33,058 bases of DNA. It comes from Proteobacteria bacterium TMED61. GTDB lineage: Bacteria > Pseudomonadota > Gammaproteobacteria > Arenicellales > UBA868. Of this stretch, positions 1-33,058 are shown piece after piece; positions within the stretch are counted from its first letter, which is position 1, and each line of letters opens with the position of its first letter. The stretch covers positions 16,134-49,191 of the forward strand of contig NHDO01000076.1 of the NCBI GenBank assembly GCA_002171735.1, given 5' to 3'. The notes under the pieces are model-generated. The model was not told the DNA's origin. It saw nothing but the letters and a program-made list of their open reading frames with translations, and did no database searches. A program made the translations under genes and the position numbers.

Positions 1-167
1 CAGACAGTCCCCTTGGCTGCTGAGGTGAAACAGAAATGCAGTGGTCTTAACATCCCAGAAAGGACACCGAGTCGCACAAAAATGTGATCAACCCCACAAG
101 CGCGATTTTCTTCAGCGTACTCAGATGCCAGATCGATCAGACTCCGCGCTATGGAAAGTTCATGCAT
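1..167 (-). CDS. hypA: HypA nickel metallochaperone, N-terminal part (cut by left edge)
   Basis: This gene is not in the ORF track because it runs off the left edge. Translating the minus strand from the ATG at 167 gives a protein beginning MHELSIARSLIDLASEYAEE, continuing through RLGVLSGMLRPLHFCFTSA. This is the conserved HypA/HybF N-terminus: the MHELS start supplies the Ni-binding Met-His, and the xLSG...LxFxF block follows. About 55 residues are visible; the zinc-binding CxxC pairs expected later in the family lie outside the window. HypA delivers nickel together with HypB to a nickel enzyme. It starts 41 bases after the hypB stop, so the two are probably co-transcribed, in the order hypB then hypA. 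The Shine-Dalgarno is weak. The MHELS motif decides the start. No hydrogenase gene is visible, so the client enzyme is unknown. Confidence 0.88.
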   Translation of the reverse strand, partial: MHELSIARSLIDLASEYAEENRACGVDHIFVRLGVLSGMLRPLHFCFTSAAKGTV

Positions 168-208
168 AAGAGATCTGATCAAGAAGAGATTTCGTTAACC
201 CGATTGCA

Positions 209-1144
209 TTAAACATGGTGCGATTGTGGCCGGGTTGATTGGGCCTGGCTTAGAAAATTTTCTGAAAGAGATGCTTGTTCGGCAGATATCCATTCCAACC
301 ACTTACTGATTCCCTCCCCATTCTGCGCAGAAAGCGTAATTACATGAATGTCGGGATTCACTTGACGGCCATACTGGATACACCGATCAAGATCAAAATT
401 AACGTAGGGTAGTAAATCAATTTTGTTAATGAGCATCACGCTCGCGGCGGCGAACATGTCCGGGTACTTGATAGGCTTATCTTCTCCTTCAGTGATCGAT
501 AAGAGCGCTACCTTATGTCGTTCACCTAGATCGAAACTGGCAGGGCATACGAGATTGCCCACATTTTCAATGAACAGCAAACCATTGGATTCCATTTTCA
601 GATCATCCATCGCATGCCCAATCGTATGAGCGTCGAGGTGACACCCTCTACCGGTATTAATCTGAACGGCAACCGCGCCAGTCTTGCGAATTCGATCGGC
701 ATCATTCGAAGTCTGTTGGTCTCCTTCAATAACATAGATTTTCTGGGAGTCACTTAAAGCGGTGATTGTTTTTTCCAATAGTGTCGTTTTCCCGGACCCT
801 GGACTAGAGACGAAGTTGAGACCCAGCACGCTTTTTTGGTGGAGGAAGGTTCGGTTTACTTCAGCATGCTGTGAATTACGGTGGAGAATGTCCTGCTCGA
901 TTTCGATAAGTTTCGGATCGTCATGAGCGAGGGTTTGATGCCGTGTTGCGTGAACATGCTCGCCAAGAAGATGGGTCCCACTATCTGTAACGGACTCTCT
1001 CGGATGGGAGTGGCTTTCTGAATGGGTATGTCCGTGTTCTGACCCATGGTGATGATGCCGATCGGACGAGTCCCCTGTCATTTTGGTAACCGTCGCACCT
1101 TTTACGGATAGGTTTTCGCTGGTGCAACCACATACTCCACACAT
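209..1144 (-). CDS. hypB: HypB nickel-insertion GTPase
   Basis: HypB is a SIMIBI-class GTPase that drives nickel insertion, classically into [NiFe]-hydrogenase and in some bacteria into urease or a ureohydrolase. The ORF-track start at 1231 is probably too early. The conserved high-affinity metal motif MCGVCGC begins at the ATG at 1144 and is preceded by a good GGAGGA site, giving 311 residues. After it comes a His-rich stretch (HHHHGSEHGHTHSESHSH), typical of nickel-storing HypB. The P-loop is SSPGSGKTTLLEKT, followed by EGDQQT, the Ni-binding CHLD segment (GRGCHLDAHTI), ENVGNLVCP and the NKIDLLP guanine-specificity motif, all intact. hypA follows 41 bases downstream. The divergent neighbour is an Lrp-type regulator next to a glutamine-synthetase-like gene. 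That context suggests a nitrogen-related nickel enzyme rather than hydrogenase, but this is inference. Confidence 0.95.
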   Translation of the reverse strand: MCGVCGCTSENLSVKGATVTKMTGDSSDRHHHHGSEHGHTHSESHSHPRESVTDSGTHLLGEHVHATRHQTLAHDDPKLIEIEQDILHRNSQHAEVNRTFLHQKSVLGLNFVSSPGSGKTTLLEKTITALSDSQKIYVIEGDQQTSNDADRIRKTGAVAVQINTGRGCHLDAHTIGHAMDDLKMESNGLLFIENVGNLVCPASFDLGERHKVALLSITEGEDKPIKYPDMFAAASVMLINKIDLLPYVNFDLDRCIQYGRQVNPDIHVITLSAQNGEGISKWLEWISAEQASLSENFLSQAQSTRPQSHHV

Positions 1145-1159
1145 TGGATTCCTCCATCC
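1142..1159 (-). promoter_or_regulatory. hypB ribosome binding site deciding the start
   Basis: On the minus strand GGAGGA lies about six bases before the ATG at 1144, which starts MCGVCGC. The upstream in-frame ATG at 1231 has no comparable site. This, with the conserved N-terminal motif, supports the shorter reading. Confidence 0.7.
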
Positions 1160-1234
1160 CCAGTCCGATTTTTTGATCCATGAATACGGACCTGGGGTTG
1201 CTGATGATAATTTATGAAACTCTAGTTTCATTTT

Positions 1235-1275
1235 CTGAAAACTACAAGTTATATGCTACAGTTCTGCTGAAAACT
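1235..1275. repeat. Direct repeat CTGAAAACT, two copies 32 bp apart
   Basis: CTGAAAACT occurs at 1235-1243 and 1267-1275, and a looser variant (CTGAAAGAAAACT) follows at about 1327. The 32-bp period is close to three helical turns. It sits in the divergent hypB/Lrp-regulator intergenic region, so it may be a phased regulator site. Short A-rich repeats also arise by chance, so confidence is low. Confidence 0.3.
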
Positions 1276-1295
1276 GAGAGTTCATTTCTAATTGT

Positions 1296-1308
1296 TACGA
1301 ATTTCGTA
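1296..1308. promoter_or_regulatory. Palindromic candidate operator between hypB and the Lrp-type gene
   Basis: TACGAATTTCGTA is a perfect inverted repeat with 6-bp arms around a single central T. It is AT-rich and lies about 45 bp before the GTG of the divergent Lrp/AsnC-family gene. Such regulators commonly bind degenerate AT-rich inverted repeats of about 15 bp near their own promoter. Binding by this protein is inferred from position only. Confidence 0.4.
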
Positions 1309-1352
1309 TTAGACGTACGGAAATAGCTGAAAGAAAACTGGGAATCGAAAAA

Positions 1353-1937
1353 GTGACAAGTAGCAACGCAAAGATGATTCCAATCATGGGAAAACGGGCC
1401 CGATCTGGAAAAGCCTTAAGACAAAAAGACGAGGGCGAGGATTCATCGGCGTATGACAGCCACGCCGACTCAGAGTCCCCAATATTTGATGACCTCAATC
1501 GAAAAATTCTTGAATATCTTCAAGAAGATGGAAGAGCGCCGTTTTCAACAATAGCGAGACAGTTGAACACCTCCGAAGGAACCATAAGGAACCGTGTCCA
1601 GAGAATGAAAGAGGCAGGAGCACTGCAAATCGCTGCCATCATTGATCCGATGGCGATACATTACAAAGTTGATGCAATGATTGGCTTGAATGTTGCCACC
1701 GAAAATCTTCCACGTCAGGTGGCCAAGCGGCTTGCTGAGTTAGAACAAATCACATTTATATTTTGGGTTGCGGGCCGGTTCGACCTGCTAGTCGAGGTGG
1801 TTTGCGGTTCCGACGGCGAGTTTCGTCAATTCATTGAGGATGAGCTCTATAGCCAGGCGGACGTTGCAGAATTTGAAGTGATGTCAGGAATTGAGATGTT
1901 TAAAAATCAGTTTATATTACGAGACGCAATAACATAA
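1353..1937 (+). CDS. Lrp/AsnC-family transcriptional regulator
   Basis: This is a 194-residue regulator if the GTG at 1353 is used; ATGs at 1374 and 1386 are alternatives, and no strong Shine-Dalgarno decides between them. From about residue 46 it has the family's N-terminal winged HTH (FDDLNRKILEYLQEDGRAPFSTIARQLNTSEGTIRNRVQRM). An effector-binding RAM/AsnC ligand domain follows (AIIDPMAIHYKVDAMIGLNV... VAGRFDLLVEVVCGSDGEF). The roughly 45 residues before the HTH are charged and low-complexity, longer than the usual 150-residue family member, so they may be an extension or the result of an upstream start choice. Such proteins usually sense amino acids or small nitrogen compounds. It is divergent from hypBA and 42 bases upstream of a glutamine-synthetase-family gene, which is its likely target. 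The effector cannot be read from sequence. Confidence 0.9.
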   Translation: MTSSNAKMIPIMGKRARSGKALRQKDEGEDSSAYDSHADSESPIFDDLNRKILEYLQEDGRAPFSTIARQLNTSEGTIRNRVQRMKEAGALQIAAIIDPMAIHYKVDAMIGLNVATENLPRQVAKRLAELEQITFIFWVAGRFDLLVEVVCGSDGEFRQFIEDELYSQADVAEFEVMSGIEMFKNQFILRDAIT

Positions 1938-1979
1938 TCAGTTAATAGCCAGTTTCTACGAACCCCTAATGGTGATGTC

Positions 1980-3401
1980 ATGAATAAGAATTCTGAAGAA
2001 AAATTTATCCAAGCACTCCCCGATCTGAAACGAGTCAAAGAGGAGAAAAAAAGATTAGAAGCGGCGGGTGTTAAGTATATTTTTTCCTGTTGGATTGATC
2101 TTCTGGGTAGTCCGAAGACTAAGCCTGTGCCGATCAGTGATTTTGAAGCGTTGTGTATGGGTAAAGGGCCACAGTTCGCTGTTCATTCAGTTTCCTTTGT
2201 TCCTGAACTCAGTCCTGCAGATTCTGACCAGATTCCATTACCAGACCTGGATAGCTTGGTTATTTGTCCTTGGGATACCAGCTGTGCTTGGGTCTTTGCA
2301 GACCTTTGGTGGGAAGATAGTCCGTATAACATCTGCCCTAGAAGTCTATTGAAGCGGGTGGTCAAAGAGACTGCAGAGCAAGGTTATTCAGTGCATGCGG
2401 GTATCGAGCCAGAATTTATCGTGATGAAATGGGAAGACGGGCAACCGGTCAAGGCAATCGATGATGACCCACGTAGCGGGGCTGGCATACGGCCCCGTCG
2501 ACAGGCATTTGGCTACGATGTCGAATACTCGATAGATTCGATGGGCTTTCTTGGAGAGATGATCGATATTGTCGAAAATCTTGGATGGGATATGCACGAT
2601 GTTGTTTGTGAAGGGGCGTACTCACAATTTGAACTTGATTTCCATTACACCGATGTCCTTCAGATGGCAGATCGGTTCGTATTTTTACGGGTGATATTGA
2701 AAGAGATTGCCAAACGTCATGGAATGTTTGTGACATTCATGCCCAAGCCGACAACCGGCGACTGGCGCTCGGGAGCCCACCTTAATACGTCAATGCGCCC
2801 GATAAATGAGCCGGACAAAAATCTATTTGAAGGATCGAACGGGTCATGGGCGGATCCAGTGTATGCCGCCGTGGGAGGGCTTCTGCGTCATGGTGGAGCG
2901 CTTACGGCCTTGGCTTGCCCAACGGTCAACTCGTATAACGGACTGGTTCCGCGGGTAGGAGGTTTTGAAGGGGGTACCGTTACCTGGGCGCCAACTCATA
3001 TGACGTATGGCTACAATAATCGTTCCGCCATGTTGCGTTTGCCTCAGACTAGGTTTGCTATCGAGAATCGAGCGGCCGATATGTGCATGAATCCATATCT
3101 GTCACTTGCTATGACGTCGGCTGCGATGACCGAAGGGGTTGTAAACAACTATTCACCAGGCGAGCCTCTCAACTCAGACTTATACAACATGGATGCTGCT
3201 GCGATAAAAGAATCCGGCGCTCAGCGATTGCCACGAAATTTGTTGGAAGCATTGGAAACCTTGCAGACTGATGAACTCGCTTTGAAGGTATTGGGCGAAC
3301 CTCTGCGAAATTCTTTCCTTCAATACAAGTTTGACGAATGGGAAAGGTATCACCAGACAGTGACCGATTGGGAGGTTACCGAGTATCTCCGTCTTTACTG
3401 A
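1980..3401 (+). CDS. Glutamine-synthetase-family ligase (GlnT/gamma-glutamyl-amide type)
   Basis: This 473-residue protein belongs to the glutamine synthetase superfamily, which forms gamma-glutamyl amides from glutamate, ATP and ammonia or an amine. Visible blocks are the N-terminal beta-grasp region (YIFSCWIDLLGSPKTKPVP), the metal-site segment GIEPEFIV, EGAYSQFELD, the ATP-site segment MPKPTTGDWRSGAHLNTSM, and NRSAMLRLP...ENRAADMCMNPYLS. Two places depart from canonical GS: the usual NSYKRL is NSYNGL, and the usual PD-x-xNPY is ADMCMNPY. I therefore favour a specialised ligase acting on a small amine, such as methylamine, over housekeeping GlnA. It follows the Lrp-type gene by 42 bases and precedes the HD-domain gene. 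Codons are AT-rich in the sampled line (22/60 G+C), unlike the next gene. The substrate is not determinable from sequence. Confidence 0.88.
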   Translation: MNKNSEEKFIQALPDLKRVKEEKKRLEAAGVKYIFSCWIDLLGSPKTKPVPISDFEALCMGKGPQFAVHSVSFVPELSPADSDQIPLPDLDSLVICPWDTSCAWVFADLWWEDSPYNICPRSLLKRVVKETAEQGYSVHAGIEPEFIVMKWEDGQPVKAIDDDPRSGAGIRPRRQAFGYDVEYSIDSMGFLGEMIDIVENLGWDMHDVVCEGAYSQFELDFHYTDVLQMADRFVFLRVILKEIAKRHGMFVTFMPKPTTGDWRSGAHLNTSMRPINEPDKNLFEGSNGSWADPVYAAVGGLLRHGGALTALACPTVNSYNGLVPRVGGFEGGTVTWAPTHMTYGYNNRSAMLRLPQTRFAIENRAADMCMNPYLSLAMTSAAMTEGVVNNYSPGEPLNSDLYNMDAAAIKESGAQRLPRNLLEALETLQTDELALKVLGEPLRNSFLQYKFDEWERYHQTVTDWEVTEYLRLY

Positions 3402-3447
3402 GACTTGCGATCCGCCTCTGTTGCCGGAAAACGTCCAGTCGACCGCG

Positions 3448-3465
3448 TTTGGCCTGTACGCCAAA
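3448..3465 (+). promoter_or_regulatory. Stem-loop between the ligase gene and the HD-domain gene
   Basis: TTTGGC-CTGTAC-GCCAAA forms a perfect 6-bp stem with a 6-base loop inside the 120 bases between the ligase stop (3401) and the HD gene start preferred here (3522). It has no T-tract, so it is not a classical terminator. It could be an operator or a processing element. Its presence mildly supports reading 3402-3521 as non-coding. Confidence 0.35.
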
Positions 3466-3521
3466 TACTTGTCAAATTCGGAATCCACTGTAGGCCAATC
3501 CGCGCCCTGAGATCAGAAACG

Positions 3522-4136
3522 ATGAATGGCGAAACCGTTGCATTTGCTCAGATGAAGGACGCCACCCAAGCGGACTACGATCTGCTGTCCAGCAAGTTCC
3601 AGCCCTATCGGGAAGCAACGGTCGAGCGCGTCCTTGAAACGTTACAGCGTCAGGCGACCGAGCGCGAAAGCGGGCACCAGATTCACCGGCTCGACCACGC
3701 GTTGCAGTGTGCTACCCGCGCACGCGCTGATGGCGCCGATCTCGATTGGATTGCGGCTGCGCTACTGCACGACATCGGTGACGGACTTGCGCCGATGAAC
3801 CACGATCGTTTCGCCGCTGAGATATTACGACCATTTCTTCGCGAGGAGGTCACCTGGGTGGTCGCCCATCACGGCGCGTTCCAGTTGACCTACTCGGGCG
3901 AATTCACTGACCGAGATCCAAATACGCGCGAACAGTTCAGTGATAGCCCGTATTATCAGTCCTGCATCGATTTCTGTGAGCGCTGGGATCAGAGTAGCTT
4001 CGACCCGCGCTATGCGAACGATCCGCTGGATAGTTTTCGCGTTGAGATCGACACCATATTCGCCAGGATGCCGTTTGATCCTGGCCATCTACGCGCCGGT
4101 GAAGTTTTAGGACTGCCTAGCGCGGCGGCCCAGTAG
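3522..4136 (+). CDS. HD-domain metalloprotein, PhnZ/TmpB-like oxygenase candidate
   Basis: The ORF track begins at a TTG (3405), but the 39 residues before the ATG at 3522 look non-coding and contain a stem-loop, so I prefer 3522 (204 residues); ATG 3552 is also possible. The fold is an HD domain with apparent ligands in order: LDHALQCA, ALLHDIGD, MNHDRFAAEI, VVAHHGAF and, near the C-terminus, ERWDQSSFD. That spacing matches the short HD proteins of organophosphonate operons. PhnZ and TmpB in that group are mixed-valent diiron oxygenases that cleave 1-hydroxy-aminoethylphosphonates. TmpB acts on the trimethylated form and releases glycine betaine. The residues before the first His (HQIHRLDH) seem to differ from PhnZ as I remember it, so the substrate may differ. 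Sampled G+C (40/60) is far above the upstream gene. A generic phosphohydrolase cannot be excluded. Confidence 0.75.
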   Translation: MNGETVAFAQMKDATQADYDLLSSKFQPYREATVERVLETLQRQATERESGHQIHRLDHALQCATRARADGADLDWIAAALLHDIGDGLAPMNHDRFAAEILRPFLREEVTWVVAHHGAFQLTYSGEFTDRDPNTREQFSDSPYYQSCIDFCERWDQSSFDPRYANDPLDSFRVEIDTIFARMPFDPGHLRAGEVLGLPSAAAQ

Positions 4137-4154
4137 TTGTATTTATAAACACAA
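4137..4154. promoter_or_regulatory. Near-palindrome around TTTATAAA
   Basis: TTGT-A-TTTATAAA-C-ACAA starts immediately after the HD-gene stop and has one mismatched pair. It lies about 80 bp before the methyltransferase start. It could be a regulator site for the methyltransferase gene or a weak hairpin at the end of the preceding transcript. No known consensus is matched with confidence. Confidence 0.35.
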
Positions 4155-4234
4155 CGACTTTGCCGAATCGCATACAGGATTTATGCTTTTTTCCCAACTC
4201 TAAAAGCGTGTTATCAGTCTCGTCCTAGGGTAAC

Positions 4235-5086
4235 GTGAGCGTGATGATCAGTAAGAGTCATTTCCAACAAGACATTAAGAGCATGCAGCTCTATTGTCAC
4301 GTTGATAGAGTGCTGACCGAGCTTCGGGCACTGGGCAAGGATGACGATGAACCGTTGTCCGCATCTGAGCTCACGCCGTTTGACCAGTTGCACTATCACG
4401 GCACTGAGTCAGTAGATCTGGCAGTTGAACGTGCCAAGATTTCGGCAGATAGCTCTGTTCTGGAAATCGGCTCGGGGCTGGGAGGGCCAGCCCGTCATAT
4501 CGCTGCAACAGCAGGCGCAAGAGTTACAGCACTGGAACTCCAGAGGGACCAGAATGCGCTTGCATCAAAGCTAACCGCACGCTGCGCTCTTTCGGAAAAG
4601 GTAAAGCATATTTGCGGCGACTTTTTGACATACGACGGGTCTGGGTCGCATTTCGATGTAATTGCAAGTTGGCTTGCGCTTTATCATATTCGCGAGCGCA
4701 GCCAACTACTGGATCGATGTTGTGCGCTGCTGAACCCAGGTGGGTATTTCTTCGCAGAGGATCTTTATGCTCGCGAGAGACTTACTCAGGATGAGGAATC
4801 AGAACTGGCGACTGAGTTGTTTGCAATGCATCTGCCGGACTATGACGCCTATCTTCAGGATTTAGCCGCGGCTGGGCTATGCCTCGAAACGGTAGAGGAA
4901 ATGTCTGATGATTGGACAGAGTTTACGCGGATGCGTCAACTCAACTATCGCGCCCAGAGACCGCGACACATTGCCTTACATGGTGAGGCGGTATATCAAA
5001 GCATGGACCATTTTTATGAGGTAGTAACGCGTCACTTTACTAGTGGCAAGCTTGGCGGCCTTAGGGTTGTTGCTCGCAAAGCCTAG
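4235..5086 (+). CDS. SAM-dependent methyltransferase, sarcosine/dimethylglycine or phosphoethanolamine type
   Basis: This is a 283-residue class I methyltransferase. The run ELTPFDQLHYHGTESVD, then VLEIGSGLGGPARHIAAT (motif I, SAM binding), then ALELQRDQNALASKL, resembles bacterial glycine-betaine-forming N-methyltransferases (SDMT-like) and their relatives. Motif II/III regions are visible as FDVIASWLALYHIRERSQLL and LLNPGGYFFAEDLYARERL. The start is the GTG at 4235 with TAGGG five bases upstream; the ATG at 4244 is an alternative. It faces the GFA-family gene tail to tail, and lies 98 bases after the HD gene with a palindrome between, so it may be a separate transcript. The likely role is N-methylation of a small amine, which would fit the quaternary-amine theme, but the substrate is not provable here. 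It is cytoplasmic, with no signal peptide or membrane segment. Confidence 0.85.
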   Translation: MSVMISKSHFQQDIKSMQLYCHVDRVLTELRALGKDDDEPLSASELTPFDQLHYHGTESVDLAVERAKISADSSVLEIGSGLGGPARHIAATAGARVTALELQRDQNALASKLTARCALSEKVKHICGDFLTYDGSGSHFDVIASWLALYHIRERSQLLDRCCALLNPGGYFFAEDLYARERLTQDEESELATELFAMHLPDYDAYLQDLAAAGLCLETVEEMSDDWTEFTRMRQLNYRAQRPRHIALHGEAVYQSMDHFYEVVTRHFTSGKLGGLRVVARKA

Positions 5087-5108
5087 CAAGGAGACTGACA
5101 AGGGGATC

Positions 5109-5130
5109 GTCTCTGTACTTAACCAGAGAC
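5109..5130. terminator. Hairpin between convergent methyltransferase and GFA genes
   Basis: GTCTCTG-TACTTAAC-CAGAGAC gives a perfect 7-bp stem with an 8-base loop in the 106-base gap between two convergent genes. The position suits a bidirectional transcription end. There is no T-run on either side, so Rho-independent termination is uncertain. Confidence 0.45.
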
Positions 5131-5192
5131 ACTTGTTGCGGCCCAATACCTGTAGATTATTCAGCTGAGCCTGAGCTTATGCTCCTCGCGAC

Positions 5193-5651
5193 CTAGAAAA
5201 AGTTCATGAAGCGTGTATACCCTTCAGATGGCCAAAGGGTTTCGAAATCGTAGCCTTCTTCAAACGCAGGAACATCTTCTGGAATCTCGATCCAGGAAAC
5301 TTTCTGTTTAATATGTAGATGGACACCCGGCGGGAACTGATCTGGATTCTGTAACGTCCCGACTTTAACGACCCCCCATTCTCTTTGTCCCTCGTAGTAA
5401 CTAATGATGGCAGTGCCACACGATTCACAGCGATCGACCTCATGAGGGTTACCGCTGCCAGACGCACCAAAAACCGAGCGCAGCGTACCCGACAATAAAT
5501 GAAAGTGGGCATTTTCAATAAAGGCGTGCGCAATAAAGGCGCTGCCGGTTTGTTGCTTGCACAAACTGCAGTGGCAGGCGTGAACGAACATCGGTTCTTT
5601 GCTGAGCTCGTAATTAACCTCTCCACACGAGCACTGACCGTTGATCTTCAT
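5193..5651 (-). CDS. GFA/CENP-V-family zinc protein
   Basis: The ORF-track entry starts too early, inside the preceding Rieske gene. The real start is the ATG at 5651, preceded by GGAGAA, giving 152 residues starting MKINGQCSCGEVNYEL. The GFA fold is shown by the zinc cysteines: CSCGEVNYEL, then HACHCSLCKQQTGSAF, and the CESCGTAI pair. The family is named after glutathione-dependent formaldehyde-activating enzyme, though many members have other or unknown roles. It is last in the leftward operon, 49 bases after the Rieske oxygenase. Oxidative N-demethylation by such an oxygenase releases formaldehyde, so a formaldehyde-handling role is plausible but inferred. The C-terminal half (WIEIPEDVPAFEEGYDF) ends normally, with no sign of truncation. 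Confidence 0.88.
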   Translation of the reverse strand: MKINGQCSCGEVNYELSKEPMFVHACHCSLCKQQTGSAFIAHAFIENAHFHLLSGTLRSVFGASGSGNPHEVDRCESCGTAIISYYEGQREWGVVKVGTLQNPDQFPPGVHLHIKQKVSWIEIPEDVPAFEEGYDFETLWPSEGYTRFMNFF

Positions 5652-5700
5652 TGGTGTTCTCCAGTTTTGTTCGCGTGATATGGATAGTTCTCGCCCCTGA

Positions 5701-6813
5701 TCAGGATAAGGATTTAAGTACCCATCTTTGAAAGTCATGAACCGCATGTTCACTAAAATAACTTCGGGCTTCGTTGGCCACAAAGCGGCCCTGACTGTAA
5801 CCGAGACTATGTAAACCTTTTTGAACTGTCTCGCAAAGTGGTATGTCTTCTTCACGAACCACGTTGATGAAGTCAATTACTTTCTGTTGCTCTTCGTTGA
5901 GTTCGCTAGTTGGAAAGTACCACTCACAGATCTGCATCGTCTTTTCCGGCCCTGCCGGCAGATGGAAGAAGACGTTGAGATACCCCCCGGGGTAAACCTC
6001 AAGAGCCCAGTTAGGCCATAGAAGCCAGCTGCCAAACTCACGCTCTTCACTTTTTTGGTCTTCTGCTTTTTTATACCCGCTGGCCCCACTCACACCACGG
6101 CTGGCATGACTGTGGTATTTCTTATGCACGGTAATCTGATAGGACTCCATATCGAGCGACCCTTGCGCGAGGCTTGGATGCTGATTCGGACAGTGATAGC
6201 ACTCTGAGTAGTTCTCCACCGAGTTTTTCCAATTTGCAGCTAGAGGAATCACGCGCTCGTCGGCGAATTTGAGTTCAGAGACTTTGGGTGACAGGTCGAA
6301 AACTTCTTTCTCAAATTCCTCGAGATCCGTCATCAGAGGTTCGGCGTCCGGATCAAGATTGATAAAGACAAAGCCACAGAATAGTTCTGCCCGGACCGCA
6401 CTCAGGCATATCTCAGATGTTGAAAAATCCTTAACCTCCTCGCTATGCAGGGCCTGCCGTAACTCCCCGGTCAGTTCATAGGTCCATCGATGGTAGGGGC
6501 AGACGATCGCAGAACTTACGCTACCGTTGTCTTCAAGCAAACGATGGGCACGGTGCTGGCAGACGTTGTGGAAAGCCCGAAGGTTGCCGTCCTCGCCTCG
6601 GACAACGACTACGCTCTGGTCACCAATGTCACGCACAAAATAACTGCCCACAGACCCAAGTCGAGAGACATGACAAACATATTGCCATGTCCGGTAAAAG
6701 ATCTTTTCCTGCTCCTGTTTGTAGATCTCTGGATCGAAGTAATACTGCCCCGGAAGCGTATAAGAAGACAGGGGGTTGTCAGTGAATCGCCCTGGGTCAG
6801 GCAGGTGATTCAT
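5701..6813 (-). CDS. Rieske non-heme iron oxygenase alpha subunit, quaternary-amine type
   Basis: This 370-residue oxygenase has an N-terminal Rieske [2Fe-2S] domain: ligands C85/H87 in NVCQHRAH and C105/H108 in VCPYHRW. The catalytic domain contains ENYSECYHCPNQHPS (E200, H207, H212), and the third iron ligand is likely the Asp in REEDIPLCE. The CYHC..HP signature and length place it with oxygenases that hydroxylate or demethylate trimethylammonium compounds (glycine-betaine GbcA, carnitine CntA, stachydrine types) rather than with two-subunit aromatic dioxygenases. It lies 11 bases after the PhyH gene and 49 before the GFA gene, clearly one operon. No ferredoxin-reductase partner (GbcB/CntB-like) is in the window, so electrons must come from elsewhere. 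The exact substrate is not readable; glycine betaine or a carnitine relative is the best guess. Confidence 0.9.
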   Translation of the reverse strand: MNHLPDPGRFTDNPLSSYTLPGQYYFDPEIYKQEQEKIFYRTWQYVCHVSRLGSVGSYFVRDIGDQSVVVVRGEDGNLRAFHNVCQHRAHRLLEDNGSVSSAIVCPYHRWTYELTGELRQALHSEEVKDFSTSEICLSAVRAELFCGFVFINLDPDAEPLMTDLEEFEKEVFDLSPKVSELKFADERVIPLAANWKNSVENYSECYHCPNQHPSLAQGSLDMESYQITVHKKYHSHASRGVSGASGYKKAEDQKSEEREFGSWLLWPNWALEVYPGGYLNVFFHLPAGPEKTMQICEWYFPTSELNEEQQKVIDFINVVREEDIPLCETVQKGLHSLGYSQGRFVANEARSYFSEHAVHDFQRWVLKSLS

Positions 6814-6824
6814 ATCAGGAAGCC

Positions 6825-7664
6825 CTATAGTGCGGAAGTTCTGTAGCCATCTTCCCGCCAGGTGATGGGAAAGTGGTTTTCGTCCATTATATTGTCCCCA
6901 AGGCGTTTATAACGGCTGTAGATCGGCCCTGTGCCTTCATGAAAATGAGCCGGGTTGTATAGCGCATCACTACGCATGCCGTGCATCACCAATGAGCGCC
7001 TGGGATCAGGAGAATGGTTGAATCCGGAACCGTGCCAGGTCCAACCATGGTGAAACGAGCCGCCGCCTTTTGGCACTTCCACGTAAACAATTTCGGGCTC
7101 GATGCCTTCTTGTTCAGCCGCAATCTCCATATAGCGTCGGTAGTGTTCCGGGCCGTGGAACTCTCCTTCAGGCCTGGAGTGACGCCATCGATGAGAACCG
7201 CGGACAAATTCAATGGTACCGCCATCCCGAGTGGTTTCATCCAAGGCAATCCAGCAACTGAGGAGTTCAGAGGGCCTGAACCAACTGAGGAATGAATTAT
7301 CCTGGTGGTATCCAAGCGACCGGGTCTGCGGGGGCTTCCACAGGACGTTATCCGACATCACCCGGGTACCCGGCCACTCCCCAAGCGTGGCGATGGCTTG
7401 GCCGATGTCAGGCCGGGTAACGACTTTGGCGATCGCGATATTCGCCTTCCATCCGTTACAGATCTGCCGGGTCAGTGAAGGGTCTCCCGTACTTTGCTGC
7501 CAGTTGACCTCGTCAGGGCTAACGCCGGTTTCAAACTCACCTTTGAAAAGCCGTTCGAAAGTTTCCCTTAAGATCTCAACGGTGTCTTCATCTATCAGCC
7601 TTTCGACAACGAGGAACCCGTCCCGGTCAAAGTTGGCTTTTTGTTGGGCTGTCAGTTCAAACAT
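6825..7664 (-). CDS. Phytanoyl-CoA-dioxygenase (PhyH) family Fe(II)/2-oxoglutarate oxygenase
   Basis: I prefer the ATG at 7664 (MFELTAQQKANFDRDGFLVV, preceded by GGAAG) over the track's GTG at 7688, giving 279 residues. The jelly-roll dioxygenase motifs are present: H120 and D122 in GYHQDNSFLSW, and the distal His in WTWHGSGFNHSPDPRRSL (about H211), with a nearby Arg for 2-oxoglutarate. The family hydroxylates unactivated carbons; bacterial members include ectoine hydroxylase and the aminoethylphosphonate hydroxylase PhnY. It sits between the homocysteine-methyltransferase-like gene (53 bases upstream) and the Rieske oxygenase gene (11 bases downstream). It probably hydroxylates the same small quaternary amine or a related intermediate. 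PhnY itself pairs with an HD oxygenase, and one is encoded in Region A, but on the other strand and not in this operon. Confidence 0.9.
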   Translation of the reverse strand: MFELTAQQKANFDRDGFLVVERLIDEDTVEILRETFERLFKGEFETGVSPDEVNWQQSTGDPSLTRQICNGWKANIAIAKVVTRPDIGQAIATLGEWPGTRVMSDNVLWKPPQTRSLGYHQDNSFLSWFRPSELLSCWIALDETTRDGGTIEFVRGSHRWRHSRPEGEFHGPEHYRRYMEIAAEQEGIEPEIVYVEVPKGGGSFHHGWTWHGSGFNHSPDPRRSLVMHGMRSDALYNPAHFHEGTGPIYSRYKRLGDNIMDENHFPITWREDGYRTSAL

Positions 7665-7717
7665 TGATTGCTTCCACGAAATCCCCACGAGACGGGATGT
7701 GGATGCGCTACCAGAGT

Positions 7718-8614
7718 TCAGACCACATGACTAAGCTCGCAGATGTGTTCTTTGCGTACACCGCAACAGCCCCCGATCACCTGAACCCCTTGATCCATCC
7801 AGCGTTTTGACGCAGAGGCGTAGTCTGCTGGAGATATCATGTCATCAAATATTGCTTTGGTTTCAGCTCTGTCAAATTGACAGACGTGCGCATATACCCC
7901 GATGGCGCCATTCCAGTGCGTTTTCAGGATCCCAAGACACTCGTCAATACAGTCGACTTCGGTGTGCATGATACTGATCAGGGGTAGGTTCTTGTCTTTA
8001 ACTGCCGCAAGAGCGTCCTCTAAAGGTTCACCACCCAAAAGACACATTTTGCCATCAATGGGTTTTACAGAGACACCGGCCCACACCGGCAACCCGCTCG
8101 CCTCGGCACCATCAACGCAAGCGAGCAAACGGTCTATGTGACTCAACATTTCTAACATGATGAGATCGCATCCACCTTTAGCCATCAGTACAGCCTGATC
8201 TCGGCTGTTTGTTTCCAGTTCGCCCAAAGACGGCTTCTCTTTTGTCCACATCCAGTGGGTAATCCCCCCGGCAACGAGCGCACTGGGATTCCCGGAACCG
8301 TCTCGCGCCTCATTTGCAAGTCGCACGGCCGCATTGGTCAGAGCTTCAAATCGATCTTCTATCCCGGCTGAGCGAAGGCAATGTCGCGAGGAACTGAAGG
8401 TATTGGTGATAATGATTTCTGCTCCGCACTCAATATATTCTTCATGAATGGTCCGGACGATCTCAGGGTGAGAAAGGGCGGCACCGCTATTCCAGGTATT
8501 AACGATCTGCGGAACGCCACGGCGCTCACACTCTGTGCCGGTTGCCCCGTCGATCAGTATGCACTCTCCGGCACGGATCCGGTCCCAAACCGCTTGATAA
8601 CGTTTGGTCGACAT
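7718..8614 (-). CDS. Homocysteine S-methyltransferase-family protein with altered zinc site
   Basis: This is a 298-residue TIM-barrel protein of the homocysteine S-methyltransferase family (MmuM, BHMT, MetH N-domain). Diagnostic parts are LIDGATGTECERRG at the N-terminus, ADEI-type GAEIIITNTFSSSRHCL, LIMLEMLSHI, VWAGVSV and the C-terminal VIGGCCGVRKEHI (C283, C284). These enzymes bind zinc through three cysteines; the first usually sits in an NC-type motif after the sixth strand. Here that segment reads PLISIMHTEVD, so the position is probably His217. A His ligand could still bind zinc, or the protein may use a different acceptor. In a demethylation operon it would accept a methyl group from betaine or a similar donor. 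It starts 41 bases after the integrase-like gene. Start ATG 8614 has AAAGGAA upstream. Confidence 0.85.
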   Translation of the reverse strand: MSTKRYQAVWDRIRAGECILIDGATGTECERRGVPQIVNTWNSGAALSHPEIVRTIHEEYIECGAEIIITNTFSSSRHCLRSAGIEDRFEALTNAAVRLANEARDGSGNPSALVAGGITHWMWTKEKPSLGELETNSRDQAVLMAKGGCDLIMLEMLSHIDRLLACVDGAEASGLPVWAGVSVKPIDGKMCLLGGEPLEDALAAVKDKNLPLISIMHTEVDCIDECLGILKTHWNGAIGVYAHVCQFDRAETKAIFDDMISPADYASASKRWMDQGVQVIGGCCGVRKEHICELSHVV

Positions 8615-8655
8615 CGTTTATGTTGTTCCTTTAGCGTTTACCGTAACTTTTATGG

Positions 8656-9240
8656 TTAGTGTGAATTGCTTAGTGGGGTATCGCCGAGGGTCGTACCCCC
8701 TTCCAGGACAATCTCCTGCAATCGATAGCTCCACTGCTCCAGAAGCACAGTCTGTGCGACAACTTGGTGCTCTAAGGGAACGCGAGCCGACGGAATTGCA
8801 CTGGCCTGGTCAACGACCTGCGCCGCGAGCTCTGCATTACCAAGTTCAGTCATCTGGTTGCGGACATAGTCCCTGATATCCTCAGGCGTTACGGATTCCA
8901 TGTATATAGAAGAGACATGCTGGCTGAGCTGGTCGGTAACGGCATCTGACGTCAACGGTTCACCAGTTGTGTTTAAGAAGACGCCAGTACACTTCGTTGA
9001 TTTGGGTAACCAGGTTATTACCCACTGCGGGATCATTAAATCCCAGGATTCGTGTGCCGCGGCCTTAGACCGATACCAGATGCGGGTTTCTTCATCAATA
9101 TCGGACCAGTCCATCCGAATGACATCTTCCAGAGGTTGACCCGTCGCCAACAAAAATCTATGGACCAATGGCAGGCCCGGCCAGATGGCGAGAATTTCCG
9201 CATCCATGAGATCGCGGACGTTTTCCAGTTTAGTCGTCAC
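8656..9240 (-). CDS. Degenerate tyrosine-recombinase (P4-integrase-like) catalytic-domain protein
   Basis: This 194-residue ORF (GTG start, AGGTG upstream) resembles only the C-terminal catalytic domain of P4-type tyrosine integrases: LVHRFLLATGQPLEDVIRMDWSDIDEETRIW matches their LLLTGxRxxEVxxxxWxxID block. SVTPEDIRDYVRNQMTELGNAELAAQVVD matches the HDLRRT region, and a C-terminal LLEQWSYRLQEIV fits the tail. The catalytic residues are largely missing: the first Arg (TGxR) is Pro, the His of HxLR is Glu, and no catalytic Tyr is seen in the PLEHQVVAQ region; one Arg survives (EDIR). It is an intact reading frame, not obviously frameshifted. It lies 41 bases before the homocysteine-methyltransferase gene on the same strand, so it is probably the first gene of that operon. 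Likely not a working recombinase; it may be a DNA-binding relic or a repurposed protein. No partner elements or att repeats are seen. Confidence 0.65.
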   Translation of the reverse strand: MTTKLENVRDLMDAEILAIWPGLPLVHRFLLATGQPLEDVIRMDWSDIDEETRIWYRSKAAAHESWDLMIPQWVITWLPKSTKCTGVFLNTTGEPLTSDAVTDQLSQHVSSIYMESVTPEDIRDYVRNQMTELGNAELAAQVVDQASAIPSARVPLEHQVVAQTVLLEQWSYRLQEIVLEGGTTLGDTPLSNSH

Positions 9241-9321
9241 CAGGCACCTACTTAAAAGATTTGATCAGTTGTCGGTTACGCCCGGATATTAATCGTGAAG
9301 CGCAGTAAATAGCCATCTTCA

Positions 9322-9336
9322 GGACAGAATTTGTCC
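9322..9336. promoter_or_regulatory. Inverted repeat GGACA-N5-TGTCC, candidate operator
   Basis: GGACAGAATTTGTCC lies in the 242-bp region between the leftward demethylation operon and the rightward carnitine genes. The 5-bp arms are perfect, and the centre-to-centre spacing suits a dimeric regulator. No regulator gene is adjacent, so the cognate protein is unknown. Confidence 0.45.
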
Positions 9337-9342
9337 AAACTC

Positions 9343-9362
9343 GCCTACGTATTTCTGTAGGC
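9343..9362. promoter_or_regulatory. Inverted repeat GCCTAC-N8-GTAGGC, candidate operator
   Basis: This is a second perfect inverted repeat (6-bp arms, 8-base spacer), six bases after the first one in the same divergent control region. Two dyads so close together suggest a regulatory hub for both transcription units, though one could instead form a hairpin in a 5' leader. Confidence 0.45.
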
Positions 9363-9482
9363 CCCAGCTCAGGCGGGAACTTTGCCCCTTTTAGATCGCA
9401 AATCACTAAATATTGTGCGCTTTTCTGTAATTGCGGGGAAGTTATCCGTGACAACATCCTGCATCAGCCCAGGAGGTGTGAA

Positions 9483-10400
9483 ATGCCCTTAGCTATGAAT
9501 CTTAATCCCTTTATTACCTGCGCCGTAACCGGCTCAGGCGGCACACAAGATCGTTCCCCGCATGTACCGCGTTCGCCCGAGCAGATTGCAGCGAGTGCTA
9601 TTGATGCGGCCAAAGCGGGTGCTGCGGTTGTGCACTGCCATGTGCGTGATCCTGAGACCGGCAAGCCCGGCCGGCAGAAAGAGCTCTTTCGCGAGGTGGT
9701 CGATCTTATTCGTGACTCGGACACCGACGTCGTCGTTAACCTGACTGCCGGCATGGGCGGCGATATGGTTTTCGGTGATCCAGAACATCCACTGCCGCTG
9801 AATGATGCTGGTACCGATATGGCGGGTGCGACGGAGCGTGTTGCCCATGTTGCTGAATGCCTGCCGGAAATCTGCACACTCGACTGTGGCACTATGAATT
9901 TTGCCGAGGCCGATTATGTTATGACCAACACGCCTGGTATCTTGAGAGCGATGGGACAGATGATGACTGATCTCGGTGTACGCATCGAGATTGAGGCATT
10001 TGATACTGGACATCTGTGGTTTGCCAAGCAACTCGTTAACGAGGGCATCATTCCGGCACCCGTCATGATTCAGATGTGCATGGGCGTCCCCTGGGGCGCC
10101 CCCGATGACCTGAATACCTTCATGGCGATGATCAACAACGCGCCTGCTGACTGGACAGTTTCTGCATTTTCGATTGGGCGCAATGAAATGCCCTACGCCG
10201 CTGCGGCGGTGCTCGCTGGCGCGAATGTCCGGGTGGGTCTTGAAGACAATTTGTGGCTGAAAAAAGGTGAATTGGCAACCAACGCTCAACTCGTCGAAAA
10301 AGCTGCCACGATTGTGACCAATATGGGCTGCACTCTGATGACCCCGGCAGAGGTGCGCAACAAACTGCAGTTACAAAAGCGCATGCCGGTGGCAGCGTAA
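9483..10400 (+). CDS. cdhC: Beta-keto acid cleavage enzyme (BKACE), dehydrocarnitine cleavage
   Basis: This 305-residue protein is of the BKACE (former DUF849) family, a zinc TIM-barrel that reacts a beta-keto acid with acetyl-CoA to give acetoacetate and a new CoA ester. Zinc ligands appear in VVHCHVRDP (H51, H53), with the catalytic/ligand Glu in RVGLEDNLW. In carnitine catabolism CdhC converts 3-dehydrocarnitine to betainyl-CoA and acetoacetate. The assignment rests on the carnitine-dehydrogenase gene 12 bases downstream, the arrangement known from Pseudomonas. The expected thioesterase CdhB is not in the window. The ATG at 9483 is preceded by a strong AGGAGGTGTG site. Codons are GC-rich in the sampled line (37/60). 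Other BKACE substrates, such as 3-keto-5-aminohexanoate, are less likely in this context. Confidence 0.9.
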   Translation: MPLAMNLNPFITCAVTGSGGTQDRSPHVPRSPEQIAASAIDAAKAGAAVVHCHVRDPETGKPGRQKELFREVVDLIRDSDTDVVVNLTAGMGGDMVFGDPEHPLPLNDAGTDMAGATERVAHVAECLPEICTLDCGTMNFAEADYVMTNTPGILRAMGQMMTDLGVRIEIEAFDTGHLWFAKQLVNEGIIPAPVMIQMCMGVPWGAPDDLNTFMAMINNAPADWTVSAFSIGRNEMPYAAAAVLAGANVRVGLEDNLWLKKGELATNAQLVEKAATIVTNMGCTLMTPAEVRNKLQLQKRMPVAA

Positions 10401-10412
10401 GGGAGCAATGAG

Positions 10413-11408
10413 ATGAACAATATAAAGACGGCCGCCATTATCGGTGGTGGTGTCATTGGTGGTGGTTGGGCTGCACGCCTGATTGAAAACGGAATTGAGG
10501 TGCGTGTTTTTGATCCGGCGGCCGATGCCAAGGCAAAGTTCGACGCCGTACTGGCCAATGCGGATCGCGCTTACGCCAGTCTGACCAATGTACCCCGTGG
10601 GACCAAAGCGGCAGTCTCTTGGCACGCAAGCGCAGCCGACGCCGCTGAGGGTTCGCAGCTGATCATCGAATCGGTACCCGAGCGACCCGACATCAAGCGT
10701 GTGGTTTATGCCGAAATCGAAACTTCTGCTGCTTCTGATGCAATCATCACATCGTCAACCTCTGGCATCATGCCAAGTGAGTTACAGGCCGAGATGGCAC
10801 ACCCGGAACGGCTCATGGTGGCGCACCCGTTTAATCCGGTGTACTTGCTGCCGCTGGTAGAACTTGTGGCCGGCAACCAGACCGATGCCAAGTACATCGA
10901 ATGGGGTAAAACATTTTTTTCCGGCATCGGCATGCATCCGCTGCATTGCCGCGTGGAGATCGAAGGTTTTCTTTCGGATCGGTTGCAGGAAGCTCTGTGG
11001 CGGGAGGCACTCTGGCTGCTTCACGATAAGGTGGCAACGGCAGATGAAATCGATGCGGCGATTGCCTATGGTCCCGGCTTGCGTTGGGCGCAGATGGGCA
11101 CTATGCAAACATTCCATCTCGCCGGTGGGGAAGGGGGTATGCGGGCGATGCTGGCGATGTTCGGACCGTGTCTTAAGTGGCCCTGGACGAAGCTAATGGA
11201 TGTGCCTGAGTTGACCGAGGATTTCGTCAATGAGGTTGGAGACCAATGTGAGCAACAGGCGGCAGGCTTAAGCCCCCGTGAGCTCGAACGTATCCGGGAT
11301 GACAATCTGATCGCGATTCAGCGCGCACTTAAAGGCAACGACTGGGGTGCAGGAAAAACCTTGGCGCACTACGAGGCGAAGATGGCTCAGGCAGCGAACG
11401 ACGACTGA
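10413..11408 (+). CDS. cdhA: L-carnitine 3-dehydrogenase
   Basis: This 331-residue NAD-dependent enzyme of the 3-hydroxyacyl-CoA dehydrogenase superfamily oxidises L-carnitine to 3-dehydrocarnitine. The Rossmann motif is IGGGVIGGGWAARLIENGIEVRVFDP; then IIESVPERPDIK, TSSTSGIMPSELQ, and the catalytic His region VAHPFNPVYLLPLVEL. The C-terminal domain carries YGPGLRWAQMGTMQTFHLAGGEGGMR and FGPCLKWPWTKL, which I recognise as characteristic of carnitine dehydrogenases rather than CoA-ester dehydrogenases. It has no fused thioesterase domain (some CdhA proteins do) and stops at a normal single-domain length. It starts 12 bases after cdhC with GGGAG upstream. A 78-base gap separates it from the TauD-type dioxygenase gene. 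Confidence 0.93.
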   Translation: MNNIKTAAIIGGGVIGGGWAARLIENGIEVRVFDPAADAKAKFDAVLANADRAYASLTNVPRGTKAAVSWHASAADAAEGSQLIIESVPERPDIKRVVYAEIETSAASDAIITSSTSGIMPSELQAEMAHPERLMVAHPFNPVYLLPLVELVAGNQTDAKYIEWGKTFFSGIGMHPLHCRVEIEGFLSDRLQEALWREALWLLHDKVATADEIDAAIAYGPGLRWAQMGTMQTFHLAGGEGGMRAMLAMFGPCLKWPWTKLMDVPELTEDFVNEVGDQCEQQAAGLSPRELERIRDDNLIAIQRALKGNDWGAGKTLAHYEAKMAQAANDD

Positions 11409-11486
11409 ATCGCTAAGTTGCTCCTAGGCCCGTTTCTATTTTAGGAAGATTTCCACGGATTCGGAACAATCCTCTGATTTAGATCT

Positions 11487-12512
11487 GTGAAACAGACATA
11501 CCGCATAAACGAACTTGCCCAAGGCGGTTTTGGTATTCGCGTTGACTTCGCGAGTGGTGATATTGAAGATGTACTTGCTGCTTTTTCTTCCAACGCAGAT
11601 GCGATCCTCAGTCGTTTTTACGCCGCACGCGGGCTGATGCTGATCGAGGGAATGCATAGCGTGTTCGAGCGCCCCCGAGCATTGGTCGAACTGAGTCGAT
11701 TGTTTGGCTCTGAGGTTGAGAACTATCATCAGACTCTGACCAGCCCAAGATTTTTCCACGACTCTGAAGAAGAGATACTGATCCTTTCAAACGAGCCACC
11801 CTGTAATCACCCGCCACCGCCGCGCAGTCACGATGATAGGCTTAATGTGCAATTCCCACACCAGGTGAACTGGCACAGTGATCAAAGTTACCGGCGTCCG
11901 CCCCCCGACATCACGTTGTTGCTAGCCGTGCGGACGCCCCCGCCAGATCAGGGCCAGACTCTGGTTGCAGATTGCACTTCGGCCTGCGCTGCGCTCACTC
12001 CGGAAACCCGGGAACGTCTGCGCCATCTCAACGGACTTCACGCGCCAAGCTGGGTCGGACGTTCTCGGGAAGCGGTGGAAAAGGGCGAGCCCATTCTGGA
12101 TCTATTACCGCATCAGCGACCACAGCGGCATCCACTGTTACGCCAACATCCAGTCAGCGGCGAACAATCGCTGTTCGTCTGTGAGGAAAAACAGATGGAT
12201 TTCGTCGATGGCCCGGTGGTCGAACTGGAGACAGGACCGAATGGAGAAGGCGCCAGACTCATCCGTGAACTACTCGCGCACAGCACTCAAGAGAAATTTG
12301 TTTACAGCCACCAGTGGCAGGTTGGCGATTTACTGATCGCGGATAATCGTAATCTCTTGCATTGCGCTACTTGGTATGACGCAGATTCTTATTCACGCCT
12401 GATGTGGCGCACTACAGTGATGGGTAATCCGGGTCATGAATATGTGGGGGAGAGAAAGTCCTGGACCCCTGGGGACGGCAGTGAAATCATGGCCGGGATG
12501 GATCACGCCTGA
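11487..12512 (+). CDS. TauD/TfdA-family Fe(II)/2-oxoglutarate dioxygenase, gamma-butyrobetaine-hydroxylase-like context
   Basis: This is a 341-residue dioxygenase. The iron facial triad is visible as H130 and D132 in VNWHSDQSYRRPP and a distal His in RNLLHCATWYD (about H292); 2-oxoglutarate-binding Arg residues follow (SRLMWRT). The start is a GTG at 11487 with a poor Shine-Dalgarno; no better start lies downstream before conserved sequence. It follows cdhC-cdhA by 78 bases on the same strand. Gamma-butyrobetaine hydroxylase makes carnitine and belongs to this superfamily, but usually carries an extra N-terminal zinc domain that is missing here. So it could hydroxylate gamma-butyrobetaine, or another trimethylammonium acid or trimethylaminoethylphosphonate (as TmpA does). 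The substrate remains inference. Odd feature: a proline-rich insert (NEPPCNHPPPPRSHDD) just before the iron site. Confidence 0.85.
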   Translation: MKQTYRINELAQGGFGIRVDFASGDIEDVLAAFSSNADAILSRFYAARGLMLIEGMHSVFERPRALVELSRLFGSEVENYHQTLTSPRFFHDSEEEILILSNEPPCNHPPPPRSHDDRLNVQFPHQVNWHSDQSYRRPPPDITLLLAVRTPPPDQGQTLVADCTSACAALTPETRERLRHLNGLHAPSWVGRSREAVEKGEPILDLLPHQRPQRHPLLRQHPVSGEQSLFVCEEKQMDFVDGPVVELETGPNGEGARLIRELLAHSTQEKFVYSHQWQVGDLLIADNRNLLHCATWYDADSYSRLMWRTTVMGNPGHEYVGERKSWTPGDGSEIMAGMDHA

Positions 12513-12513
12513 C

Positions 12514-12541
12514 AGCCAGCCTGGCTCCGCTGACTTAGCGG
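12514..12541. terminator. Two small adjacent hairpins after the dioxygenase gene
   Basis: AGCCAGCCTGGCT (AGCCA/TGGCT arms) is followed directly by CCGCT-GACTT-AGCGG. They lie in the 83-base gap between convergent genes, where transcription should end from both sides. Stems are short and no T-tract follows, so the call is tentative. Confidence 0.35.
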
Positions 12542-12595
12542 TGCATAATGATTCCCTCGGCGACTTTACTCTCCTGGGATTACGGTTCGGCCGGA

Positions 12596-12913
12596 TTACT
12601 TGCTCGGAGGTGTGAACTCGACTTTTTTCACCATGTTTCTCACGGCATCAATATCGACCGCTTCCAAGATAATCGGATTGATGACAGTTCCACTGGCCTT
12701 CGCTTTAAGGGTCATCGCGGCAATCTGTTCGAACGAGTCTGCGTCAGAGATCACATAAAAGTCATATACGCCCCGAGTCAGGCAGTAGTCGACTAATGTT
12801 GCGCCGACGCTTTGGTGCATAACTTCCATGACGGCCCTGCGATCTGAGTCGCCGTCGATGAGTCCAGCTGTTCCTTCATTGGTGTAGGCAGCTAAAGTAA
12901 TAAATCTGGGCAT
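12596..12913 (-). CDS. GYD-domain protein
   Basis: This small 105-residue protein starts MPRFITLAAYTNEGTAGLID, with an intact ferredoxin-like alpha/beta pattern (VDYCLTRGVYDFYVISDADS, then AAMTLKAKASGTVINPIILEAVD). That is the GYD family, dimeric alpha-beta barrel-like proteins of mostly unknown function, named for a conserved Gly-Tyr-Asp; here GVYDFYVI preserves most of the motif. The ATG at 12913 is preceded by AAGGAAT. It is convergent with the dioxygenase gene and divergent from the tautomerase gene (172-base control region). It may be an auxiliary protein, but no substrate can be proposed from sequence. Confidence 0.82.
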   Translation of the reverse strand: MPRFITLAAYTNEGTAGLIDGDSDRRAVMEVMHQSVGATLVDYCLTRGVYDFYVISDADSFEQIAAMTLKAKASGTVINPIILEAVDIDAVRNMVKKVEFTPPSK

Positions 12914-13085
12914 GACGATTCCTTTTGATGTAGTCTGTTTCGGAAAGGAGATCTTAATTTAGCATAGCAACGTGCCAGGTTAGCCACGCTCGGTGCTAGG
13001 CCTAATCCTGCGTATTGAGACACTTCATACCCAGTTACCGCTGGCTCCAGAATAATAATTCACCTTCATATATAGGAGACTCCAA

Positions 13086-13280
13086 ATGCCTTTAATTCAG
13101 GTACAGATGTTCGTGGGCCGAACACCCCAACAAAAACGAGATCTGGTTCGCGCATTAACCGATGCGTTTGTAGAAGCCGCTGGCAGCACTCCGGATTCAG
13201 TAGACATAATACTGACCGACGTGGAGCAATCTGACTGGGCTCAAGGAGGAGAGATGTTCTCCGAAAAACAATCAAAGTGA
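13086..13280 (+). CDS. 4-oxalocrotonate-tautomerase-family small protein
   Basis: This 64-residue protein, after Met removal, starts with the catalytic proline (PLIQVQMFVGRTPQQKRDLVRALTDAF), the hallmark of the tautomerase superfamily. The Arg of GRTPQQK matches Arg11 of 4-OT. The usual Arg39 in SVRVIITE appears as Asp here (SVDIILTD), and the hydrophobic Phe50 region reads DWAQGGEM. So the active site differs from classical 4-OT, and activity may be changed to another isomerase, dehalogenase or hydratase-like reaction. The gene has an excellent site (AGGAG eight bases before ATG) and lies 67 bases before the epoxide hydrolase, likely the same transcript. Confidence 0.87.
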   Translation: MPLIQVQMFVGRTPQQKRDLVRALTDAFVEAAGSTPDSVDIILTDVEQSDWAQGGEMFSEKQSK

Positions 13281-13347
13281 ATGATTCCGCTTCTCTGGTG
13301 TCTCGTGCCTAGCCGTTCCTCATCGTCACACAGGTTCTGGTAGCCAC

Positions 13348-14493
13348 ATGACAGCTTTTGAACCATTCAAAGTAAGCATCTCTGACGAAACGATTGACGC
13401 GATAAGAAGGCGGGTGGCTTCATTCCCGTGGCATGAAATGCCAGACGATGGGGGGTGGGACTACGGCACAAATCTGGACTACCTGAGAGAGTTTTGTGAC
13501 TACTGGGCCACAGAATTTGATTGGCGAAAGCAAGAGAAGCGCATAAATCAGTTTGATAACTTCGTCGCTCCGGTTGATGGGATCGACATCCATTTTATCC
13601 ACGAGAAAGGAAGCGGATCTTGTCCTAAGCCTCTCATAATCTCCCATGGATGGCCGGGTACCATCGTTGAGTTTCTCGACTTTATTGATCTGCTGGCTCA
13701 TCCGGAAAATCATGGCGGGTCGGTGGAAGATGCTTTTGACGTTGTTGCACCCTCTCTGCCTGGGTTCGGGTTCTCAGGTCGTCCACCACGACCCTATGGC
13801 CCCCGAAAAATGGCGAGCATCTTCAATAGTCTGATGACAGATGTCTTGGGGTATGACCGATACATCGCCCAGGGTGGAGATTGGGGCGGCGCGATTTCAA
13901 GCTGGTTGGGTTATGAGCATGGCGCTTCGTGTGCCGCCATTCATATCAACATCTTGACGATGCGGCATAAAGATGGGCCACAGGGGACAGAAGAAATATC
14001 GTGGGCAGAGCAATTTGAAAAAGACCAGATTGCTCAAAATGGCTATCGCACTCAGCAGGCAACCAAACCCCAGACCTTAAGCTATGCCATGATGGATAGT
14101 CCGGTCGGCCTGGCTGCGTGGATACTGGAGAAAATGCATGGCTGGTCTGATCTGACGCAGGGCGATTTAGAAAGCGTGTACACCAAGGATCAGTTATTGA
14201 CGAATATCATGGTTTACATCGTTACGGGAACTTTCAATACTGCATCCTGGATTTATTACGGACGCCGTGAAGAGGGGGGGAGAATCTTATCGCCAGAGGG
14301 GAAGAGGGTGGAAGTGCCGACCGGTTGCGCACTGTTTCCAGAAGAACTTCTGGCGTGGCCGCCACGAAGTTACGTCGATCGAATTTACAACGTGACGCAT
14401 TGGACAAAGATGCCGCGCGGTGGACACTTTGCAGCGATGGAAGAGCCAGACCTGCTAGTAAAAGATATCCGCGCATTCGCACGCAGCCTGTGA
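13348..14493 (+). CDS. Epoxide hydrolase (EHN-type alpha/beta hydrolase)
   Basis: This 381-residue enzyme with the N-terminal EHN lid domain of microsomal-type epoxide hydrolases (FEPFKVSISDETIDAIRRRV, then DYLREFCDYWATEFDWRKQE) is followed by the alpha/beta hydrolase core. Motifs: oxyanion HGWPGTIVEF, substrate loop APSLPGFGFSG, nucleophile Asp in AQGGDWGGAISS, and catalytic His in PRGGHFAAMEEPDLL. It opens an epoxide to a diol through an alkyl-enzyme ester. No N-terminal membrane anchor is visible, so it should be cytoplasmic. The start ATG is at 13348. It ends 37 bases from the convergent alpha/beta hydrolase gene. The natural substrate is unknown, and a role in detoxification or in degradation of a side chain is equally possible. 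Confidence 0.9.
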   Translation: MTAFEPFKVSISDETIDAIRRRVASFPWHEMPDDGGWDYGTNLDYLREFCDYWATEFDWRKQEKRINQFDNFVAPVDGIDIHFIHEKGSGSCPKPLIISHGWPGTIVEFLDFIDLLAHPENHGGSVEDAFDVVAPSLPGFGFSGRPPRPYGPRKMASIFNSLMTDVLGYDRYIAQGGDWGGAISSWLGYEHGASCAAIHINILTMRHKDGPQGTEEISWAEQFEKDQIAQNGYRTQQATKPQTLSYAMMDSPVGLAAWILEKMHGWSDLTQGDLESVYTKDQLLTNIMVYIVTGTFNTASWIYYGRREEGGRILSPEGKRVEVPTGCALFPEELLAWPPRSYVDRIYNVTHWTKMPRGGHFAAMEEPDLLVKDIRAFARSL

Positions 14494-14530
14494 TATTTGA
14501 AAGACCCATAACAACTATCAAAACAAGAAC

Positions 14531-15271
14531 CTAGTTTCTCGATTGAGAGCAATTGATCAAGAACTTCGACAGTTCATCTGGATGAGTAATCATCATGTCG
14601 TGACCCCAAGGGTAACGGTAAGTCTCCCAGGCGGGATCTGATGACTTTTCAGAAAGAAATCGATCGAACCAGGGAGCTTCGTAGCGAGTTGCCCTCAGAT
14701 AGATTTTTCGTGATACCTGTTTCCAAGCTCCCTCTAAACTTATCGGTTGGGTGATAGTCCTTGGAGGTTGTGGCTGGAGTTGGCGATCAACCCAGTTTTT
14801 CATCTCACCCGATAGATTAAACACGTGCGCTGGCACCGGAGGAATTAAGCCGCTTTCATCGGGAGTCGGAAAATGGGCGCTGGACGGGTATCGAACATCG
14901 AGCGCGGATTTACCATTTTCAGGGATCATTGCATCAAGATACACCAGGGTCCGGATACGCTCCGGCATTTTGTCAGCAACTCCGGTAATAGGCATGCCAC
15001 CATAAGAATGTCCGACTAGCACTATGTCATCGAGTTTCTGGGATTCAATAATTGCGCAGACATCGGCGATGTGAGTATCAAGGCTTACCTTGGTTGGGTC
15101 TGAATCTGTCTCAGCCCCCATACCCGACAGCGATGGCGCCAAGGCTTTGAACCCCTCACGCGAGAGGCGATCCACTAAAGGGGCCCAGCACCAACCACCG
15201 TGGAACGCACCGTGGATCAGGAGAAATGTCACTCTTGAAGCATCATTTTGAAATTGTTGAATTATGGCCAA
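14531..15271 (-). CDS. Alpha/beta hydrolase, esterase-like
   Basis: This is a 246-residue hydrolase read from a TTG at 15271 (no closer ATG; start uncertain). Motifs: FLLIHGAFHGGWCWAPLVDRL (oxyanion strand), nucleophile Ser in VLVGHSYGGMPITG, acid Asp region after TLVYLDAMIPENG, and the His in YPWGHDMMITHPDELSKFL. The HGAxHGGWCW pattern is typical of a small esterase group that includes plant methyl-ester esterases and bacterial homologues. It is last of the long leftward gene series, about 50 bases after the transporter gene. It probably cleaves an ester or lactone from the pathway above, but the substrate is unknown. Confidence 0.87.
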   Translation of the reverse strand: MAIIQQFQNDASRVTFLLIHGAFHGGWCWAPLVDRLSREGFKALAPSLSGMGAETDSDPTKVSLDTHIADVCAIIESQKLDDIVLVGHSYGGMPITGVADKMPERIRTLVYLDAMIPENGKSALDVRYPSSAHFPTPDESGLIPPVPAHVFNLSGEMKNWVDRQLQPQPPRTITQPISLEGAWKQVSRKIYLRATRYEAPWFDRFLSEKSSDPAWETYRYPWGHDMMITHPDELSKFLINCSQSRN

Positions 15272-15321
15272 GTGAGCCGAGAGTAATAGTCAAGTAGGGT
15301 GGGTCGATCGCGCAAGAAATA

Positions 15322-16224
15322 TCAGGCCTGTCGGTTCTTACCCCGATCGGCCCATAGATAGATAGATAGTCCCACCCAGATCAACAGAAACGCAACGACG
15401 TGAATTTGGGAAAAGTTTTCATCGTAGACGAAGACACCAATTAGAAAGGTTCCCGTTGGTGCTAGATAGAACAGTGTTCCCAGTAGAGAAAGAGACATCC
15501 TGCGGGACGCTACCACGTACAAAAGGATTGGCAATATTGTGTATATGGCCGAAAACGGCAATAACGATCCGGACCAGGAAGCCAGCGATTTACCCTCCTC
15601 CAAAGGAAACTGAATGACGAACCATAAGCCAATAAAGAAAAGTGGAACTGTCTCCAAGAAAAGACCTGCTGCAGGCTCAACAGAAATTCGCTTCCTGATT
15701 GCGCTATAAACCGTAAACGTGAGCCCCATGGTCACTCCAAGCCAAGGGTTTTCTCCTAGTACAATAATTAAGGCTGCGACACCGGATATGGATAAGCCTA
15801 CCGCCAGCCACTGTGTCGGGCCAATGCGTTCTTGAAAGAATAGATAACCAAATAAAATTGAGAATGCTGGAACTAAGTAGAAGCCCATGGACAGTTCCAC
15901 GATGCGATTGGTAAAGATGCCCCAGATATATAGCGCCTGTTGCGCAGCAACGATGAGGCTTGTTGCAACGATTGGAAGCAAAAGTCGTCTACTTCGGAAC
16001 ACCGGTACAACTTCATGCCAAGACCGCAAAACAAGTAACACTAGAAGCATAAAAGGCATAGCCCAAAGCGCGCGGTGCCCATACACGCTTAGGAACCCAA
16101 ATGATTCGGTCTGTTTGAAATAAAGAGGGAACGAACTCCAGATCAGAATTGCGCAGAGACCATAGGCGAGACCGATGCCATCAACATGGCGATTAGTTGT
16201 CGGCGGCACCAAGCCTCTCCGCAC
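15322..16224 (-). CDS. DMT-superfamily transporter, RarD/EamA-like
   Basis: This is a 300-residue integral inner-membrane protein with about ten hydrophobic helices in two EamA repeats. The first runs from GIGLAYGLCAILIWSSFPLYFK through LLLPIVATSLIVAAQQALYIW; the second covers PWLGVTMGLTFTVYSAIRKR to the C-terminal VVAFLLIWVGLSIYLW. RarD-like features include LYIWGIFTNRIVELSMGFYLVPAF and LLGTLFYLAPTGTFLIGVFVYDE. RarD itself is linked to chloramphenicol resistance, but homologues carry various small metabolites. GTG 16224 is the longest start; GTG 16209 has GGAGAGG upstream and may be the real one. Near the C-terminus the gene contains four tandem ATAG units. In context it could export or import an intermediate of the neighbouring pathway. 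Confidence 0.9.
   Translation of the reverse strand: MRRGLVPPTTNRHVDGIGLAYGLCAILIWSSFPLYFKQTESFGFLSVYGHRALWAMPFMLLVLLVLRSWHEVVPVFRSRRLLLPIVATSLIVAAQQALYIWGIFTNRIVELSMGFYLVPAFSILFGYLFFQERIGPTQWLAVGLSISGVAALIIVLGENPWLGVTMGLTFTVYSAIRKRISVEPAAGLFLETVPLFFIGLWFVIQFPLEEGKSLASWSGSLLPFSAIYTILPILLYVVASRRMSLSLLGTLFYLAPTGTFLIGVFVYDENFSQIHVVAFLLIWVGLSIYLWADRGKNRQA
15354..15369. repeat. Tetranucleotide repeat (ATAG)x4 inside the transporter gene
   Basis: Four perfect ATAG units encode part of GLSIYLW near the transporter C-terminus. Slippage would shift the frame and change only the last dozen or so residues. Four units is short for true phase variation, so it may be chance. Confidence 0.6.
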
Positions 16225-16280
16225 CCAAAGAGCATCGCCGTCTTAACCGCCAATCATTATCTACTACGTTGGACATGGAT

Positions 16281-16574
16281 TCATTCCACCAGATATTGCA
16301 CTCTTGCGACCTCGTCAATCAACGGCATAAAGCGATCGACAAACGATAAATGTGTTGGGTGATCTCGATATGCAAACAAGGCCTCTTCGCCCGGAAAATC
16401 GATAACTAAAGCATAGTCCCAAGTATCTTCTCGGATTTCTAGGTCTGGCCCGAATTCAAAGCGCGAAACTGTCGGAATGATATTTGCAAGTCCATTAAAA
16501 CCATCGGTCATGGCCTGAATTTGATCAGTTCCTACCTTAGGCTTGAATCGAATCAGTGTGATCTGCCGTATCAT
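16281..16574 (-). CDS. Dabb (stress-response A/B-barrel) domain protein
   Basis: This 97-residue protein is a single Dabb domain: MIRQITLIRFKPKVGTDQIQAMTDGF, then SRFEFGPDLEIREDTWDYALVIDFPGEEALFAYRDHPTHLSFVDRF. The HP-x-H-x-xFV tail (DHPTHLSFVDRFMPL) is typical. Dabb proteins form dimeric alpha-beta barrels; some are enzymes such as olivetolic acid cyclase or polyketide cyclases, but most have no known reaction. It lies 41 bases after the GMC oxidoreductase gene on the same strand, with a good chance of co-transcription. A small-molecule accessory role in this pathway is inferred from context. Confidence 0.88.
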   Translation of the reverse strand: MIRQITLIRFKPKVGTDQIQAMTDGFNGLANIIPTVSRFEFGPDLEIREDTWDYALVIDFPGEEALFAYRDHPTHLSFVDRFMPLIDEVARVQYLVE

Positions 16575-16615
16575 CGTTGTAGTCCCCGCTTCTTTTGTAG
16601 GTTATCAGCCCGTAA

Positions 16616-18307
16616 TTACCTACCGAGAATGAAATCTGCGCACCTTTCACCGACCATAATTGCTGGCATGTTGGTATTGGATGACACAAGGTTCGGCAGT
16701 ACTGCCGCATCGGCAACACGCAAACCCAAAATCCCATGAACACCAAGTTCGGCATCGACCACTGATTGACTGTCTTGACCCATTTTGCAGGTCCCGACCG
16801 GATGCCAGCACGTATTACCACATTCTCGAGCATAACTTAGCAAAGACTCAGATCCGGTAACGGATGCACTCGGCCTAACCTCTTTCTTGATCAGCTGTCT
16901 GAATGGCTCTTGCGAGGCTAGCTCCCTGCACATCTCAAGACCCGTGACCACTGCTTTTTGATCTACTTCCGACTGCAGATAGTTGGCATGAATCACAGGG
17001 GTATCGGATGGGTTCTGGGTTCTTATATGAACAGATCCTCGTGATTCAGGATGCAACTGGAATGCGGTCAAACCAAAACCTGAGAACGTGTCTACGCCGA
17101 GTCCATCCGCCATTGCAAACCGATCTTTGCCACTGACATGCGCGATTCCAAGCTTGATATCCGGTGTACTAAGATTTTTTTCAGTCTTGACGTGAGCGAA
17201 GCAGGTGATGGTGGGGGTGGTCATCAGGCCACGGCGCAAAATAAAGTATTCAATTCCCGATCGCATTGCGAACGTTCGTTTCGTAAATAGATCATTTACC
17301 GTAATGGGCTTTGTGCACTCGTAGGTTGTGCGAACGTTAAGATGGTCTTGGAGATTCTGACCCACGCCGGGTAGATCACAGGTTACGGCGATGCCTTTTC
17401 CTTCCAGAATTGAGGCTTCGCCAATCCCCGATCGCTCCAGAATCATTGGGGATGAGATTGCGCCAGCGCTCAAGATCACTTCTCCGCTGACCGCGATGTC
17501 CTGTGAGGCCTCAGGGCTGCCGGCAGAATTGAGAGAGAGATATCTAAGCCCTGTCACCTGATTGTTTTTAATGAGTAACTTATCAACGAGGGCGCTTGTC
17601 ACGACGGTAAGATTTGACCGGTGGCGCACTTTCCTTAGGTAACCAACTTCGGTGCTGCAGCGCTTTGCATTCGTCTGAGACATCTGCGTGTAGTGCGCAC
17701 CTTCATAATCGCCTCCGTTATAGTCACGAGCAATAGGTATGTCTATTTCAGAACAGGCCTCCATAAATGCTTCGGAAAGCGCATCTTTATGCGCGATTTC
17801 CATAACATCAATGGGGCCGTCGGTCCCCCTTGATGTATTGCCGTTGTTTTGATAATTCTCAATGCGCTTAAAGACCGGCAATACATCTTCGTAGCCCCAA
17901 CCGGGGCAACCTGCATCTCGCCAACGATCGTAGTTGTATCTGTCTCCGCGCGTAACCACCATCCCATTGATGTTGCTCGTACCACCGAGAAGGCGCCCCC
18001 TTGGCCAATACATCTTCTTACCCAGCATTCCAGATTCAGCTTCGGTAAAAAAAGGCCAAAGAATTGACTCATCTGCGAGCAGTTTGCCCAGACCGAGCGG
18101 TGTTCTTATCCAATTTTTGGCTGACTTGGAGTCATATCCGAGAGCAAAGGCAATCCCTTGCAGAAGGGATCTTATGGACTCAAAACGTCCGTTGACCTCG
18201 CCACCCGCCTCAAGTAATAACACCTGTAAGTCAGGATTCTCACTGAGTCGAGCAGCCAGGGCGGCGCCGGCTGACCCCGCGCCGACAACTACATAGTCAT
18301 ATCTCAT
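16616..18307 (-). CDS. GMC-family FAD-dependent oxidoreductase (alcohol/choline dehydrogenase type)
   Basis: This GMC oxidoreductase (563 residues) oxidises an alcohol to an aldehyde using FAD. I prefer the ATG at 18307, since MRYDYVVVGAGSAGAALAARLSE opens the FAD-binding fold; the track's TTG at 18340 overlaps the ADH stop. Other GMC signatures: PRGRLLGGTSNINGMVVTRGD, AGAISSPMILERSGIGE, GVGQNLQDHLN, and the C-terminal catalytic His in NTCWHPVGTCKMGQDS with Asn in SSNTNMPAIMVGERCAD. It resembles choline dehydrogenase in outline, but the sequence alone does not fix choline as substrate. It starts 29 bases after the iron-type alcohol dehydrogenase stop. Having both alcohol oxidases adjacent suggests either two successive oxidations or different alcohol substrates. 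Confidence 0.92.
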   Translation of the reverse strand: MRYDYVVVGAGSAGAALAARLSENPDLQVLLLEAGGEVNGRFESIRSLLQGIAFALGYDSKSAKNWIRTPLGLGKLLADESILWPFFTEAESGMLGKKMYWPRGRLLGGTSNINGMVVTRGDRYNYDRWRDAGCPGWGYEDVLPVFKRIENYQNNGNTSRGTDGPIDVMEIAHKDALSEAFMEACSEIDIPIARDYNGGDYEGAHYTQMSQTNAKRCSTEVGYLRKVRHRSNLTVVTSALVDKLLIKNNQVTGLRYLSLNSAGSPEASQDIAVSGEVILSAGAISSPMILERSGIGEASILEGKGIAVTCDLPGVGQNLQDHLNVRTTYECTKPITVNDLFTKRTFAMRSGIEYFILRRGLMTTPTITCFAHVKTEKNLSTPDIKLGIAHVSGKDRFAMADGLGVDTFSGFGLTAFQLHPESRGSVHIRTQNPSDTPVIHANYLQSEVDQKAVVTGLEMCRELASQEPFRQLIKKEVRPSASVTGSESLLSYARECGNTCWHPVGTCKMGQDSQSVVDAELGVHGILGLRVADAAVLPNLVSSNTNMPAIMVGERCADFILGR

Positions 18308-18336
18308 CAAGTTACTTTGGCTCTTGGATTTCAGTG

Positions 18337-19506
18337 TCAACGGGCACTAAGAAACGACTGGCCGAGAATGTCGCGAATCTCACTGACGGTTGACGAGACG
18401 GGGTTGGTCGACCTTGCGGCATCGGTGTAAGCTTTTTGCGCGATCGAGTCGAGCTCCGATTCTGGTACATCGAGATCTGAGAGGCCGCGGGGAATTTCAA
18501 GAGCATCCAGCAGTTCAACGACACTGGAGTACATTGAGTGAAAATCCTCAGAAGGCAACCCCATCGCTTTACATATCAAAGGTACTTTTTCCTCCAGCGC
18601 ATTCTTGTTATACAAAAGAACAGGAGGTAGCAGGACAGCGTTTGTCAGGCCATGGTGAGTATCACAGGCCGCGCCGACCATATGACTCATGGCATGAACC
18701 AGTCCGAGGCCTTTGAGGAACGAGATGCCTGCAAGACAGGATCCGACCAGCATCGCGCCGCGGGCCTCAAGGTCGTCGCCATGGGCCACGGCGCTCTCCA
18801 AAGAACCGCTGATCAGCCTGATGGCTTCAAGTGCTAACCCATCACAGAGAGGGTTCCAGTCTGGGACTGAGAATGCCTCGATCGCGTGGACAAGAGCATC
18901 ACAACCTGTCCACGCCGTCAGATCAGCGGGCAAGTTTACGGTGACCTCGGGGTCGAGGATCGCCAAAAGAGGCTTTTGTGTGGTATGCCAGATACAGCGC
19001 TTAACACCTTGCACAGTATCTGTGAGCATTGCCGTGCTCTCGGTTTCTGCCCCCGTGCCAGCAGTTGTTGGTACACATATGAGTGGCACGAATGATCCTG
19101 GGCTCAGATCTGGAGACTCCGGCTGATCGTAGTCAAAGTCCCATAGATCGGCATCATTTCGACCCACCAGGCTGATTGCTTTTCCGGCATCCATTCCGCT
19201 GCCACCCCCAATTGCAATGACACCGTCATGTCCACCGTTGTTGAACACGGTTTTCCCACGTGCAATGTCTTCGTCGGTTGGGTTGGGGGAAACATCACTG
19301 AATACGGCATTTGGAAGCCCATTGGAATGACAAACACTGCCAACAAGGTCTATAAAAGGTAAATCTCTACTACCCCGGTCGGTGACGATTAATGGATTTG
19401 TAATGTTGAATTGTTTGCAGGCCGCGCCAATCTCGGAAAGCCGGCCCGGGCCGTAGCGAATAGGTATCGGGAATGTCCAATCTGCACCAGTTAGAAAGTT
19501 TGGCAT
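18337..19506 (-). CDS. Iron-type (group III) alcohol dehydrogenase
   Basis: This is a 389-residue NAD(P)-dependent dehydrogenase of the iron-activated ADH family. The nucleotide site GGGSGMDAGKAISL and the VPTTAGTGAETESTAML motif are intact. Metal ligands are visible in ILDPEV, TGCDALVHAIEAF, KGLGLVHAMSHMVGA and CDTHHGLTNAVLLPPVL. Family members oxidise small primary alcohols or reduce aldehydes. It lies 65 bases after the alkylsulfatase stop and upstream of the GMC gene in the same direction. Sulfatase action frees an alcohol, so this enzyme is a natural next step; that link is inferred from gene order. Start ATG is at 19506. Confidence 0.93.
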   Translation of the reverse strand: MPNFLTGADWTFPIPIRYGPGRLSEIGAACKQFNITNPLIVTDRGSRDLPFIDLVGSVCHSNGLPNAVFSDVSPNPTDEDIARGKTVFNNGGHDGVIAIGGGSGMDAGKAISLVGRNDADLWDFDYDQPESPDLSPGSFVPLICVPTTAGTGAETESTAMLTDTVQGVKRCIWHTTQKPLLAILDPEVTVNLPADLTAWTGCDALVHAIEAFSVPDWNPLCDGLALEAIRLISGSLESAVAHGDDLEARGAMLVGSCLAGISFLKGLGLVHAMSHMVGAACDTHHGLTNAVLLPPVLLYNKNALEEKVPLICKAMGLPSEDFHSMYSSVVELLDALEIPRGLSDLDVPESELDSIAQKAYTDAARSTNPVSSTVSEIRDILGQSFLSAR

Positions 19507-19571
19507 TGATCTTCTCGATTTAGATGAGGGGATAGAGTCCCTGTGCGGGCTCAGCCCAATTCGTTGTTCGG

Positions 19572-21479
19572 TTACTCTTCAAATTTATAGTCATGCGAGG
19601 CCACCGGAAACCAGTGCGGGAAGTGATCCAAAAGTCCAAGTAGTTCCGTTACTACGTCGACATTCCCCTCAATAGCTTCGACCAGGTCGACAAACTGATT
19701 GGTATTTAATGACTCCAAGCTCATTTGTCCGATGACCGAGCGTGTCAGCGTCACCGTCGCATGGGCCTCGGAAACATTCCCATCTCGATGGTTCAGCACA
19801 CAGTTACAAATTTCACTATGTGCCAGTTCCGCGCTATCGCTAAGTATCCAGTTCACTATGAACGTCTTCCCTGCGGCGCGGGAGGCATTCAGTCGAATAC
19901 TCAGCGCGTCGAGCATGTGCAATACGCTCATGCTTCGGGTGACATCGCGAAGTGCTCTATGTAATTTCGGTGTTTCTGGGAGACCTTGTGTGAGTTCTAT
20001 TGCTGCTGAAAGATAGGCATTACGCCAAGTCGCGTTCTCGGCGCTATAGCCAAGTTGGGTGTGCGCAGCAGAAGCCAGTTCTCGAGCGGCCATGTTCTCT
20101 GGATCAGTCCACAGCACTTGATTCAAAACATGAACCACCCATCGATAGTTTCCCTGCTCGTAATCCTCTTGCGCCCGTTCAATCACAGCGGTCACGCCGC
20201 CCATATATTCAAGTGTCTTACGTGCAAGTGTTCGCGGCGGCAGTTCATCTAGGGTCGCAGGGTTTCCGTCGTACCAGCCCAGGTAATAGGCATAGATACC
20301 ACGAACATTATGCTTTAGCGTGCCGTAATAGCCTCTTAGGTGCCACAGGCGGGCTAGGCTGGGAGGAAATTCGATCTTGTTGGCGATCTCAGCAGGGACG
20401 TAGCCAAAGTTCATCAAGCGTAGGGTTTGATCATGCATGAACTTGATACCGTCCCGCTGCTGGCCGAGAAAGGTTCTTACCTCGTCCTTGCCAAATACCG
20501 GCCAGTTGTGACCGCTTACAAGGTACTCGGTGTCGGTGAATTTCAAGGATTGCGCGACGGAGTCTGCCCACTGCAGGGCGTCACGGGGAAAAGCTCCCCG
20601 AATGGTGTAAATATTATGCATACACATGTAGCAATTATCAGCAACATGTAGTGTGTTTAATTTCGGGAAGTAGCAATGCATGCCTGTTGGTGCTTCACCT
20701 GGTGCATACATAAATTGAACCGGTACACCATCAATCGATAGTGCCGCGCCATCCCGACCAATGATATCTGTCGGTGCGATGTAGGTGACTTGGCCACCTT
20801 CAATTGCCTGGCCCAAGCCATCGTCCACCAACCCCGTTGCGCTGATCGGAAGATTTTCTCCGTACATATAGGCGTTTCTTGATGGAGTACCTTCTGCGGC
20901 TAGGCCATGCTCCTTCAACACCCATTCGACAAACCCTTCGGAGGCGAATACGGGAACCTGACCACTTTCAACCTGTTCGTCGGAAATCATCCCCCTGACA
21001 CCTCCAAAATGATCAGAGTGGGTATGGGAGTAGATCATTGCGACAATGGGTTTCTCTCCAACGTGCTCATACAGCAGATTCAGGGCATATGCTGCGACCT
21101 CTGCTGTTGTTAACGGATCAATGACGATGTAGCCGTTGTCGCTCTCAACGAAAGTAACGTTAGCAAGAGATTCACCTCGAACCTGGTACACCCCATCGGT
21201 GACCTTGAACAGGCCACGAAAATTATTTAAAAGAGCGTGTCGCCAGAGACTCGGGTGAACCGTTGGTGGAGCATCACCGTGCAGGAACTCCTCAAACGCT
21301 TTGTGATGCCAGACGATGTTACCTTCTGAATCATAAACTGCCGCATCATCAGGCCGATGAATTAATCCACGTGATGCAAAATCAAAATCCTGCCTATTTT
21401 GCCAATCAAAAGTAGGGTCGCAACATGCCTCCTCGTGAGCAAGCTCTGTGATTCGGCTTGGCGGTAGCATTTGTTTCAT
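19572..21479 (-). CDS. SdsA-type alkyl/aryl sulfatase (metallo-beta-lactamase fold)
   Basis: This 635-residue protein matches the alkylsulfatase SdsA1/BDS1 family in length and order. It has an N-terminal MBL domain with the dinuclear zinc motif THSHSDHFGGVRG (H152, H154, D156, H157), and later ligands in GMHCYFPKLNTLHVADNC and SGHNWPVFG. A helical dimerisation domain follows (LWHLRGYYGTLKHNVRGIYAYYLGWYDGNP...ALARKTLEYMGG), and then a C-terminal SCP2-like domain. It hydrolyses primary alkyl sulfate to alcohol plus sulfate. P. aeruginosa SdsA1 is secreted, but no signal peptide is seen here (starts MKQMLPPSRITELAHEEACC), so it probably acts in the cytoplasm. It follows the TauD-type gene by 117 bases and precedes two alcohol dehydrogenases. 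ATG 21479 has AGAGAA about ten bases upstream. Confidence 0.94.
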   Translation of the reverse strand: MKQMLPPSRITELAHEEACCDPTFDWQNRQDFDFASRGLIHRPDDAAVYDSEGNIVWHHKAFEEFLHGDAPPTVHPSLWRHALLNNFRGLFKVTDGVYQVRGESLANVTFVESDNGYIVIDPLTTAEVAAYALNLLYEHVGEKPIVAMIYSHTHSDHFGGVRGMISDEQVESGQVPVFASEGFVEWVLKEHGLAAEGTPSRNAYMYGENLPISATGLVDDGLGQAIEGGQVTYIAPTDIIGRDGAALSIDGVPVQFMYAPGEAPTGMHCYFPKLNTLHVADNCYMCMHNIYTIRGAFPRDALQWADSVAQSLKFTDTEYLVSGHNWPVFGKDEVRTFLGQQRDGIKFMHDQTLRLMNFGYVPAEIANKIEFPPSLARLWHLRGYYGTLKHNVRGIYAYYLGWYDGNPATLDELPPRTLARKTLEYMGGVTAVIERAQEDYEQGNYRWVVHVLNQVLWTDPENMAARELASAAHTQLGYSAENATWRNAYLSAAIELTQGLPETPKLHRALRDVTRSMSVLHMLDALSIRLNASRAAGKTFIVNWILSDSAELAHSEICNCVLNHRDGNVSEAHATVTLTRSVIGQMSLESLNTNQFVDLVEAIEGNVDVVTELLGLLDHFPHWFPVASHDYKFEE

Positions 21480-21596
21480 ATGTCGTTATTCTCTTTACGA
21501 AGTCGGCTGTCTGGGAGGATTTTTGCAAGTGATGTTTTGATCAACGTTATTGTGAAGCCCGACGTTGTCGTTGGAAGGCTTAGTAGAAAATTACGC

Positions 21597-22466
21597 TTAT
21601 GATGTCTTTTCACCAGTGAACGTTGCTCGATGCATAACCCTTCGAAAACCCGTTTTGTCAAAACGGGCGGCGAAATCATCGCTGATAGGACTGTGTAGGG
21701 TGACGCGATTGTCCCAAACGACGAGTGTGTTCTTTTGCCACCTGACTCGACAAGTTATCTCTGGACGGACAGAGTGCTGGAATAAGTATTCAAGTAGAGG
21801 TCGACTCTCCTCGGGGGTCATTCCCTCAAACTGAGTTGTGTATTCTTGATTAATGAAGAGAGCTTTCTTCTGGGTACGGGGATGAATTCTCACCACAGGG
21901 TGAACGGATGCGATTCGCTCGGCATTCTTTGCCCGCATACCGTCGAATTCATCAGAAAATCGGCCGACTTCACCGCTGTCGTGTATCGCATTAAGTGAAT
22001 CCAAGAGATGTTTTAGCCCATCAGATAAAGTTTCATAGGCGAGGTACATGTTGGAGAAAAGGGTATCTCCACCCTGGAGCGGAACTTCTTTAGCGAATAG
22101 CGCCGCACCTTTAGATGGCTGTGGCAAAAATGTGACATCGGCATGCCAATTTCCTCCCCAGTTCTCTACCTCCCAGGCTTCTTTGACAATTTCTGTAATC
22201 TCCGGGATTCCATTCATGCTTTCTACGAATGGGTGAGACTGCAGGTCAGAAAAGCGTGACGCAAAAACTTTTTGCTGCTCCGGGGAAATATCTTGGTCTC
22301 GAAAAATGATTACGAGATGGTTGAGAAGTGCCTGTTCAATTACCTCAAAAACATTTTCCGGAATAGGGTCACGTAGATCTACTCCGGAAATTTCGGCGCC
22401 AACTGCCCCGGTCAGCGGTCCGATGCAGATTCCGTGATCGATTGCAGAGCAGGTGGAGGAGGGCAT
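21597..22466 (-). CDS. TauD-type Fe(II)/2-oxoglutarate dioxygenase (taurine or sulfate-ester type)
   Basis: This is a 289-residue TauD/TfdA-family enzyme that oxidises a C-H next to a sulfonate or sulfate ester (TauD gives an aldehyde and sulfite; AtsK gives an aldehyde and sulfate). The motif set is complete: PLTGAVGAEISGVDLRDP, VIIFRDQDISPEQQ, H108/D110 in GNWHADVTFLPQP, distal H258 in NRVTLHSPISDD, and Arg (about R276) in GFRRVMHRATF. It starts two bases after the methyltransferase stop with GGAG upstream, so it is translationally linked to that gene. The sulfatase downstream makes a sulfur-containing substrate likely; I cannot separate taurine-like from sulfate-ester-like from sequence alone. 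It has no membrane segment. Confidence 0.93.
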   Translation of the reverse strand: MPSSTCSAIDHGICIGPLTGAVGAEISGVDLRDPIPENVFEVIEQALLNHLVIIFRDQDISPEQQKVFASRFSDLQSHPFVESMNGIPEITEIVKEAWEVENWGGNWHADVTFLPQPSKGAALFAKEVPLQGGDTLFSNMYLAYETLSDGLKHLLDSLNAIHDSGEVGRFSDEFDGMRAKNAERIASVHPVVRIHPRTQKKALFINQEYTTQFEGMTPEESRPLLEYLFQHSVRPEITCRVRWQKNTLVVWDNRVTLHSPISDDFAARFDKTGFRRVMHRATFTGEKTS

Positions 22467-22468
22467 GG

Positions 22469-23266
22469 CTAAATCTCCACTTCTGGCTTGAATCCTAGAA
22501 AATGTGTAGGGCGAAGGAAGCCATCATCAATCGCACATTTTTTTAATCGACTGCTTTCCTGTCGGTAGGCCGCTCCCTTTTCGCCTATCAAACTTTTTAG
22601 CTTAGTGAGGTTTTCTCCCTCGAGTGCGCCGATCTCTTTCTGTATCTCTTGTTGGTACCAAGAATTTCGATCCCGCAGGGAGACGTCTTTAAAGCCCGCG
22701 CTTGAGATTGAAGCGTGAGTGTCTTCGAGATTCATCATTTTAAAGTCCAGATGCACAAAATCGAGCCAATTCTGTGCGTTGGCAGTGAGTGTGGTCTCGT
22801 CTCCCCTGAGCCAATCGCTGCCTACCATCAGTCCACCCGGACGTAATACCCGCAACGCTTCCCGATAAAACGCAACCTTGTCAGGCATATGGACAATCGC
22901 ATCTTTGCTAAAAACGACATCCAAAGAATCATTCTCGAGAGGCAATGGGCCCGGCTCCACTAATTGGAACCGTATACGATCATCCAGCCCTGCGGCGACT
23001 GCACGGGCAGTCGACTGCTCGATGAGGTGTGCTTCAACGTCGATACCGATCACGCTACCAGCTTCGTATTGCTCTGTTAGCAGCACGGCGATGGCACCAA
23101 GACCACACCCAATATCAACAACGTCAGCACCTTTAATCGACAAACCCTTCAACATTTCTGCGATTTCTTCTGGGCCGCCTGGAGCAAGATAGCCGTCACC
23201 CCACATCCACTGCAACGCAGTATTGAACTGATCGGTGTATTGGGACGCTGTTTCGGGTGTAGACAT
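22469..23266 (-). CDS. Phosphoethanolamine N-methyltransferase-like SAM methyltransferase
   Basis: This 265-residue class I methyltransferase shows the phosphoethanolamine-methyltransferase pattern: YTDQFNTALQWMWGDGYLAPGGPEEIAEML, motif I VVDIGCGLGAIAVLLTEQY, IGIDVEAHLIEQSTARA, and FSKDAIVHMPDKVAFYREALRVLRPGG, corresponding to the SRDAILH-L/M region of PMT enzymes. It probably methylates the amino group of a small zwitterion (phosphoethanolamine, or an analogue such as an aminosulfonate or amino sulfate ester). The next gene, two bases downstream, is a TauD-type dioxygenase, an arrangement that suggests the methylated compound is the dioxygenase substrate or product. Start ATG is at 23266, and 90 bases separate it from the ThDP enzyme upstream. 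Confidence 0.88.
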   Translation of the reverse strand: MSTPETASQYTDQFNTALQWMWGDGYLAPGGPEEIAEMLKGLSIKGADVVDIGCGLGAIAVLLTEQYEAGSVIGIDVEAHLIEQSTARAVAAGLDDRIRFQLVEPGPLPLENDSLDVVFSKDAIVHMPDKVAFYREALRVLRPGGLMVGSDWLRGDETTLTANAQNWLDFVHLDFKMMNLEDTHASISSAGFKDVSLRDRNSWYQQEIQKEIGALEGENLTKLKSLIGEKGAAYRQESSRLKKCAIDDGFLRPTHFLGFKPEVEI

Positions 23267-23356
23267 GGTTGAGTTTCCTTATTGATTTTTGTATGAAATC
23301 TTGCCGAGGGGTGTTTGATTGGCGTTGCTGGATCGTTTGAATTTGGGTTCAGAAAA

Positions 23357-25096
23357 TTACTCGATGGCTGTTCTCACACGCATCTCGATCAGTCCCTGTG
23401 TGATGGGTGAAGCGACTCCCTGAGTTTTCGCTTCGATAAACGAGGGTCCTTCATGAGCCATCGCCTGTGAGATTGCTGAATTAATGTCACTTGGACAGGC
23501 AACCAGTTGTGAAAAAGCGCCTGCGGCATCAAATATCCGGTGGTACTCGACATCCCGTAATTGTGTCGCAATTTCTCTACCCCACATTGCTTTTTGTTGT
23601 TCTCGAATCATTCCCCACTGGGCATTGTTTGCGACAATCATGGTGACATTTACCTTGCGGTCGATGGCAGTCTCCATTGGCGTAAAGCCTGGAGCTAAAC
23701 CAAGGGATCCATCACCCGTGATCAAGACAACATTGGCGGTGGGCGCGGCCATCTGAATTGCTGTCGCAAAGGCAGGGCCGGTTCCCATCTGTTCCCACGG
23801 ACCTGGTGCAAAAACGCCTCCAATCTTATGTCCGTGAAAAGCCCAGAAATTAATAGCGATTTCAGCCCAGCAAGCGATGTCACCTCCGTCCAACACCAAG
23901 ATATCTTCTTCTCCAAGCGCGTTTAGAGTCTCAACGCAAAGTCTCAAGGGATGGATCGGTGCCACATCTGCATCCAAGATCTCTCGATAACTCTCAACAC
24001 TTGTTTCTCGGGATTGACGGATGCGTTGTAGCCACGCTTCGCCTTTTGGGTGGACATCACCGGTTTTTTCTAATGCCTCGAGAAATCCTTTGATATCGGA
24101 CACGATACGAACATCTGCCAGCATATTGCTGCTGAGTTCGCGGGATGTAGCATTAACTGAAACCAGGGTAGTGGCAGGGTTAAACAAAGGCGCAGTGCCA
24201 TGGTTAAGGGGAAACGCGAGTTTTTCTCCCAACATCAATATGACGTCACACTCCTCACTGACCAGTCGACTGCATGGATTCTGGTGATATTCCAGGAGGC
24301 CCATATGCATGGGATGGGTCACATCAACCGATTTAAGATGCGTAAAAGGTGTGAAGACTGGAATATTCTTCTTGACCGCGAAATCCATCACATCATCATT
24401 CGCCCCAGAGTGCCAGACATCCTGACCCGAGATAATGATTGGTTTTTGTGCCCCATTAAGCAGAGAAATAGCTTCCTCTAGATCGGTAGGATTAGGCCAA
24501 GGCTGGTGTACTTTTCGTCTTCCAGAGTCAAATCCTCTGACACCGGGCTCAGGCTTATCCTCAATCTGCGCCGTAAATAGAAAGTTGATTGGCACAGTGA
24601 GTTGTACCGGCCCCGTCGGGTGATTGCTGGCAATGTCGAAAGCTTTGTCAAAAAACCAGGGCATCCTTTGTGCTTCGTTAACTTCGACCGAGTACTTCGT
24701 CATACTCCGTACGACTTCGGCTTGTGGGAGTTCCTTAAACCCTTGATTGTCGAAGTGGTGAGTATTCGAGGACACGCCAATAAAAATGACGGGATCGCCG
24801 GCATAATGAGCTTCAGCCACCGCAGAGATGTAGTTGGTGAAGCCGCTGGGTTCGGCAACACAAACTGCGACTTCACGCTTGTATCGCGCTGTAGCGGCTG
24901 CGAGAAAGCCGGCTTCCATTTCGTTACGGGCTGCGATGACGTCTATTTCAAAATCCAGACATGCAATCAATAGCGGATTGGTAAATCCGCCGCAGAGCGT
25001 GAAAATCTGATTGATTCCCTTCGCCTTTATTGCTCTCGCAAGAAAGTGCCCACCAGATATTTTTCCTTCAGCAGCTTTACTAAGATCTTTTTGCAT
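23357..25096 (-). CDS. ThDP-dependent enzyme, acetolactate-synthase/lyase family
   Basis: This 579-residue thiamine-diphosphate enzyme has the usual three domains. The Pyr domain holds the catalytic Glu in ARNEMEAGFLAAATARY (E59; the preceding residue is Asn where many relatives have His). The central domain follows, then the PP domain with the ThDP/Mg motif ITGDGSLGLAPGFTPMETAIDRKVNVTMIVANNAQWGM. The family includes acetolactate synthase, benzaldehyde lyase and 2-hydroxyacyl-CoA lyase. It lacks the features I associate with sulfoacetaldehyde acetyltransferase. It is first of the series that continues with the methyltransferase, dioxygenase and sulfatase, and follows proW by 179 bases on the same strand. 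It may form or cleave a C-C bond in an aldehyde or 2-keto acid of that pathway. Substrate unknown. Confidence 0.86.
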   Translation of the reverse strand: MQKDLSKAAEGKISGGHFLARAIKAKGINQIFTLCGGFTNPLLIACLDFEIDVIAARNEMEAGFLAAATARYKREVAVCVAEPSGFTNYISAVAEAHYAGDPVIFIGVSSNTHHFDNQGFKELPQAEVVRSMTKYSVEVNEAQRMPWFFDKAFDIASNHPTGPVQLTVPINFLFTAQIEDKPEPGVRGFDSGRRKVHQPWPNPTDLEEAISLLNGAQKPIIISGQDVWHSGANDDVMDFAVKKNIPVFTPFTHLKSVDVTHPMHMGLLEYHQNPCSRLVSEECDVILMLGEKLAFPLNHGTAPLFNPATTLVSVNATSRELSSNMLADVRIVSDIKGFLEALEKTGDVHPKGEAWLQRIRQSRETSVESYREILDADVAPIHPLRLCVETLNALGEEDILVLDGGDIACWAEIAINFWAFHGHKIGGVFAPGPWEQMGTGPAFATAIQMAAPTANVVLITGDGSLGLAPGFTPMETAIDRKVNVTMIVANNAQWGMIREQQKAMWGREIATQLRDVEYHRIFDAAGAFSQLVACPSDINSAISQAMAHEGPSFIEAKTQGVASPITQGLIEMRVRTAIE

Positions 25097-25275
25097 CGTT
25101 AGAGGTGCGAGTGCACATTTAATCGGCCTATAGTCCTTGTATTTTCAAGCCTAAATTGGTTGTCCACATCAACCTGCAGGCGATGATCGCTATAACTTCG
25201 CCGTGATATCCATAGGGACCAGGGTGTCTGTCTACAATCAGCTTTGGCAGGGTGCTTGAAGGAGATCATTCTCAC

Positions 25276-26811
25276 TTAGACACGTTTTCGACGACCTTGG
25301 ACTATCCGATCCAAAATCATCGCGAGAAAAAGAATAGCGAAGCCTGCCAATAGCCCCTGACCCACATCCGCATATTGAAGAGCCTCAAGAACCTTTTCCC
25401 CGAGACCCTTTGCACCAATCAATGACGCAACGACAACCGTTAGCAGACTGAGAAGAATGGTCTGATTCATGCCTGCGCGGATCGACGGCGCGGCCAACGG
25501 CAAGTCAATGCGTGTCATCAGGTACCACTTGGAGGCTCCATAAGCGATCGCGGCTTCGCGGATCGATTCAGGAACACCGTTGAGTCCAAGTACCGTTAAA
25601 CGGACAGTTGGAGGCATACCGAATATCAGGCAAGTGACTACTGCCGCTGGTTTTCCTGCCCCAAAAAACAGAATGATTGGGATCATGTAAACGAATGCAG
25701 GCATGGTCTGCTGAAAATCGAGAATCGGTCTCACAATTGCATAGGCCCTTGGACGCCGCGCGCAGAATATGCCCAGCGGAATTCCAAGTCCGATCGCGAT
25801 TAATGCCGCAGTCCCTAGAAGCGCTAACGTTTGCATTGACAGAACCCAAAGACCGACGAGGCCGGTAATGGCTAGAAAGGCGGTCGTATAGATCGCCGCG
25901 CTTATCCCCGCCGACAGTGCAGTGAGCGCAATAATGAAACTGGATACCACGATCCAAGGTGTCTGCGTGAATACTGCTTCGAGAAAATCAAGAACTGATC
26001 GAATGCTGAAACTGATTCCATCCCAGAAACCTTCCCCACGAGTGTTCAGAGATTCAAATACCACCTCAATGCCCTTGATGGCGCCCATACGTATCTCGGG
26101 GATGGTTGGGAAGACCTGTAGAAATGGGATTGCGCCGCTCGTTCCGAAGTGAGCAACACTAGCCGCGTAAACCAGCACTACAAATAGACCAGACAATGTG
26201 AGCCGGACGAAGCTAATTCCCGATTTAAGAGACCTGTCTGATAACCACTCGGAAAATCTTGCCTCCAGAGCAGGGTTCGCAAGAACACCCTGAATCCCTT
26301 TAACCAGAAACAGCAAGCCAAGACCCAAAACGATAACCCAGATCCTGGATTCCTCAATTTGGGCAAATTCTATGAGGGACTGTCGGACAATCTCTTCCAG
26401 ACCTTCAATATTTCTGTTGTAGGCATCCACTTTGTCCGAGCTGTTTTCAATGGCCGCTTCCAGTTGAGTTCGCCGGAGCTTCAGCTGCAACTCCATCTGA
26501 GCGATCCGTTGCGAAACTTCCGCTGTCATATCGCCCCAGCCACCACGCACAATTTGCGCAAGCGCAAATGCTTCTAGGACGGTAAACGGAAGGCCCCATT
26601 TCCATAATCCCCGGAAACCGAACCATATGGGTCCAAAAATTACTGCGGCCCAGTTAAAGGTCAGCGTAAACCCGGATTTGTTACCGATCCGAGTAAACTG
26701 CGCGTCATAGTATCGACCGTTTGACCCAGAAAACTCTTCGACCAAGTCCTTGAGATCCAGATCATCGCTTTTTGTCTGGCCCTCCAACTGATACTTGGCG
26801 GAGCCCGTCAT
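25276..26811 (-). CDS. proW: ProW-like betaine ABC permease with DUF2628-like N-terminal extension
   Basis: This is a 511-residue inner-membrane permease. The C-terminal part (about residues 300-500) is a normal ProW/OpuAB domain: LLGTAALIAIGLGIPLGIFCAR, MPAFVYMIPIILFFGAG, and the EAA loop REAAIAYGASKWYLMTRIDLPLAAPS. The N-terminal part is unusual. Residues about 35-85 contain YYDAQFTRIGNKSGFTLTFNWAAVIFGPIWFGFRGLWK, resembling the small DUF2628 membrane module. It is followed by a predicted coiled coil (EVSQRIAQMELQLKLRRTQLEAAIENSSDKVDAYNRNIEGLEE) and another membrane helix. Typical ProW proteins are about 350 residues, so this is a fusion or extended form. Its ATG overlaps the proV stop by four bases (ATGA), so the two are translated together. 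Confidence 0.93.
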   Translation of the reverse strand: MTGSAKYQLEGQTKSDDLDLKDLVEEFSGSNGRYYDAQFTRIGNKSGFTLTFNWAAVIFGPIWFGFRGLWKWGLPFTVLEAFALAQIVRGGWGDMTAEVSQRIAQMELQLKLRRTQLEAAIENSSDKVDAYNRNIEGLEEIVRQSLIEFAQIEESRIWVIVLGLGLLFLVKGIQGVLANPALEARFSEWLSDRSLKSGISFVRLTLSGLFVVLVYAASVAHFGTSGAIPFLQVFPTIPEIRMGAIKGIEVVFESLNTRGEGFWDGISFSIRSVLDFLEAVFTQTPWIVVSSFIIALTALSAGISAAIYTTAFLAITGLVGLWVLSMQTLALLGTAALIAIGLGIPLGIFCARRPRAYAIVRPILDFQQTMPAFVYMIPIILFFGAGKPAAVVTCLIFGMPPTVRLTVLGLNGVPESIREAAIAYGASKWYLMTRIDLPLAAPSIRAGMNQTILLSLLTVVVASLIGAKGLGEKVLEALQYADVGQGLLAGFAILFLAMILDRIVQGRRKRV

Positions 26812-27881
26812 GATGTCTCGGCTCCCTCTATAACTGTTCTGAGGAGATCCTCTCGAGTAACGACCCCAACTTCCCGACCTTCGTTGTCTGCGACGAGTAG
26901 TGGCCGATCTGATGAGATGGCGCTGTTGATGAGTTCGCCAAGGTGAGCATCGTGATCGAATTGTTGAAGCCCTTCAGGAAGCGGTCCGTGTGCTTGTTCA
27001 AATGACTCTATTGATTGCATCACAGCATGAGCACGTACCACCTTGAGTCGTGAAATCCCTGAAACAAAGTCTGCTACATACTCATCTGCGGGGTTCAACA
27101 CGATTTCTTCAGGAGTTCCTATCTGAACGATTCGCCCATCGCGCATAATTGCTATTCGGTTTCCGATTCGAACCGCCTCGTCAAGATCGTGAGTGATAAA
27201 AACCGTAGTCCTCTTCATTACTGACGCTAATTGCATGAATTCGTCTTGCAATTGACGGCGAATAAGCGGATCCAAGGCGCTAAATGGCTCATCCATCAGC
27301 AATATCTCTGCGTCTACCGCGAGTGCGCGGGCCAATCCAACCCGCTGCTGCATTCCTCCAGAAAGTTCATGAGCGAACTTATTGCCCCAACCTGTCAGCT
27401 CGACCATGTCAAGAATCTTTTCAGCAGTAGCCCTCCTTTTATTTTTCGGAATCTTGCGAATTTCCAACGGCATCGCGATATTGTCGAGCACGGACCTATG
27501 CGGAACGAGCGCAAAGTTCTGAAACACCATTGCGATATGGGTGTTTCGGTAACGTCGCAACTCGTCGTCCGAGAACGCCAGCACATCGTTGCCGTTGACA
27601 ATGATCCTGCCCTTTGTTGGTTCCAAAAGACGATTGATGTGTCGGACGAGCGTCGACTTGCCGCTGCCCGAAAGCCCCATAATGCAGAAAATTTCGCCGC
27701 GGTTAATCTGCAGGTCGACATCTGCGACCCCGATTACACAGTCGTATTGCTCTAAGACCTGTTGCTTCGTAATGTCGTCTTTCTCGATCGCCGCCATCGC
27801 CTCGATAGCGCGATCCCCAAAGATCTTCCATACACCTTCGATTTGGATTGCGGTCGAACTTGAGTCGGATGTTTGATTCAT
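26808..27881 (-). CDS. proV: ProV-like betaine ABC transporter ATPase
   Basis: This 357-residue cytoplasmic ATPase energises uptake of glycine betaine or related compounds. It has the ProV-specific N-terminus (IEGVWKIFGDRAIEAM...DITKQQVLEQYDCVIGVADVDL), Walker A GLSGSGKSTLVRHINRL, Q-loop MVFQNFALVPHRSVLDN, signature ELSGGMQQRVGLARAL, Walker B ILLMDEPFSALDP and the switch His in FITHDLDEAVRIG. The C-terminal tail holds one CBS-like strand (NEGREVGVVTREDLLRTVIEG), shorter than the paired CBS domains of osmosensing ProV, so osmotic gating may be weaker and a catabolic uptake role likelier. It follows proX by 114 bases containing a strong hairpin. Start ATG 27881. Confidence 0.95.
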   Translation of the reverse strand: MNQTSDSSSTAIQIEGVWKIFGDRAIEAMAAIEKDDITKQQVLEQYDCVIGVADVDLQINRGEIFCIMGLSGSGKSTLVRHINRLLEPTKGRIIVNGNDVLAFSDDELRRYRNTHIAMVFQNFALVPHRSVLDNIAMPLEIRKIPKNKRRATAEKILDMVELTGWGNKFAHELSGGMQQRVGLARALAVDAEILLMDEPFSALDPLIRRQLQDEFMQLASVMKRTTVFITHDLDEAVRIGNRIAIMRDGRIVQIGTPEEIVLNPADEYVADFVSGISRLKVVRAHAVMQSIESFEQAHGPLPEGLQQFDHDAHLGELINSAISSDRPLLVADNEGREVGVVTREDLLRTVIEGAETS

Positions 27882-27945
27882 TACGAACTTGTGAGTGGTT
27901 GTGACTATGGAAGCCCAGACTTCTCTAATTAGGGGCCATAGAAAC

Positions 27946-27973
27946 CTGTCCCCGGGGTTTCCCCCGAGGACAG
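27946..27973 (-). promoter_or_regulatory. Strong hairpin with GAAA tetraloop between proX and proV
   Basis: Read as minus-strand RNA, the arms CTGTCCTCGGGG and CCCCGGGGACAG enclose a GAAA (GNRA) loop, giving 12 continuous pairs including one G-U wobble. On the plus strand the same position would be a C-A mismatch, so the structure is best formed by the proX-proV transcript. No U-run follows, so it is more likely an RNA-stability or attenuation element than a full terminator. It would favour higher levels of binding protein than of ATPase/permease. Confidence 0.75.
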
Positions 27974-27995
27974 CGTCAAAGATTACATCGTGAGT

Positions 27996-28970
27996 CTACA
28001 GTCCGAACCAGCTATCGACGCGCTCTGGATTCGCGGCGATCCACTCAGAGATCATTGCACGCGGATCCTTTTTAGCTCCCGCTATCTCATAAGCCCAGCG
28101 GGTTACAGTATCAATGTCTAACTGAATGTTAGCCATCAGTTCGGCCACCAAAGGCGCCTTAGTTTCGAGCGCCCTGGCCCAGCCAATTTGAATCTGCTTA
28201 GGTGCGCTGGCACAGGTAATCTTTGAGTTTTCATACCAGTCGGGATCCACGTCCTGCGTGATCTGGTTCCAGCAGCCTTTTCCATCATTTGCGGGCTCTT
28301 CAAGCTGAACCAAGCCAAATGCATCCCAAACCCAATCGGGCTTCCAGCAATAACCAACGTAACCCTTGCCGTTTTCGACCGCCTCTCTCAGAGCGGCATA
28401 GTGCGCGCCAGGAGCCATCCGAATCCATTCGTTGTTACCCAGAAGCCCATAGTCGCGGGTTTTGATCATGTTTTCGTTAGTCGCAATCCAGCCTGACCGA
28501 CCAATCCAAATGTCACCTTTTCCGTTGCCATCATGATCGATGGTTTTGGCTACTTCTGGACGGGCTAAATCATAAATTGTTTTAACATTGTGTTGGTCTG
28601 CCCAGGCTTTCGGGGCACAGAATCCACTGCTACCAATGTAATGTTTTTCGCTAATCGCGACCGTACCTTTTTCATGAACGTACTTTTGTACAAAAGCGCT
28701 CTGATTGGGCAGCCAGATATCAACATGAATATCAAAATCTCCACTGTCCAGGCCTGCATAAGCTGCCGCATTATCGGCAGGCTTAACTTCCGTTTTGTAC
28801 CCAAGGCGTTCTTCGATTAAGACCACAAGCAGAGCCTCGATCGCCTGAAAAGATGGATATGGGCTATGGTTCATTCGGATCGTCTCGGCGGCAATCGCTG
28901 ATGTTCCCGAGACAGCTAGAAAGCCCAAAGCAACCAGGCCACTGACCAAACGTTTGTTGAGCGTTTTCAT
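27996..28970 (-). CDS. proX: ProX-like periplasmic glycine betaine/quaternary amine binding protein
   Basis: This protein of about 324 residues starts at the ATG at 28970, preceded by CGGAGGTG; the track's TTG at 29003 is inside the leader region. The N-terminus is a clear Sec signal peptide (MKTLNKRLVSGLVALGFLAVSGTSAIAAET, cleavage probably after AIA or IAA). The mature part has ProX/OpuAC features: IRMNHSPYPSFQAIEALL, SGDFDIHVDIWLPNQ, and several Trp/Tyr candidates for a cation-binding aromatic cage (GYCWKPDWVWDAFG, DPDWYENS). The ligand is a quaternary or zwitterionic amine. The exact one is not fixed by sequence. It is the first gene of the proX-proV-proW operon, and the divergent LysR regulator gene starts 217 bases away, probably controlling it. 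Confidence 0.94.
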   Translation of the reverse strand: MKTLNKRLVSGLVALGFLAVSGTSAIAAETIRMNHSPYPSFQAIEALLVVLIEERLGYKTEVKPADNAAAYAGLDSGDFDIHVDIWLPNQSAFVQKYVHEKGTVAISEKHYIGSSGFCAPKAWADQHNVKTIYDLARPEVAKTIDHDGNGKGDIWIGRSGWIATNENMIKTRDYGLLGNNEWIRMAPGAHYAALREAVENGKGYVGYCWKPDWVWDAFGLVQLEEPANDGKGCWNQITQDVDPDWYENSKITCASAPKQIQIGWARALETKAPLVAELMANIQLDIDTVTRWAYEIAGAKKDPRAMISEWIAANPERVDSWFGL

Positions 28971-29107
28971 TTCACACCTCCGTAAATAAATAAATGTATT
29001 CAAAGACTATCCTGCCTGAGTTGTTTTAATTTTTGACTGGATAACCTTTCTGATCCGCTATGTCTTTGTCGTATTTCTTGGTGCCGAAGAGACCTCCATT
29101 AAGTTAC

Positions 29108-29135
29108 TTGTCAAAGTTAATGAATACGCTAACAT
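29108..29135 (+). promoter_or_regulatory. Candidate sigma-70 promoter for the LysR-type gene
   Basis: TTGTCA (-35, 5 of 6 matches to consensus) is followed after 16 bases by TAACAT (-10, 4 of 6). The predicted start is near 29142, about 46 bases before the ATG. The surrounding region between this gene and proX is very AT-rich. Divergent LysR/target layout makes this a natural control region, but no T-N11-A site is claimed. Confidence 0.4.
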
Positions 29136-29187
29136 AACAACTATTACTTTTAATGAATAATATCCATAACATCAAAGGTATATAAAG

Positions 29188-30120
29188 ATGGATCTTACCA
29201 ATCACCAGTTGAGAGCCGTTCTGAAAATTGCTGAGAAAGGGAATATTTCCCATGCAGCAAGTGCTCTTGATTTGTCTCAGCCAGGCCTCAGCCGGCTACT
29301 CAATCAGGTGGAACAGAATCTAGACGCGCGACTTTTTGACAGATCGGGACGAGGGGTTCAGTTAACAGAGGTTGGCAAGATTTTCTGTGAGCACAGTAGA
29401 GAAATATTGTCGCGGCATGAATTAATTAGGGGAAACATTCAGGATCTCGGGGATCAGCTTGCTGGTAGCGTGCGGATAGTGATGCCACATACTGCGGGCG
29501 TTGTACTCTTTATCCCACTAATGAATCATTTTCGGGAACATCACCCCAATGTAGCCTTAAAGATAATGCCCGCCTTCAATCTTCACATTCCTCAGTACCT
29601 CAACTCGGGTACTGCCGATATCGGCCTAATTTCATATCCACATGGACTTTCCGGGTTGAGCGCGAGTCCTCTGATGACTGAGGCTTTATATTTCATTGGA
29701 GACTGCGCAGACATACCTAGAAGTAAACAGAGAATCACGCTCGCAGAGGCGGTCCGCCATCCTTTGTTGCTACCGTCCGTCAGTCACAGCTATCGGTTCT
29801 ATATCGATAATGCGTTGGCGGAGCACAACCTTCGTATAGATTCCTTATTGGAGATCGATTCGGAAGACGCAACTATCCAGATGCTGAAAGAGGGCCAAGG
29901 GTTTTCAATCATCCCTTACTCAATGGCCCAGCGTGAGGTTGATGATGGCAAGCTCGCTGCCTGTCTCGTCACTGATCCAGTTATTTCAAGAACCTTTTTT
30001 ATTGCCACTGCATCAAATCGTCCGCAGACTCGACTTGTCCGGTCGGTTACTGACGAGTTAGTGTCGGTAGTGGAGCAGAACCTAGAGCGCGGGCGCTGGA
30101 CCCTTGCAGCGGATAGCTAA
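29188..30120 (+). CDS. LysR-family transcriptional regulator
   Basis: This is a 310-residue regulator. The N-terminal winged HTH is textbook: NHQLRAVLKIAEKGNISHAASALDLSQPGLSRLLNQVEQNLDARLFDRSGRGVQLTEVGK. The C-terminal effector domain is of the periplasmic-binding type (GSVRIVMPHTAGVVLFIPLMNHFREHHPNVALKI...IGLISYPHG). It is divergent from proX with an AT-rich shared region, the standard layout for a LysR regulator controlling its neighbour. The coinducer might be the imported amine or a catabolite. It could also act on the ligase and dehydrogenase genes that follow it on the same strand. Start ATG 29188. Confidence 0.95.
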   Translation: MDLTNHQLRAVLKIAEKGNISHAASALDLSQPGLSRLLNQVEQNLDARLFDRSGRGVQLTEVGKIFCEHSREILSRHELIRGNIQDLGDQLAGSVRIVMPHTAGVVLFIPLMNHFREHHPNVALKIMPAFNLHIPQYLNSGTADIGLISYPHGLSGLSASPLMTEALYFIGDCADIPRSKQRITLAEAVRHPLLLPSVSHSYRFYIDNALAEHNLRIDSLLEIDSEDATIQMLKEGQGFSIIPYSMAQREVDDGKLAACLVTDPVISRTFFIATASNRPQTRLVRSVTDELVSVVEQNLERGRWTLAADS

Positions 30121-30181
30121 CCTTTAACTGACAGGCTACGACAATGAGCAGTAACCGGAAAGAACCCGAGGTCCAGACGAT

Positions 30182-31549
30182 ATGAATAGCGGCATGATGA
30201 GCGTTGAACAACTGACACAAGCTGTTGAGGAGGGCAGTATCGATACGGTATTGGCCTGCCAGGTCGACATGCAGGGCCGTTTGATGGGCAAGCGTTTTCA
30301 GGCCGAATTCTTTCTTGACAGCGCCATTGACGAAACCCATAGCTGCAATTACTTGCAGGCCACGGACATGGAAATGGAAACCGTGGAGGGCTACAAGGCC
30401 ACCAGTTGGGAAGCGGGTTATGGCGACTACGTCATGAAACCTGATCTCGCGACCTTGCGCAGACTGCCCTGGCTGGAAGGAACAGCGCTAGTACTTTGCG
30501 ACGTTCTTGATCATCACACCCATGAAGAAGTGCCCCATTCGCCCCGAGCTGTACTGAGACGGCAGGTACGGCGTTTGGCAGATGCAGGCCTGAAGGCCTT
30601 CATGGCAACCGAACTTGAGTTTTACCTGTTCGATGACAGCTTTCAATCTGCCTTCAGGAGCGGCTACCGAGGCTTGACGACTGCCAGTCATTACAACGAG
30701 GACTATCACATCTTCCAGACTACCAAGGAAGAAGAAGTCATGCGGTCTATCCGCATTGGTCTGCAGGGCGCTGGCGTGCCGGTCGAGAACAGTAAGGGTG
30801 AGGCCTGTGCCGGTCAGGAGGAGATCAACGTTCGCTATGCCGAAGCGCTGGAGATGGCGGATCGGCACGTAATCGTGAAGAACGCCTGCAAGGAGATAGC
30901 CTGGCAAAAGGGTCGTTCGGTGACCTTTATGGCCAAGTGGGACTACGATCACGCCGGTAATTCGAGCCATATACATCAATCGCTCAGAAGTCTCGATGGT
31001 GGGCCCGTATTCCACGACCCCGACTCAGCGCATGGTATGTCGGAAGCCATGCGCCAGTATCTTGCCGGGCTGCTTGGGCATGCCGATGAGATTACCTATT
31101 TTCTGGCGCCCAACATTAACTCCTACAAGCGATTTCAAACGGGCACCTTCGCGCCCACCAAAGCGGTCTGGAGTCTTGATAACCGCACCGCCGGTTACCG
31201 CGTGTGCGCCGCCGACACATCAAACGTGCGGATCGAATGCCGGGTCGGTGGGGCGGACCTTAATCCTTACCTCGCTCTAGCGTCACAAATCGCTGCTGGG
31301 CTGGACGGTATCGAAAACAAAGCAACTCTTGAAAGTGAATTTGTCGGCGATGCGTACGGTGGTCAGGGTCGCTATATTCCCGCCACCCTGCGGGACGCAA
31401 CCCGGGCATTGGATGAGTCGGCACTGCTTCGCCGCGCCTTTGGCGATGATGTTGTCGATCACTACGTGCACGCGGCGCGTTATGAACAACTCGAGTACGA
31501 TCGACGGGTGACGGATTGGGAAATATTCCGCGGTTTCGAGCGGGCCTGA
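30182..31549 (+). CDS. Glutamine-synthetase-family gamma-glutamyl ligase, PuuA-like
   Basis: This 455-residue protein is a second, quite different glutamine-synthetase-superfamily protein. It has TLACQVDMQGRLMGKR-type PuuA N-terminus (VLACQVDMQGRLMGKR), the acid motif MATELEFYLF, GQEEINVRYAEALEMAD, the ATP site FMAKWDYDHAGNSSHIHQSL, NINSYKRFQ, and ECRVGGADLNPYLALASQ. Such enzymes gamma-glutamylate amines like putrescine or ethanolamine. The SYKR motif and GADLNPY motif are intact, unlike the Region A ligase. It lies 61 bases after the LysR gene and 62 before the tartrate-type dehydrogenase gene. GC-rich codons (38/60 in the sampled line) contrast with the LysR gene. Exact amine unknown. Confidence 0.9.
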   Translation: MNSGMMSVEQLTQAVEEGSIDTVLACQVDMQGRLMGKRFQAEFFLDSAIDETHSCNYLQATDMEMETVEGYKATSWEAGYGDYVMKPDLATLRRLPWLEGTALVLCDVLDHHTHEEVPHSPRAVLRRQVRRLADAGLKAFMATELEFYLFDDSFQSAFRSGYRGLTTASHYNEDYHIFQTTKEEEVMRSIRIGLQGAGVPVENSKGEACAGQEEINVRYAEALEMADRHVIVKNACKEIAWQKGRSVTFMAKWDYDHAGNSSHIHQSLRSLDGGPVFHDPDSAHGMSEAMRQYLAGLLGHADEITYFLAPNINSYKRFQTGTFAPTKAVWSLDNRTAGYRVCAADTSNVRIECRVGGADLNPYLALASQIAAGLDGIENKATLESEFVGDAYGGQGRYIPATLRDATRALDESALLRRAFGDDVVDHYVHAARYEQLEYDRRVTDWEIFRGFERA

Positions 31550-31611
31550 ACAAGCCGGCGCAACTTTGTTTTTCTCCTTTAATCCCGATTTGATCGATAT
31601 TTGCGTGCATC

Positions 31612-32646
31612 ATGACAGTTCATAAAATTGCAGTTATCCCCGGTGACGGTATCGGTGTGGCGGTAACCGAAGCGGCTCTTGACGTGGCAGCTGTCGTGCT
31701 TCCAGGCAGCCGTTTTGAAGCGACTACGATGCCGTGGTCTTGCGACTATTATCTTGAGACCGGTCGCATGATGCCGGACAACGGTATTGAGATTTTGCGT
31801 GGTTTCGATGCGATCTTCCTGGGCGCTGTGGGCTGGCCGGCAAAAGTACCTGATGCGGTGTCGTTGCACGGTTTGTTGCTCCCCATCCGTAAGGCCTTTG
31901 TTCAATATGCCAACATCCGACCCCACCGTTTGCTGCCGGGAGTCGAAGGCCCGTTGCGCACATCGGATTTCGATATTCTGTGTATTCGTGAAAATACTGA
32001 AGGCGAATATTCGGGAGCAGGTGGGCGTGTGCATCGCGGTACTTCAGATGAGGTGGCTGTTGAAACGGCTGTCTTTACGCGCACGGGTGTTGAGCGCATT
32101 TTACGGTTTGGCTTTGAACAGGCGCGTCAACGCTCTGGCCGGCTGGCCTCGGTGACGAAATCAAATGCACAGCAATATTCGATGGTTTTTTGGGATGAAG
32201 TGACGCAGGAGTTGGCTGCTGAATATCCCGAAGTAAATGTGACGCCTTATCATGTGGATGCAATCTGCGCGCGTATGGTTATGGCACCTGAGACCCTGGA
32301 TGTAATTGTCGCCTCCAACCTTTTTGGTGACATCCTGACCGATTTGGGCGCCGCGATTCAAGGCGGGCTTGGCTTTGCAGCATCGGCCAATATTAATCCC
32401 ACTGGCAACGCGCCATCTATGTTCGAGCCGGTACATGGCTCGGCGCCGGATATCGCTGACCAGGGGATGGCCAATCCAATAGCAGCGATCTGGTCGCTGG
32501 CCATGATGCTCGAACACCTGGGCGAAACAGAGGCTGCCAAACAGGTGATGGCGGCGGTAGAGGCGACTACCGTCAGTGGCGTCGGCTGCGTGTCAGGGGC
32601 GCAGAGCACGAATGAGATAACTCAGACGATTTTGGCCGCTTTGTAA
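31612..32646 (+). CDS. Tartrate/D-malate-type dehydrogenase (isopropylmalate dehydrogenase family)
   Basis: This is a 344-residue NAD-dependent beta-decarboxylating dehydrogenase. Family signatures: KIAVIPGDGIGVAVTEAALDV, DAIFLGAVGWPAKVPDAVSLHGLLLPIRKAF, CIRENTEGEYSGAGGRVHRGT, SVTKSNAQQYSMVFWDEV, and the metal/NAD region DVIVASNLFGDILTDLGAAIQGGLG...FEPVHGSAPDIA. The PDAVSLHGLLLPIRKAF pattern is that of tartrate dehydrogenase/TtuC and D-malate dehydrogenase DmlA rather than LeuB or Icd. It oxidises a 2-hydroxy acid with decarboxylation. It follows the PuuA-like ligase by 62 bases. It may process a C4 acid or a structurally similar hydroxy acid of the pathway. Confidence 0.9.
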   Translation: MTVHKIAVIPGDGIGVAVTEAALDVAAVVLPGSRFEATTMPWSCDYYLETGRMMPDNGIEILRGFDAIFLGAVGWPAKVPDAVSLHGLLLPIRKAFVQYANIRPHRLLPGVEGPLRTSDFDILCIRENTEGEYSGAGGRVHRGTSDEVAVETAVFTRTGVERILRFGFEQARQRSGRLASVTKSNAQQYSMVFWDEVTQELAAEYPEVNVTPYHVDAICARMVMAPETLDVIVASNLFGDILTDLGAAIQGGLGFAASANINPTGNAPSMFEPVHGSAPDIADQGMANPIAAIWSLAMMLEHLGETEAAKQVMAAVEATTVSGVGCVSGAQSTNEITQTILAAL

Positions 32647-32728
32647 TGAACGGACAAGCAGCTTCGTTAACCCCTGTGCTCAACAGTTTGAATGACGCTT
32701 AAAGAGCACCTATCGGAACTTGTCTAAC

Positions 32729-33058
32729 ATGATGTTTGATGTTTTTGTGGTCGGGGGTGGAATAAATGGCTGTGGGATAGCGCGAGATGCTGCGGGAAGG
32801 GGTCTTTCCGTTTGTCTTGCAGAGAAAGATGATCTCGGGGCCAAGACGTCCTCTGGCTCGACCAAGTTGCTACACGGCGGCTTGCGCTATCTTGAGCACT
32901 ATGCATTCAATTTAGTGCGTAATTCATTAATCGAGCGCGAGGTGCTTTGGAGTATTGCGCCACACATCATCTATCCCTTGCGCTTTGTATTGCCCCATCA
33001 TCTGGGCTTGCGTCCGAGCGTACTTTTAAGACTTGGGCTATTTATCTACGATCATCTG
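32729..33058 (+). CDS. glpD: FAD-dependent glycerol-3-phosphate dehydrogenase, N-terminal part (cut by right edge)
   Basis: This gene is missing from the ORF track because it runs off the right edge. Translating from the ATG at 32729 gives 110 residues starting MMFDVFVVGGGINGCGIARD, the Rossmann FAD-binding motif. GLSVCLAEKDDLGAKTSSGSTKLLHGGLRYLEHYAFNLV follows, the GlpD signature (SSxSTKLxHGGLRYLE), then IAPHIIYPLRFVLPH. It oxidises glycerol-3-phosphate to dihydroxyacetone phosphate at the membrane, feeding electrons to quinone. A second in-frame ATG follows at 32732. It begins 82 bases after the tartrate-type dehydrogenase gene. Its link to the rest of the region is unclear; it may start a glycerol or phospholipid-headgroup unit further right. 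Confidence 0.92.
   Translation, partial: MMFDVFVVGGGINGCGIARDAAGRGLSVCLAEKDDLGAKTSSGSTKLLHGGLRYLEHYAFNLVRNSLIEREVLWSIAPHIIYPLRFVLPHHLGLRPSVLLRLGLFIYDHL

Follow-up and report, generated by a model that had tools for sequence, protein, structure and literature searches.

HypA and HypB genes beside a predicted dimethylguanidine/metformin hydrolase-like ureohydrolase pair in Proteobacteria bacterium TMED61

Which enzyme is served by the nickel-handling proteins HypA and HypB when no hydrogenase is encoded nearby? This question is raised by the left end of a 33,058-nucleotide stretch of DNA (the window) from Proteobacteria bacterium TMED61, in which a hypB-hypA pair diverges from a regulator gene and a ligase gene. 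HypAB are known to serve urease in Helicobacter, and the original prediction had proposed a nickel-dependent guanidine-type hydrolase as their client in the window.

Results

The contig that holds the window is designated L003, and a window coordinate equals the L003 coordinate minus 16133. The assembly of the organism is 84% complete with 6.65% contamination. The features considered were:

209..1144 (open frame to 1231), minus strand: hypB, Ni-binding GTPase (TIGR00073, PDB HypB 2hf8, CGVCGC and GRGCHL motifs)
1..167, onward past the left edge to L003:15929, minus strand: start of hypA, Ni metallochaperone (PF01155, MHE start, two CxxC motifs)
1353..1937, plus strand: Lrp/AsnC-type regulator, divergent from hypB (PF13404 and PF01037)
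1980..3401, plus strand: GS-family amide ligase, probable glutamate:amine ligase (PF00120, 278 bits)
L003:14764-15825, outside the window, downstream of hypA on the same strand: alpha subunit of a heteromeric ureohydrolase
L003:13699-14721, outside the window, downstream of hypA on the same strand: beta subunit of a heteromeric ureohydrolase
L003:6480-13427, outside the window, left of beta: toluene-monooxygenase-like module
L003:2620-5453, outside the window, further left: NitT/TauT-like ABC transporter

The open frame of hypB (209-1231, minus strand) matched the NCBIfam model TIGR00073 with 294 bits (cut-off 121), and its product matched the PDB HypB 2hf8 with 188 bits. Its homologues open with an MCxxCGC motif. 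In the present frame this motif (MCGVCGC) begins at residue 30, so the start is more likely at 1144 than at 1231, which would give a protein with a His-rich N-terminal part. The hypA gene begins at window position 167 and is complete on the contig (L003:15929-16300). Its product scored 93.7 bits against PF01155 and, just below the cut-off of 88.1, 87.9 bits against TIGR00100. Both genes, and the divergent Lrp-type regulator and GS-family ligase, are therefore as originally predicted. So is the lack of hydrogenase genes, as none was present among the ORFs of the window, and neither the [NiFe]-hydrogenase large subunit (PF00374) nor HypD had a match in the whole assembly (84% complete).

It had been suggested that the contig be extended leftward in search of either an arginase/agmatinase-family gene or hydrogenase genes. 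Two tandem arginase-family genes were found directly downstream of hypA, on the same strand and contig, giving the order hypB-hypA-alpha-beta, with hypA/hypB directly upstream of the pair as in the dimethylguanidine hydrolase/metformin hydrolase (DmgH/MefH) kind. The alpha protein scored 583 bits against metformin hydrolase subunit A compared to 160 bits against GdmH, and beta scored 482 bits against metformin hydrolase subunit B, both far above any other solved kind. The identity to the DmgH/MefH subunits was 67% for alpha and 59-60% for beta. In the alignment, alpha retained all six metal ligands (H158, D183, H185, D187, D276 and D278), while the metal site of beta was degraded (D183G, D276N and D278N, with H158 and H185 retained). 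Position 187 of beta is ambiguous due to N bases and is D in the same-genus genome G018. Beta subunits of the DmgH/MefH kind lack three to five of the six ligands, and the three substitutions put this beta within that range. A tree built from 72 proteins separated the alpha subunits from the rest by a single branch (100/97) and did the same for the beta subunits (100/98); the GdmH-like enzymes lay outside both groups.

By sequence, each of the two proteins is orthologous to one subunit of the dimethylguanidine/metformin hydrolase (DmgH/MefH, MetCaCb), a Ni-dependent heterohexamer. The subunit orthology, the ligands kept and lost, the adjacent hypAB and the lack of hydrogenase together make DmgH/MefH, not GdmH, the closest kind. 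The prediction of a guanidine-type hydrolase rather than a hydrogenase was right in that hypAB lie directly before the genes of a predicted two-part nickel enzyme. The type is rare and closely related to the enzyme that degrades dimethylguanidine and, as a recent variant, metformin, whereas the GdmH of Synechocystis turned out not to be the nearest relative. The characterised relatives are Ni-dependent alpha2beta4 heteromers (PMC11399263, PMC11271267), and activation of the recombinant enzyme needed HypA/HypB (PMC11399263). The genes and their families, the ligands of both subunits, the conserved neighbourhood and the absence of hydrogenase could be read from the DNA itself; by analogy with these relatives, the enzyme of the window would use nickel and may assemble as alpha2beta4.

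HypA and/or HypB were called beside the alpha/beta pair in 33 of the 36 related loci, a set in which one locus is present twice. The same-genus genome G018 has the hypAB-ureohydrolase unit too, as does L013, an independent MAG of a gammaproteobacterium, and this gene order is not due to chance. Among 399 sampled Pseudomonadota genomes, the alpha subunit was found in one, which was that of the window. In a HypB tree with a weak backbone and without GhaB, ureohydrolase-linked and hydrogenase-linked HypB interleaved, with no separate supported groups.

The best PDB match of the ligase was the glutamate--methylamine ligase 9qur (232 bits, nearly full length), which is nevertheless distant. Against the TIGR03105 equivalog (glutamate--methylamine ligase / type III glutamate--ammonia ligase) it scored 363 bits, under the cut-off of 470. 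In the NSYKRL motif, the Lys-Arg of the closest relatives of solved structure is replaced by Asn-Gly (NSYNG), which leaves the acid substrate of the ligase unsure. Orthologues of the ligase (59-96% identity) were located beside alpha/beta in L010, L015, L018, L022 and L033. In L015 and L033 the orthologue lies within the operon (binding protein - ligase - ATPase - hypB ... alpha - beta - urease genes); in L018 it is upstream of the transporter, and in L022 beside it. An Lrp gene also adjoins the ligase in L010, L018 and L022. GS-family proteins of L020 and L029 (38-39%) were included at first and then removed from the ortholog count. As four further lineages carry ligase orthologues in or beside the hydrolase operon, the amine released is probably processed by the ligase, which would be a glutamate:amine ligase. 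Dimethylamine, as a secondary amine, would be unusual for a GS-type ligase.

An exclusive partnership with the hydrolase was rejected, since orthologues of 71-79% identity are also found in this family with no accompanying alpha/beta pair, several of them next to a Rieske oxygenase and a hydrolase of the alpha/beta fold. An HODM-type dimethylamine monooxygenase was also rejected as the amine sink, as PF11927 was absent from the assembly.

Discussion

We consider it likely that HypA and HypB mature a DmgH/MefH-kind heteromer for the hydrolysis of an N-substituted guanidine, with N,N-dimethylguanidine as the most likely one, and that urease, the ligase and the transporter have roles in the pathway. 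HypA and HypB would load nickel into the heteromer encoded just downstream, in which alpha would hold the di-nickel site and beta, a pseudoenzyme, would assemble with alpha and cap its pocket. The substrate, probably imported by the NitT/TauT-like ABC transporter, would be cleaved to urea and an amine. Urea could then be passed to the urease of the genome, while the GS-family ligase, presumably under the divergent Lrp regulator, would probably couple the amine to glutamate or to a similar acid.

DmgH of Aminobacter niigataensis DSM 7050 (PMC11399263) has the same gene order, six alpha ligands and a degraded beta, and is 67% (alpha) and 60% (beta) identical to the window pair. The neighbours are different. 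Around the window pair they comprise a GS ligase, the divergent Lrp regulator and the NitT/TauT-like transporter, compared to a permease and a HupE gene in Aminobacter and Pseudomonas. The pockets also differ. The window alpha has C184 with T288-T289-A290 (class QCTTA), whereas DmgH has S184 with S288-T289-S290 and MefH has C184 with N288-S289-A290, so it fits neither set and its substrate may be different.

The same nickel heteromer acting on another N-substituted guanidine, perhaps a product of the adjacent toluene-monooxygenase/RidA/deacetylase module, is therefore a possible, although clearly less likely, explanation. Across the related loci, the pocket class of the alpha subunit goes along with the kind of transporter encoded nearby. 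In four genomes a QCTTA-type pair coexists with a TCTSC pair that has a Pot-type transporter, an indication that the two pairs act on different substrates. However, the TCTSC set is one clade, and the link between pocket and transporter may reflect a single event. The module is convergent with the hydrolase operon in three genomes, but it is absent from most QCTTA loci and occurs without the hydrolase in G028, and it was rejected as an obligate partner. Also in favour of dimethylguanidine, a Hyphomicrobiales enzyme with the pocket residues of the window (L017) is 70% identical to DmgH alpha, which is as near as the Hyphomicrobium enzyme (SMAG_U6089), a proven dimethylguanidine hydrolase.

With urease present in the genome, HypAB could in principle serve it as in Helicobacter, their position beside the ureohydrolases being accidental. 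This is very improbable given the 33 of 36 loci with the same adjacency, the location of the urease genes on a different contig (at C66) with their own UreG-like gene, and the loss of growth on metformin when the equivalent metAB (hypAB-type) genes were deleted (PMC11271267).

A GdmH-kind guanidinase acting on free guanidine is very unlikely. The arginase superfamily, nickel and HypA/HypB-type helpers are shared with GdmH and GhaA/GhaB of Synechocystis, as far as the work of Funck 2022 is cited in PMC12186494, and the first two also with the Nitrospira inopinata guanidinase (PMC11410670). GdmH-type enzymes are, in contrast, homohexamers from one gene, controlled by riboswitches and distant in sequence (160 bits to GdmH against 583 to MefH alpha), and the window pair has a degraded second subunit. 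Their Thr/Trp specificity pair was absent from the window alpha in the alignment, alpha fell outside the GdmH-like branch, and no guanidine riboswitch was found in the window, L003 or five relatives (Rfam, gathering thresholds).

Just as unlikely is a hydrolase for metformin, the diabetes drug. The window pair has C184 and A290 as in MefH alpha, together with the MefH residues N199, W192 and E320 and the beta cap residue F82, but N288 and S289 of MefH are both T, and the cap residue Y22 is F (MefH/MetCaCb of Pseudomonas and Aminobacter; PDB 8ryi, 8snf and 8x3g; PMC11399263, PMC11271267). Its alpha is 67% identical, compared to the 93% that the alpha subunits of DmgH and MefH share. Among tested pairs, one at 62% identity was inactive on metformin, and one at 71% was about 20,000-fold less active (PMC11271267). 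From its sequence, metformin activity is not expected.

A remnant or incomplete hydrogenase maturation set, as the family names HypA and HypB and the shared family with E. coli HypB could imply, has almost no likelihood beside the tandem ureohydrolases of the operon, and is ruled out as far as the 84% complete assembly, with its lack of HypD and a [NiFe] large subunit, permits.

According to the authors who characterised DmgH (PMC11399263), it is not known where N,N-dimethylguanidine comes from in nature. It is conceivable, though doubtful, that the C184/TTA class is a natural form of the enzyme, within a full pathway that takes up and assimilates a naturally occurring methylated guanidine. 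The heteromer would release urea and dimethylamine, urease would take the urea, the ligase would trap the amine as a gamma-glutamyl-type amide, and the toluene-monooxygenase-type module would make or prepare the substrate in this lineage. If so, an uncharacterised GS-family ligase would act on a secondary amine.

To summarise, the system of the window is a further case of the DmgH/MefH kind, and its operon bears on the question of the natural substrate. Since operons link this type of enzyme with a defined transporter, a urease and a ligase of the GS family, that question is open to direct testing. Where hypAB pairs occur as orphans, nickel ureohydrolases should be looked for as well as hydrogenases.

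Hydrolase genes next to hypAB

The four features named in the original prediction (hypB, the start of hypA, an Lrp/AsnC regulator and a GS-family ligase) are all real. As the window covers bases 16134-49191 of a contig of 49191 bases, the sequence to its left could be read, and the suggested leftward extension for an arginase-family gene by hypA led to two such genes, alpha and beta, located after hypA on the same strand.

Genes at the left end of the window and beyond it (L003, first 20 kb of the contig; window coordinate = L003 coordinate - 16133)
Window 209-1231 (likely start 1144), minus: hypB
Window from 167, off the left edge, complete at L003:15929-16300, minus: hypA
Window 1353-1937, plus: Lrp/AsnC regulator
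Window 1980-3401, plus: GS-family ligase
L003:14764-15825, same strand as hypA, after hypA: alpha, 353 aa, arginase family
L003:13699-14721, same strand as hypA, after alpha: beta, 340 aa, arginase family

It had been proposed that HypAB mature a nickel-dependent guanidine/urea-type hydrolase and not a hydrogenase. Neither PF00374 nor HypD was matched in the assembly (2.6 Mb, 84% complete, 6.65% contamination), with control genomes positive as expected, which agrees with the reported lack of hydrogenase genes. The HypB tree did not separate hydrogenase-linked from ureohydrolase-linked HypB. Contig C66 encodes a urease as well as a UreG-like protein, so this organism can use urea.

Alpha scored 583 bits against metformin hydrolase (MefH) subunit A and beta 482 bits against subunit B, with guanidine hydrolase (GdmH) as the next-best kind (160 and 140 bits, respectively). 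Alpha is 67% identical to the alpha subunits of both dimethylguanidine hydrolase (DmgH) and MefH, beta is 60% and 59% identical to their beta subunits, and the identity between alpha and beta is 40%. In AnMefH numbering, alpha keeps all six metal ligands (H158, D183, H185, D187, D276 and D278). Beta keeps H158 and H185 but has G, N and N at 183, 276 and 278; position 187 falls on an ambiguous base call and is D in the same-genus genome G018. As the Pseudomonas MefH beta has R158/Q185, beta here is somewhat less degraded. N199, W192 and E320 of the MefH pocket are conserved. Of the cap residues supplied by beta, F82 is unchanged and Y22 is F. The client is therefore supported as a nickel ureohydrolase, not a hydrogenase, although of the heteromeric DmgH/MefH type instead of the GdmH type (alpha 583 versus 160 bits).

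DmgH and MefH are nickel-dependent and active only as alpha/beta heteromers, alpha2beta4 having been shown for MefH, and neither enzyme acted on methylguanidine (PMC11399263, PMC11271267). Sinn et al. (PMC11399263) report that activation of the recombinant enzyme required HypA/HypB, and state that it is not known where dimethylguanidine comes from in nature. In the work of Li et al. (PMC11271267), MetAB, the HypA/HypB equivalent, was dispensable in vitro with added nickel, but a metAB knockout could not grow on metformin. They also note adjacency to HypAB-like genes in a set of 56 paired arginases, so this kind of system was already known.

Relatives, pocket classes and transporters

When each species was represented by a single genome, 33 loci were recovered. 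A tree built from 72 proteins of the arginase family placed the 36 alpha sequences together and the 31 beta sequences together, each set split off by a branch with strong support and separate from GdmH-like single enzymes. HypA and/or HypB were called beside alpha/beta in 33 of 36 loci (one of these entered twice). Among 399 sampled Pseudomonadota genomes, alpha occurred in only the window's own. Within its family, 3 of 33 genomes carried alpha: its own and G018, with the window's pocket class, and G015, in the other clade. The whole cluster is also present in G018 (contig C40); this lineage is probably marine.

Pocket classes (alpha residues 80, 184 and 288-290)
QCTTA or NCTTA: 12 loci, including the window's
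QSSTS: Aminobacter, with characterised DmgH
QASTS: locus L020
QCNSA: metformin hydrolase
TCTSC: 14 complete loci, single clade (support 100/100)

A NitT/TauT-like ABC transporter was found in 9 of the 12 QCTTA-type loci and a Pot-type one in all 14 TCTSC loci, with no overlap. Because the TCTSC loci form one clade, this link may come from a single event. A QCTTA-type pair occurs together with a TCTSC pair in four genomes, suggesting that they act on different substrates. On contig JABJGO010000013.1 (39 kb; L022, L031), pairs of the NCTTA and TCTSC classes occur along with a single GdmH-like ureohydrolase that has Thr in place of the guanidinase Trp (PGTGTPEPGG).

Other genes in the window and the genome

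A toluene-monooxygenase-like operon left of the window (L003:6480-13427) is complete, with hydroxylase subunits, TmoB, a Rieske ferredoxin, an MmoB/DmpM effector and a reductase; after it come genes for a triple RidA-domain protein and a hydrolase of the PuuE/deacetylase family. This module is also in G018, L013 and G028, in the last without the hydrolase pair and with a NitT/TauT-like transporter and an M20-family gene.

The window's own genome has nine arginase-family genes (L069-L076 and C59:6759), a large number for a genome this small (2.6 Mb assembly, 84% complete). On contig C50, a second guanidino-compound island (L085:3207-8545) has two genes of this family, and between them one of the DDAH/arginine-deiminase family and one for a further triple RidA protein. 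Methylated arginine is the compound from which DDAH enzymes release dimethylamine.

Apparent quaternary-amine catabolism genes lie at window 5701-12512 and 16616-29003: a glycine-betaine-monooxygenase-like Rieske protein, homocysteine methyltransferase, BKACE, carnitine-dehydrogenase-like genes, a choline-dehydrogenase-like protein and, judged from ORFs, a betaine-type ABC transporter. Directly after the ligase comes an HD-domain protein (3405-4136) with weak similarity to HD oxygenases that degrade phosphonates (PhnZ/TmpB type).

The GS-family ligase

The ligase is tied to the hydrolase, since orthologues (59-96%) are near alpha/beta in G018 (L010), L015, L018, L022 and L033, and in L015 and L033 lie inside the gene run (permease, binding protein, ligase, ATPase, hypB, (hypA), alpha, beta, urease genes). 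The portions of the DmgH/MefH literature examined describe neither this link nor the match of pocket class to transporter, nor the adjacent monooxygenase. Among solved structures the closest to the window's ligase is glutamate--methylamine ligase (232 bits), but its score is under the cut-off for type III, and it has NSYNG versus NSYKR in relatives.

What the hydrolase acts on, and the steps downstream of it, are inferred. In the same family, ligase orthologues also occur without alpha/beta, several adjoining genes for a Rieske oxygenase and an alpha/beta-fold hydrolase, which would fit a wider role of the ligase in amine metabolism.
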